Assembly (NCBI RefSeq): GCF_902167145.1
Contig: NC_050104.1
Location: forward strand, 104,481,849-104,545,848
DNA from: Zea mays
Lineage: Eukaryota; Streptophyta; Magnoliopsida; Poales; Poaceae
Reading direction: 5' to 3'
Length of the DNA: 64,000 nucleotides
The notes under the pieces were generated by a model. The model saw only the letters and a program-made list of their open reading frames with translations, made no database searches and was not told the origin of the DNA. Made by a program: the position numbers and the translations under genes. Shown in pieces: positions 1 to 64,000 of the stretch; position 1 is the stretch's first letter, and every line of letters starts with the position of its first letter.

Positions 1-12
1 AAGTATAGTAAG

Positions 13-2381
13 ATGCCCCTCCGCTATCCTCGCATTTCCAAACGCACTCCATTACTTTCCGTTCCCCTAGGCAAACCATCATTTTTTGATGGTGAGGATT
101 ATTGTATGTGGAGTGACAAAATGAGGCATCACCTAACCTCACTCCATAAAAGCATATGGGATATTGTTGAGTATGGAGCGCAGTTACCGAAGGTAGGGGA
201 CAAGGACTACGATTCAGACGAGGCCGACCAAATTCGGCACTTTAACTCCCAAGCCACAACTATACTCCTTGCCTCCTTGTATCGAGAGGAGTATAATAAG
301 GTGCAAGGGTTAAAGACGACCAAAGACATTTGGGACGTCCTCAAAACGGCGCACGAAGGGGACAAAGTGACCAAGACCACCAAACGGGAGACGATCAAGG
401 GGGAGCTCGGTCGATTTGTCCTCAACCAAGGAGAGTAGCCACAAGCGATGTACAACCGGCTCAAGACCTTGGTCAACCAAGTGCGCAACCTCGGGAGCAC
501 AAAATGGGATGACCATGAAATGGTCAAGGTTATTCCAAGATCACTCGTTTTTCGTAATCCTATGCAAGTTTAATTAATACGTGGTGATCCTAGATATAAG
601 CTAATGTCTTCCGAGGAGGTTATAGGGAAGTTTGTGAGCTTTGAATTGATGATCAAAGGCTTCAAACAAATCGTCGAGCAAGGCGGCACCTCCACGCCCG
701 AGGTGCAACCCATCGCATTCAAGGCGACGGAGGAAGAAAAGAAGGAATCTACACCAAATAGAATTCCCATCGACGCCTCCCAGCTCGACAACGAGGAGAT
801 GGCACTCATCATCAAGAGCTTCCGCCAAATCCTCAAGCAAAGGAGGGGGAAAGATTACAAATCCCGCTCCAAAAAGGTGTGCTACAAGTGTGGTAAGCCC
901 GGTCATTTTATCGCTAAATGTCCTATGTCTAGTGATAGTGACAGGGATAACGACAAGAAGGGAAAGAGGAAGAAGAAGAAGTACTACAAGAAGAAGGGCG
1001 ACGATGCCCACGTATGTCGGGAATGGGACTCCGACGAGAGCACCACCGACTCCTCCTCCGACGAGGACGCCGCCAACATCGCCATCAACAAGGTCCTCCA
1101 CTTCCCAAACGTCGGCCACAAGTGCCTCATGGTAAAGGACGACAAAAGAAAGAAGGTAAAATCTAGAGCTTCCACTAAATATACAACATCTAGTGATGAG
1201 GATAGCTCTAGTGAAGATGAGGATAATTTGCTTACCCTTTTTGCCAACCTCAACATGCAACAAAAAGAAAAATTAAATGAATTGATAGGTGCTATACATG
1301 AGAAGGATGAACTCTTGGAAAGCCAAGAGGAATTCCTTATTAAGGAAAATAAAAAGCATGTTAAGGTGAAAAATGCTTATGCTCAAGAGATAGAAAAATG
1401 TGAAAATTTGACTAAAGAGCTTAGCATTTGCCATGACACTATTTCCAACCTTAGAACTGAGAATGTTAGTTTAATTGCTAAGGTTGAGAAATCAAATGTT
1501 TGCAATGATTCAATTGTCAATCTTAAGAATGAGAATGCTAGTTTAGTTGCCAAGATTGATAAATTGAATGAATCAATTGCTAGCCTTAAAACTGAGAATG
1601 ATAAGTTAATTTCTAAGGCTAAAGATTTGAATGTTTGCAATGACTCTATTTTCAATCTTAGAAATGAGAATGCTATCTTACATGCTAAGATTGATGAATT
1701 AAATGCTTGCAAACCCTCTACATCTACTGTTGAACATGTTGCTATTTGTACTAGATGTAGAGACATTAATGTTGATGCTATTCATGATCACCTTGCTTTA
1801 ATTAAACAACAAAATGATCACATAGCTCAACTAACTGCTAAAATCAATGAGCATGAAATTGAAATGAAAATTTTAAATTTGCTAGAAACATGCTCTATAG
1901 TGGGAGACGCCCTGGCATCAAGGATGGCATTGGTTTCCAACAGGGAAGCAATTTCAAGCTTAATGCCCCTAAAAGATTGTCCAATTTTGTTAAGGGCAAG
2001 GCTCCCATGGCTCAGGATAACAAAGGTTACATTTTATATCCTGATGGTTATCCTGAGCACAAGATTAGGCGAATTCATGCTAGGAAGTCTCATTCTGTTT
2101 CTCGCCATGCTTATATGTATAAAAATGAGACATCTAGCTCTAGGCATTCCACTCATATTAAAATGCCTAAAAAGAAAACTCCTACTGCATCAAATGAACA
2201 TAATGTTTCATTTAAGACTTTTTATGCTTCTTATGTGCTTACCAAAAAATCTGGCAAATTAGTTGCCAAATATGTTGGGGGCAAACACAAGGGATCCAAG
2301 ACTTGTGTTTGGGTACCCAAGGTGCTTGTTTATAATGTGAAAGGACCCAAGACCGTTTGGGTACCTAAGAACAAGGCCTAA
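13..2381 (+). pseudogene. gag: E1 gag (5' truncated, broken)
   Basis: Encodes the nucleocapsid/capsid precursor of a Sirevirus. Comparison with A's gag shows the true start lies about 230 bases left of the window. Visible parts are a UBN2-like capsid region, a CCHC zinc knuckle (CYKCGKPGHFIAKC, about 880-925), an acidic/lysine-rich stretch, and a long leucine/asparagine-rich coiled coil (about 1260-1860), as is usual for Sirevirus Gag. Breaks: TAG at 436 where A has a Glu codon, TAA at 571 where A has CAA, and a frameshift near 1863, after which the correct frame continues from about 1890 to the TAA at 2379. The frame switch was placed by alignment with A at 42594-42750. Confidence 0.85.
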
Positions 2382-2400
2382 AACTGTTTTGTAGATTTAT

Positions 2401-5105
2401 GCATCCGGGGGCTCAAGTTGGATCATTGATAGCGGATGCACAAACCACATGACAGGGGAGAAAAGGATGTTCTCCTCCTACGAGAAGAACAAAGATTCCC
2501 AAAGAGCTATCACATTTGGGGATGGAAATCAAGGTTTGGTCAAAGAACTTGGTAAAATTGCTATATCACTTGACCATTCTATTTCCAATGTCTTTCTTGT
2601 AGATTCTTTAGATTATAACTTGCTTTCAGTTTCTCAATTATGCAAAATGGGTAACAACTATCTTTTTACGGATTTAGGTGTTACTGTCTTTAGAAGAAGT
2701 GATGATTCAGTAGCATTTAAGGGAGTATTAAAGGGTCAGCTATACATAGTTGATTTTAATAGAGCTGAACTCGATACTTGCTTAATTGCTAAGACTAATA
2801 TGGGTTGGCTCTGGCATCGCGGACTAGCCCATGTTGGGATGAAGAATCTTCACAAGATTCTAAAGGGAGAACACATTTTGGGACTAACAAATGTTCATAT
2901 TGAGAAAGACATGGTTTGTAGCGCATGTCAAGAAGGAAAGCAAGTTGGCTCCCATCATCCACACAAGAACATCATGACGACCGACAGGCCACTAGAGTTA
3001 CTCCACATGGATTTATTCGGCCCGATAGCTTACATAAGCATCGGCAGGAGTAAGTACTGTCTTGTAATTGTGGATGATTATTCTCGCTTCACTTGGGTAT
3101 TCTTTTTGTAGGAAAAATCTCAGACCCAAGAGACTTTAAAGGGATTCTTGAGATGGGCTCAAAATAAGTTCGGATTGAGGATCAAGAAAATAAGAAGCGA
3201 TAATGGGACGGAGTTCAAGAACTCTCAAATTGAAGGCTTTCTTGAGGAAGAGGGCATCAAGCATGAGTTCTCTTCTCCCTACACACCCCAACAAAATAGT
3301 GTAGTGGAGAGGAAGAATAGAACTCTACTGGACATGGCGAGGACCATGCTTGATGAATACAAGACTCGGGACCGGTTTTGGGCTGAGGCGATTAACACCG
3401 CCTGCTACTCCATCAACCGGTTATATCTTCACCGAATCCTCAAGAAGACATCATACGAACTCCTCACCGGTAAAAAGCCCAATGTTTCATATTTTAGAGT
3501 CTTTGGTAACAAATGTTTTATTCTTATTAAAAGAGGTAGGAAATCTAAATTTGCTCCTAAGGCTGTAGAAGGCATTTTACTTGGTTATGACTCAAACACA
3601 ATGGCATATAGAGTCTTCAACAAATCCACTGGATTAGTTGAGGTTTCTTGTGACATTGTGTTTGATGAGACTAATGGCTCCCAAGTGGAGCAAGTTGATC
3701 TTGATGAGCTTGATGATGAAGAGGCTCTGTTCGTCGTGCTAAGGAACATGTCCATTGGGGATGTGTGTCCTAAGGAATCCGAAAAGCCCACTCAAGCACA
3801 AGATCAACCGTCATCTTCCATGCAAGCATCTCCACCAACTCAAGATGGGGAACAGGCTCAAGATGATGAAGATCAAGATGAAGAGCCACATCAAGAGGAG
3901 GACAATGATCAAGGGGGAGATGAAGTTGATCAAGACAAGGAAGATGATCAGGGTCAAAGACCGCCACACCCAAGAGTCCACGAAACGATTCAAAGAGATC
4001 AACCCGTGAACTCCATCCTCGGCGACATTCATAAGGGGGTAACAACTCGATCTTGAGTCGCTCATTTTTGTGAACATTACTCTTTCGTGTCCTCTATTAA
4101 GCCATACAGGGTGGAGGATGCACTAAGAGATTCGGATTGGGTGCGGCAATGCAAGAGGAGCTCAACAACTTCACGAGGAATGAGGTATGGTATTTAGTTC
4201 CACGTCCTAACCAAAATGTTGTAGGTACCAAATGGGTATTCCGCAACAAGCAAGATGAGCATGGTGTTGTGACAAGGAACAAAGCCCGACTTGTGGCCAA
4301 GGGCTACTCACAAGTCGAAGGTTTGGATTTCGGTGAAACCTATGCACCCGTAGCTAGGCTTGAGTCAATTCGTATATTACTTGCCTATGCTACTTACCAT
4401 GGCTTTAAGCTTTACCAAATGGACGTAAAAAGTGCCTTCCTCAATGGACCAATTAAGGAAGAGGTCTACGTTGAGCAACCTCCTGGCTTTGAAGATAGTG
4501 AGTACCCTAACCATGTTTATAAACTCTCAAAGGTGCTTTATGGGCTCAAGCAAGCCCCAAGAGCATGGTATGAATGCCTAAGAGATTTCCTTATCACTAA
4601 TGGCTTCAAAGTCGGCAAAGTCGATCCTACTCTCTTTACAAAAACCATCGCAAAGGATTTGTTTGTATGCCAAATTTATGTTGATGATATCATATTTGGG
4701 TCTACTAACAAATCTACTTGTGAAGAGTTTGGTAGGATCATGATTCAAAAATTCGAGATGTCTATGATGGGGAGTTGAAGTATTTCCTAGGATTTCAAGT
4801 CAAGCAACTCCAAGAGGGGACCTTCATCAGCCAAACAAAGTACATCCAAGACATACTTAACAAGTTTGGAATGAAGGATGCCAAGCCCATCAAAACACCC
4901 ATGCGAACAAATGGGCATCTCGACCTCGACACGAGAGGTAAATCCGTAGATCAAAAGGTATACCCGTCGATGATAGGATCTTTACTCTATTTATGTGCAT
5001 CTCAACCAGATATTATGCTTTCCGTATGCATGTGTGCGAGGTTTCAAGCCGATCCTAAGGAAGTTCACCTTAGGGCCGTGAAAAGAATCATGAGATATTT
5101 AGTTT
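2401..5105 (+). pseudogene. pol: E1 pol, part 1: protease, integrase, RT (broken)
   Basis: Reads protease (WIIDSGCTNHM, about 2425), GAG-pre-integrase zinc-binding region (about 2800-2950), integrase with its D, D and E residues in MDLFGP (about 3007), RSDNGTEF (about 3195) and NSVVERKN (about 3296), then RT with the catalytic YVDD (about 4678). Domain order is that of Ty1/copia. Breaks seen: TAG at 3109, TGA at 4054, a 1-base loss near 4142 at the start of RT, and a 1-base loss in a G run near 4770. The frame then continues to 5105, where element F is inserted; the rest resumes at 14984. B's pol has the same order with fewer defects. Confidence 0.9.
5101..5105. repeat. Target-site duplication of F, left copy (AGTTT)
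   Basis: AGTTT directly precedes the TGTAAC start of F's 5' LTR and is repeated at 14979-14983 after its TGTGACA end. Five bases is the usual duplication size for LTR elements. The pair proves F inserted as one unit into E1 pol. Confidence 0.95.
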
Positions 5106-8100
5106 TGTAACACCCACTTTGTAATTTGCTAGAAATAATACCAATAGAGAAACAATTTCTCTTTATGTGAGTTTGATCTTTATGCATCATCATATGTGAA
5201 CACCATGCCCAAAAACAATTAATAAAAAGATATGCTACTAAATCATTGCATCATGCTGAATATTTTATTTGTGTGTGCATTTTTGTGACAATATTATAAT
5301 AATGTAAAAATAAATATGTTAAATATCCAGATGGGGATTTAAATCCTAAAATAATCCTAGAATTAAGAAAAGAGAGAAGGAAAAGATTATACAAAATAGA
5401 GGAAAATAAATATATGAAATAATACATTTTGTTCCTACTAATATTTTAATTTAGGCATTTAACTCAGGTATGATGCTCACAAACAAGTTTGAATTCAAAA
5501 TGGAGATTTAAAAGTGAAAAGAAAAAAAAATGAAAAAGAAAAGAAAAGAGGTACTGTGCTTGCCTGGGCCGGTTTTCACCTTTTCGGCCCATCTTGTGAT
5601 CTCTTCTGCGCGGCCCACTCCTCCACCGCGCGCTTGCGCTCTCTGCCACGCGGGCCCCTTTGGTCAGCTTCGTATCCTCCCCGCCTGCGTTCCTCAGCCG
5701 GGTCAATGACGTGTGGGCCGTAGTCGCTGTACACCTCCCAATAACAGAATCACGACAGCTTCTTCTTTCACCGCGCAACAAACCAAGGCCATCACCGTGA
5801 TTCTCGCCGTAGCTCTAGCTAGCCCCAACCACCTCGCCCACTTCACAGAGAGATAAGTAGTGGGTTGGCCCCCACCTTCTCCTCGACCCTAAATTCTCTG
5901 CTCTCAGCCGATAGGGCGTCTACCCGTTCAAGCGCGACTCACCGCCACTGGCGCTCTGACAGCGTGTGCCCCGGATCGGTGCCACTCCGTACTTCGACCT
6001 GCGCTATACCTCCGTCGAGTCGTCTGGGATTTAATCGGTGACTTCCCCTTGTGGATTGGTGGCCGGAGCCTCGCAATTGGTCACCGTGGTACTATCCCCT
6101 CCGTGTGCGCCGTGACCAGAGCTGGGCACTGCCAGAGCCGGGGTAAGAATTCTATTTCCGGGATCGCCATCCCCAGAATTTCATTTTGCATCCGAGTTTC
6201 ATGGGAATCGTGTACCGATTGGGGCATCGGGCGTCTCAACCATGGCGAGCCGCCGTGGTGCCAGGCGCGGGCGCCGCCGTCTCGGTTGGTCAGAGGAAGG
6301 AGATAGGCGTGATCCGTTGATTTAGCAGGCAACGACTGCGATTAGAAGATCATACCCCTTCGTTTGAATAACTCGCGCGGCCGTAGATCTTTGATCCGTT
6401 GGCTCAGATCGCGTCCTGCTTCATTAAATTGTGACCGTCGATCGTGGATCGAGTGGACACGCTCGTTTAAATCGATTAAATGAATTAGAAATGGGATTTA
6501 TAATATGAAAATAAACCCTAGAACTTGTAAAACTCATAGAAAATCCATTTTTGGTCCAAATTAACCCGTTCCAGTTCCTAAAATTTTGTAATTTTATTTT
6601 CTTGTACTTAGTGCCTCTGTTTTGTCATGAACACAGTAAGAAATTTAATTCCTCACTTAATCTATTTTAAACACATAAAACCTTTGAAAATCCATAACTT
6701 AAAATTTATAACTCGAAAAATTATGATTCCTGTTCCTAGGTTTTTATTTTAATATGTAGAATATTTCAGTGTAATTTGTTCACATGCTTGGTGTGATGTT
6801 AATTTTTCCCTGCATATTGTGCTTGTTTGTATTGTGGCGAGTAGAAGAGCCCGTGACTGAGGATCTTGGTGAGCAGCAGATTGAAGTAGCTGAGCAGGAG
6901 CTCATTGAAGGCAAGTTGTGCCCTTGACCACTTTTTACCCAATAATGTTCTTTAATATCAATTATTCATGCATAGGTTAATTTTGATGGGACCCAATAGG
7001 TTACCCTAGATTGTTTATCTCATTACCTTGTTTACCCCTGAATCACTTGGGTAGTTTGCTATTGCTTTATATGGTTTTGGGATAATTATTCATTATATCT
7101 ATGTTCCAATTATTCTTGTTATTCTATTTATGTTCATGTCAAGTTCATTAATGTTAATTGGAACAGAGAGCTTAACTTGAGAACCACGTGCCACCACAAG
7201 GGTTTAATGGGACGCCCTTGGCTGACTAATTAGGAAAGCTAGTGGAAGACTACCTTACCCGAAAGGGGCAATGGCAGTAGGGGAGTGGTCAGTGTAGGGA
7301 GGTCCTTGGTTGGTTTTGCTGCGATGGCGGTCAGACAAGAACCCTGCATTGGAGCTTCCTATAAACTGTAGCGGGTTTTCGGAAGCTAGTGGAACTTTGT
7401 AAAGGCCTCGTAGTGTTGCCCTGCCGCGCTTCCTAGGTAGAGGTGTATGGGATTCGCGACCCCTTGGCAGATGGGTAGCATGACTTGTGGGTAAAGGGTA
7501 CAACCTCTGCAGAGTGTAAAACTGGTATACTAGCCGAGCTCACGGTCATGAGCAGCTCAGGACTCTCTGATGATTAATTTATGGAACTTAAATTCAATTT
7601 TGTCATTTGCATATGCATGGGTTTATTATTAATTTTGTTCTATTATTTATTAAGGTTTGGTATTTACTTACATCTAGTAATTGCTAATAAAAGTTTGACC
7701 AACATTAAAAGCAATGCTCAGCTTTAACCATTCTCTTTGATAAGCCTTACACTCCATGAGCTCCCACCTTTGGTGAGTTCATGTCACATTATTCCTCACG
7801 ACTTGTTGAGCGATGAACGTATGTGAGCTCACCCTTGCTGTCTCACACCCCCCCACAGGAGAAGAACAGGTGGTTCAGGAGGAGCCACAAGGCGAGGAGT
7901 ATGATCTGATCTAGGTGGCATTTCTCAGTTGACATTGGCGCCAACGATCCTTAGTTCATTTTATGTTTATCCTTTTATTTTGTAATAAGTATTCCGCTAT
8001 GTAATAAATACTCTGATGTTTTATGACATTTATCTCTATACACTCTGTTATTATATATGTTGTCTTCTTGGCGCATGTATGAGATGCACCTGGCTTTGTT

Positions 8101-8120
8101 CCTTAAAGCCGGGTGTGACA
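5106..8120 (+). repeat. F 5' LTR
   Basis: Starts TGTAACACCCAC and ends GGGTGTGACA, matching 11742-14978 nearly base for base. It lacks 220 bp present in the 3' LTR (13101-13320); the joint is at 6464/6465 with a shared GT. ORFs such as 5464-5781 recur in the other LTR and are chance frames, not genes. I could not place a TATA box with confidence. Confidence 0.95.
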
Positions 8121-8124
8121 GAAG

Positions 8125-8135
8125 TGGTATCAGAG
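8125..8135 (+). promoter_or_regulatory. F primer-binding site
   Basis: TGGTATCAGAG, four bases after the 5' LTR, complementary to the 3' end of plant initiator methionine tRNA. This is where minus-strand cDNA synthesis would begin. It fixes F's orientation as +. Confidence 0.85.
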
Positions 8136-8794
8136 GAAATGTTGACTGTAGGACGAAACCTAGATAGAAATGGACAAACCCTTACCTACTTACCGTACTC
8201 TGATTCTTTCTTATCTTATCTTGATCATGTCTCACCTTCTACCGTTCTACTCTGATTATTCTTATCTTTTCTATTCTAAGACAAGATGGATTTCACACCT
8301 TGGAATCCTACATTTATGAACTTTTTTAGAGATAGGAAACCCAAGACAAAATTAAAACTATTTTCTCTATTAAAAATGTTGGTTGATTGTTCTGATGATC
8401 AATGCCTGATTTGATTCTTTGATTGATTGAAATAGTATAGACGGGCATCTTAGCATGTACCACCATAAGGTAATGAATTAACTTTAGTAGGTGACACACT
8501 AATCTACTTAGCTAATAAATCCCCCGCAGTAACATTTCTCGTAATTACTCGTCTTGTCTACAATTCTTCCTTTCTTACCCTGTATTTCTAACCCAGATGG
8601 GCTATCCCTATAGTGTTAAGAGAGCACTATAGCCGTGATCCTTGGTATGTCGTGGTTAAGAAAGGCAAAGACAATTTATACACTGTGCTAAAGAAACCAT
8701 AGAACTCACCAGTTCCAAAGAAGAAAGATTTAAAGTTGGAATTGCAGTAACTACCGCCACCAGACTAGCGGCATTCTTAGTAGATGAGAAGTTT
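8136..8794 (+). other. F leader and gag-deletion scar
   Basis: About 660 bp between the primer site and the start of RT homology. No Gag or protease motif and no long ORF is present, where a chromovirus normally has about 1.5 kb of gag-protease. The right part (about 8640-8790) leads directly into sequence preceding RT. The deletion joint could not be fixed without an intact relative. Confidence 0.7.
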
Positions 8795-11703
8795 GTGGGT
8801 GACAACATCCGTGCAGTTAGAGATTTTCCGAATGTCTTCCCAGAAGAGTTACTAGGGATGCCACCAGATAGGGAAGTTGAGTTTGTTATTGATCTTTTAC
8901 CTAGAACTGCCCCCATTTCTAAACGGCCATACAAGATGTCCGTAGAAGAGCTAAAGGAACTTAAGAAGCAATTAATGGAATTACAAGAGGCTGGGTACAT
9001 TCGTTCGGATTCTTCACCTTATGGAGCGCCGGTTCTATTTGTACAGAAGAAAGAAGGATCACAAGGGATGTATGTGGATTATAGGACCCTTAATGATGTT
9101 ACGATGAAGAACAAGTATCCGTTACCCCATATTGAGGATTTATTTGATCAGATGAGAGGAGCTAGAGTATTCTCGAAGATTGATCTCCGATCGGGTTACC
9201 ATCAGATGAGGATTAGACCATCGGATATTCCTAAGACGGCTCTCTCGACTCGATATGGATTATATGAGTTCACTGTTATGTCGTTTGGATTAACCAATGC
9301 ACCAACTTATTTTATGAACTTGATGAATAAGGTGTTTATGGAGTATTTGGACCGATTCGTCGTGGTATTCATCGACGATATCCTTGTTTATTCCTAGAGT
9401 GATAGTGATCATGATGAACATTTGAGATTGGTGCTACAGAAGCTACGAGATAATCAACTCTACGCCAAGTTTAGCAAGTGTGAGTTTTGGATTGGCGAGG
9501 TGCCATTTCTTGGTCATATTATTTCTAATGGAGGAATATCGGTGGATCCTGCTAAGGTTAAGGAGATAATGGAGTGGAGAGTACCCACTACAGTTACTGA
9601 GATTCGGAGTTTCTTGGGACTAGCAGGATATTATCGGAGATTTATTGAAGGATTTTCTAAGATTGCTAAACCTATGACTTCGCTTTTGGAGAAAGGAAGA
9701 GAATTTAACTGGGACGAGAAGTGCCAAGACAGCTTTGATCAATTGAAGAAAAGATTGATGTCGCCACCAGTATTGGTTATGCCAGATCTACAGAAAGGAT
9801 TTGATATCTATTGTGATGCATGTGGCCAAGGCTTAGGATGTGTGCTCATGCAGGAAGGACATGTGATTGCCTATGCGTCTCGTCAGTTACGGAAACATGA
9901 ATTGAACTACCCCACTCATGATTTGGAATTGGCAGCTGTTGTGCATGCGCTTAAGATTTGGAGACATTATATCATGAGGACCAAGTGCCAAGTATATACG
10001 GATCATAAGAGTCTGAAGTATATATTCACTCAAAAGGATCTCAACCTTAGGCAACGCCGTTGGTTGGAGCTTATTAAGGATTATGATTTGGAGATTCACT
10101 ATCACCGGGCAAGGCAAATTTGGTTGCAGATGCCTTGAGTCGAAAGGAGCATGTTCATTCAGCTTTTGTTTCCCAGCTACCCGATGAGATTATTGAGGAT
10201 TTTAGGAGACTTAACCTGGGGATAGTTGCTCACACTGAAGGAGTTACTATTGATGTGGAACCTACCTTGGAGCAAGAGATCCATAAAGGCCAAATTGGTG
10301 ATGCAAAAATACACGAGATTAAGGATCTGATTACTGAAGGTCGAGTTCCGGAATTTACGGAAGATGAGCAAGGCACCGTATGGTTCAAGGACAGGATGTG
10401 TGTTCCTGATATTGAGAGCCTTCGAGAGACTATTTTAAAGGAGGCCCATGATTCAGATTATTCTATTCATCCTGGTAGTACCAAGATGTATCAGGATTTG
10501 AAGCGGAAATGTTGGTGGTATGGATTGAAGAGAGATGTAGCTGCACATGTGGCTATGTGCGATGTATGTCAAAGAGTTAAGGCTGAACACCAGAGGCCAG
10601 CTGGACTATTGCACCCACTGAAGATACCCGAGTGGAAGTGGGAAGAGATTGGCATGGATTTCATTACAGGATTGCCTCGCACCCAGAAAGGATATGATGC
10701 TATATGGGTGATTGTGGATAGATTGACTAAAGTGGCTCACTTCATTCCTGTCAAGACTACTTATAAAGGTTCTCAGCTAGCAGAGTTATATATGGCTCGG
10801 ATTGTGTGTTTACATGGAGTACCAAAGAAGATCGTGTCTGATCGAGGTTCACAGTTTACCTCAAGATTCTGGAGAAGCTTTCATGAGAACATGAGCACGA
10901 AGTTGAATTTCAGTACGGCTTATCACCCTCAGACTGATGGACAGACTGAAAGGACCAATCAAGTTTTGGAGGATATGTTGAGAGCTTGTGCACTTCAGCA
11001 TGGAGGAAGTTGGGATAAAAGTCTACCTTATGCCGAGTTCTCATATAATAATAGTTACCAGGCCAGTCTGAAGATGTCACCTTTTGAAGCTTTATATGGG
11101 AGGAAGTGCAGGACTCCTTTGTATTGGGATCAGACTGGAGAAAGACAATTCTTTGGGCCTGAACTAATTCAAGAAGTAGAAGAACAAGTTCGTATAATTC
11201 GAGAGAATTTGAGGGTGGCTCAAACCAGGCAAAAGAGTTATGCTGATAATAGAAGGAGGCCACTGGAATTTGAAGAAGGAGATTATGTGTACCTCAAGGT
11301 GTCACCACTTCGTGGAATGAGGAGATTCAAAGTTAAGGGCAAATTGTCCCCACGCTATATTGGACCATTCATGATCTTTAGGCGAGTTGGGGAGATGGCA
11401 TACCAACTCGAGTTACCTGCTACTCTATCGGATGTGCATAATGTGCTCCACGTGTCTCAACTGAAGAAATGTCTTCGTGTCCCTGAGGAACAGTTACCAA
11501 TGGAAGAGCTCAGTGTTCAGGGTGATCTGACTTACACGGAGTACCCGATCAAGATTCTTGATACATTGACTCGAGTTACAAGAAATAAGGTGATAAAGAT
11601 GTGCAAAGTGCAATGGAGTCACCACGGTGAAGATGAAGCAACTTGGGAAAGAGAAGAAGAGCTTCACATAGATTTTCCCCACCTTTTCCCTATATCTTCT
11701 TAA
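8795..11703 (+). pseudogene. pol: F pol: RT, RNase H, integrase, chromodomain (broken)
   Basis: RT starts with the conserved FPNVFPEEL segment; catalytic residues lie in FIDDILVYS (about 9370-9395). RNase H follows (CDACGQGLG, about 9815). Integrase has an HHCC finger (about 10445-10570), DDE residues in GMDFITGL, SDRGSQF and DGQTERTN (10652-10950), a GPF/Y-type module (about 11350) and a C-terminal chromodomain-like segment (VQWSHHGEDEATWE, about 11610), which in chromoviruses guides integration into heterochromatin. Breaks: an in-frame TAG at 9395-9397 and a 1-base deletion near 10105, where the conserved [13 protein letters not shown] segment changes frame. The remaining 10120-11703 frame is uninterrupted. 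Stop TAA at 11701. Confidence 0.93.
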
Positions 11704-11723
11704 ATCTCGAGGACGAGATTATT

Positions 11724-11741
11724 TTTAAGGGGGGTAGGATT
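11724..11741 (+). promoter_or_regulatory. F polypurine tract
   Basis: A purine-rich run (AAGGGGGGTAGGAT) directly before the 3' LTR, the usual primer for plus-strand DNA synthesis. Confidence 0.85.
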
Positions 11742-14700
11742 TGTAACACCCACTTTGTAATTTGCTAGAAATAATACCAATAGAGAAACAATTTCTCTTT
11801 ATGTGAGTTTGATCTTTATGCATCATCATATGTGAACACCATGCCCAAAAACAATTAATAAAAAGATATGCTACTAAATCATTGCATCATGCTGAATATT
11901 TTATTTGTGTGTGCATTTTTGTGACAATATTATAATAATGTAAAAATAAATATGTTAAATATCCAGATGGGGATTTAAATCCTAAAATAATCCTAGAATT
12001 AAGAAAAGAGAGAAGGAAAAGATTATACAAAATAGAGGAAAATAAATATATGAAATAATACATTTTGTTCCTACTAATATTTTAATTAAGGCATTTAACT
12101 CAGGTATGATGCTCACAAACAAGTTTGAATTCAAAATGGAGATTTAAAAGTGAAAAGAAAAGAAAATGAAAAAGAAAAGAAAAGAGGTACTGTGCTTGCC
12201 TGGGCCGGTTTTCACCTTTTCGGCCCATCTTGTGATCTCTTCTGCGCGGCCCACTCCTCCACCGCGCGCTTGCGCTCTCTGCCACGCGGGCCCCTTTGGT
12301 CAGCTTCGTATCCTCCCCGCCTGCGTTCCTCAGCCGGGTCAATGACGTGTGGGCCGTAGTCGCTGTACACCTTCCAATAACAGAATCACGGCAGCTTCTT
12401 CTTTCACCGCGCAACAAACCAAGGCCATCACCGTGATTCTCGCCGCAGCTCTAGCTAGCCCCAACCACCTCGCCCACTTCACCGAGAGATAAGTAGCGGG
12501 TTGGCCCCCACCTTCTCCTCGACCCTAAATTCTCTGCTCTCAGCCGATAGGGCGCCTACCCGTTCAAGCGCGACTCACCGCCACTGGCGCTCTGACAGCG
12601 TGTGCCCTAGATCGGTGCCACTCCGTACTTCGACCTGCGTTATACCTCCGTCGAGTCATCTGGGATTTAATCGGTGACTTCCCCTTGTGGATTGGCGGCC
12701 GGAGCCTCGCAATTGGTCGCCGTGGTACTATCCCCTCCGTGTGCGCCGTGACCAGAGCTGGGCACTGCCAGAGCCGGGGTAAGAATTCTATTTCCGGGAT
12801 CGCCATCCCCTGAATTTCATTTTGCACCCGAGTTTCATGGGAATCGTGTACCGATTGGGGCATCGGGCGTCTCAACCATGGCGAGCCGCCGTGGTGCCAG
12901 GCGCGGGCGCCGCCGTCTCGGTTGGTCAGAGGAAGGAGATAGGCGTGATCCGTTGATTTAGCAGGCAACGACTGCGATTAGAAGATCATACCCCTTCGTT
13001 TGAATAACTCGCGCGGCCGTAGATCTTTGATCCGTTGGCTCAGATCTCGTCCTGCTTCATTAAATTGTGACCGTCGGTCGTGGATCGAGTGGACACACTC
13101 GTGTAACCGTTTACCGCGGCCGGGATCTAATCCTCACCATCCGTTTTGGATCGGGCGGCCAGTAAACCTTGATACCTCTTCGGTGATCACATATTGCAGT
13201 TAGACCCTTAGGTTTTTAGAAAACAGAACCCGCGGTCCACGGTGGGGTTGGACTGAGTCTCGGGATTATTTGTTAAACAACCCCTGACGTTCCTGGAAAA
13301 TGAGGCCTAGTCCAGTACTTGTTTAAATCGATTAAATGAATTAGAAATGGGATTTATAATATGAAAATAAACCCTAGAACTTGTAAAACTCATAGAAAAT
13401 CCATTTTTGGTCCAAATTAACCCATTCCAGTTCCTAAAATTTTGTAATTTTATTCTCTAGTACTTAGTGCCTCTGTTTTGTCATGAACACAGTAAGAAAT
13501 TTAATTCCTCACTTAATCTATTTTAAACACATAAAACCTTTGAAAATCCATAACTTAAAATTTATAACTCGAAAAATTATGATTCCTGTTCCTAGGTTTT
13601 TATTTTAATATGTAGAATATTTCAGTGTAATTTGTTCACATGCTTGGTGTGATGTTAATTTTTCCCTGCATATTGTGCTTGTTTGTATTGTGGCGAGTAG
13701 AAGAGCCCGTGACTGAGGATCTTGGTGAGCAGCAGATTGAAGTAGCTGAGCAGGAGCTCATTGAAGGCAAGTTGTGCCCTTGACCACTTTTTACCCAATA
13801 ATGTTCTTTAATATCAATTATTCATGCATAGGTTAATTTTGATGGGACCCAATAGGTTACCCTAGATTGTTTATCTCATTACCTTGTTTACCCCTGAATC
13901 ACTTGGGTAGTTTGCTATTGCTTTATATGGTTTTGGGATAATTATTCATTATATCTATGTTCCAATTATTCTTGTTATTCTATTTATGTTCATGTCAAGT
14001 TCATTAATGTTAATTGGAACATAGAGCTTAACTTGAGAACCACGTGCCACCACAAGGGTTTAATGGGACGCCCTTGGCTGACTAATTAGGAAAGCTAGTG
14101 GAAGACTACCTTACCCGAAAGGGGCAATGGCAGTAGGGGAGTGGTCAGTGTAGGGAGGTCCTTGGTTGATTTTGCTGCGATGGCGGTCAGACAAGAACCC
14201 TGCATTGGAGCTTCCTATAAACTGTAGCGGGTTTTCGGAAGCTAGTGGAACTTTGTAAAGGCCTCGTAGTGTTGCCCTGCCGCGCTTCCTAGGTAGAGGT
14301 GTATGGGATTCGCGACCCCTTGGCAGATAGGTAGCATGACTTGTGGGTAAAGGGTACAACCTCTGCAGAGTGTAAAACTGGTATACTAGCCGAGCTCACG
14401 GTCATGAGCAGCTCAGGACTCTCTGATGATTAATTTATGGAACTTAAATTCAATTTTGTCATTTGCATATGCATGGGTTTATTATTAATTTTGTTCTATT
14501 ATTTATTAAGGTTTGGTATTTACTTACATCTAGTAATTGCTAATAAAAGTTTGACCAACATTAAAAGCAATGCTCAGCTTTAACCATTCTCTTTGATAAG
14601 CCTTACACTCCATGAGCTCCCACCTTTGGTGAGTTCATGTCACATTATTCCTCACGACTTGTTGAGCGATGAATGTATGTGAGCTCACCCTTGCTGTCTC

Positions 14701-14978
14701 ACACCCCCCCCCACAGGAGAAGAACAGGTGGTTCAGGAGGAGCCACAAGGCGAGGAGTATGATCTGATCTAGGTGGCGTTTCTCAGTTGACATTGGCGCC
14801 AACGATCCTTAGTTCGTTTTATGTTTATCCTTTTATTTTGTAATAAGTCTTCCGCTATGTAATAAATACTCTAATGTTTTATGACATTTATCTCTATACA
14901 CTCTGTTATTATATATGTTGTCTTCTTGGCGCATGTATGAGATGCACCTGGCTTTGTTCCTTAAAGCCGGGTGTGACA
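11742..14978 (+). repeat. F 3' LTR
   Basis: 3237 bp, TGTAACACCC to GTGTGACA. It is the longer copy, retaining 13101-13320, which the 5' LTR has lost. Other differences are scattered single bases and a C-run length change near 14703. Confidence 0.95.
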
Positions 14979-14983
14979 AGTTT
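14979..14983. repeat. Target-site duplication of F, right copy (AGTTT)
   Basis: Identical to 5101-5105; E1 pol resumes at 14984. Confidence 0.95.
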
Positions 14984-15507
14984 ATACTCCTAAGTTTGGT
15001 CTTTGGTACCCCAAGGGATCCACCTTTGATTTAATAGGATATTCAGATATTGATTGGGCAGGGTGTAAAATTGATAGGAAGAGCACATCAGGGACTTGTC
15101 AGTTTATGGGGAGATCCCTGGTGTCTTGGGCTTCAAAGAAACAAAACTTAGTAGCTCTTTCTACCGCCAAAGCCGAGTACATTGCCGCAGGCCATTGCTG
15201 TGCATAATTACTTTGGATGAGGCAAACCCTCAGGGACTATGGCTACAAATTTAGCAAAGTCCCTCTCCTATGTGATAATGAGAGCGCTATCCGCATGGCG
15301 GATAATCCCATTGAACACAGCCGCACTAAACACATAGACATTTGATATCACTTTCTAAGGGATCACCAATAAAGGGGAGATATCGAGATAGCTTATGTTA
15401 GCACCAAAGAACAATTAGCTGATATCTTTACCAAGCCATTAGATGAGAAAACCTTTACCAAACTTAGGAATGAGCTAAACATTCTTGATTCTCGGAATTT
15501 TGATTGA
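14984..15507 (+). pseudogene. pol: E1 pol, part 2: RNase H (broken)
   Basis: Continuation of E1 pol after F. It reads the copia RNase H domain: GYSDIDWAGCK (about 15040), the KKQN segment, CDNESAIRMADNP (about 15270), HSRTKHIDI (about 15318) and the terminal [13 protein letters not shown] (about 15415-15450). Stops interrupt it near 15207, 15343 and 15370. The AEAEYIAAG motif of A and B reads AKAEYIAAG here (Glu to Lys, about 15172), which hits a conserved position. It ends at TGA 15505-15507, matching the C-terminus of A's pol (21821). Confidence 0.9.
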
Positions 15508-16258
15508 AACTTTGCACACATAGCTCATTTATATACCTTTGATCATATCTCTTTTATGTCTATGACTAATGTGTTTTCAAGTTTATTTCTATGCTAAGTC
15601 GTAGATTGAAAGGGAAATGGAGTCTTCGGCGAAGACAAGGCTTCCACTCCACTCTATCGGTATTATTTACCCTTCGCCGTCACTCCACATCACTCCAAAT
15701 TGGTATAATCCTTCACTCTTATTTTGTACCAATGGGGATAAAGTAAAAAGGGCTCCCCAAGTCTCCATTTTTGGTGATTAATGCCAAAGGGGGAGAAAGT
15801 TTTAAGCCCAAAGCAAAAAGGACCACACCACCACCTAATTTTTAAATTGTGTTTCGAAAATTTTATTGGTATATTTCAAATTGGTATGTGTTATTTTCAA
15901 TTGGTATCTATCAAAACCCTCTTGAAAACTAAGAGGAGAATTTCAATTCAGGGGGAGTTTTGTTTAAAGTCAAAGGAAAAGCATTTCAAATCTTAAAAAT
16001 GCTTCTTGCAATCTTATTCATATACCTTTGACTATTTGCAAAAGAGTTTGAAAAGATTTTTCCAAAAGAATTTGCAAAAACAAAACAAGTGGTGCAAATG
16101 TGGTCCAAAATGTTAAATATCAAATCAAACTTATATACTTAGAAATACTTTCATTTCAAAATAACTTATGCACATCTATCAAAATGCAAGCTAGTTACAT
16201 TTCTATACTTTATATTTGCTTCGGTTTATGTTGGCATCAATCACCAAAAAGGGGGAGA
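15508..16258 (+). other. E1 3' untranslated region with repeated polypurine tracts
   Basis: Non-coding stretch between pol and the 3' LTR. It holds three purine runs of the AAGGGGGAG type: 15786-15799, about 15949-15957, and the final one at 16245-16258 that abuts the LTR. Sireviruses are known for multiplied polypurine tracts here. No env-like ORF is present, unlike element B. Confidence 0.75.
16245..16258 (+). promoter_or_regulatory. E1 polypurine tract
   Basis: AAAAAGGGGGAGAT immediately before the TGAAAGGG LTR start, the plus-strand primer position. Confidence 0.85.
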
Positions 16259-17464
16259 TTGAAAGGGAAATAGTCTCAATATTTCCTATAATCGATTTTG
16301 GTGTTTGATGACCTTCACAAACCTTGTGGACTAACCAGTTTGCCCAGTTGATCATTTCACAGGTGCATAAGTTCATTTACAACCATTCTAAGTCGACTGT
16401 CCGGAACACCGTAGATTATTCCGGATAGGAGAAGCTTTTTGGAAAAACACTTACGCGCTGACCGTCCGGGCCCTTGCGGCGGACCGTCCGCGGCACCAAG
16501 GTGACCCTCGGACAGGAACACTACGGACCATCCGATGGAGAAGCGAGCACCGTCCGAGACCAAGTGCGGACCGTCCGCCCTCAGGCGCGGACCGTCCGGT
16601 CGGTGAAAACCAGAAAAACCCGAAGGTGACGGGTTCGGTAAAATGTAATTTTAGCATCCTCGCGGACTGTCCGGGGTGCATGACCGAACCGTCTGCGACT
16701 GCTTTATCTGACATCTGACGACGCATTTAATGCATAGAAGCCGTTGATATAGTTGTTACTGCTGACCGTGCGATTTCAGCCGTTGATGAACAGGGGCGGA
16801 CCGTCCGGACCAGGGGCGCAGACCGTCCGCGATTGGCAGAAAAGGAGCAACGGCTAGGAAGTGGTTGGGGGCTATAAATACAACCCCAACCACCTCCATT
16901 CATGACAACCAAGCATTGCAATCTTTCACATTCAATACAAGAGCTAGCAATCCATTCCAAGACACAATCAAAGCTTTCAATCTCTCCAAGTTCCACAATT
17001 GAGACAAGTGATCATTAGTGATTAGTGACTTGAGAGAGAGTGATCCGTGTGTTATTTGTCGCTCTTGTCGCTTGGCTTTTGCAATCGTGCTTTCTTGTTC
17101 TCTCATCCTTATTCTCAAGTGACTTGTAATCAAAAGCAAGAGACATAAGTGTGTGGTGGTCCTTGCGGGGTCTAAGTGACCCGTTTGATTAAGGAGAAAG
17201 CTCACTCGGTCTAAGTGTCCGTTTGAGAGAGGGAAAGGGTTGAAAGAGACCCGGTCTTTGTGACCACCTCAACGGGGACTAGGTTCTTTGGAACCGAACC
17301 TCGGTAAAACAAATCATCGTGTTCATCCGCTTTATTTCTTGGTTGATTTGTTTTCCCTCTCTTTTGGACTCGAATTTAATTCTAACGCTAACCCTGGCTT
17401 ATAGTGTGTGCTTAAGTTTGTAAATTTCAGATTCCGCCTATCCACCCCCTCTAGGCGACTTTCA
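16259..17464 (+). repeat. E1 3' LTR
   Basis: 1206 bp from TGAAAGGGAAATAG to CTAGGCGACTTTCA, ends typical of Ji/Opie-type Sireviruses. A TATA box (CTATAAATA) lies at 16872-16880. Upstream of it, 16380-16830 carries many copies of the palindromic core CGGACCGTCCG. Sequence after 17464 belongs to a different (gypsy) element, so E1 inserted into that element. Confidence 0.9.
16872..16880 (+). promoter_or_regulatory. E1 LTR TATA box
   Basis: CTATAAATA in a GC-rich setting within the LTR, downstream of the palindromic repeats. This is the expected Pol II core promoter of the element; the start site would be about 30 bases downstream. Confidence 0.7.
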
Positions 17465-18282
17465 ACAGGTCCATTTGGGGCTTGGGAAACGATCACAATG
17501 GATTTTATTGATGGGCTCCCTTCATCAAGCCATGCCAACTGTATTCTAGTGGTCGTGGATAAGTTTACCAAGTATGCTCAATTTATCCCTTTATCACATC
17601 CTTACACTGTCAGTTCTGTTGCTCAAGTGTTCTTTGTCAACGTGTACAAGCTCCATGGTCTTCCTTCTGACATTATCTTAGACCGGGATCCAGTCTTGGA
17701 ACCGATCTGAAACTCAGCTCGTCCTACCACCCACAAACAGATGGGCAAACAGAGCGTGTCAATCAATGTTTGGAAACCTTTTTACGCTGTTTCACCAGTG
17801 CTTGTCCAAAATAGTGGAAGGATTGGTTGTCTGCAGCAGAGTTTTGGTACAATACAAGCTTGCATTCATCCCTCGGTTGTTCCCCATTTCAAGCATTGTA
17901 TGGCCGACAGCCTAGGACCCTTGGTCTCACTATCAATGACGCTGCTCCAGCAAGTTTGTCCGCTTGGCTGCAGGAACGCTCGGTGATGCAAGAGCTTATT
18001 CATCAGCATCTTCTGCGCGCCCAGTCCAAAATGAAACGACATGCTGATAAACACAGGTCAGAACGTACATTTCAAGAGGGTGATTGGGTATATCTCTGGC
18101 TCCAACCATATGTCCAAGCTTCTGTTATGCCACGTGCATATCACAAACTGAGTTTCAAGTTTTTCGGTCCCTACAAAATTCTGGACAGGTCGGCCCAGCA
18201 ACAGGAGACCAATATGCCTGAAGGACGTGGACATCGTATTCAATGCAGCAACCCTCGCGTGTATGGGTCTGAGTGGGTCTAA
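17465..18282 (+). pseudogene. pol: G: Ty3/gypsy integrase fragment
   Basis: Reads a chromovirus-like integrase: MDFIDGLPSS (first Asp, about 17500), LDRDPVL where the second catalytic Asp region should be, then a deletion/frameshift near 17700, [14 protein letters not shown] (Glu, about 17720-17765), a TAG near 17812 and the frame 17827-18282. After KILDR (about 18180) the sequence jumps to a tail ending NPRVYGSEWV-stop at 18280-18282, the typical C-terminus of this group, so the segment between has been deleted. The 5' part of G should lie left of E1, outside the window. Confidence 0.85.
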
Positions 18283-18450
18283 AATTCAGTTGGTCTGGTG
18301 TAGGAACGACCTGGGATATATCATCCTTGTACTGTGACTGAGGACGGCAACCAAAAACATATTCTGTAATGATAGACTGCCCAGCCTCCGACTTCCTCCG
18401 TATCTCTCTGCTTCCTGTGTGCTTCCATTCTGTTAGATAGGTTAACAGGG
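18283..18450 (+). other. Possible remnant of G's 3' LTR
   Basis: Directly after G's stop codon. TGTAGGAACGACC begins at 18299 and TTAACA ends at 18447, which would fit LTR termini (TGT...ACA), but 149 bp is short and no second copy is in the window. It may be an internally deleted LTR or coincidence. Confidence 0.3.
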
Positions 18451-18530
18451 GCGGTGCGAGTAGCAGCAACAGCAAGGGCGAGAGTAGGGATGGTGAGCAG
18501 GGGCGAAGGAGAGATGGTCTTGGGTCAGCC

Positions 18531-18537
18531 TTATATA
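18531..18537 (-). promoter_or_regulatory. Promoter-like TATA box, minus strand
   Basis: On the minus strand the sequence reads GGCTATATAAGG, followed by a CT-rich leader-like stretch (18500-18430) and a first ATG near 18418 opening only a short ORF (about 35 codons). Upstream on the same strand lie two G-box hexamers at 18822-18838 and then AT-rich DNA. This resembles a plant Pol II promoter, either from a host gene whose body is lost or from an LTR. No coding region follows, so the assignment is weak. Confidence 0.35.
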
Positions 18538-18821
18538 GCCGGAAGAGAGCGAGGGAGAGAGGCGACGGCTTGAACGAGCTTGAAGGCCATTAATGGTGGT
18601 AACGTCTGGAGTAACAGTCTGCATTTGCGTGCTGTAATGAGGAGGCAGACGGACGCAGGGTGCGGCTGTGCGCAGCTGGCGAGACGGTTCGGCGCGGCTG
18701 GGCGCTGGGAGGCGAAGGAGCGCTCGACGCATTGCGTGGTGGCGGGCGGCGGCGAACCGGCAGCAAGGCGAATCGGCGCTCGCAGCAGCTGAACGAGGGC
18801 TTAAAGAAGCCTTTAAGCTGA

Positions 18822-18838
18822 CACGTGGGTCCCACGTG
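18822..18838. promoter_or_regulatory. Paired G-boxes (CACGTG, CACGTG)
   Basis: CACGTGGGTCCCACGTG contains two CACGTG hexamers in a near-perfect 17-base palindrome. G-boxes bind bZIP/bHLH factors in plants. They lie about 290 bp upstream of the minus-strand TATA box. A further inverted repeat, CTTAAA-TTTAAG, lies at 18800-18818. Confidence 0.4.
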
Positions 18839-18904
18839 CTAGAGAGACAAAGGGAGAGTCGGAACGTTTGTCGGGCCCTTGCTGCCAGACGAGCGAGCGT
18901 CCAG

Positions 18905-19325
18905 ATTTTCTTTTTTCTTTTTTTTTGAAATTCATTTCCTTTTATTTTTTATTTCAGATTATATAGATATTAAAATACTCTATAAATTATAATAAATCTA
19001 AAACAATTTATAATTAAAAGTACTCAATTTTCAGAATAAATAATTTTTGGTAAATTTTATTTATTTTAATTGGGCGTAAAAAAGAATAAATTAAAATAAA
19101 GTTGTAATTTACAAACAAAGAGATCATGCACCACTTTACTTATATCCCCACTTTAATTATAATTTTTTAGTTATATCCCCACTTTAATTATAAAAACACT
19201 TCACCAGGTACATTTTAGTTATTCGTGAAATTGTTAAACTCAGTTATATCCCCACTTTAATTATATTTTTTAATGAAAATGAATAAACTAGATTATTTTT
19301 AATTGATAGATTTGAGTTGTTATAG
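18905..19325. other. AT-rich spacer with a triple 22-bp direct repeat
   Basis: Very AT-rich DNA without ORFs. The 22-mer starting TTATATCCCCACTTTAATTA occurs at 19140-19161, 19171-19192 and 19244-19265. I see no terminal inverted repeats that would make it a recognisable miniature transposon. Confidence 0.6.
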
Positions 19326-20467
19326 TAACAAACCCAATGTTTTTTACTTTCGTGTATTTAGGAGCAAATGCTACATCTTGGTCAAGAAAGGTAGACATTC
19401 AAAGTTTGCTCCTAAAGTTGTTGAAGGGTTTTTACTTGGTTACTATTCAAATACAAAGGCATATAGGGTCTTCAACAAATCTTCAGGTTTCAGGTTTAGT
19501 TGAAGTCACTAGTGGTGTTGTATTTGATGAGACTAATGGCTGATGAAAACGAGGTTCCAACGGCCGCAATGAGGACTACGGCGATAGGTGATGTGCGACC
19601 ACTAGAACACCAAGTACAAATCAACCTTCTTCCTCAAAGATGGTGCAATCCCCAACTCAAGACGAGGAACATGTACCTCAAGACGACGACCGCCCGAGGG
19701 CGTCTCGAGAAGACGACGACTGCTCGAGGGCATCTCGGGAAGACATCGACCGCCCGAGGGTGTCTCGGGTACCCGAGAGATTACTTCAAGACGACGGTCG
19801 CCCGAGGGTGTGGATCAAGGGGAGCACGAGAACAAGAAGAAAAGGCAGAGGAAGAAGTACCACATGCACCTCCAACCCAAGTTCGCGCCAATATTCAAAG
19901 GAACCATCCATTGGATCAAATCCTGGTGACATCAGCAAGGGAGTTAAACGCGTTCACATAATGCTAACTTCTGTGAGCACTACTCCTTTGTTTCTTCTAT
20001 TCAGCCTTTCAGGGTAGAAGCCTTGCATGATCCGAACTGGGTGTTGACCATGTAGGAGGAGCTAAACAATTTCAAGAGAAATGAAGTATGGAGTTTGATG
20101 CCACATCCTAAATAAAATTTTGTGGGGACCAAGTGGGTGTTCCGCAACAAACAAGACGAGTACAGGGTGGTGACAAGAAACAAGGCGAGACTTGTGGCAA
20201 AAGGATATGCCCAAGTCGCAGGTTTGGATTTTGAGGAGACTTTTGCTCCTATAGCTAGGCTTTAGTCTATTCGCATACTATTATCCTATGATGCTCACCA
20301 TTATTTTAAGCTCTATCAAATGGACGTGAAGAGCGCCTTCCTTAATGGGCCAATCAAGGAGGGTGTACGTGGAGCAACCCCTGGCTTTGAGGATGACAAG
20401 TACCCTGACCAGGTGTATAAGCTCTCTAAGGTGCTCTATGGATTTAAGCAAGCCCTAAGAACATAAT
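19326..20467 (+). pseudogene. pol: C part 1: copia integrase C-terminus to RT start (broken)
   Basis: Resembles E1 from about 3480 onward: KPNVFYFRVF, KGRHSKFAPK, GVVFDETNG (about 19335-19540), then a divergent linker and the RT start ([24 protein letters not shown], about 20125-20220). Many stops and frameshifts are present, including TAG near 20054, TAA near 20113, a frame error near 20367 and a stop at the conserved Trp near 20464. Everything upstream of integrase is missing. It ends where a partial LTR of element A begins. Bases 20026-20470 recur at 44896-45340. Confidence 0.88.
19677..19815 (+). repeat. Short tandem repeat in C's integrase-RT linker
   Basis: About four degenerate copies of a unit near 30 bp containing GACCGCCCGAGGG and GTCTCG. 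In one frame they read repeated DDxRPRASRE-like peptides. The E1 counterpart (3840-3960) is instead a Gln/Asp/Glu-rich stretch, so the repeat is specific to C. Confidence 0.65.
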
Positions 20468-21034
20468 ATGGTCGTTGGGAGGGGCTGCTGTCGATGGGCG
20501 CATCGGACACTGTCCGGTGCGCCAGCCACGTCACCCAACCGTTAGGGTTCGACCGTTGGAGCTTCTGACAGCTGGGCCACAGGAGAGTCCGGTGGTGCAC
20601 CGGACAGTCACTGTTCACTGTCCGGTGCGCCTTCTGGCGCCTGCTCTGACTCTGCGCGCGCTGTCCGCGCACTGTTCACACACTGTTCACTTTTGCAGAC
20701 GACCGTTGGCGCTGTTAGCTGTTGCTCTGCATGGCACACCGGACAGTCCGGTGAATTATAGCGGAGTGGCTTTCCAAAAACCCGAAGCTGAGCAGTTCAG
20801 AGTCGTTCTCCCTGGTGCACCGGACACTGTCCAGTGCGCCAGACCAGGGCAGCCTTCGGTTGGTTTTGCTCCTTTCTATTTGAACCCTTTCTTGGACTTT
20901 TTATTGGTTTGTGTTGAACCTTTGGCACCTATAAAACTTATAATCTAGAGAAAACTAGTTAGTCCAATTATTTGTGTTGGGCAATTCAACCACCAAAATC
21001 ATTTAGGAAAAGGTTTGACCCTATTTGCCTTTCA
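20468..21034 (-). repeat. A 3' LTR, truncated
   Basis: On the minus strand it begins TGAAAGGCAAATAGGG at 21034 and matches the solo LTR from 46685 leftward to about 46102; the remaining half is deleted. The joint to C at 20468-20470 shares ATG with both parents. It contains CCGGACAGTCCGG-type palindromes. Confidence 0.88.
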
Positions 21035-21820
21035 ATCTCCCCCTTTTTGGTGATTGATGCCAACACAAACCAAAGCAAATATATAAGTGCAGAATTGAAC
21101 TAGTTTGCATAAGGTAAGTGCAAAGGTTGCATGAATTTAAACCAATTTATACTTTCTTAAGATATGCATGGATTGCTTTCTTTCTTTTAATATTTTGGAC
21201 CACACTTGCACCACTTGTTTTGTTTTTGCAAATGTATTTGGAAATTATTTTTCAAAGTCTTTTTGCAAATAGTCAAAGGTATATGAATAAGATTTCGAGA
21301 AGCATTTTCAAGATTTGAAATTTTCTCCCCCTATTTCAAACGCTTTTTCCTTTGACTAAACAAAACTCCCCCTTAATGAAATTCTCCTCTTAGTGTTCAA
21401 GAGGGTTTTACCGATTGAGATAGAATTTTCAAAGATACCAATTGAAAACATTAAACACTTAAACTTGTTTCGAAATTTTTTAAATTGGCGTCGTGGTGCG
21501 GTCCTTTTGCTTTGGGCTAATACTCTATCCCCTTTGGCATTACTCGCCAAAAACGGCGTCTTTATAGCCATTTTTAAATTCTCTCCCCCTTTGGCAAACA
21601 ATATATGAGTGAAGGATTATACCAAAGTGGAGAGCAATGCGGAGTGATGGCGAAGGGTAACTAATACCGGTAGAGTGGAGTGGAAGCCTTGTCGTCGCCG
21701 AAGACTCCATTTTCCTTTCAATCTATGACTTAGCAAGAAACACACTTGAAAAACACATTAGTCATAGCACATGAAAGAGATAAGATCAAAGGTACATAAA
21801 TGAGCTATGTGTGCAAGGTA
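21035..21820 (-). other. A 3' untranslated region with four polypurine-like tracts
   Basis: No ORF. On the minus strand, purine tracts with a GGGGGAG core occur at 21581-21594, 21365-21376, 21325-21336 and next to the LTR at 21035-21050. Only the last is placed to prime plus-strand synthesis. The arrangement parallels E1 15508-16258. Confidence 0.75.
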
Positions 21821-22630
21821 TCAATCAAAATTCTGAGAATCAAGAACGTTTAGCTCATTCCTAAGTTTGGTAAAAATTTTCTCATCTAATGGTTTGGTAA
21901 AGATATCGGCTAATTGTTCTTTGGTGCTAACATAAGCAATCTCGATATCCCCCCTTTGTTGGTGATCCCTCAAAAAGTGATACCGAATGGCTATGTGCTT
22001 AGTGCGGCTGTGCTCAACGGGATTATCCGCCATGCGGATTGCACTCTCATTATCACATAGGAGAGGGACTTTGGTTAATTTGTAACCATAGTCCCTAAGG
22101 GTTTGCCTCATCCAAAGCAATTGCGCGCAACAATGGCCTGCTGCAATGTACTCGGCTTCGACGGTAGAAAGAGCTACTGAATTTTGTTTCTTTGAAGCCC
22201 AAGACACCAAGGATCTTCCCAAGAACTGACAAGTCCCTGATGTGCTCTTTCTATCAATTTTACACCCTGCCCAATCAGCATCTGAATAACCTATTAAATC
22301 AAAAGTGGATCCCTTGGGGTACCAAAGACCAAACTTAGGTGTATGAACTAAATATCTCAAGATTCATTTTACGGCCCTAAGGTGAACTTCCTTAGGATCG
22401 GCTTGGAATCTTGCACACATGCATACAGAAAGCATAATGTCCGGTCGAGATGCACATAAATAGAGTAAATATCCTATCATTGACTGGTATACCTTTTGAT
22501 CTACGGATTTACCTCTCGTGTCGAGGTCGAGATGCCCATTTGTTCCCATGGGTGTTTTGATGGGCTTGGCATCCTTCATTCCAAACTTGTTAAGTATGTC
22601 TTGGATGTACTTTGTTTGGCTGATGAAGGT
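21821..22630 (-). pseudogene. pol: A pol 3' end: RT C-terminus and RNase H
   Basis: Starts abruptly at the deletion joint 22626-22630 inside RT, reads YIQDILNKFGMKDAKPIKTP and [18 protein letters not shown] (22620-22364), meets a TGA just before LRYLV, then continues as an intact RNase H (22360-21821) with [36 protein letters not shown] and [10 protein letters not shown]. It is nearly collinear with E1's RNase H but without E1's stops and with the catalytic Glu retained. Confidence 0.92.
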
Positions 22631-23876
22631 TTAGAAGACTCCTCCAATTTTTCCTGAGGTATCAAAGAGTTAGCACTCTCCACTAGTCCTCGTTGGAGCA
22701 CCCGCGCAAGGGTATCGCTCCCCCTTGGTCCTCGCAAGAACCAAGTGCTCACTACGAGATGATCCTTTGCCACTCCGGCGCGGTGGATCCCTCGAGACCG
22801 CTTACAAACTTGAGTCGGGCCACCAACAAGATCTTCACGGTAATCACCGAGCTCCCAACACCACCAAGCCGTCTAGGTGATGCCGATCACCAAGAGTAAC
22901 AAGTCGTAGACTTTTGCTTGACCAAGAGAAGCTTAATGCAAGTGGTGTGTGCTCTAGGTGGCTCTCGCTAGCACTAATGAGGAACTAATGTGGGATTAAG
23001 ATTCTCTAATCTCCTCACTAGGCTTTTGGTGCTTGCAATGCTCTAGCAATGTGCTGGAATTAATGTGGGCAGCAAGACATTGAATATGGTGGGTGGAGGG
23101 GGTATAAATAGCCCACACCCACCAACTAGCCGTTACCAGCACTGTTCTGCGCATGGGCGCACCGGACAGTCCGGTGCGCCACCGGTACGCCAACGGTCGA
23201 CTCCAACGGCTAGTTCTGACAGGTAGCCGTTGGGCTGATGGCACACCGGACAGTGAACAGTCACTGTCCGGTGCACACTGGACAGTCCGGTGCACTGTCC
23301 GGTGCGCCACTAAAATTCATTTCTGAAACTGGCGCTTTCGGGTTTCTGTGGGAGAAAACTCTTCCCCAGGGCCACCTTGGCCCCACCTGGCAGAGGGCGC
23401 ACCGGACAGTCCAGTGCACACCGGATAGTCTGGTGCCCCAAGGCCAGAAACCCTATTTCCTGTTTTCAGCTGTTTTTCAAATCGGTTTTCGTTCTAACTT
23501 GTGAGTGAGTTCTAGAGTGACACCTAGCACTATATGTGAGTGTGAATGTGCACCAACACTACACTAGAACTCTCTTGGTCAAACTACTCATCGACAACCC
23601 CTCTTTATAGTACGGCTTAAAAGAGAATAAAAGACCTAACTAAATCACGAGTGTCCACATCTCCTTGACACTCGGACTCCGTAGTCCTTCACATTTTGTT
23701 TCGTCGTTTTAGCCGTCGCTTCAAGTTCTTATCTCCGGGATTGTTTTCACTGTTGTAGTACTTCTACCTGTAATGCGACCTAACTTACCATTTGTCTCTG
23801 CAAATCACACGTTAGTCACATATAACATTACGTTGTCATTAATCACTAAAACCAACCAGGGGCCTAGATGCTTTCA
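22626..23876 (-). repeat. B 3' LTR, lacking its last 228 bp
   Basis: Matches 41335-42593. The part equivalent to 41107-41334 is missing because sequence left of AAGGT (22626-22630) is A's pol. It contains many copies of the CCGGACAGTCCGG palindrome at 23157-23440. Confidence 0.92.
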
Positions 23877-23894
23877 ATCTCCCCCTTTTTGGTG
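23877..23894 (-). promoter_or_regulatory. B polypurine tract
   Basis: Minus strand reads CACCAAAAAGGGGGAGAT directly before the TGAAAGCATC LTR start. Confidence 0.85.
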
Positions 23895-24309
23895 ATTGAT
23901 GACAACCCTACAAGATTTGTGAGAGTAGTTTGTTTTGAAATTTCTGTCAATAGAAAATATGGTTAGTTATACTCAGTAATCTTTGATAGAAAGAATGTGT
24001 ACCATAATAATAAGAATGAGCGCATACACATCGTAAGTTTCTTGTTCATATAAAAGTGAAATCAAATCGATGAACAAGAACTAAAAGACTGGTGATAACA
24101 TATAAGGTGAAAACATAATACACACACAGTCAACATAAGCATCGAGAGTATATATAGAGTTTGTGAGCCAAAAGCACCAAGCTAGTACAGAGAGTAACAA
24201 ACACATATATTACATCAAAATGACTCTCTACTAACTCCCTAACTCCCCCTAGCTCTCACAACTCATATCTCTCCCCCTTTGGTGTCAAACACCAAAAGGG
24301 TACCCGAAC
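23895..24309 (-). other. B 3' untranslated region with hairpin and second polypurine-like tract
   Basis: About 415 bp between the env-position ORF stop and the LTR, without ORF. At 24276-24300 a strong hairpin pairs CCCTTTTGGTGT with ACACCAAAGGG across a three-base loop, just after the stop codon. Its 3' arm runs into a purine tract (AAAGGGGGAGAGA) resembling the functional tract 400 bp downstream. Confidence 0.65.
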
Positions 24310-24489
24310 CTACACATCAGAAGTGGGAGGAGGTGGCAGGGGCACATCTGGTCGCGGTCGAGGCAGTAGAGCGAACGCCAGCTGGGGGTCAGAGTCAGTC
24401 TCGGATCCAGGATCTGCTATAGAAGCTGGAGCTGGTACTGACTCGGATTGAGGCTGCACTGCAGGGGTTGCCGGATCTGAAGTGGTCAC
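24310..24489 (-). pseudogene. B env-position ORF, C-terminal 60 codons
   Basis: Continues the reading frame interrupted by Z: a Pro/Ser-rich tail beginning VTTSDPATPAV and ending PPPPTSDV with TAG at 24310-24312. The frame matches the Pro-rich segment at 31912-32158 once Z and one GTCAC copy are removed. No membrane segment is visible in this tail. Confidence 0.75.
24485..24489. repeat. Target-site duplication of Z, left copy (GTCAC)
   Basis: GTCAC before Z's TGTTGGGG end, repeated at 31908-31912. Confidence 0.95.
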
Positions 24490-25153
24490 TGTTGGGGACT
24501 TGTTCTCAAATGCTATGAGTTAAGAACAAGGCAACACAGAAAATGTTAAACATTAAGATCCTTCGTCCTTTGAAGCATTATTTCCCTTAGGATATAACGA
24601 TCTCCGGACGAAGGTCATGAAGGATTAACCTTCATCACTACAATATACATTAGTAAAAGACGAAGCATATGAAACATAAAAGATAGCACGAATAATCATA
24701 TAACATTATTCATTTAACTTTATTAACTCATCATAAAGAAATAGAAACAATATTGAATTATAAATGTACCTTCGGCTTGGAAGGAGATGAAAATACAAGT
24801 GTGACGCAAAAGCAAATGCCAAGTCAGCGTGAACAGTACGGGGGTACTGTTCACCTATTTATAGGCACGGGGTACAACCCATACAAAATTACATACATGC
24901 CCTTTACATTTGGTGATAATTCTATGGCATTCTATCGAGGTCTAAATGGCCTTTTCATCTTTAAGTCGGTTCCCTTTTCTGCGAACATGCCGAAGCTTTC
25001 CTGCTTCACAGCTTCGGTACTGTGTCAACCTTCGTATCTTTTGAGCTTCTCCCTTTCTGATTCAAGTCCGAAGATACCTGTTCACACATTATACTCCAGA
25101 AACATTGTTAAATCATGTTTTTGAGGACCTTCGGAAGCCGAAGGCCCCCAACA
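24490..25153 (-). repeat. Z 3' LTR
   Basis: 664 bp, ends TGTTGGGG and CCCCCAACA. On the minus strand a TATA box (CTATAAATAGG) lies at 24855-24865. The ORF 24753-25124 recurs identically in the other LTR and is not a gene. Confidence 0.95.
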
Positions 25154-25166
25154 GTAGCCCCTCGCA
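25154..25166 (-). promoter_or_regulatory. Z polypurine tract
   Basis: Minus strand reads GCGAGGGGCTAC into the LTR start. Modest in purine content but correctly placed; H has a similar GGGGGCTAC tract at its 3' LTR. Confidence 0.65.
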
Positions 25167-25309
25167 ATATTAATTTGTTTGAAATAATAAATTCAGATTG
25201 CGATATGAACGAAGGCTTTATGCCGAAGGTCCGAAAAAACACCTTCCCTTTGCTAGAATAGCAACATTCAATGACAAGTGGGGTCTTTCAACTTTCAACG
25301 CATCAAGCG

Positions 25310-25317
25310 TATAAATA
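25310..25317 (+). promoter_or_regulatory. TATA box of the antisense gene in Z
   Basis: TATAAATA on the + strand, 144 bp upstream of the ATG at 25461 and inside Z's internal region, not its LTR. A start about 30 bases downstream would give a 5' leader of about 115 nt. The H counterpart has a TATA box at a similar distance. Confidence 0.7.
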
Positions 25318-25460
25318 CGGCCATACCGCAAACTTATTTTGCACGCTTTCTGGCCAACCACTCCTGCTCACTCATTTTTTAGCTCTTGTGCACTGTGATC
25401 TGCTAAGTTTTTAGCTTTGAAGCTTCGGCTTTTAAAAACAGTTTTTTAGCGCTTCCGAAG

Positions 25461-28400
25461 ATGTCTGAAGCTGCTAAGAAGGCTGCTGCTGAGATGAAGC
25501 TGAGTCTTGATGAAGAGAAGAACCTAGGGTTTCTTATAGCGATGTCGAAGTCCAACACAGAAAAGATTACCAAGGAAATTCTGGAGGGGCTGTCTGAAGA
25601 TACTGGTGACAGTGAAAGTTATGATATGGACAGCGGTGGCGAAGACTCCGAAGATCGCCCTTGGCGACCAAGCCATTCAGTTTATGGTAAATCAACTATC
25701 AAAGAGAATCATCTTGTTAATATGAGAGGAAGGTATTTCCGGGATCTGTCCATTGTGAGGGCGGACGAAGGGGAAAAAACTTGTCCACACCCTGAAGAAA
25801 ATGAAGTTGTGGTGTACCGAAGCTTTTTGAAAGCTGGATTGCGATTCCCCTTGAGCAGCTTCGTCGTGGAGGTGTTGAAAATCTTCGAAGTCTATCTTCA
25901 TCAACTTACTCCCGAGGCAATTATAAGGCTAAATATCTTCGTGTGGGCCGCGAGGAGCCAAGGTCTGAAGCCTGACGCAAGAAGCTTCTGTAATGTTCAT
26001 GAATTATTATATGAAACAAAGCCTTGGGGCAAAGAACAGTACCATAACAACTTTGGCTGCTACAGCTTCGTTTCTCGGTCCGGGGCGAGCTGTCCCGTAC
26101 CAACCTTTCGGAAGAGATGGCCCGGGGATTGGATGACAGAATGGTTTTATGTGAAGAATGACTTATCAGCACGAGAAGACATCAAAGGTATAATTATGCG
26201 TCCTATTTGGCAAAGCTTCGGCCTTCGGAGGCCGAAGGTTGAAATGAACGAAGCCGCCGAAGAGTGCCAAAGAGCCTTCGGCGTTGTCTGCTCTTTTATA
26301 GGAACAAGGGACTTAGTACAAGAACATATCGCCTTCAGGGTGTGGCCGCTTGCTGAGAAATGGGAAATGCCACAAGAAACCATAAAAGAGGCCGACGAAG
26401 GTGAGCTTGTGAGACTGAAGTACACCTTCAAATTTGGAGATAAATTTATTGAGCCAGATGATGAGTGGTTGAAAAGCATTGACAATTTAAGTGATGAGCT
26501 ACTCGGGACCTACTCGAAGGCTGAAGATAATGCAATGTCAGCAGCCTTCGGAGGCCGAAAAAAGAAGAGACTGAATCGGGTATTTGATGCCATTGGGTTT
26601 GTCTACCCTGATTACTGCTATCCCATTCGAAGGCAGAAGAGAAAAAACACAATCTCTGCAAAAGAAGAAGCTGCAGCTGCTCCTGGCGAGCCAGAACCGA
26701 AAAGGAAAAAGATAAAGGTTCTTACGCATCGGCCGCGTTATATTGAACCAGCTTCGGTGCCGGAGTTTACCGGGAAAACTTCTTCAGCCACCGAAGCTGA
26801 AAAACTAATCGAGCCAGCCTTGTTGCCAGAGATCGCAGAAACGGCCGAAGTGCCACCAAAGATAGAATCAGAACAATCAAACATTTTGTTGTCAGAAACA
26901 AAAGAGAAAACCGAAGCGCCGCTCACAGAAAAAATTGAGGAGGTAAGAGAAGCAACTGAGGGCTCCAAAACATCAGAAGTTTTGAGTCCTACAGCAATCA
27001 TTGGGACAGCAAAAAATGAAAAAGTGCCAGCTGCAACTCCGAAGAGAAAGAGAATGGCTAATGTGCTAGACGTATTGGAAACGATCAAATCTTCGAGCAC
27101 ACCTCCGAAGAAAGCTGCTGTTACTCCTGAAACAACAGCTGAAATCTCTGGTTCTACAGCTCCAGAGCAAAAGATTGAAGCCGAAGCTGGACCCTCAGAG
27201 CCCGCAAAAACTTTGGAAAGTGAGGCAGAGAAAATAACAAAGCCAACTATTGAAGAATCTAGTGTTGTTGCCCCCGAAGCATCCCCCAAAATTCGTGATT
27301 ATATTTTTCGTCATGCTTCGGGGAAAAAATTATCAGAAAAAGAAGAACAAGAGGCCCAGCATTATGCCCAAAAACTGAAATATCCGAAGGGGGCGTTAAT
27401 ATTTAATGGCAGTGGAGAAGAAGACTTCTTGTACTGTCTTCCCGACAACAAGGAAATTTCTGTCTGTCGGGAGATAAGCAGAAGCTTCGGATTCCCAACT
27501 TTAGAAGACGGACTTTCGGTGCTATCAAAAAACGATCTGGCTGACAGCCTAGCTTATAACAGTTTAAAGGTATGATAAATGAAATCCTTGTATTTTTCCG
27601 TTCATTTAAACCCTCTGACACACACACATATTCCTTCTTGCAGGGCTTGATTCTTAGCAATGCTCTCAGAGCCCAGAAAGATACTGAAGACGAAGGGTGT
27701 ACTATAGCCCTGAGCAACCTTCGTTCCGAAGTAATTGAACTGAGGAACGAAGGTCTCGAAAAAGACAAAATATTATACTCATTGATAGATAAAATAAAGG
27801 AGGACGAAGCTGCTTTCAAAAGTCAGGCTGAAGCTCAGAAACGCGAAATTGAAGACCTTCGGAAACAACTGGCCAGAGCCAAAGAAGAACGTATACTTGA
27901 AGAAACAAAGCGTGAACTCAGCGATCAATGGGCAGATCACCTAGAAGTGACTGTTGAAGAGCTTCGTTCATCCAAAAAGAGATGCTACAATAAATCTATA
28001 GACTGTGTTAAAAAATTAAAGGCTAGCTTCGCCAAGGTCGGCGCATTCTCAAGTGAAGAAAATTTTTCGAGGGGCAATCCCGAAGGTGTCATTGAATGGA
28101 TTGACCACGAAGCTGAAGCCTTCGAAGAAATTTTAAATAGCCGAGGAGATATATGTGCCTTCTCTGGCGCCAGAGGGATTGCCACCATTTTAGAGAAAAA
28201 GGGCTGTGAGCATGTAAAAATTTTAGCACAGTCCGAAGCCACCTTGTCGACTGAAGATATAAAAGATCCTTCAGCCGAAGCTAGCGCGGTTGGGGGAAAA
28301 TTTTTCACTGACATCTGGGACAACGGTGGCCGAGAAATGGCAAGAGAAATTATTCAGAGAAGTGAAAAGGGCATCCATGATGCTAGAGAAGTGGCTAAGG

Positions 28401-28663
28401 CTGCTGAAAAGAGCACAGAGCCCGAAGGTCAATTAGGTACTAAATAATAGTTTTTACCGTGTTGTAATCTTTAGGCTTTTAAGATCTGTTTGCGATTTGT
28501 AATAGTAATGTAGTCGTGTCCTGCTTCAGATCCGACTAAAGCGCCTTCGGGCCCTCAGCCGAAGGGGGACGACGAAATTAAAAAGATGGCCGAAGATATT
28601 ATGGACGAAGTCGTCAATCGGCTTCTGAATGAAGCTGCAGGAGTCGTTTTGAGAGAGGATTAA
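25461..28663 (+). CDS. Intact three-exon antisense gene in Z (plant gypsy-associated family)
   Basis: Exons 25461-27569, 27644-28436 and 28530-28663 join in frame to give 1011 residues. Intron 1 (27570-27643) has donor AAG/GTATGA and acceptor TTGCAG/GG; intron 2 (28437-28529) has TTAG/GTACTA and TTCAG/AT. Residues about 115-235 form a conserved region (FPLSSF to WFYVKND) that I relate to the plant 'putative gypsy type transposon' domain (Pfam Transposase_28, from memory). A Lys/Glu/Pro-rich, low-complexity stretch (about 400-660) follows, then a coiled coil in exon 2 (about 725-800) and an acidic C-terminus. No known catalytic motif is visible and function is unknown. Transcription would run against Z's genomic RNA, so introns are not lost by retrotransposition. 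Confidence 0.85.
27570..27643 (+). other. Intron 1 of Z antisense gene
   Basis: 74 bp, GTATGA to a pyrimidine-rich TTCCTTCTTGCAG. The upstream exon ends on a codon boundary (2109 nt) and the downstream exon continues in the frame that stays open to 28436. Reading through without splicing hits TGA after four bases. Confidence 0.85.
28437..28529 (+). other. Intron 2 of Z antisense gene
   Basis: 93 bp, GTACTA to TGCTTCAG. Phase 1: the last G of exon 2 plus AT of exon 3 makes one Asp codon, and the frame then stays open to TAA at 28661. Without splicing the frame stops at 28445. Confidence 0.8.
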
Positions 28664-28790
28664 ACATTTTTGTAAAAAACTTCGGAAATGTAATATAATG
28701 TAACATTTTTGTAACCCCGAATGTAATATATCTATTTTTGCTACTCAATTCTTTACGATGCATGAAACTTTACACACGTACCGTTTTTGA
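28664..28790 (+). other. Likely 3' end region of Z antisense gene
   Basis: AT-rich stretch directly after the stop with repeated AATGTAATATAATG-like words (about 28687-28735), of the kind plant polyadenylation regions use. No exact AATAAA is seen, so the cleavage site is not placed. Confidence 0.4.
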
Positions 28791-28877
28791 GTTTGGCGAA
28801 AAAACACCTTCCCTTCTTTTCATGCTTCGTGAAGAATATCCGAACTTCGTGAAAAAATTCTCCGAAGCTATACTTCG

Positions 28878-29036
28878 AAGATGAAGATTGTGTCTCCTTG
28901 TGACCATGATTTTCACTCTTTCAAATCATACTTTCGAAAATCAATATTGTGTCCCCTTCTTGGGACCACGATTTTCACTCTTTCAAATCATACTTCCGAA
29001 GATCAATATTGTGTCCCCTTCTTGGGCCATATGCAA
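28878..29036. repeat. About 62-bp tandem repeat in Z
   Basis: Two and a half copies of a unit containing TCAATATTGTGTCCCCTTCT and ATTTTCACTCTTTCAAATCA, beginning near 28878, 28937 and 28999. Non-coding; it lies between the antisense gene and the end of gag, where pol sits in autonomous relatives. Confidence 0.75.
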
Positions 29037-29162
29037 CATGATGTATGATGCTTATGCTATGCAAAATGATGTAATGATGTTATGCTACGTAGATGACATT
29101 TGTTCCGAAAGATACACACATATCCCCACACAATATTTTTGTATCAGCACTGATTCTTCGCT

Positions 29163-29343
29163 GTAAGCTCTGCATTCCCTTAGGAACGTCTTTGGAGCTT
29201 CTTCGCCTCTTACTTAGGCGGTATAAGCTCTGCATTCCCTTAGGAACGTCTTTGGAGCTTCTTCGCCTTTTACTTAGGCGGTATAAGCTCTGCATTCCCT
29301 TAGGAACGTCTTTGGAGCTTCTTCGCCTTTTACTTAGGCGGTA
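29163..29343. repeat. Exact 60-bp tandem repeat, three copies, in Z
   Basis: Units starting at 29163, 29223 and 29283 are nearly identical (one C/T change), each with TAAGCTCTGCATTCCCTTAG and CTTCTTCGCC. The period of 60 keeps both strands open and gives a repeated 20-residue peptide, but no start or gene context supports translation. Decayed copies continue to about 29480. Confidence 0.9.
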
Positions 29344-29651
29344 TCAGCGTTGACTTTTCGCTGTATGCTCTGCATTCCTTTTGGAACGACTTTGGAGCAG
29401 AAAACTTACGCTGCGCTCCCTTCGGAACGACTTTTTGTGACTTCGTCAGACTTACTCTGCGTTCCTTAGAACGACTTTTCGTTGCTTCGAAGGATTTTCG
29501 ATAGTCCGAAGGTCCTTTTTATTGTCGCAAACCTGTGAAGAAAACATATTTTTCTTGTAGGAATCAACGAAACTAATTACATGAAAACAATGTCCTTTAT
29601 TACAGAGAATAAAACTGAATGAAAAAGATTGCTATTAAGGTAGGATATTTG

Positions 29652-31169
29652 TCAATAGATGTGCTTTGATTCTGGCACGGTGCTGTTGACCGTGCGAGCT
29701 TCGGACTGTTCTCTGAAGTCCCTTTGATGTGGAGCATATTGGCTCCCTTCTGGCTGCTGACCTTGTTGCAACGGAGGTGGAGGCGGAGGCTGTTGCCAGG
29801 AAGCTGAAGGCTGACTTGCCGAAGCAGCAGAGACTACAGGATGATTGCCCACATATTCTGGGATGTAGGGCGAATGATACGAAGCTGTATGCATGACCTG
29901 CTTCGGCTGGGCTTGTTGTGCTGCTGCTTCAGCTATTTCCTTTTGCTTCTGTATAGTAACATGGCACATCCTGATAGTATGGCCTTTGTTCTCACCACAG
30001 AATAAGCAAAAGATTCTTCTTGGTTGATCGCCAAATCTTCCTCCGAAGCCCCTGGCGCCTCTGCCTCTTGGAGCTGGTGGTCGGAAGGAGCTTTGCTGTT
30101 GCCCCGAAGCCTGTGAGGAGTACTGTGGCCTTTGCTGCTGGCTCCCCTTATCATCATTTTGATTGGAATTATGAATTGATCTGACATGCCTCGGATAGAA
30201 TCTTCCTCCGAAGCCCCTGGTCATCTCAGAAAATCTGAAGGCCTCCTCCCTTCTTTGGCGAAAATCATTGTCAGCTCGAATATATTCATCCATCTTCTGG
30301 AGCAGCTTCTCCAGCGTTTGTGGTGGCTTCCTAGCAAAATACTGCGCTGATGGCCCTGGCCGAAGCCCCTTGATCATGGCCTCAATAACAATCTCATTGG
30401 GCACTGTCGGTGCCTGTGCCCTCAAACGCAAGAACCTTCGGACATATGCCTGAAGGTATTCTTCGTGGTCCTGAGTGCACTGGAACAGAGCCTGAGCAGT
30501 GACCGGCTTCGTCTGAAATCCTTGGAAGCTGGTTAACAACAAGTCCTTCAGCTTCTGCCATGAAGTGATCGTTCCTGGTCGAAGGGAGGAATACCAGGTT
30601 TGAGCAACACTTCTAACAGCCATGACGAAAGATTTGGCCATGACTGAAGCATTGCCACCGTACGAAGACACTGTTGCTTCGTAGCTCATCAAAAACTGCT
30701 TCGGATCAGAATGGCCATCAAATACGGGGAGCTGAGGCGGCTTGTATGATGGAGGCCAAGGTGTAGCCTGTAACTCAGCAGACAGGGGAGAAACATCATC
30801 AAAAACAAAATTCCCATGATGGAAATTGTCATACCAGTCATCTTCGTTGTGAAAGCCCTCCTGATGAAGGTCTTGATGCTGAGGCCTTCGGTATTGCTCA
30901 TCCTGAGCAAGATGACGAACTTCTTCAGAGGCTTCGTCTATCTGCCTCTGCAGTTCAGCTAGCCTGGCCATCTTCTCCTTCTTGCGTTGAACCTGCTGCT
31001 GAAGGATTTCCAGATTTCGAATCTCCTGATCTAGATCATCCTCCGGAGGTGTTGGACTGGTAGCCTTCCTCTTCTGGCTCCGTGCTTCTCTAAGAGAAAG
31101 GACGTCTTGATTGGGGTCCAGCGGCTGCAGCGTGCCAGCCCCTGGTGCTGAAGCCTTCTTCGGCGGCAT
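29652..31169 (-). CDS. gag: Z gag, uninterrupted
   Basis: 505 codons from ATG 31169 (MPPKKASAPG), about 60 bases after the primer site; an upstream in-frame extension to 31208 starts with TTG, so it was not used. A charged, Gln-rich coiled coil (residues about 40-95) precedes a Retrotrans_gag capsid domain (about 180-300; AQTWYSSLRPG, YLQAYVRRFLRLR). A nucleocapsid part follows with one zinc knuckle CLFCGENKGHTIRMC, spaced CX2CX5HX4C instead of the usual CX2CX4HX4C, and a Gln/Pro-rich tail. It would form the particle that packages Z RNA. No protease or pol follows. Confidence 0.92.
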   Translation of the reverse strand: MPPKKASAPGAGTLQPLDPNQDVLSLREARSQKRKATSPTPPEDDLDQEIRNLEILQQQVQRKKEKMARLAELQRQIDEASEEVRHLAQDEQYRRPQHQDLHQEGFHNEDDWYDNFHHGNFVFDDVSPLSAELQATPWPPSYKPPQLPVFDGHSDPKQFLMSYEATVSSYGGNASVMAKSFVMAVRSVAQTWYSSLRPGTITSWQKLKDLLLTSFQGFQTKPVTAQALFQCTQDHEEYLQAYVRRFLRLRAQAPTVPNEIVIEAMIKGLRPGPSAQYFARKPPQTLEKLLQKMDEYIRADNDFRQRREEAFRFSEMTRGFGGRFYPRHVRSIHNSNQNDDKGSQQQRPQYSSQASGQQQSSFRPPAPRGRGARGFGGRFGDQPRRIFCLFCGENKGHTIRMCHVTIQKQKEIAEAAAQQAQPKQVMHTASYHSPYIPEYVGNHPVVSAASASQPSASWQQPPPPPPLQQGQQPEGSQYAPHQRDFREQSEARTVNSTVPESKHIY

Positions 31170-31225
31170 GACGAAGCTGATGCTTGCCGAAGGTGCCGAA
31201 AAACTCAAGAAGTGGAAGTGAGTTC

Positions 31226-31242
31226 ACCGGAGGTGGGCGCCA
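31226..31242 (-). promoter_or_regulatory. Z primer-binding site
   Basis: Minus strand TGGCGCCCACCTCCGG, one base inside the 5' LTR. The position and TGGCGCC start fit a tRNA primer site; the tRNA was not identified. Confidence 0.75.
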
Positions 31243-31243
31243 A

Positions 31244-31907
31244 TGTTGGGGACTTGTTCTCAAATGCTATGAGTTAAGAACAAGGCAACACAGAAAATGT
31301 TAAACATTAAGATCCTTCGTCCTTTGAAGCATTATTTCCCTTAGGATATAACGATCTCCGGACGAAGGTCATGAAGGATTAACCTTCATCACTACAATAT
31401 ACATTAGTAAAAGACGAAGCATATGAAACATAAAAGATAGCACGAATAATCATATAACATTATTCATTTAACTTTATTAACTCATCATAAAGAAATAGAA
31501 ACAATATTGAATTATAAATGTACCTTCGGCTTGGAAGGAGATGAAAATACAAGTGTGACGCAAAAGCAAATGCCAAGTCAGCGTGAACAGTACGGGGGTA
31601 CTGTTCACCTATTTATAGGCACGGGGTACAACCCATACAAAATTACATACATGCCCTTTACATTTGGTGATAATTCTATGGCATTCTATCGAGGTCTAAA
31701 TGGCCTTTTCATCTTTAAGTCGGTTCCCTTTTCTGCGAACATGCCGAAGCTTTCCTGCTTCACAGCTTCGGTACTGTGTCAACCTTCGTATCTTTTGAGC
31801 TTCTCCCTTTCTGATTCAAGTCCGAAGATACCTGTTCACACATTATACTCCAGAAACATTGTTAAATCATGTTTTTGAGGACCTTCGGAAGCCGAAGGCC
31901 CCCAACA
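31244..31907 (-). repeat. Z 5' LTR
   Basis: 664 bp, apparently identical to 24490-25153. The minus-strand TATA box (CTATAAATAGG) at about 31609-31619 is the promoter for genomic RNA. Confidence 0.95.
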
Positions 31908-31912
31908 GTCAC
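31908..31912. repeat. Target-site duplication of Z, right copy (GTCAC)
   Basis: Matches 24485-24489. Confidence 0.95.
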
Positions 31913-33873
31913 AGACACCGCCACAACAGCAGTGGTAACATCAGAAGCTGGTGGCACCGGCGGCTGAGGGCAGACGGAGCTGAAGACCGGTGACGTGAAA
32001 GCCAGGGTGACCGGCCGGAGCGGAGAGGAAGAAGGACCAACTGTAGGAAGAGGGGGTCCTGGCTGAATCGCTGGCACAACAGGAGCCTGAAGAGGTGGAG
32101 GCGGTGCTGACTGAACTGGGGCAATCGATACACCAGAATGCTGTAGCATAAGAGTCATGAATGCCCTGCTCTCAGCCCGGTCCTAAAGAAGCTGCTGCGG
32201 TAGAGAATCCTGCCTGTCCTGAATTGTTTGAAACATTGAGAGCATTCTCTCGGACAACTGCTGGTGGGCCGCTGCCTGACGGGTCTGCTCGGCTGCCAAG
32301 TGAGCCTGCTGCTGAGTAAGTGTCTGGAGGATCGAAGCAAGAGCAGGGTCAATGGCAGGAGGGGCAGCAGGGGTAGCACTAGAACTCCCAGTCTCATGAT
32401 CATGTGAGCGTGGAGGCATAGGAGGCGGAGGCGGAATCCCAAAATCATCATCATCATCAACTGCTGCATTCTGAGCTTCGAACTGATGAAGAGCAGTATC
32501 CTCGGCCTGAGTGTCAAATACTAGAGCAGGTGCTGGCACAGGATCCTCAGGCGCTGGACGGTAGGACCCAAAGATGAGGCGTGAGGCCTCAAGTGTGCCA
32601 TGGAACTGTGGAGGCCGAATCAGCTGAGCAAAAATGTGACACAGATAGTGAGCATAAGGCAGCTGTCGACGAGCACGCAGACCATCCAAAACGTTGTCCT
32701 CGATCTCACAAATAAGGAAATCCACAACATCAAACTCTGAGTGAGAGACCAGGGCACCAAGGAGCCAGAGCTGGATATGAGTGGTAGCCTCCCTGTACCC
32801 CATCCATGGAAGAAGTGTCTGTCTCATAAGCTGATATAAAAACTTTGCTGCTGTGGTGAAGTCTGCCGGAGAGCGTCGCGACCCATCTGAGAAGGGTGGT
32901 CGGAACAGAGCCGCGACATGAGCTGTACTAGGAGCAACACCGCCGTGAGGGCGACGAGGAGGGTCAGAGGTGCCATAGCATAAGCTGTGAAGACGAGTCG
33001 ATGACTCGTGAAATCCAAATAGCTGGCGAATCTGGCTGGCATGAATAGTGACATCCTCTCGCTCAAAACGGAATCTCATCCAGTGATGATCAGGGTCGAT
33101 CCATACAGTAGCGTAGAAAACTCGGACCCATTCCTCAACATATCTGCCGCTGGTAGTCAAAAGAGTGAGAAGACCATGCAGATAGGAGAGGTGTACCTCA
33201 GAGTCAGCACCAGCGGCAAGCAGAAATGCAGGAAGGTCCAGAAGCCGGTGAACTCGCAGAGCAATCTATGCAGACATCTGAACTCTAAAAAAGGACTCCT
33301 GAATACGGGTGCTGAAGAGGTCAACTGCAGCAGGGTCCCTCTGAGCCGGTAACCAAGACTCCACGGGTACGTATCTGAACTAACATATTTGTGCCGCTGT
33401 AGCATGCTGAAGGTCAAACAACCTGGGATCTGCAGCCAGAGGTCGCACCTCAGTCTCATCACGCTCCCGGAAGCGAGCAGGTGGGATAGGTGGAGCGGAA
33501 ATGGGAGCGGGAGGAGGAGCAGTGGAAGCTGGTGTAGCAGAGGTGGTGGATGGCGCAGCAGGGGTGACGGGAGCAGGCAAAGTGGGTGGTGGAGTGGAAG
33601 CAGTGGTGGGAGCGGAGGAGCGAGGCCGGGAGGCGAGGCGACGAACTCGGTACGCAATCTGATCTGAAGGAGTTTGTGGCTGATCTCCTAGCTCGGCCTG
33701 CTCAGCGGCTGCTGCTGTTGCTGCCGCTGCTCGGGCTGCTCTGTCCATACGCCACTTCTTGCGGCCTTCCTGCTGCTCCAAGTACACGGTCTTTCCCTTG
33801 ACCTGCCTGAAGGGGCGACAAGGATCCTCATCATCGCCTCCCCTGGCGCCAACACATTCTTCGTGTGCGGCAT
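31908..33873 (-). pseudogene. B env-position ORF, N-terminal and central part (broken)
   Basis: Lies downstream of B's pol on the same strand, where Sireviruses carry an env-like gene. A start ATG at 33871-33873 follows a good splice acceptor (polypyrimidine then TTTGCAG at 33887). Visible parts: a Lys/Arg-rich segment (VKGKTVYLEQQEGRKKWR), a Pro/Thr/Ala-rich stretch, then a globular region at 33160-32530 (DHHWMRFRFEREDVTIHASQ, THIQLWLLGALVSHSE), an Asp run, a Pro run and a Gln-rich coiled coil. Frameshifts near 33860 and 33370-33170 and a stop near 32183 break it. I see no signal peptide or membrane anchor. The globular region reminds me of the 'putative plant transposon protein'/Athila ORF1 type rather than a viral envelope. 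Confidence 0.7.
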
Positions 33874-34896
33874 CCTGACCTGACGACTGCAAATGAGAGA
33901 GAGAAGCTAAGCACAAGTCGATAATAGCCGATAGAATATCACAAGAGGAGATGTCTACCTAGAAAGCTCACACGAGAGGTGAAAATCCAGGCAGGACAGG
34001 AGACGGCTCACGAGCAGGCAAGGTCACTGAAATGACAGAAGAGGTGAGCACGTATTAGTCACATAGTCATAAGTATATGAAATATGAATAAATACACACA
34101 CAGAGAAATATGACACTGAAAACGAGAGATATGGCGATCGAGAGGTCAAACGACGTGAAAACGGCGTTTGAACGAGAAATAGTGCCATATAAGGTTTGGA
34201 ATTCAAATTGAGGCATAAAATGATGTGGAATGGAGCCGATACTTCACGAATAGGTTTATATGGGTAAATATGAGTGAAGTGTGTGCTTGGTTTGAATTTA
34301 GGCGAAGAAAATGGAATTTGGGCACTTGGCTCGGAAACGATCACTCGAAATGGGGAATTTGGTGAAATTGAAGCCTGGTATATCGGATTGGCGTGAAATT
34401 TGGCGAATATGTTACTGGAGGTGTTGTGAAGGTGCCTGAAAAATTTGGGTTCAATCAGAGCGTTTTTGGCTTGTTTGGGCATTTCACCGAACACGTGATG
34501 TGCGAGGATTTAGGGTTTCGGTGAAACGACTATTTGAGGTGGTGAAACCCTCCCGAAGGAGCTAAGAACCTGCAGGGGATTTAATGGAGCACTAGGGCAC
34601 ACAACCATGCACAGGTATTCACAAGATTTACACAAGAATTTGAAATTGGCACAAGAGGTGGGAAGGAGAACCTCTGCACAACAGAACAGAGAGGGAGGAA
34701 GACAGAGGGAGACGGGGCTGCTCACTGAGAGGAGTGAAGAGCGCAGCAGAGGGAGATCATCGGAGGATTGCCGGAGGGAGCAGTTGTCGCCGACAGGGGT
34801 GGAATCGCCAGAGACAGAGAGTAGCTGAGGTGAGAGACAGAGGAAATGTTCTCTGCTCCGGGCTCGGGCGAGGAAAGGTTTTTTTAAAAACCGAAT
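33874..34896 (-). other. Leader-like segment upstream of B's env-position ORF
   Basis: About 1 kb with only short chance ORFs. On the minus strand it is CT-rich near 34840-34700, like a plant 5' leader. A donor-like CA/GTGAGC near 34720 and the acceptor at 33887 could bound an intron of about 830 bp. This suggests the ORF was expressed from its own spliced transcript; inference only. Confidence 0.4.
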
Positions 34897-35070
34897 ATGG
34901 GCGCACCGGACAGTCTACAGCGCCTGTCCGGTGCACACCGGACAGCGCACAGTAGCTGTCCGGTGAACCACCCGACAGCGCACAGGAAAGGGAGTTCTTG
35001 TGCGCGTGCGGCCGGTGCACCCGACAGTGCACAGTGCAGTGTCCGGTGCATACCGGACTGTCCGGTGAGC
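34897..35070 (-). repeat. LTR-type palindrome cluster inside B
   Basis: Several copies of the CACCGGACAGTCCGGTG-type palindrome, otherwise confined to the LTRs of A and B, lie between pol and the env-position ORF. In the LTRs this cluster sits upstream of the TATA region. Here, on the minus strand, it is followed by a TTTTTAAAAAAA stretch and then the leader-like segment. Confidence 0.75.
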
Positions 35071-35542
35071 CCAGACAGAGGGAAAACTTGGATTTTTTGA
35101 ATTTTTCTATCTAGTTTTCAACCAAACCAAATCCCAACTTATAATCACACAAAATAACATTTGTTGGGACAGGTATTGGCACCCTCATATATTTTCTTAT
35201 AATTTTCAAAATATTTTGCCATAGGCTAGATAATTTTTTTTGAGAAAATAGGCAAATGGTGAAATTTGCATTTTGGCCTTGCACTAGGGGTTTTTATGAA
35301 TGATTTGAGTTTTGAATACTCCCCTTAGTGCAGAATCTTATGCATATTTCAAGAACCAACAATTGCATAAAAAGTAAGAATTTAAGTGCTAAAAGCTTAA
35401 AACTAAGACTTGTCAAGTTTGATCCGAGTTAAGCTTTTTCACTCGCTTTGTTGGCGGTTATCTCAACTAGGTTAGACAAGCCCTAGATGCAATACAAGAA
35501 ATTTAAATATGCAATGCAAGCTTGACAACACCATTTGATATC
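35071..35542 (-). other. B spacer downstream of pol
   Basis: AT-rich DNA between the palindrome cluster and the pol stop. No ORF, repeat or further signal recognised. Confidence 0.6.
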
Positions 35543-38500
35543 TTAAATAAAATTTCTGAGATCAAGTATATTTAATTCATTCATCAACATGCAAAAGCGG
35601 GTCTTATCAAGTGGCTTAGTGAAAATATCCGCTAATTGATCTTCCGGCCTCACTCCTTCTAAAATGATATCTCCTTTAGCAACATGATCTCTAAGGAAGT
35701 GATGACGGATATCAATGTGCTTGGTGCGAGAGTGTTGTATAGTATTATTAGCAATTTTAATAGCACTCTCATTATCACACAACAAAGGTACCTTTTCTAG
35801 AACTACGCCATAGTCTAGAAGAGTTTGTTTCATATATAAAATTTGTGTGCAACAAGCACCCGCGGCAATGTATTCTGCTTCGGCGGTTGACAAGGCAACA
35901 CTATTTTGCTTTTTGGATGTCCATGATACTAGTGATCTACCAAGCAGATGGCATCCCCCAGAAGTACTTTTCCTATCAATTTTGCAACTGGCATAATCCA
36001 AATCGGAATAGCCAATTAAATCAAAAGTAGCTCCTTTGGGATACCACAGACCAACGCTTGTGGTGTGTCTGAGATACCTAATAATTCTTTTAACAGCGCG
36101 AAGATGAGCTTTCTTTGGATTAGATTGAAATCTAGCACACATGCAGACACTAAACATGATATCGGGCCTAGATGCAGTAAGGTACAATAAACTACCAATC
36201 ATAGAACGGTAGAGAGTTTGATTAACCGGGTTACCTCCCTCATCTAGGTCGAGATGTCCATTTGTTGGCATAGGTGTCTTGATTGGTTTGCACTTCTCCA
36301 TGTTGAACCTTTTCAACAAGTCTTTGGTATACTTCTCCTGTGAGAGAAAGTTACCATCTTTCATTTGCTTGACTTGAAAGCCGAGGAAGTACGTCAGCTC
36401 ACCAATCATTGGCATCTCGAACTCCTTCGACATCAACTCACCAAATTCCTTGCAATGACAGTCATTTGTCGAGCCAAATATTATATCATCAACATATACT
36501 TGACAAATGAAAATATCACCGTTATGTTTCTTTGTGAATAGAGTTGTGTCGACGGTCCCGATCTTGAAGCCCTTTTCGATGAGGAAGTCGCGAAGACGCT
36601 CATACCAAGCCCTTGGAGCTTGCTTTAGCCCATATAGCACCTTGGACAACCTGTAAGCATGGTTAGGATATCTAGGGTCTTCAAATCCAGGTGGTTGCTC
36701 AACATATACAAGTTCATTTATGAAGCCATTTAAAAATGCACTTTTTACATCCATTTGATAAAGCTTTGTATCATAGCATGATGCATATGCGAGTAGGATA
36801 CAGATGGCTTCCAGTCGAGCAACCGGTGCAAAGGTCTCTCCAAAATCTAAGCCTTCAACTTGAGAGAATCCTTTTGCAACAAGTCTTGCTTTGTTCCTTA
36901 CAATCACACCATGATTATCTTGTTTGTTTCTGAACACCCACTTTGTTCCAATGATTCTTGCATCTTGTGGGGGCTTCTCCAGGGTCCAAACTTGGTTACG
37001 GGTGAAGTTGTTAAGTTCTTCATGCATAGTGTTCACCCAGTCCGGATCCTATAGCGCCTCATCTATACAAGTAGGCTCAACACAAGAAACAAAAGAGTGA
37101 TGTTCAATAAAAGAAGCATGTCTATGTGATCGAGTAATAACCCCTTGTGAAGGACTCCTAATGATTTGGTTTTGAGGATGAGCTTGAAGTAGTGATGAGC
37201 TTCTCTTGTCAACCACTTGGGAAGAAGATCTTGGAGCATCAACATCTTCGGCTTGTACCCTTGCTTGTTCATGAGAGACAAATGTATCTTCATTTGCATG
37301 CCTCTCATCTTTTTCATCATATTGTGGTACATTTGATGAAGAAGGCCTGTCAATGTTTTGCACCTCTTCTTCATCTTCTTTTGGTTTGATAGCTCCAATT
37401 GGCATGTTCTTCATTGCTTCCCTAAGTGGCTCATCACCTACATCATCAAGATTTTCAAGTGCTCCTTGGGAGCCATTAGTCTCATCAAATTCCACATCAT
37501 ATGTTTCTTCTACCATGCCAGTGGCATGATTGAATACTCGATATGCTTTGGACTTTAATGAATAACCCAATAGAAAACCAATATCACAACGTCTTTGAAA
37601 CTTCCCTAGGTGATGGCGTTTCTTGTAGATGTAGCATTTGCATCCAAACACCCGGAAGAAGGAGACGTCTGGCTTTTTCCCATTTAGCAGTTCATAGGGA
37701 GTCTTCGCAAGCAACCGGTGAGGAAATAACCTGTTTGATGCATAACATGCAGTGTTGACAGCTTCGGCCCAAAACCTCTTCGGTGTGTTATACTCATCAA
37801 TCATTGTTCTTGCAAGTGTGATCAAGGTCCTATTTTTCCTTTCAACAACTCCATTTTGTTGAGGTGTATATGTTGCAGAGACTTCATGCTTGATCCCAAT
37901 TTCATCACACTACTCATGAATGTTGGTGTTGTCAAATTCTTTACCATTATCACTTCTAATCTTCTTGATCTTGCAATCAAATTCATTTTGAGCTTTCTTG
38001 GCAAACTTCTTGAATACAGATGCAACTTCAGATTTGTCATGGAGAAAGAACACCCAAATGTATCTTGAGAAATCATCAATAATCACTAGACAGTAGAGGT
38101 TGCCACCAGCACTTACATAATTTGTAGGTCCAAATAAATCTATATGAAGTAGTTCCAGTGGCCTTGATGTTGACATGAAAGCTTTAGTAGGATGTGTATT
38201 AGCAACTTGCTTTCCAGCTTGACATGCACTACAAGGCTTGTCCTTTTCAAATACCACATCCTTTAATCCTCTAACCATGTCCTTCTTTAATACCTTCTTG
38301 AGTGTGCTCATCCCAACATGTGCAAGCCTCCTATGCCAGAGCCATCCAAGTGATGCTTTGGTGAAGAGGCAAGTTCTTAAGTCTGCATCTTCTGAGGTGA
38401 AATCAACTAAGTAGAGATTGTTGTATCTAAATTCTTTGAACACCATTGATTCATCATCCATTTTTGATACAATAACTTATGTTGGAGTGAATAAGCATTG

Positions 38501-38770
38501 AAGTCCAAGATCACAGAGTTGACCCACTGATAATAAGTTGAAGCTCAAAGGTGCAACCAAGAGAACATTTGAAATTGCCACCTTGCCAAGTCCTTGCACT
38601 TTCCCTTTTGAATTGTCTCCAAATGTAATTTTATCTTGTCCATCAACATTCTCATCAAGTGAGGTGAACATCCGTGGGTTGCCTGTCATATGTTGTGTGC
38701 ATCCACTGTCAATAACCCAATGGCTCCCACCGGTCTTGTAGTTCACCTATATCCACAGACAAATCAAGCT
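35543..38770 (-). pseudogene. pol: B pol: protease, integrase, RT, RNase H (nonsense codons only)
   Basis: One frame throughout. Protease has WVIDSGCTQHMTG (about 38720). The GAG-pre-integrase region and integrase follow, with D, D, E residues in IDLFGPTNY (about 38143), RSDNGKEFDN (about 37950) and NGVVERKNRT (about 37850). RT runs from about 37036 with VYVDDIIFG (about 36495), and RNase H has [35 protein letters not shown] and [12 protein letters not shown]. It ends at 35543. Only three in-frame stops separate long open stretches: TAA near 38474, TAG near 37907 and TAG near 37046. The RT-RNase H part (497 codons) is uninterrupted. Pol is in a different frame from gag. Confidence 0.93.
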
Positions 38771-38867
38771 TGAGTTTTGAGGGCCCTATATTGCATAGGA
38801 CCAGTGACTCTCTCAATCAAGGACTTTGCAACCCAAATTTGTCTAGGTCTACTCTTGTTTGGTGGAC

Positions 38868-41054
38868 CTAGGAATGTACTTTGACCTTTCCATTTGCAAC
38901 TTTTCTTAGAACATAATGAGCATTGAAAGCAAATGGTCTTGAGTGCTTAGGCAAGGGAGTTAGTAGTTTGGCTTTGCAGTTGTGGGCAAAGTGACGTTCT
39001 TTTCCACACTCAAAGCATTTGATAGGCTTGTGAGTCTGCTTTGGCTTGTATTGAGTAGTAGCTTTCTGTTGCACAAAAGCATTGTATCCAATACCACTCT
39101 TGTTGTTTTTCATGACAGTGTTCATAAGCAACTCATTTTGGAGGTATTGGCCCTTGTTGAACTTTTGCACACTTGTTGCAAGATGTTCATTTTCACTCTT
39201 AAGTTTCTTGACCTCATTTTTAAGCCTTTCATTATCCACTGCCAACTCATTGTTGAAATCATTGTTCTCAATAGCAACCTTTCCTCTAGTAGTTGCATCA
39301 GTCAAGTATCTCTTCAATTTTTGGTTGTCTAAAGTCAAGACTTCAACTTTTTCGGTCAGTTCATCATGTAGACTAGTTTGCTATCCTTGACTCAAATCAT
39401 CACATGAGGTTGCTACATCAATCTTAACAACAGGGTTAATAGCCTCATGTGTTTTGCAAGATAAAAGTTCATTTTCAACAAGAAGATTATCATGATCAAA
39501 TTTAATCTTAGTATAGTCTTCCTTGATTTTCACTAGTCTATCTTGCAACTCCCTATTAGCTTCATTTAACTTATCACATTTATCCTTAGCATCTTTTAGG
39601 GAGGTTGTGAGTTCATTTACAGTGGATGACATAGTTTTGTTTTCTTCTTTCATTTCATCACTAGCTTTCATAACTATGACATATTTGGCATTTAAAGATT
39701 CATTTTCATTCTTCAACTTATCACATTTAGCTTTTGACTTCCTAATGATTTGAGTATATTCTTTAAGCAAGTCAGCTAGTTAATCATATGAAGGTGAAGC
39801 AAATTCCTCATCACTATCACTATCACTATCACTATCATCAGTAATATCAATATCATTTTGTACCTTCCGTTCACCTCTAGCCATGAGGCATAGGTGAGAA
39901 GTTGATGATGGCGATGGTGGTGGTGAAGAGAAGTCCCCGGCGATGGCGGCAACTTTTTCATCATTCTCTTCTTCACTTGAAGAAGATCCACTTGAAGACT
40001 CAATGTCAGTGAGCCAGTCACCAACAATATATGCCTTTCCATTTTTCTTTTTGTGGAACCTCTTTTGCTTCCCATCCTTCCTCTTGAAGAATCTCTTTTC
40101 CTTCTTCTCATCATCGTTGTCATCTTCTTTCTTGCCCTTGAACTTGTTCTTCTTGGGCTTGTTACATTGATGAGCAAGATGACCAAGCTCTCCACAGTTG
40201 TAGCAATCCATCTCAGAAATGGGCTTTCTTTTGTTGGAAAAGAATTTCTTCTTTCTTGAATCAAATTTGATGCCTTCTCTGTTGAGCTTCTTTAACATCT
40301 TGGTGGTCTTCCTCACCATCAAGGCAATGTTAGCATCAAGGTCATCATCACTTGAGGATTCTTCCTCAATTTGTATTTTAGCTTTTCCTTTTCTTTCTTG
40401 ATTTGCTTTGAGAGCCAAATCCTTTCTCTTGGAAGATGACTCATCTTTGTCATTGATGTGCTTGTACATCTCATGAGCATTGATCTTTCCTAATATCTGT
40501 GTAGGTGTGGTAACTGAAAGATCCATTTGATGTAGCACAGTGACAATGTGTCCATATTTGTCTATTGGGAGGACACTAAGAATCTTCCTCACAACATCCG
40601 GTTGTGAGATTTGAGTAAGCCCCAATCCATTTTCTTCCTCTACAAGAATATTGAGACGTGAGTACATAGCATTGGCATTTTCATTAGCAAACATTTCAAA
40701 AGAATTTAACTTTCTCGTAGCAATGTGATATCTCTCCTCACGCTCACTTCTAGTTCCTTCATGTAGAGCACAAATGTCCATCCACAAATCATGAGCATTT
40801 TTATGATTTCTAACTCTATTGTACACATCTTTGCAAAGGCCTCTAAAAAGGGTGTTTTTGGCCTTAGCATTCCATTTCTCATAATTAAACTTGTCACCTA
40901 CAAGATTTGTGCGATCTCTAGGTTCGGGGAATCCTTGTGTGGCGGCTTTATAGACACCAATGTCTATAGCCTCTAAATATGCTTCCATACGAATTTTCCA
41001 ATATGGAAAATCGTCACCATCAAAAATGGGAGGAGGTCCATCCCCACCGGACAT
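38868..41054 (-). pseudogene. gag: B gag (two nonsense codons)
   Basis: Starts MSGGDGPPPIFDGDDFPYWK at 41054, 37 bases after the primer site. A UBN2-type capsid domain (residues about 10-210), a CCHC knuckle CYNCGELGHLAHQC (about 40200) and lysine and Ser/Asp-rich stretches follow. A long coiled coil (39770-39050) and a second zinc-finger-like motif CFECGKERHFAHNC (about 39010) complete it. All parts are in one frame, interrupted by TAA at 39780 and a stop near 39379. Two knuckles flanking a coiled coil differ from the single knuckle in E1 and A. Total length is about 729 codons. Confidence 0.9.
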
Positions 41055-41091
41055 CGTAACTCTAGCGGTTAAGCTAATCTAAGAGCAACAA

Positions 41092-41104
41092 GGCTCTGAT
41101 ACCA
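41092..41104 (-). promoter_or_regulatory. B primer-binding site
   Basis: Minus strand TGGTATCAGAGCC, two bases from the 5' LTR: a full match to the initiator methionine tRNA 3' end used by copia elements. Confidence 0.92.
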
Positions 41105-41106
41105 AT

Positions 41107-42593
41107 TGAAAGGATCACGATGCCCAAGAGGGGGGGTGAATTGGGCTTTTCTAAAAATCAACACTAATTAAAACCTAAGCAAGAGCTAAACAAGAGCCCA
41201 ACTTCACCCAACAACTAGCACTAAGATAATAATACTAGAAATACAACAGTGCTAAGATAATACTTCAAATACTTGCTAAACAAATACATAATGTAAAGTG
41301 CTTGAATTAAGTGCAGAATGTAAAGCAAGGTTTAGAAGACTCCTCCAGTTTTCCCGAGCTATCGAAGAGTCGGCACTCTCCACTAGTCCTCATTGGAGCA
41401 CCCGCGCAAGGGTATCGCTCCCCCTTGGTCCTCGCAAGAACCAAGTGCTCACTACGAGATGATACTTTGCCACTCCGGCGTGGTGGATCCCTCGAGACCG
41501 CTTACAAACTTGAGTCGGGTCACCAACAAGATCTTCACGGTGATCACCGAGCTCCCAACACCACCAAGTCGTGTAGGTGATGCCGATCACCAAGAGTAAC
41601 AAGTCGTAGACTTTTGCTTGACCAAGAGAAGCCTAATGCAAGTGGTGTGTGCTCTAGGTGGCTCTCGCTAGCGCTAATGAGGAACAAATGCGGGATTAAG
41701 ATTCTCTAATCTCCTCACTGGACTTTTGGTGCTTGCAATGCTCTAGCAATGTGCTGGAATTAATGTGGGCAGCAAGACATTGAATATGGTGGGTGCAGGG
41801 GGTATAAATAGCTCACACCCACCAACTAGCCGTTACCAGCACTGTTCTGCGCATGGGCACATCGGACAGTCCGGTGCGCCACCGGTGCGCCAACGGTGTG
41901 CCACTTGGTGCGCCAACGGTCGACTCCAACGGCTAGTTCTGACAGGTAGCCATTGGGCTGATGGCACACCGGACAGTGAACAGTCACTTTCCGGTGCACA
42001 CCGGACAGTCCGGTGCACTGTCTGGTGCACTGTCCGGTGCGCCACTAAAATTCATTTCTGAAAGTGGCGCTTTCGGGTTTCTGTGGGAGAAAACTCTTCC
42101 CCAGGGCCACGTTGGCCCCACCTGGTAGAGGGCGCACCGGACAGTCCGGTGCCCCAAGGCCAGAAACTCTATTTCCTGTTTTTAGTTGTTTTTCAAATCG
42201 GTTTTCGTTCTAACTTGTGAGTGAGTTCTAGAGTGACACCTAGCACTATATGTGAGTGTGAATGTGCACCACCACTACACTAGAACTCTCTTGGTCAAAC
42301 TACTCATCGATAACCCCTCTTTATAGTACGGCTTAAAAGAGAATAAAAGACCTAACTAAATCACGAGTGTCCACATCTCCTTGACACTCGGACTCCGTAG
42401 TCCTTCACCTTTTGTTTCGTCGTTTTAGCCGTCGCTTCGAGTTCTTATCTCCGGGATTGTTTTCACTGTTGTAGTACTTCTACCTATAATGCGACCTAAC
42501 TTACCATTTGTCTCTGCAAAACACACGTTAGTCACATATAACATTACGTTGTCATTAATCACTAAAACCAACCAGGGGCCTAGATGCTTTCAG
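41107..42593 (-). repeat. B 5' LTR
   Basis: 1487 bp; minus strand starts TGAAAGCATCTAGG at 42593 and ends ATCCTTTCA at 41107. It matches the 3' LTR at 22626-23876 with scattered substitutions and small indels (for example extra sequence near 41895), so B is older than Z. The palindrome cluster is at 41861-42150 and a TATTTATA element near 41805. Confidence 0.93.
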
Positions 42594-44808
42594 GAGCTTT
42601 GCCCTTAATGAAATTAGACAATTTCTTAGGGGCATTGAGCTTGACATTGTCTCCCTGTTGGAAGCCAATGCCATCCTTAATGACAGGGTGTCTCCCACTA
42701 TAGAGCATGCTTCTAGCAAATTTAAATTTTTCATTTTCTATCTCATGCTCATTAATTTTAGTACTAAGTTGAGCTATGTGATCATTTTGTTGTTTGATTA
42801 AGGCTAGGTGATCATGAATAGCATCAACATTAATGTCTCTACATCTAGTACAAATAGTAACATGCTCAATGGTAGATGTAAAGGGTTTGCAAACATTTAA
42901 TTCATCAATCTTAGCATGTAACATGATATTTTCATTTCTAAGATTGGAAACAATATCATTACAAACATTTAAATTTTTAGCCTTAGTAATCAATTTATCA
43001 TTTTCTATCTTAAGGCTAGCAATTGATTCATTTAACTTATCAATCTTAGTAATCAAATTAGCATTATCATTTTTAAGTTTGACAAGAGAATCATCACAAA
43101 CATTTAAATTCTCAACCTTAGCAATTAATTTAGCATTCTCATTTCTAAGGTTGGAAATAGTATCATGTCAAGTGCTTAGCTCACTAGTTAATTTTTTTAC
43201 AGTTTTCTACTTCTTGAGCATAAGCATTTTTAACCTTAACATGCTTCTTGTTTTCCTTAATAAGGAAGTCCTCTTGGCTATCCAAGAGTTCATCCTTCTC
43301 ATGAATAACACTAATTAATTCATTCAATTTTTCCTTTTGTTGCATGTTTAGGTTGGCAAAAAGTGTGAGCAAATCATCCTCATCATCACTAGAGCTAGCC
43401 TCATCACTAGATGTTGCATATTTAGTGGAAGCTCTAGATTTTACCTTCTTCTTTTTGCCGTCCTTTGCCATGAGGCACTTGTGGCCGACGTTGGGAAAGA
43501 GGAGGCCTTTGTTGACGGCGATGTTGGCGGCGTCCTCGTTGGTGGAGCTGTCATCAGAGTCCCATTCCCAACACACGTGGGCATCACCACCCTTCTTCTT
43601 GTAGTATCTCTTCTTTTCCTTCCTTCTTCCCTTCTTGTTATCGCCCCTGTCACTATCACTTGATAATGGACATTTAGCAATGAAATGACCGGGCTTACCA
43701 CACTTGTAGCAAACTTTCTTGGAACGGGGTTTGTAGTCTCTCCCCTTCCTTTGCTTGAGGATTTGGCGAAAGCTTTTGATGATTAGCGCCATCTCCTCAT
43801 TATCGAGCTTGGAGGCCTCAATGGGGAGCCTACTTGATGTAGACTCTTCTTTCTTCTCTTCCGTTGCTTTGAAGGCAACGAATTGCACCTCAGGTGTGGA
43901 GGTGGCGCCTCGCTCAATGATTTGTTTGGAGCCTTTGATCATCAACTCAAAGCTCACAAACTTTCCTATAACTTCCTCGGGAGACATTAGCTTATATCTA
44001 GGATCACCACAAATTAATTGAACTTGTGTAGGGTTAAGAAAGACGAGTGATCTTAGAATAACCTTGACCATTTCATGGTCATCCCATTTTGTGCTCCCGA
44101 GGTTGCGCACTTGGTTCACCAAGGTCTTGAGCCGGTTGTACATGGCTTGTGGCTCCTCTCCTTGGTTGAGCATAAATCGACCGAGCTCCCCCTCGATCGT
44201 TTCCCGCTTGGTGATCTTGGTCACCTCATCTCCTTCGTGCGCGGTCTTGAGCACGTCCCAAATTTCTTTGGCACTCTTCAACCCTTGCACCTTATTATAC
44301 TCCTCTCGACTTAGAGAGGCGAGCAGTATAGTAGTGGCTTGGGAGTTGAAGTGCTGGATTTGGGAAACTTCGTCCGAATCGTATCCTTCATCCCCTACGG
44401 ATGGTACATGTGCTCCAAACTCAACAACGTCCCAAATACTAGTGTAGAGTGAGGTTAGGTGACGCCTCATTTTATCACTCCACATACAATAATCTTCACC
44501 ATAAAAATCGGTGGTTTGCCTAATGGGACGGAAAGTAATGGAGTACATTTAGAAATGCGAGGATAGCATAAGGGGATCTTACTAAAGTTCTTGCGCTCAT
44601 GGCGCTTAGAAGTGACGGACGGCGCGTCGGAGTCGGGTGTAGAAGGTGATGAAGAATCAGTCTCGTAGTAGACCACCTTCTTCATTTTCTTTTTCTTCTC
44701 GCCGCTCCGATGCGACTTGTTGTGTGAAGGGGATCCCTTCATCTTGTTGTCGGACTCTCCCGATGGAGCCTTCCCATGGCTTGTGGTGGGTTTCTCGCCG
44801 GTCACCAT
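42594..44808 (-). pseudogene. gag: A gag (5' part, cut by B)
   Basis: Start ATG at 44808 (MVTGEKPTTSHGK) downstream of the primer site. A basic N-terminus, then the UBN2-like capsid region in 44548-43900 (SDKMRRHLTSL, NRLKTLVNQVRNLGS), a CCHC knuckle CYKCGKPGHFIAKC (about 43700), a Lys/Asp-rich stretch and the coiled coil (43330-42750). A 1-base frame error near 44510 separates the start from the main frame, and an insertion in an A run near 43195 and a TGA near 43170 break the coiled coil. The sequence is cut at 42594 by B's LTR, at the position equivalent to E1 2005. Confidence 0.9.
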
Positions 44809-44850
44809 CTCCTTCTTGGCTTCGAGCGGTTAGGCTCTAATGAAGTATCG

Positions 44851-44863
44851 GGCTCTGATACGA
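44851..44863 (-). promoter_or_regulatory. A primer-binding site (one mismatch)
   Basis: Minus strand TCGTATCAGAGCC next to the LTR remnant; differs from the TGGTATCAGAGCC of B at one base. Confidence 0.8.
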
Positions 44864-44865
44864 AT

Positions 44866-44895
44866 TGAAAGTCGCCTAGACGGGGGATGAATAGG
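44866..44895 (-). repeat. A 5' LTR remnant, 30 bp
   Basis: TGAAAGTCGCCTAGACGGGGG onward corresponds to the last 30 bp of the LTR (compare 45556-45585). It then joins C sequence at CATGATCC; GCA is shared by both sides of the joint. Confidence 0.85.
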
Positions 44896-45555
44896 CATGA
44901 TCCGAACTGGGTGTTGACCATGTAGGAGGAGCTAAACAATTTCAAGAGAAATGAAGTATGGAGTTTGATGCCACATCCTAAATAAAATTTTGTGGGGACC
45001 AAGTGGGTGTTCCGCAACAAACAAGACGAGTACAGGGTGGTGACAAGAAACAAGGCGAGACTTGTGGCAAAAGGATATGCCCAAGTCGCAGGTTTGGATT
45101 TTGAGGAGACTTTTGCTCCTGTAGCTAGGCTTGAGTCTATTCGCATACTATTATCCTATGATGCTCACCATTATTTTAAGCTCTATCAAATCGACGTGAA
45201 GAGTGCCTTCCTTAATGGGCCAATCAAGGAGGGTGTATGTGGAGCAACCCCTGGCTTCGAGGATGACAAGTACCCCGACCATGTGTATAAGCTCTCTAAG
45301 GTGCTCTATGGATTTAAGCAAGCCCTAAGAACATAGTATGAATGCCTTAGAGACTTCCTTATTTCTAATGCTTTTCAAGGTTGGGAAAGCTAATCCTACT
45401 CTTTTCACTAAGACTTGCAATGGTGATTTTTTATATGCCAAATATATGTCAATGAAATAATATTTGGTTCTACTAATCAAAAGTCATGTGAGGAGTTTAG
45501 CAAGTGATGATGTACAAATTCGAGATGTCCATGATGGGAGAGTTGATTTACTTCC
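44896..45555 (+). pseudogene. pol: C part 2: copia RT, including a duplicated 445-bp segment
   Basis: 44896-45340 repeats 20026-20470 with nine differences by my count, including the same two nonsense codons and the same frame error. Beyond 45340 it continues RT ([11 protein letters not shown], about 45340; the YVDD region reads VNE near 45450), ending at the CTTCC target site of a solo LTR. It is therefore the true continuation of C, whereas the copy at 20026-20470 ends in A's LTR. Confidence 0.88.
45551..45555. repeat. Target-site duplication of the solo LTR, left copy (CTTCC)
   Basis: CTTCC, repeated at 46686-46690. Confidence 0.93.
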
Positions 45556-46685
45556 TGAAAGTCACCTAGAGGGGGGGGTGAATAGGCAAATCTGAAATTT
45601 ATAGATTTTAAGCACAATCTACAAGCCGGGTTAGCGTTAGAAATAAAAGCGAGTCCGAAGGAGAGGGCGAAAACAAATCACAAGCAAATGAAGCGGATGA
45701 CACGGTGATTTGTTTTACCGAGGTTCGGTTCTTGCAAACCTACTCCCCGTTGAGGTGGTCACAAAGACCAGGTCTCTTTCAACCCTTTCCCTCTCTCAAA
45801 CGGTCACCTAGACTGAGTGAGCTTTTCTCCTCAATCAATTGGGACACTTAGTCCCCACAAGGACCACCACACAATTGGTGTCTCTTGCTTTGATTACAAT
45901 GTTGTTGAGAACAAGAAATGGGAAGAAGAAAAGCGATCCAAGCAACAAGAACTCAAATGAACACAAATGTCTCTCTCTCACAAGCCACTAAATCTTTGGA
46001 ATGTGTTTGGGACTTGGAGAGGATTTGATATTTGCTTTTGTGTCTTGGAATGAAGTCTAGAGCTCTTGTATTGAATGTATTTATAGCCCCAACCACCAAA
46101 ATGGCCGTTGAGAGGGGCTGTTGTCGATGGGCGCACCGGACAGTCCGGTGCGCCAACCACGTCACCCAACCATTAGGGTTCGACCGTTGGAGCTTCTGAC
46201 AGCTAGGCCACCGGAGAGTTCGGTGGTGCACCGGACAGTCACTGTTCACTGTCCGGTGCACCTTCTGGCGCCTGCTCTGACTCTGCGCGTGCTGTCCGCG
46301 CACTGTTCACGCACTGTTCACTTTTGCAGACGGCCGTTAGCGCTGTTAGCCGTTGCTCCGCATGGCACACCGGACAGTCCGGTGCTACACCGGAGAGTCT
46401 GGTGAATTATAGTGGAGTGGCTTTCCAAAAACCCGAAGCTGAGCAGTTCAGAGTCGTTCTCCTTGGTGCACCAGAAACTGTCCGGTGCGCCAGACCAGGG
46501 CAGCCTTTGGTTGGTTTTGCTCCTTTCTATTTGAACCCTTTCTTGGACTTTTTATTGGTTTGTGTTGAACCTTTGGCACCGGTAAAACTTATAATCTAGA
46601 GCAAACTAGTTAGTCCAATTATTTGTGTTGGGCAATTCAACCACCAAAATCATTTAGGAAAACGTTTGACCCTATTTCCCTTTCA
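45556..46685 (-). repeat. Solo LTR of A's family
   Basis: 1130 bp, minus strand TGAAAGGGAAATAGGG to GTGACTTTCA, flanked by a perfect CTTCC duplication. TATA box CTATAAATA on the minus strand at about 46077-46085; CCGGACAGTCCGG palindromes at 46129-46500. A solo LTR with an intact target duplication arises by recombination between the two LTRs of one insertion. Confidence 0.93.
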
Positions 46686-46802
46686 CTTCCTCAGATTTCA
46701 AGTAAAGCAAATCAAGGAAGGGACATTCATCTTTCAAATGAAGTACACACAAGATATCCTAAAGAAGTTTGAGATGAAGGATGCAAAGCCTGCTAATATG
46801 CT
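46686..46802 (+). pseudogene. pol: C part 3: copia RT fragment
   Basis: Reads FQVKQIKEGTF, YTQDILKKFEMKDAKPAN, collinear with E1 4790-4900. The first five bases are the right CTTCC copy, and the last five (46798-46802, ATGCT) are the target site of H. Confidence 0.88.
46798..46802. repeat. Target-site duplication of H, left copy (ATGCT)
   Basis: ATGCT here and ACGCT at 61727-61731; one difference, consistent with later mutation. Confidence 0.85.
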
Positions 46803-48347
46803 TGTCGGCGTTTCAAACCCGGGGGGTCCCTGGACCGATGAGTAAATTGTCGCCGCGTGCCCCAGCCCAGATGGGTCGGCGCGAGACGGAGCGCGAAGGG
46901 GGGAAGAGAAGCCGAAGGGAGACAGGCGTCAAAGGGGAAACCTGCGGCCTTTGTGTTTGTCCCGCGCCCAGGTCGGGTGCGCTTGCAGTAGGGGGTTACA
47001 AGCGTCCACGCGGGAGGGAGCAAGCGGCCTCACGCGAGCGCCGTCCCGTCCTTCCCCACGCGGCCAACCTCCGTAAGAGGGCCCTGGACCTTCCTTTTAT
47101 AGGCGTAAGGAAAGGATCCAGGTGTACAATGGAGGGTGTAGCTGTGTGCTAACGTGTCTAGCGGAGGAGAGCTAGCGCCCTAAGTACATGCCATCGTGGC
47201 AGCCGGAGAGGTTTTGGCACCCGGTTCGTGTGGTGTCGTGGCCGTCGGAGGAGCGCTGGAGCCTGGCGGAAGGACAGCTATCGGGGCTGTCGAGTCCTTG
47301 CTGACGTCCTCTTGCTTCCGTAAGGGGGCTGAGAGCCGCCGTCGTCATAGAGCATGCGGGGCGCCATCATTACTTGTTTACCGGAGCGAGCCAGATGGGA
47401 CGCCGGTCTTGTTCCCCATAGCCTAAGTCAGCTTGGGGTAGGGTAATGATGGCGCCTCCTGTGACGTGGTCGGTCCAAGCCCTGGGTTGGGCGAGGTGGA
47501 GGCTCCTTCGAGGCCGAGGTCGAGTCCGAGCCCCTGGGTCGGGCGAGGCGGAGACCGTCGGCTGAGGCCAGGGCTGTGTTCGAGCCCTGGGGTCGGGCGA
47601 AGCGGAGTTCGTCGTCTTCCAGGGCTGAGCCCGAGTCCGAGCCCTGGGTCGGGTGAGGCGGAGTTCGTCATCTTCCGGGACTGAGCCCAAGTCCGAGCCC
47701 TGTGGTCGGGCGAAGCGGAGTTCGTCGTCTTCCAGGGCTAAGCCCGAGTCCGAGCCCTGGGTCGGGCGAGGCGGAGTTCGTCGTCTTCCGGGGCTGAGCC
47801 CGAGTCCGAGCCCTGGGGTCGGGCGAGGTGGAGTTCGTCGTTTTCCGGGGCTGAGCCCGAGTCCGAGCCCTGGGTCGGGCGAGGCGGAGCTTCCTATGGC
47901 GCTCGAGGCCAGACTTGGCTGCTGTCAGCCTCACTCTGTCGAGTGGCACAACAGTCGGAGCGGCGCAGGCGGCGCTGTCCTTTTGTCAGGCCAGTCGGTG
48001 GAGCGGCGAAGTGACTACGGTCACTTCGGCTCTGTCGACTGAAGGGCGCGCGTCAGGATAAGGTGTCAGGCCACCTTTGCATTAAATGCCCCTGCAATAC
48101 GGTCGGTCGTCATAGCGATTGGGCCAAGGTTGCTTCTCGGCGAAGACTTGGCCTCGGGCGAGACGTGAATCCTCCGGGGTCGGCTGCCCTTGCCCGAGGC
48201 TAGGTTCGGGTAGGGCGAGATCGTGTCCCTTGAGTGGACCGAGCCTTGACTTAATTGTACCCATCAGGCCTTTGCAGCTTTGTGCTGATGGGGGTTACCA
48301 GCTGAGATTAGGAGCCTTGAGGGTACCCCTAATTATGGTCCCCAACA
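46803..48347 (-). repeat. H 3' LTR
   Basis: 1545 bp, plus-strand ends TGTCGGCGTTTC and GGTCCCCAACA. A minus-strand TATAAAA lies at 47095-47101. At 47590-47885 about five copies of a near 59-bp unit (GGGTCGGGCGAGGCGGAGTT, CGTCTTCCGGGGCTGAGCCC) are tandemly repeated. ORFs such as 46781-47152 recur in the other LTR and are not genes. Confidence 0.93.
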
Positions 48348-48362
48348 GTAGCCCCCGAGCCT
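48348..48362 (-). promoter_or_regulatory. H polypurine tract
   Basis: Minus strand GGCTCGGGGGCTAC directly before TGTTGGGGACC; placement rather than purine content supports it. Confidence 0.6.
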
Positions 48363-49620
48363 CGAAGGGAGTGTTAATACTCGCTTGGAGGCTTTGTCAC
48401 ACTTTTTTGCAAGGGGACCGGCCTTTCTCGGTTGCGTTTTGTTCCGGTGGGTGCGCGCGAGCGCAGCCGCCGGGTGTAGCCCCCGAGGTCTCGGAGGAGT
48501 GGTTTGACTCCTACGAGGTCTTAGTGCGTTTCGCAATGCTTCGGCCAGTCTGGTTGTTCCCTCATGCGAGCTGGTCGTAGCCCGGGTGCACGGTCGGGTC
48601 CCAAGTTCTTGGGCTGGTATGTTGACGCTGTCAACGGTTTGGCCGGAGCCGGGTTTTGCGAGAGCAGCCCCGAGCCTCCGCACAGGGCGAGAGGACGGTC
48701 AAGGACAGACTCGACTTTTTTACATACGCCCCTGCGTCGCCTTTCCGCAAGGAGGAGGGGGGAAAAGCGCCATGTTGCCCTTGGAGGGCGCCGAACATGG
48801 TGTTTCCAGCGAGCTGCTGACAGGTAATCCGAGTGGACGCCCGTGCCCCATTTGTTAGGGGTCGGCTAGAGGCCCGGAGGCGCGCTCCAAAAGTACCTGC
48901 GGGTGATCTGCCGGACCAGGTCCCCTTTTGACGGGGTTCGAGGGCTCGATGCCTCCCTCTGATGGGATTCCGTTACACGATCGTTCCCGCTGGTCTCATA
49001 AATGTCCTAGGGTACCTCGGGAGCGTAGCCCGAGCCTTGGTTATGTATCGAACGTACCTAGGGTCATCCCTCGCTCTGCGTCTGAGGCGGCTGTGAACCC
49101 TTCGAGGGCCAGCCTACGAACCCCTGATCAGTAGTGGGCGCGGAGCCCGAGTGGCCTGAGGCGGCCGTTGAACCTTTCCGAGGGGCCGGCCTTCGAACCT
49201 CTGACCAGTAGTGGGTGCGGAGCCCGAGCGCTCTGAGGCGGCTGTTGAACCCCTCCGAGGGGCCAGCCTTCAAACCTCTGATCAGTAGGGGGGCTCGGGG
49301 CCCGTTTCCTTCGCGGAGAAGGATCCCTTTCGGGGTATCCCCCTTTCCCGGTCCCTGTTGTAAGAGAGAGAGGAAAAGGAAAAGGATACGAAATCGAATG
49401 ACGTGGCATACCTTTTTTGACGCGGTCATTATGGCGAAGGCGAAGCGTTGCCCGCTTCTCCTGCCAAAGATGCCGCCTGTCCCGCCGCAGAGTTAACGCG
49501 ACGGGACAAGTGGTTCGCTGGGCGACCGTTGCGCGTGTGCGAGCCGTTCGAGGAACGAGCGTTTCGCTTTGAGTTTTGAATACCGCGGTGGGTTCGGGCG
49601 ACGCGTTGAACGGGTCTCGC
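48363..49620. other. H non-coding region between 3' LTR and antisense gene
   Basis: GC-rich, no supported ORF. Contains three tandem copies of a 74-76 bp unit (starts near 49083, 49157 and 49233; shared TGAGGCGGC and CGGAGCCCGAG). It probably holds the upstream region of the antisense gene. Confidence 0.65.
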
Positions 49621-49628
49621 CTGGGTCT

Positions 49629-49637
49629 TTATATATT
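49629..49637 (+). promoter_or_regulatory. TATA box of the antisense gene in H
   Basis: TTTATATAT on the + strand about 135 bp before the ATG at 49771, the same geometry as in Z (TATA 25310, ATG 25461). Confidence 0.6.
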
Positions 49638-50690
49638 CGGGAGAGGGTCCGGTGATGGTTCTTTGCTCTGCTACTTGTCTCCTCCTTAGGTTTTCACAAC
49701 CCGAGGGATTAGCCAGAGAAAGGGAAACCGCCCACCCAATCCTTTCCGCCGACACCTCCTCCGCTTGGTGATGGCCGACTGGGTGACCATTATTCCGCCG
49801 CGCGACTCATGGCCTTTCTCCACAGTCACGGCGGATGACCTAGAGGCCCTCGTCGCCGAGGGTTTACTTCGCCCTCTCTCCGATGAGAGGCAGCAGGAGT
49901 GGATGCCCCCCCCCCCGAGCGGAGCCGCCCCGTCCCCGCCACCGGGGTATGTCGTGAGCTTCGTCTCCTTCCACGAGCGGGGGTTCGGAGTGCCGGCAAG
50001 CCGCTTTATGCGGGCGATTTTGCATGTCTACGGGGTGGAGCTGCACAACCTCAGCCCTAACTCCATCTCGCAAGCCGCCATCTTCGTAGCGGTTTGCGAA
50101 GGGTACTTGGGGATTGACCCTCACTAGGACCTGTGGACTCATCTCTTCTCCGCGGAGCTTTTTGCTTCGCCGACGGGGGAGAGAAGGGTCCGCGCGGCAG
50201 TGCGAGCCGGTGGCTGCATCCTCCAGCTGAGGCAGGCGCGGGCGCCGCAGTACATTCCCGCCATCCTTGCGTCCTCGAACAAAGGGTGGCAGCGCCGGTG
50301 GTTCTATCTCCGAAATGACGAAGGGAGGCTCCCGTCGTTTACTCAGCGAGTGGTCACCGTCGCCGCCGATGCTTGGCGCTACGGGACCCCGCACGACAGA
50401 CAGAAGAATCTCCAGCCCCTTCTGAAGGCCCTGGAGGTGTTGCGGAAAGAGGGCTCACCGCTGCGGGGATGATTGCCGCCATCCATCGCCGGAGGGTGCT
50501 TCCCTTGGTGAAGCGGCGGTTGCCGCTTTGGGAGATGACGGCAGAGGCCGACTTGGAGGGTTCGCGGATGTCCTCGGATCCCCTCCCCATCGATGACCTC
50601 CACGGGCGGGTAGCCGTCGCGTTGGGAAAACCGGACGCCGGCGCCCTTTCCCAGCCCTTGATGCGTCCCGACCGCGGGTGTGTGTCCCTG

Positions 50691-50768
50691 GTGAGTGTCC
50701 GCTCCTTCTTTCTCCTTGCGTCGGATTGCCCTTGGTCCTCACGGCCGAGACTTTTCGCCTGTCTCCAG
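50691..50768 (+). other. Intron 1 of H antisense gene
   Basis: 78 bp, CTG/GTGAGTG to CTGTCTCCAG/GAG. A multiple of three, so it can also be read through; the donor is a near-perfect plant consensus. Confidence 0.65.
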
Positions 50769-51433
50769 GAGGTAGGGTGTCACAAGCCTTCCCATCCACC
50801 GGTCCCGGAGGACACGGTGGACCGAGCTGCGCGGCGGGTTGCCGCGGAGAAGAGGAAGGAGAAAAAGGACGTGAAGAAGGCTCGGGCCCGCGAGCGGACG
50901 CGGGTCCGAGACGCCTTGGAAAAGCTCCGTCGCCGGTAGAAGAGGGATGGACTCCTGAGGGAGCCGTCGCCGGAAACGCCTAACGACGACGACGATGAAG
51001 ACGATGACGAAGATGACGATATGGCTGCTCGCCTTGGCCTCAACCCGGGCTTGAGGCTAGGCCAGGAGTCGTCAAGCCAGCCCCCGAGCGGGCTGGCGCC
51101 GTCGGTTTCTGAGGCCGGGACGCCGGGGTCCCGGTCCGAAGAGCGGGGGCAGACCGAGGGGGTACTTGACCCCTCGGCTGGGGAAGTTGAGGTGACCCCG
51201 GGGAGTCAGGCCGAGCTGCCTGTTCCCCGAAAACCATCGCCCGTGCCGGCTGCGCAGGAGGGCGATTCTCAGTTCATCGTGGCAGCGTCTGGGCAGTCCG
51301 TCTCCTGGGCGTCTGGGGCGCCCAAGGCGAGGATGGTACCGAAGCTGGCAGCGAGGCAGACCTCTGCGGTACCTTCGGGGGTCGAGGTTCGAGATACCTC
51401 CCCACAGGCACGGTTGATCATGGCCCGGAGTGG

Positions 51434-51507
51434 GTAAGTACCTTAGGATGTCTTCGTCTCGGCTCCCCCTTTGTATGTCCCGATCCTGACTTTCCTTTCC
51501 TCCTTAG
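51434..51507 (+). other. Intron 2 of H antisense gene
   Basis: 74 bp, TGG/GTAAGTA to CCTCCTTAG/C. Splicing restores the frame (GG plus C gives Gly) into the long open frame that contains 51644-52111. Confidence 0.75.
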
Positions 51508-52111
51508 CAAGCGGAGTCATGGCCCGACCGATCTGGCTCCCCGGAAGGTCCTCAAGACGGCGTCGGCCTCCACAGCCGGTGCCGCGCCGGGCCTCGCCGG
51601 CCAGCTGACCTTCTCGCAAGATGCCCCACAGCGGGGGGCTCAGGTGGCTCCAGTTGCCGTGGAGCGAGTACCCGAGGCCGGCTCTTCTGTCGAGGCGGTC
51701 GTCGCGCTACGGGAGGCGGCTGGCGCGGCCGTGGCCTCGGGCCCACCAGACATGCCGCCGGCGCTGGCGCCGGCTGCTGCCGAAGCCGTTGCCGTCCTGG
51801 CCGTGGAGCGACCCATCGCCGCCGACGCTGAGATGGCCGAGGCGTCGCTACTTGATGTCTCGGAGGAGGGGGGCGTGGAACCGCGACCCGTCCCGCCGAC
51901 CGGCAGCCTTGTCCCTGCGCGGCGGAGCTCCGAGGGGTGGCGCCAGTTGCTCCGGTTCCGGACCCGTGAGGCCTCGGATCCCTTCTTCGTTCTTGACGAT
52001 GAGCGGGAGGAGCAGTCTTGGGACGAGCTCCGCGAGTGTGCCGAGGCAACGGTGGGGTCGCTTCGGTCATACTTGGAGGTCTTTTGCAGGGACATCCCCA
52101 AGATTCTCTAG

Positions 52112-52180
52112 GTAATGATTTCAGGTATACCTTTTTCGTGATCAAGGCGTCCTTTGTGACGCCCCGCTTCCTTCCCTCAG
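52112..52180 (+). other. Intron 3 of H antisense gene
   Basis: 69 bp, TAG/GTAATGA to CTTCCCTCAG/GAT. The last exon codon is TAG, most simply a former CAG. Confidence 0.65.
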
Positions 52181-52547
52181 GATCTGACGGATCTGAGCGC
52201 CGCCAAGTCATCGTTCATCCGCCGCGAGGTAGATGTCTAGGGTTCGCTGCGATCCCTGAGGACCTCGCTTGCCAAGGCTTCCACGCGCCTCTCCCAGCAG
52301 GGCGCCGAGGTGGCGGACCTTCGGTTGCTCTATGCCGATCTGGGAGCAGAGGCAGCAGCGGCACGCGCAAAGGTGCAGCGGCGGCAGTCGGAGCTTGACC
52401 AGGTCACCGATGAGCGGGACCAATCTCGGGGCCGGGCCACCGAGGCCGAAAGTCGGGCCACCGAGGCCGAAAGCCGGGCCGGAGCCCTTGCAGCAGACCT
52501 AGCCGTAGCCCAAGCCGCATCCTCGGAGCAGCGTGCCCGAGCCGGAG

Positions 52548-52629
52548 GTATGTCCTGGCTGTTTTAAGTTTTCGTTTCAGCTCGGTTCCTCCGCTTGTGT
52601 TTGAGGTCTTGCGCTTTGGCTGTTCGCAG
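52548..52629 (+). other. Intron 4 of H antisense gene
   Basis: 82 bp, GGAG/GTATGTC to TGTTCGCAG/AGC. Splicing joins G plus AG into a Glu codon and enters the frame that runs to 53087. Confidence 0.75.
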
Positions 52630-53087
52630 AGCTCGAGTCTGCCCTTGATGAGTCCATCAGGACGCTTGCTCAGGCGGCCGAGCAGAGGGAGGCCGACCAC
52701 GCGGCCATGTCTGAGTCTATCTCGGCTTTCTGCCGGGTCTTTGGCTTCGGCGACGTCCCCTCGGGAAGCTCCCCTCAAAGTCGCCTGTAGGCCTTGGGTG
52801 ACCATGTACGTGGCAGACTCCGCGAGGTGCTACATCACGGCGTCAGGCGGGCCTTCGCCGTGCTTGCTTCCCACTACGTCATGGATCTGGAGCGGGTCAG
52901 CGAGGGGTATTGCCTCCCTGACGAAGATGAAGCCGCCCTGGCTGAAGTCTAGAGGCTCGACGTAGTGATGGCAACCACCTTCGAGGTAGAGATCCTCCCG
53001 CCTGCGCCGTCGTCCGAGGCCGGGGCGTACTTTGCCGAGGGTGGGGATGAAGCCGGGGGCGCGGCTCCTTCTCCGGGCGACGTCTGA

Positions 53088-53548
53088 CTTTGCCGAAGCA
53101 ATTTTCTTTGAATGCATATGTGTCTTTTGCGGCCGCTGAGGCCCGAACACTTTATTATCATAGTATAAAGTTGTGCTCCTTTTCCTTCCATTTTGCGTAT
53201 CCGGCGCCGTTCGTCAGTAGCAGGGTGGCTTGCCCAAGTAGGAGTCATTTTTCGTGGTAGGTGACGAGTGAGGTATCCGTATCCCAGAGGTGTAGGAGTC
53301 CCTCGGCTCGGTCGGCCTTGCCACTTACATGCGCCCTCGTTCGCTTCTTGGGTCCTGCTACTGATATAGCCGGGGAACGCAGAAGCCTTTTTGATGGAAG
53401 ACTTTTTTTCGAGGAAAATTTTGACACAGAGGGGGTTCCCCCCTTTTAGCCCTCGAGGGAGGGTCGGGCTTTGCCGAGGCAAGGCTGACCCTTCCTTGAT
53501 GACTAGACTTCGTGTGTGAACGAGGTGTACAAATAACTTGAAAGCATC
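53088..53548. other. H spacer between convergent antisense gene and pol ends
   Basis: The antisense gene (+) and pol (-) end facing each other about 460 bp apart. No ORF or repeat is supported; both transcripts could terminate here. Confidence 0.5.
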
Positions 53549-56500
53549 TTAAGGGTAGAAGCGACGTAGCTGTCGGATGTTCCAAGCGTTGCTGTAGACC
53601 TCGCCTTGACTGTTGGCCAGCTTGTACGTCCCGGGCTTCAAAACTTTGGCGATGACGAACGGCCCTTCCCAGGGAGGCGTGAGCTTGTGCCGCCCTCGGA
53701 CGTCTTGTCGCAGCCGAAGCACCAGGTCGCCCACCTGGAGGTCTCGGGACCAAACCCCTCGGGCGTGGTAGCGTCGCAGGGACTGCTGGTACCGCGCCGA
53801 GTGTAGTAAGGCCATGTCCCGAGCCTCTTCCAGCTGGTCCAGTGAGTCTTCTCGATTAGCTCGATTGTTTTGGTCGGCGTAGGCCCTCGTCCTCGGGGAA
53901 CCGTATTCTAAGTCTGTGGGCTAGATGGCCTCGGTCCCATAGACTAGAAAGAACGGTGTGAAGCCCGTGGCTCGGCTCGGCGTCGTCCTCAGACTCCAGA
54001 CCACCGAGCGGAGTTCCTTCATCCATCGCTTGCCGAACTTGTTGAGGTCATTGTAGATCCGAGGCTTGAGTCCTTGTAGAATCATGCCGTTGGCTCGCTC
54101 TACTTCTCCATTCGTCATGGGGTGAGCCACGGCGGCCCAGTCCACCCGGATGTGGTGATCCTCGCAGAAGTCCAGGAACTTTCTGCCGGTGAACTGGGTG
54201 CCGTTGTCGGTGATGATGGAGTTCGGGACCCCAAAGCGATGGATGATGTTGGTGAAGAACGCCACCGCCTGTTCGGACCTGATGCTGTTTAGGGGTCGGA
54301 CCTCGATCCACTTGGAGAATTGGTCGATGGCGACCAGAAGGTGCGTGTAGCCCCGGGGTGCCTTTTGCAAGGGGCCGACGAGGTCCAGACCCCACACAGC
54401 AAACGGCCAGGTGATGGGTATCGTCTGCAGAGCCTGAGCGGGCAGGTGGGTCTGCCTTGCATAGAACTGACACTCTTCGCAGGTGCGGACAATTCTTATG
54501 GCGTAGGCCATCGCCGTCGGCCAGTAGAAACCTTGTCGGAAGGCGTTTCCAACAAGGGCTCGAGGTGCTGCGTGATGGCCGCAAGCCCCCGAGTGTATCT
54601 CTTGTAAGAGCTCCTGGCCTTCGGCGACGGAAATACATCGCTGGAGGATGCCTGAGGGGCTGCGGTGGTAGAGCTCCTTCCTGTCTCCCAGCAAGACGAA
54701 CGACTTGGCGCGCCGCGCCAACCGCCGAGCTTCGGCCCGGTCGAGGGGTAGCTCTCCTCGGTGGAGATATTGCAGGTACGGGGTCTGCCAGTTTCGATTA
54801 GGCGTGGCCCCGCTTCGCTCCTCCTCGACACGCAGTGCCTCACCCTCGGGGCCGAGGGTGCTTCGGGCTGAGCCGAGGGTGCCTCGGGCCGAGCCGAGGG
54901 TGCCTCGAACTGGGCCGAGGCCTTCTCGGGCTCGGGTGTGTCGTCGGTCTTGACGGAGGGTTGATGCAGGTCTCGGGAGAAGACGTCCGGGGGAACCGTT
55001 GTTCGCCCCGAGGCTATTTTAGCCAGCTCGTTCGCAGTCTCGTTGTAGCATCGGGCGATGTGGTTGAGCTCGAGCCCGTAGAACTTGTCTTCCAGGCGTC
55101 GAACCTCATCGCAGTAGGCTTCCATCTTCGGGTCGCGGCAGTGGGAGTTCTTCATGACTTGGTCGATGACGAGCTGCGAGTCACCGTGAGCGTCGAGGCG
55201 TGGGACCCCTAGCTCGATGGCGATGCGCAACCCGTTGACCAGAGCCTCGTACTCGGCCACATTGTTGGACGCCGGGAAATGGAGGCGTAGCACGTAGCGT
55301 AGGTGCTTCCCGAGGGGTGAGATGAAGAGCAGGCCAAAGCCTGCTCCTGTCTTCATCAGCGACCCGTCGAAGAACATGGTCCAGAGTTCCGGTTGGATCG
55401 GAGCTATTGGGAGCTGGGTGTCGACCCATTCAGCCACAAAGTCCGCCAAGACCTTGGACTTGATGGCCTTCCGAGGGGCGAACGAGATTGTCTCGCCCAT
55501 GATTTCCACCGCCCACTTTGCAATTCTACCCGAGGCCTCTCGGCACTGGATGATCTCCCCCAGGAGGAAGGATGACACCACAGTTACCGGATGAGACTCG
55601 AAGTAGTGTCGCAACTTCCGCCGCGTCAGGATCACCGTGTACAGCAGCTTCTTAATTTGTGGGTAGCGGATCTTGGTCTCGGACAGTACCTCACTGATGA
55701 AGTAGACTGGCCTCTGGACGGGCAATGCATGCCCCTCTTCTCGTCTCTCAACCATAATCGCGGCGCTAACCACCTGAGTGGTCGCGACGACGTAGATCAA
55801 GAGGGCTTCTCCGGCAGCGGGGGGCACCAAGATGGGCGCGTTCGTGAGGAGCGCCTTCAGGTTCCCGAGGGCTTCCTCGGCATCAGGGGTCCAAGTGAAG
55901 CACTCGGCCTTCCTTAAGAGGCGGTACAGAGGTAGGCCTCTTTCGCCGAGGCGCGAGATGAAACGGCTCAGAGCCGCAAGGCTTCCCGTGACCCTCTGTA
56001 TGCCTTTCAAGTCCTTGATGGGCCCCATGCTGGTGATGGCCGCGATCTTCTCCAGGTTGGCCTCGATGCCTTGCTCGGAGACGATGAACCCCAAGAGCAT
56101 GCCTCGGGGGACCCCGAAGACACACTTCTCGGGATTGAGTTTCACGCCTTTCGCCTTGAGACATCGGAATGTCGCTCCAAGGTCGGAAAGGAGGTCGGAG
56201 GCTTTCCTCGTCTTGACTAAGATGTCATCGACGTAGGCCTCGACCGTTCGGCCAATGTGTTCGCCGAACACGTGGTTCATGCACCTTTGGTATGTCGCAC
56301 CCACATTCCTCAAACCGAACGGCATGGTAACATAGCAGTACATGCCAAAAGGTGTGATGAAAGAAGTCGCGAGCTGATCGGACTCTTTCATCCTGATTTG
56401 GTGATACCCTGAGTAGGCATCGAGGAAAGACAGGGTTTCGCACCCAGCAGTGGAATCCACGATTTGATCGATGCGAGGCAGAGGGTAGGGAACTTTCAGA

Positions 56501-57471
56501 CATGCTTTGTTTAGACCAGTGTAGTCTACACACATCCGCCATTTCCCTCATTTCTTTCTCACAAGCACAGGGTTGGCAAGCCATTCGGGATGGAATACCT
56601 CTTCGATGAACCCTGCCGCCATTAGCTTGTGGATCTCCTCGCCTATGGCTCTGCGCTTTTCTTCGTCGAATCGGCACAGAGGCTGCTTCACGGGTCGGGC
56701 TCCAGCTCGGATATCCAGCGAGTGCTCGGCGACATCCCTCGGTATGCCGGGCATGTCCGAGGGACTCCACGCGAAGACGTCGGCGTTTGCACGGAGGAAG
56801 TCGACGGGCACTACTTCCTATTTGGGGTCGAGCTCGGCGCTGATCCGGATCTGCTTGGAGGCATCGTTGATGGGGTCGAGAGTGACGGATTTAACTATCT
56901 CCGCTGGCTCGATGTTGCCGGCGTGGCGCTTCACGTCTGGCGCCTCCTTAGAGAGGCTCTCCAGGTCGGCGATGAGGGCCTCGGATTCGGCGAGGGCCTC
57001 GGCGTACTCCACGCACTCCACGTCGCATTCGTACGCGTGTCGGTACGTGGGGCCAACGGTGATGACCCCGTTGGGGCCTGGCATCTTGAGCTTGAGGTAG
57101 GTGTAGTTGAGGACGGCCATGAACTTGGCGTAGCATGGTCTCCCCAGCACGGCGTGGTAGGTTCCTCGAAACCCGACCACCTCGAACGTGAGGGTCTCCC
57201 TTCGGAAGTTGGAGGGTGTCCCAAAGTAGACGGGTAGATCGAGTCGTCCGAGGGGCTGGACGTGCTTCCCGGGGATGATCCCGTGGAAAGGCGCAGCGCC
57301 TGCCCGGACCGAGGACAGATCGATCCGCAGGAGCCCGAGGGTCTCGGCGTAGATGATGTTGAGGCTGCTGCCTCCGTCCATGAGGACCTTGGTGAGCCTG
57401 ACGTTGCCGATGACGGGATCGACAACGAGCGGGTATTTCCCCGAGCTCGGCACGCGGTCGGGATGGTCGCC
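53549..57471 (-). pseudogene. pol: H pol: protease, RT, RNase H, second RNase H, integrase (broken)
   Basis: Protease has VLMDGGSSLNIIY (about 57385). RT follows, with YVDDILV (about 56240), then its RNase H (LLIYVVATTQVVSAA, about 55800; the usual Asp of this motif is not seen). A second RNase H of the Tat type contains MFFDGSLMKTGAGFG (about 55370) and SNNVAEYEALVNGL (about 55265). Integrase has a zinc-binding H/C segment (about 54600-54470), DDE residues in GLDLVGPL, TDNGTQF and NGEVERAN (54400-54090) and ends RQLRRFYP at 53549. Breaks: TAG 57472 at the gag-pol passage, TAG 56818, TGA 56548, a frameshift near 54845 between the second RNase H and integrase, and TAG 53921. Confidence 0.92.
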
Positions 57472-59940
57472 CTAGTCGAAGGTGATGGGCTTGTCGAACC
57501 AGTCTAGGTAGACTGGCGCCGCCACCTTTACCGAACAGACCTCCCGACGCTCTTGCTTGCGGTGCCGAGCCGAGGCGTTCGCCACTTGCCCACCGTAGAT
57601 CATGAAGCAGTCGTGGACTTCGGGGAACTCTCCTGCCTTGTGATCCTCCTTCTTATCATCGTCGCGGGCCCTGCCACCTTCCGCAGGTGGCCCGGCCCTG
57701 TGAAAGTTGCACCGAAGCATGGCGCACTCCTCAAGGGTGTGCTTGACGGGCCCCTGATGATAGGGGCACGTCTCATTGAGCATCTTGTCAAAGAGATTGG
57801 CGCCCCTGGGAGGTTTCCGAGGGTTCTTGTACTCGGCGGCGGCGACAAGGTCCGCGTTAGCGGCGTCGCGTTTCGCTTGCGACTTCTTCTTGCCCTTCTT
57901 CTTGGTGCCGCGCTGAGTCGACACCTTAGGGACATCTTCTGGTAGGCGGCCCTGGGGCTGCTTGTCCTTCCGGAAGATGGCCTCAACCGCCTCCTGGCTA
58001 GAGGCGAACTTGGTGGCGATGTCCATCAGCTCGCTCGCCCTGGTGGGGGTCTTGCGACCCAACTTGCTCACCAGGTCGCGGCAGGTGGTGCCGGCGAGGA
58101 ACACGCCGATGACATCCGAATCGGTGACGTTGGGCAGCTCGGTGCGCTGCTTCGAGAATCACCGGATGTAGTCCCGGAGAGACTCCCCTGGCTGCTGGCG
58201 GCAGCTTCGGAGATCCTAGGAGTTCCCTGGGCGCACGTACGTGCCCTGGAAATTGCCGGCGAAGGCTTGGACCAGGTCATCCCAGTTGGAGACCTGCCCC
58301 GGAGGCAGGTGCTCCAGCCAGGCCCGAGCGGTATCGGAGAGGAACAGGGGGAGGTTGCGGATGATGAGGTTGTCATCATCCATTCCACCTAGGTGGCAGG
58401 CCAGCCGGTAGTCCGCGAGCCACAGTTCCGGTCTCGTCTCCCCCGAGTACTTTGTGATAGTAGTCAGGGTTCGGAACCAGGTCGGGAACGGCGCCCATCG
58501 TATGGCGCGGCTGAAAGCATGTGGACCGGGTGGTTCGGGCGAGGGACTCTGATCCTCCCCGCTGTCATAGCGTCCCCCGCGTCTGGGGTGGTAGCCTCGG
58601 CGCACCCTCTTGTCGAGGTGGGTTCGACGGTGGCAGTGAGGGTGTTCGTTGCCGAGGCGGCCCGGGGCCGCAGGCGCTGTGTTGCGCGTGCGCCCGGTGT
58701 GGACCGAGGCTTCCCGCATGAATCGGGAAGTCGCGGCGCGATGTTCCGAGGGGTACCCCTGCCTTCGGGAGGCAGAGCTTTCGGCCCGTCGGACCGCGGC
58801 ATCCTCCAGGAGGTTCTTGAGCTCTCCCTGGATACGCCGCCCCTCGGTGGTAGATGGCTCCGGCATCGCGCGAAGTATTGCCGCTGCAGCCAGGTTCTGG
58901 CCGACCCCACTGGAAACCGATTGCGGCCTTACCCTGACATCGTCGGCGACGCGGTGCTGGATGCCCTGGGGTAGATGACGCACTTCTCCGACCGGAGGTT
59001 GGCCCGCCCATTCCTGCCCATTGTCCCGGCGGAACGGCTCAAGTGTTCCTGCTCCCTCGCCGAGCATGGCCTGCATCTCGCGGATTTGCTCGAGCTGTGG
59101 GTCATGACCCCCCGCCGGGACGGGGACCACAGCTAGCTCCCGAAGGATGTCAACGCGAGGCACAGGCCTAGGGAGATCACCGTTCTCCGGCATACCAAGA
59201 TGGTTGCCTTCGTCGGGACCCCCTAGATCGACGTGGAAACATTCACGACTTGGGCCGCAGTCCTCGTCGCCGAGGCTGCGGCTACCGTCGGAACAGTCGG
59301 AAAGGCAGTAGTCGCAAGCGGTCATAAAGTCCCGCATGGCACTGGGGTTACCAAGTCCGGAGAAATCCCAACTAAAGTCGGGCTCGTCATCTTCCTCGGA
59401 ACCCGAGGGCCCATAGGTCGAGACGGCCGTCAGCCAGTCCCAGGGTAACCGCATACGAAACCCCAGAGGGTTTGGACCCGCCTCTATGAGAGCGTCCACC
59501 AAAGCGAAGTCGCTTGGTGGGTCAAGGCTGAATCCGAAAGGCGCGAGATGGGAATCGGTCGGTACCTCTTGGTCGACGGGCGGTGACGAAGTCACATCAG
59601 GGGCTGACTGCACCGTCGTCTCAGGTACGAGGGACGCCCAGCAAGTCCTTTGCGAGCGTGCTGGCGTCGTTCGTTTGCTTGGGGCTGGCGTGTTGCGGGG
59701 AGACGGCGCTCGTCTTCGTCTCAGACGCGAGGTCGATGCCCGACGTGTCCCCCGTTGGGGCGCCGGCGCCGTCGACTCGCTCGACAGCCAACGAGGTGCC
59801 GCCTCCTGCTTGGCCTTGGTTGCCCCGCCTCCTCCTCCGTCGGCGGGGGAGGGGACGGGACAAGCCCGAATATTGTTCTTCCACCACGTGGGGAAGACAT
59901 CGTCGATTCTGCCGTCGGCGGGCAGGTTGTCGGCCGCCAT
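57472..59940 (-). pseudogene. gag: H gag (two nonsense codons)
   Basis: ATG at 59940 (MAADNLPADGRIDDVFPTWW), 180 bases inside the element. A long Arg/Pro/acidic N-terminal part (to about residue 500) precedes the Retrotrans_gag capsid domain (ELWLADYRLACHLGG, TARAWLEHLPPGQVSNWDD, about 58400-58260). A Lys-rich region follows, then a zinc-finger-like CPYHQGPVKHTLEEC (about 57765). Breaks: TAG at 58216-58218 and TGA at 58159-58161, most simply former Trp codons. The frame continues directly into protease after the TAG at 57472. Confidence 0.88.
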
Positions 59941-60084
59941 TGTCGCTGTCGCGCGGCGGGGGAAGGAGTATCATGTCGTAGCTGCCGTCGAGGGACATGA
60001 ACTCAAGACTCCCAAAACAGAGTACCGTCCCGGGCTGGAAAGGTTGCTGGAGACTGCCCATCTGGAGCTTGATGGGAAGCTGTT

Positions 60085-60121
60085 CGTCAACACGCAGCAG
60101 GCCCCTACCTGGCGCACCAAC
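60085..60121 (-). promoter_or_regulatory. H primer-binding region
   Basis: Minus strand GTTGGTGCGCCAGGTAGGGG immediately after the 5' LTR. TGCGCCAGGTAGGGG-type sites occur next to LTRs of several grass Tat elements; the priming tRNA was not determined. Confidence 0.7.
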
Positions 60122-61726
60122 TGTCAGCGTTTCGAACCCGGGGGGTCCCTAGACCGACGAGTAAATTGTCGCCGCGTGCCCCAGCCCAGATGAGTCGGCG
60201 CGAGACGGAGCGCGAAGGGGGGAAGAGAAGCCGGAGGGAGACAGACGTCAAAGGGGAAACCTGCGGCCTTCATGTTTGTCCCTCGCCCAGGTCGGGTGCG
60301 CTTGCAGTAGGGGGTTACAAGCGTCCACGCGGGAGGGAGCGAGCGGCCTCACGCGAGCGCTGTCCCGTCCTTCCCCGCGCGGCCAACCTCCGTAAGAGGG
60401 CCCTGGACCTTCCTTTTATAGGCGTAAGGAAAGGATCCAGGTGTACAATGGAGGGTGTAGCTGTGTGCTAACGTGTCTAGCGGAGGAGAGCTAGCGCCCT
60501 AAGTACATGCCATCGTGGCAGCCGGAGAGGTTTTGGCGCCCGGTTCGTGTGGTGTCGTGGCCGTCGGAGGAGCGCTGGAGCCTGGCGGAAGGACAGCTGT
60601 CGGGGCTGTCGAGTCCTTGCCGACGTCCTCTTGCTTCCGTAAGGGGGCTGAGAGCCGCCGTCGTCATAGAGCATGCGGGGCGCCATCATTACTTGTTTAC
60701 CGGAGCGAGCCAGATGGGACGCCGGTCTTGTTCCCCATAGCCTGAGTCAGCTTGGGGTAGGGTAATGATGGCGCCTCCTGTGACATGGTCGGTCCGAGCC
60801 CTGGGTTGGGCGAGGTGGAGGCTCCTCCGAGGTCGAGGTCGAGTCTGTCTTCCAAGGCCGAGGTCGAGTCTGAGCCCCCGGGTGAGGCGGAGACCGTCGG
60901 TTGAGGCCAGGGCTGTGTCCGAGCCCTGGGGTCGGGCGAAGCGGAGTTCGTCGTCTTCCGGGGCTAAGCCCGAGTCCGAGCCCTGGGTCGGGCGAGGCGG
61001 AGTTCGTCGTCTTCTGGGGCTGAGCCCGAGTCCGAGCCCTGGGGTCGGGCGAAGCGGAGTTCATCGTCTTCCGGGGCTGAGCCCGAGTCCGAGCCCTGGG
61101 TCGGGCGAGGCGGAGTTCGTCGTCTTCCGGGGCTGAGCCCGAGTCCGAGCCCTGGGGTCGGGCGAGGCGGAGTTCGTCGTCTTCCGGGGCTGAGCCCAAG
61201 TCCGAGCCCTAGGTCGGGCGAGGCGGAGCTTCCTATGGTGCTCGAGGCCAGACTTGGCTGCTGTCAGCCTCACTCTGTTGAGTGGCACAGCAGTCGGAGC
61301 GGCGCAGGCGGCGCTGTCCTTTTGTCAGGCCGGTCAGTGGAGCGGCGAAGTGACTACGGTCACTTCGGCTCTGTCGACTGAAGGGCACGCGTCAGGATAA
61401 GGTGTCAGGCCACCTTTGCATTAAATGCTCCTGCAATATAGTCGGTCGTCGTGGCGATCGGGCCAAGGTTTCTTCTCGGCGAAGACTGGGCCTCGGGCGA
61501 GCCGAAGGTGTGTCCGTGGCCCGAGGGGGGCCTCGGGCGAGACGTGAATCCTCCGGGGTCGGCTGCCCTTGTCCGAGGCTAGGTTCGGGCGGGGCGAGAT
61601 CGTGTCCCTTGAGTGGACCGAGCCTTGACTTAATTGTACCCATCAGGCCTTTGCAGCTTTGTGTTGATGGGGGTTACCAGCTGAGATTAGGAGCCTTGAG
61701 GGTACCCCTAATTATGGTCCCCGACA
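60122..61726 (-). repeat. H 5' LTR
   Basis: 1605 bp, plus-strand ends TGTCAGCGTTTC and GGTCCCCGACA; 60 bp longer than the 3' LTR mainly because of extra sequence near 61490-61535. Minus-strand TATAAAA at 60414-60420. The tandem near 59-bp GC-rich units run from about 60925 to 61225. Scattered substitutions show an older insertion than Z. Confidence 0.93.
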
Positions 61727-61731
61727 ACGCT
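61727..61731. repeat. Target-site duplication of H, right copy (ACGCT)
   Basis: One mismatch to ATGCT at 46798-46802; copia sequence C resumes here. Confidence 0.85.
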
Positions 61732-62445
61732 AATGGGAACTGACGGACAGCTGGACCTCAACGCGGGTGGTAAGTCCATAGATCAAAAGGTATACCGGTA
61801 TGTAATAGGATCCTTGCTTTTATCTTTGTGCAAGTAGATCGAATATTATGTTTTCTCTTTGCATATGTGCTAGATTTCATTCCGACCCCAAGGAATGTCA
61901 CCTTGTGGCTGTGAAGCGCATTCTTCGATATTTAATTTATATGCCTTACATCGGGCTCTAGTATCCTAAGGGGTCTACCTTTGACTTGATTGGATATTCA
62001 GACTCCGACTATGCCGGGTGCAAGGCTGATAGGACAAACACTTCAGTGACTTGTTTGTTACTAGGAAGGTCTCCAGTGTCTTGTAGCTCAAAGAAACAAA
62101 CATTCGTTACCCTATCCACCGCCGAGGCCAAGTATGTTGACGTTGCACACAACTACTTTGGATGAGGCAACCCTCCGGGACTTTGGCTACAATTTAAGCA
62201 AAGTCCCACTCCTATGTGATAATGAGAGTGTAATCTGCTTGACGGATAATCCCGTTGAACGCAGCTGCACTAAGCACATAGACATCTGGCATCACTTTCT
62301 GAGAGACCACCAGCAAAGGGGAGATATCAATGTTTGCCATGTTAGCACTGATCACCAGCTAGCTGATATCTTCACCAAGCCATTAGATGAGAAAAGGTTT
62401 TGTAAGTTGCGTAGTGAGCTAAATGTCTTGTGGAACTTGGATTGA
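61732..62445 (+). pseudogene. pol: C part 4: RT end and RNase H (broken)
   Basis: Collinear with E1 4905-5105 plus 14984-15507. Several frames hold recognisable pieces; the last 300 bp are open: [39 protein letters not shown] and [20 protein letters not shown], ending TGA 62443-62445. The AEAEYIAAG motif is destroyed (AKYVDVAHN-like). C is the most decayed copia element of the window and the host of A, the solo LTR and H. Confidence 0.88.
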
Positions 62446-62614
62446 TTTATAGCATACATGTACTTTTATGCCTTTGATCATGTTCTATTAAGCTTAATTG
62501 TCATTATAGCTTATCTTGGTGCTCAAGTTGTAGAATTTCATCCTCGTACCCCACAATGATCACCAAGATGAAGTTGGTGGAAGGATCAGCTTTGATCATG
62601 TTTTAAAAAATAAG
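62446..62614 (+). other. C 3' tail
   Basis: Non-coding continuation resembling the start of the untranslated region after E1 pol (TTTGATCATG near 62473). No polypurine tract or LTR follows; it is cut by the CACTA-like fragment. Confidence 0.5.
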
Positions 62615-62807
62615 CTTCGCCGAGTGCCCTAGATCCAGCACTCGGCAAAGAATTTTTCAAAAAAATTTAAAAAATAAACTTTGTCGAGTGTCCCCGGACG
62701 ACAATCGACAAAGATCTTTTTTTAAAAAAATCTTTGCCGAGTGTTCCTGTATGACACTCGACAAAATTACTTCTTTGCGGAGTGTCTTTCCCTGACACTC
62801 GGCAACG
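62615..62807. mobile_element. CACTA-type transposon subterminal repeats
   Basis: Four hairpin units of about 35 bp, each CTTTGCCGAGTGTC...GACACTCGGCAAAG or a variant: 62615-62650, 62679-62713, 62732-62765 and 62773-62807. This motif is typical of the subterminal, transposase-binding repeats of maize En/Spm-like CACTA elements. No CACTA terminus or transposase is seen, so it is a fragment. Confidence 0.7.
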
Positions 62808-63273
62808 TATATTTTATTTTATTTTCCTTTTTTCACCAAACTTTTTCTAATGTGTTTGTACACTATATATACCTACATATTCTATTTTGGCACAATTATC
62901 AAAGTGTTTCATATAACTATTAGATTTAGTTCGTTTAATTGGATTTCTTCGGATAATTCAAATTTAAACGATAAGTCACTCGAAAAATGAAAAACAATGA
63001 ATGCAAAAATGATATTCATGTTATTTAGTATAAGTTATGGCTATTTCAGGAACAGACCGGAATTTTCGAGCACCATGCTCACGAAACATGAACGTGAACT
63101 TGCGATCTAGTTGTTTTAAAATTGTATAAAACACAAACAAAGTCACAAAATCATGAAACTTATCGACATGTCATGATATCATGTGTAGAGACTATGATAA
63201 AAAATTGACAGTGTTTCATAAAAGTTGTCACGCACTATATGTAGAAACCTAGTCAGCCTTGACGCACACATAC
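62808..63273. other. AT-rich sequence, possibly the interior of the CACTA fragment
   Basis: No ORF, tandem repeat or terminal motif recognised. It follows the hairpin units without a visible break and ends where an LTR begins at 63274. Confidence 0.4.
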
Positions 63274-64000
63274 TGTAATACTCAAAAGTGCAATAATGAG
63301 AACATAGATAATCCCAGTAATTTGTGTCCTCTACTTATCATCACATGTGATCAACCCTAGTTATAAGTGGATAATTAACACAAAGAACACATAGATAACC
63401 TGTGCATCATGCTGGAGTTTATTTGATTGTGCATTTGTGGATAATAAAAATAAAAGCATCAATAGCAATGTAATAATGTGCCCATGACATCCAAACCCTA
63501 AAATTAAAAACAAAACCATGAAAATGGAGAAGGAAAGGAATAAATATTGTACAATGCAAAATAAATATATAAATAAATAAATTCCTCTCATTTTTGGGTA
63601 TGTTAAAATTGCACTTATAATCTGTGGATAAACTTTACACAAGGGTGGAATTTAAATTTGAAATGGAAATATGAATTTGGAAAGGAAGAAAAGAGATTAG
63701 GAAAGAAAATAAAAAGAAAAGGATTAAAACCTTACCTGGGCCTCGGACTCCTAATCTGGCCCAACAACTATTTCCATCCGCGCGACCTGACCTGGATGCT
63801 GCGCCGCCACCAAATCCACCCGCCGCCAGTGTTCCATGAGCAGGGTGATGGCCGCCGTGCGGTTTATGCCTGAACCTAGAATTAGAGTCCAAATTATGGT
63901 GCCTGGGTGAATCGCGGGAGCACGGGGGACCTTCATGGTGCATCATCGCACGCGATGACCAACCCAGTCCCGCAAAATTGCTTAGCTTCCTGGATCCGCC
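63274..64000 (+). repeat. Partial gypsy LTR related to F's LTR
   Basis: TGTAATACTCAAAAGTGC begins a stretch resembling the start of F's LTR in order: GCATCATGCTG, ATTTG.TTGTGCATTTGTG, TAATAATGTGCC, AAATCCTAAAAT-like text, AAGGAAAGGAATAAAT, then a purine run and ACCTGGGCC. Divergence is high, so it is another family of the same clade. It runs off the window. The preceding five bases, CATAC, would be its target site. Confidence 0.65.

Follow-up and report, generated by a model that had tools for sequence, protein, structure and literature searches.

A spliced-type antisense TRP28 gene kept by selection in a gag-only, Zeon-like maize retrotransposon, and a candidate DNA word for its protein

Can a retrotransposon whose sole long sense gene is gag maintain a large, intron-bearing gene on its opposite strand, and what might such a gene do? 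This question is raised by element Z, located on the minus strand of a 64,000-nucleotide stretch of Zea mays DNA (hereafter the window; contig NC_050104.1, positions 104,481,849 to 104,545,848), in which a first-pass annotation had singled out a complete antisense gene as an under-described oddity of one element. Z measures 7,418 bp (24490-31907), flanked by the TSD GTCAC. Its two LTRs (Table 1) show no mismatch over 664 bp, which supports a very young insertion and agrees with the annotation's view of a recently active element. The gag frame (stop to stop 29652-31223, minus strand) matches PF03732 (E 4.3e-19), and no pol ORF was found inside Z. Judged by size, LTR length and gag-only layout, on which the name rests, Z appears to be Zeon-like, with Zeon reported at 7,459 bp and an LTR of 698 (PMC3091746). 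Family RLG00001 is split into Cinful, with pol, and Zeon, with gag (PMC8547701, PMC2774510), Zeon being gag-only and young, as is Z. The gag-only state is accounted for by this known split (PMC8547701). Six copies elsewhere were followed past the antisense gene, and in all six gag and then an LTR follow with no pol ORF between; the LTR match is full length in five, and partial in L033 (292-664 of 664).

Table 1. Features of element Z in window coordinates.
Feature	Position	Strand	Details	Basis
3' LTR of Z	24490..25153	-	664 bp; 10 CGAAG/CTTCG words	identity to other LTR; word positions
Candidate promoter box TATAAATA	25310..25317	+	143 bases before the gene's ATG	sequence
Exon 1	25461..27569	+	703 codons; N-terminal part, TRP28 domain (residues 117-177), basic stretch (414-417), variable linker, strongly conserved end	frame reading, Pfam, copy alignment
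Intron 1	27570..27643	+	74 nt, phase 0, GT-AG; 70-95 nt in other copies	copy alignment
Exon 2	27644..28436	+	predicted long helix, perhaps coiled coil, and C-terminal part	model
Intron 2	28437..28529	+	93 nt, phase 1, GT-AG; 92-97 nt in other copies	copy alignment
Exon 3	28530..28663	+	includes stop codon	copy alignment
Non-coding spacer	28664..29651	.	short tandem repeats with units of 62 bp and 60 bp; CGAAG found 16 times, against a shuffle mean of 2.0	repeat analysis
gag	29652..31169	-	ATG at 31169; sole long sense ORF	ORF list, Pfam
5' LTR of Z	31244..31907	-		LTR comparison

The antisense gene adjoins the 3' LTR, on the strand opposite the sense genes of Z. Joined reading of its three exons (3036 nt, 1011 aa) meets a single, terminal stop, which confirms the annotated structure, and the longest open frame on either strand of the whole 64-kb window, of 722 codons, belongs to it. 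The model was compared among 43 copies, the window's included, with splice boundaries placed by alignment to the window; exons 2 and 3 had no role in finding these copies. Both introns begin with GT and end with AG in all 43, so the claim that the introns are retained holds. The length of intron 1 varies among 70, 74, 89, 90, 91, 92 and 95 nt, which covers all three residue classes of 3, and an in-frame stop lies within it in 37 of the 43. Exon lengths are in frame in 40 copies, the entire protein is encoded by 37, and in a separate count exon 1 was stop-free in 59 of 63. As to the promoter that had been ascribed to the gene, its TATA-like box is kept (TATAAATA in 39 copies and TATATATA in the other 4 of the 43), and the promoter itself stands as a candidate.

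Of the 91 pairs among 14 chosen intact copies, 82 had dS > 0.05, and their dN/dS averaged 0.111, not near 1; with exons 2 and 3 taken alone it was 0.122 over 88 pairs. Two copies from different subfamilies differ at 184 sites, distributed over codon positions 1, 2 and 3 as 25, 25 and 134; when these 184 differences were simulated neutrally, 7.4 stops arose on average, and 0.05% of 2000 runs stayed stop-free. Neutral drift and a chance ORF are both rejected by the simulation, the copy comparison and dN/dS together. Comparison among copies shows it to be under purifying selection, as had been claimed. The reading that Z merely holds an undecayed open frame, arisen by chance or by accidental capture of a host gene in a recent insertion, draws on nothing beyond the youth of the window's copy; with the gene kept between copies at dS 0.05 to 0.54, and with thousands of relatives elsewhere (1949 for exon 1, 3975 for exon 2), it is next to impossible. 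Selection evidently acts on amino acids, because dN/dS is about 0.11 and the frame is held despite changes in intron length, and this bears on a further reading, proposed in a review (PMC7264820), in which the product would be an antisense RNA that, paired with genomic RNA, supplies or adjusts silencing by siRNAs. Although any antisense transcript necessarily overlaps the genomic RNA, selection of this kind makes such a reading very improbable. On the strength of the copy alignments, we regard the gene as protein-coding and spliced in type, an accessory gene carried by a gag-only, Zeon-like element.

PF04195 (TRP28) is the sole Pfam domain of the predicted protein (41.4 bits, cut-off 26.2, E 1.7e-10). 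Among the best 120 of the 1949 exon-1 matches, 83 extend to the end of exon 1; in 82 of these 83 the next residue is Val (GTN), and beyond it the tails differ (among the matches listed). The residue before the start of exon 2 is Q in 46 of the 49 readable relatives within the best 120 of the 3975 exon-2 matches. A direct junction of exon 1 to exon 2 was seen in none of 289 proteins among the matches listed, which showed only genomic read-through of stop-free introns, a result that is neutral as to splicing. The structure model of the first 442 residues gave no usable fold (pLDDT 33.8), and that of exon 2 is a single long helix (residues 2-134), of which only part is predicted with confidence. 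By sequence, the PDB offered no credible solved relative (one match to exon 1, E 0.37; none to exon 2 at E 0.01). Two weak matches among viral_contigs (28% identity over 89 residues) were judged to be chance, and a bacterial promoter scan was uninformative on plant DNA.

By its Pfam match, the gene carries the TRP28 domain of the Retand antisense genes, Z itself having no RT. Cinful is assigned to Retand (PMC6317226, PMC11963269), and antisense TRP28 ORFs have been reported in 23% of Retand elements (PMC6317226) and in 97% of the Retand clusters surveyed (PMC11963269, Vicient 2025), including two maize clusters that lack GAG and have RH and INT. Its description as an under-described oddity of a single element is not supported. 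Like it, those ORFs are antisense, lie between the sense genes and the 3' LTR, carry PF04195, have tandem repeats nearby and belong to young elements. DNA binding is predicted for TRP28 (PMC7264820, PMC11963269), and the 2025 survey calls the function of the Retand antisense genes unknown (PMC11963269). That survey lists ORFs, whereas Z presents three exons, conserved introns, a gag-only element and a family word; its main text uses neither "intron" nor "zeon". The available portions of the Cinful-Zeon accounts likewise make no mention of an antisense gene (PMC8547701, PMC2774510). A counterpart exists in Grande, a different family set beside Z by description only: gene23 (Gomez-Orte 2013), also antisense and 3' of the sense genes, has its own promoter and a nuclear protein, as reported in a review (PMC7264820). 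Antisense TRP28 ORFs and the Cinful/Zeon split were therefore already known, whereas the spliced structure and the CGAAG word described below were not found described. Surveys restricted to ORFs would overlook exons 2 and 3 as parts of a gene.

The family of Z is enriched in a short word of its own. In the window's element, CGAAG/CTTCG occurs 102 times in 6754 bp of Z (24490..31243, one LTR counted), against a mean of 13.9 and a maximum of 23 in 100 shuffles; words were counted in the exons of six further copies as well. In Z the word stands at 7.1 times expectation, while its 15 single-base neighbours range from 0.33 to 1.95; the extended form is [A/C]CGAAG[C/G]. The word is present in the LTR, gag, the gene's exons and the spacer, with 55 and 46 on the two strands. 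In synonymous-codon shuffles, the 51 words of the gene compare with 17.9 (maximum 28 of 500) and the 19 of gag with 5.9 (maximum 13). The upstream region holds 4, which is also the shuffle maximum, and neither intron holds any across the 43 copies, which means little in introns so short and low in G+C. Some of the words fall within tandem repeats at 29164-29348.

Between Z and a diverged copy, L047, CGAAG is kept at 92 of 102 sites and ranks first of the 50 5-mers that have 25 sites or more; internally, 84 of 92 are kept, against 74% for other 5-mers (p 3e-5). Compared with other CpG 5-mers, retention was not significant in the LTR taken alone (8/10 vs 39/70, p 0.13, for L047; 7/10 vs 31/70, p 0.12, for L050), and in the spacer (15/16, p 0.29) and the upstream region (3/3, p 0.68) it reached no significance of any kind. 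These regional results, together with the words inside tandem repeats, would suit a word that is a by-product of history, left by ancient repeat expansion or by biased mutation in the family and now without a binding role, the protein being an accessory factor for some other target. CpG sites decay in methylated DNA. Yet the word persists, is the best kept of the 50 and is enriched beyond codon choice in two unrelated coding sequences, so that we consider a mere by-product quite unlikely.

A somewhat stronger contender, though still on the unlikely side, accepts the gene as real and selected but makes CGAAG the site of something other than the TRP28 protein. This might be Gag/nucleocapsid or packaging, integrase, or a host transcription factor of the kind discussed for the Sirevirus boxes. 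The TRP28 protein would then do something else, such as nuclear import of the pre-integration complex. CGAAG is as dense in gag and the LTR as in the gene, and Sireviruses carry CGG-CCG boxes (PMC2829016) that are likewise family-specific, CpG-bearing, short and present in many copies; those boxes are symmetrical and sit in LTRs and before env, whereas the Z word is non-palindromic and runs throughout coding and non-coding DNA. Against another factor, the near-equal use of both strands fits a signal in double-stranded DNA more readily than one for RNA packaging. A reading of the word as the RNA tetraloop CUUCGG is unsupported, since it was not found in stems more than the control.

The annotation had suggested that the gene may act on the element's mobility or on its silencing. 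The reading we prefer, tentatively and at somewhat short of even, is that the TRP28 protein has a nuclear role and targets the DNA of its own family through CGAAG. Transcription of the antisense gene would start at a promoter of its own, next to the 3' LTR, and the transcript would be spliced; the protein, with its TRP28 domain, basic stretches and long helix, would work in trans on Cinful-Zeon DNA by recognizing [A/C]CGAAG[C/G], loaded in LTR, gag, exons and spacer and not in introns. Its likeliest effect would be to regulate the chromatin or transcription of the family, possibly as an anti-silencing factor like VANC of the Arabidopsis VANDAL elements. The element of VANC21 is enriched in a short word to which this protein binds (PMC5735166), and in both cases the element carries an accessory gene, and a short word is frequent within the family but rare outside it. 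VANDAL is, however, a DNA transposon, the function of VANC was shown by experiment where that of the Z protein is inferred, and most VANC words lie in non-coding tandem repeats and point the same way (PMC5735166), whereas the Z word takes both orientations in coding and non-coding DNA. No relation between the proteins was seen by Pfam, in which PF04195 alone matched; we therefore say that the Z protein may work like VANC, not that it is a VANC. The introns probably persist because the antisense mRNA, with no primer site and no LTRs, should escape reverse transcription.

For Retand antisense genes, which have lacked a testable target and whose function is called unknown (PMC11963269), a three-exon model, selection and a candidate DNA target are here given together, in one of the largest maize element families. 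Should the protein bind CGAAG, this might help to account for the spread of a two-part family in the face of silencing. We know of no earlier sequence-specific self-recognition in any plant LTR retrotransposon, and such binding would be the first. The wider proposal, that spliced TRP28 proteins of Retand bind their family word, coding parts included, and so sustain the activity of the split Cinful-Zeon family despite heavy genome methylation, we hold to be doubtful; if true, the TRP28 proteins of other families would recognize different words, each coevolving with its own. Family words also occur elsewhere in the window, namely CCGAGG and CACCGG, and two antisense ORFs tested in the CCGAGG stretch had no TRP28 domain. 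Three further TRP28 loci, read without element bounds to see whether family words are general, support no claim: in L053 no 6-mer rose above z 5; in L051 the top 5-mer was GCCGA (66 vs 21.9) and the top 6-mer was CTTAAG, apparently derived from a tandem array; and in L052 AGCTCG occurred 18 times in the last 3 kb against 1.6.

Element Z, the Zeon-like LTR retrotransposon of this window, carries gag and no pol, and in sense order its LTRs enclose gag, a 1-kb spacer and a three-exon gene on the opposite strand. A distance of 307 bp separates the ATG of this gene from the internal end of the 3′ LTR. The insertion of Z is very recent, because the LTRs match throughout and the GTCAC flanks agree. 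Layout and size are compatible with those reported for Zeon (7,418 vs 7,459 bp; LTR 664 vs 698; PMC3091746). Z is pol-less, and its persistence is therefore accounted for by a partner element in a gag/pol split. Two maize clusters reported without GAG and with RH, INT, TRP28 and LTRs of 585-587 (PMC11963269, Table 1) may represent the Cinful half, in which case the antisense gene would reside in both halves of the split family.

Features of element Z and its antisense gene, with counts of the word CGAAG (observed vs expected).
Feature	Position in window	Strand	CGAAG	Remarks
Element Z	24490-31907	-		LTR pair with GTCAC flanks
LTRs of Z	24490-25153 and 31244-31907	-	10 vs 0.7 (LTR)	match over all 664 bp; GTCAC on both flanks
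gag	ATG 31169, end 29652	-	19 vs 2.4	PF03732
Spacer after gag (sense order)			16 vs 2.0	~1 kb; short tandem repeats
Upstream region			4 vs 0.5	shuffles also reach 4
Exon 1	25461-27569	+	32 vs 5.3
Exon 2	27644-28436	+	15 vs 2.0
Exon 3	28530-28663	+
PF04195 (TRP28) domain	residues 117-177			protein of the antisense gene

The first-pass annotation had described an intact, intron-bearing gene and proposed that selection keeps it, and rejoining the exons from the window sequence showed its exon and intron coordinates to be exact. A search of the genome with the exon-1 protein gave 58,333 first-look candidates, and 59 of the best 63, which were scored, have no stop in exon 1. Structure was compared in 43 copies (the best 30, 10 chosen from the rest of the list and 3 of greater divergence retrieved with a homologue as query; the window's own included), and intron boundaries were placed by aligning each copy with the window. 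GT-AG ends occur at both introns in 43/43. Intron 1 measures 70 (2 copies), 74 (29), 89 (3), 90 (4), 91 (1), 92 (3) or 95 (1) nt and contains an in-frame stop in 37/43; intron 2 ranges from 92 to 97. Exon lengths differ only by multiples of three in 40/43 copies, the exceptions being an exon 2 indel in L006 and L016 and an altered exon 3 in L039. The complete protein is open in 37/43, and premature stops occur in L004, L009 and L041. A frame held over introns of all three length residue classes is hard to explain without splicing. In three copies (L040, L041, L042), the 90-nt intron 1 has no in-frame stop and stop-to-stop frames span 1014, 965 and 1014 codons, so unspliced RNA could be translated into exon 2 there. 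Another copy, L048, may have arisen by recombination with a more remote lineage: it resembles L047/L049 in exon 1, but its identity to the window is 85% in exon 2, 80% in intron 2 and 79% in exon 3. Its frame remains open for 1014 codons, and its element is likewise gag-only.

Similar boundaries are seen in the protein collection, where scoring of the 7993 candidates with the most words in common gave at least 1949 relatives of exon 1; for exon 2 there are 3975. The 120 listed for each are largely unnamed ORFs, probably of grasses. Among the 120 listed for exon 1, 83 reach the conserved exon end, followed by Val in 82 and Met in one, with varying tails beyond; Val has the codon GTN, which is what reading on into a phase-0 intron that starts with GT must yield. 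Among the 120 listed for exon 2, Q precedes the exon start in 46 of the 49 readable upstream, as CAG encodes Q. Some relatives have intron 1 open and in frame, with unlike sequence. Directly joined exons were not seen among 289 proteins, and the intron position appears to predate maize's own subfamilies. No intron loss was seen in the relatives looked at, which fits the orientation of the gene, because an mRNA from the antisense strand has neither LTRs nor a primer site.

Selection on the protein is evident between subfamilies. The window's copy (L001) and L014, from two subfamilies, differ at 184 sites (codon positions 25/25/134), with dN 0.0206 and dS 0.2423 by NG86, or 0.0218 and 0.1647 by YN00, and with 42 amino-acid differences vs 133 in neutral simulation (minimum 113, 2000 runs). 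The annotation's claim of selection was borne out by dN/dS across 14 representatives picked from 37 intact copies, six broken copies being left out: the mean is 0.111 (range 0.060 to 0.225) in the 82 of 91 pairs with dS > 0.05, pairs that are not independent. Exon 1 gives 0.100 (77 pairs) and is biased towards conservation because the copies were found with its protein; exons 2+3, absent from both queries, give 0.122 (88 pairs). By alignment codon, values are 0.063 (1-200), 0.081 (200-433), 0.283 (linker, 433-633) and 0.024 (exon 1 end). The corresponding range for gag is 0.028 to 0.104 (6 pairs among four copies, the window's own gag left out). In group A (11 copies), changes confined to a single copy comprise 43 non-synonymous and 33 synonymous ones and 3 stops; in group B (16 copies) they are 22 non-synonymous to 19 synonymous. 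Shared changes are 12 to 6 and 1 to 6, respectively, and the neutral expectation is about 2.5-3.4 to 1. This weaker signal inside subfamilies is as expected from decay after insertion.

The protein has basic stretches, among others at residues 366-370, 393-395, 414-417 and 528-531, which by eye resemble nuclear import signals; the strict form PKRKKxKVLTH occurs in only 16/59 aligned sequences. Exon 2 is predicted to form one helix (residues 2-134), and a structure model of the first 442 residues was without confidence.

Element Z is also filled with one short word. One LTR plus the internal region (6754 bp) contains 102 CGAAG on both strands (shuffle mean 13.9, maximum 23 of 100) and 54 CCGAAG vs 3.2 shuffled; density is 15.1 per kb in Z vs 2.2 in the rest of the window, and 98/258 CpGs of Z lie inside CGAAG vs 122/2641 elsewhere in the window. 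Counted by part, the strands carry 55 and 46, one word crossing a border. Coding content was held constant by synonymous codon shuffles, which gave 17.9 (maximum 28 of 500) vs 51 observed in the gene and 5.9 (maximum 13) vs 19 in gag. The 15 one-base neighbours occur at 0.33 to 1.95 times expectation vs 7.1 for CGAAG, the highest being TGAAG, a product of CpG decay. Neither intron, short and AT-rich, contains CGAAG in the 43 copies.

Against the diverged copy L047, CGAAG is intact at 92/102 sites, which ranks it first among the 50 5-mers that have 25 or more sites and whose median is 0.74. In the internal region it is kept at 84/92 sites vs 74% for others (p 3.3e-5; p 6.5e-5 vs other CpG words), and in the LTR, 79% identical, at 8/10 vs 38% (p 0.0085; p 0.13 vs other CpG words); against L050, the LTR keeps 7/10 vs 34% (p 0.024; p 0.12 vs other CpG words). 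Conservation relative to L047 was not significant in the spacer (15/16, p 0.29) or upstream region (3/3, p 0.68). Synonymous third positions are kept more inside CGAAG than outside in 9/9 comparisons, which are not independent; for L001-L047 the counts are 86/91 inside vs 710/826 outside.

Because Z has one word throughout and a selected gene whose class is predicted to be DNA-binding (PMC11963269), with a Grande counterpart reported as nuclear and having its own promoter (via PMC7264820), this combination suggests a putative link in which the TRP28 protein would read the word carried throughout the body of its own element. A working precedent for such a pair is VANC21, reported to bind YAGTATTAY, which is dense in VANDAL21, rare elsewhere and linked to methylation loss there (PMC5735166).

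Antisense TRP28 ORFs are already known, reported in 97% of Retand clusters (PMC11963269) and 23% of Retand elements (PMC6317226), as is the gag/pol split. In sunflower, Athila and Tekay elements have additional ORFs, those of Tekay being proposed to modulate RNA silencing; the passages on these ORFs do not treat the antisense gene of Z (PMC11728184). In the open-access literature we found no description of the three-exon structure or the CGAAG word, and older Zeon-1, Cinful and Grande papers may describe introns. Among the matches listed, CGAAG does not occur together with Cinful, and the one paper with both CGAAG and zeon concerns Pichia.

Lesser cases of family words lie elsewhere in the window. 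The stretch at 50656-57409, which we take to be Huck-like, contains 44 CCGAGG vs 9.7, a word that differs from CCGAAG of Zeon at a single base, and neither of two antisense ORFs tested there has a TRP28 domain. At 37148-43901, presumably opie-like, CACCGG occurs 13 times vs 0.6. The box CACCGGACTGTCCGGTG, reported for OPIE-2 and PREM-2, contains this word; family words are also reported in Sireviruses, another lineage (PMC2829016). A 360-aa ORF (32183-33265, minus strand) adjoins the insertion site of Z and matches PF20167 Transposase_32 below threshold (E 2.9e-7; 31 bits against a cut-off of 45). At another TRP28 locus, L052 (6001-9000), a 398-aa TRP28 ORF lies in an AGCTCG-rich stretch (18 vs 1.6). 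Locus L053 carries a 308-aa TRP28-like ORF (395-1318, plus strand; 33% over 85 residues when matched to the window protein), which may be a solitary or domesticated TRP28 copy, and about 1.4 kb away an ORF that by eye reads like a cis-prenyltransferase.
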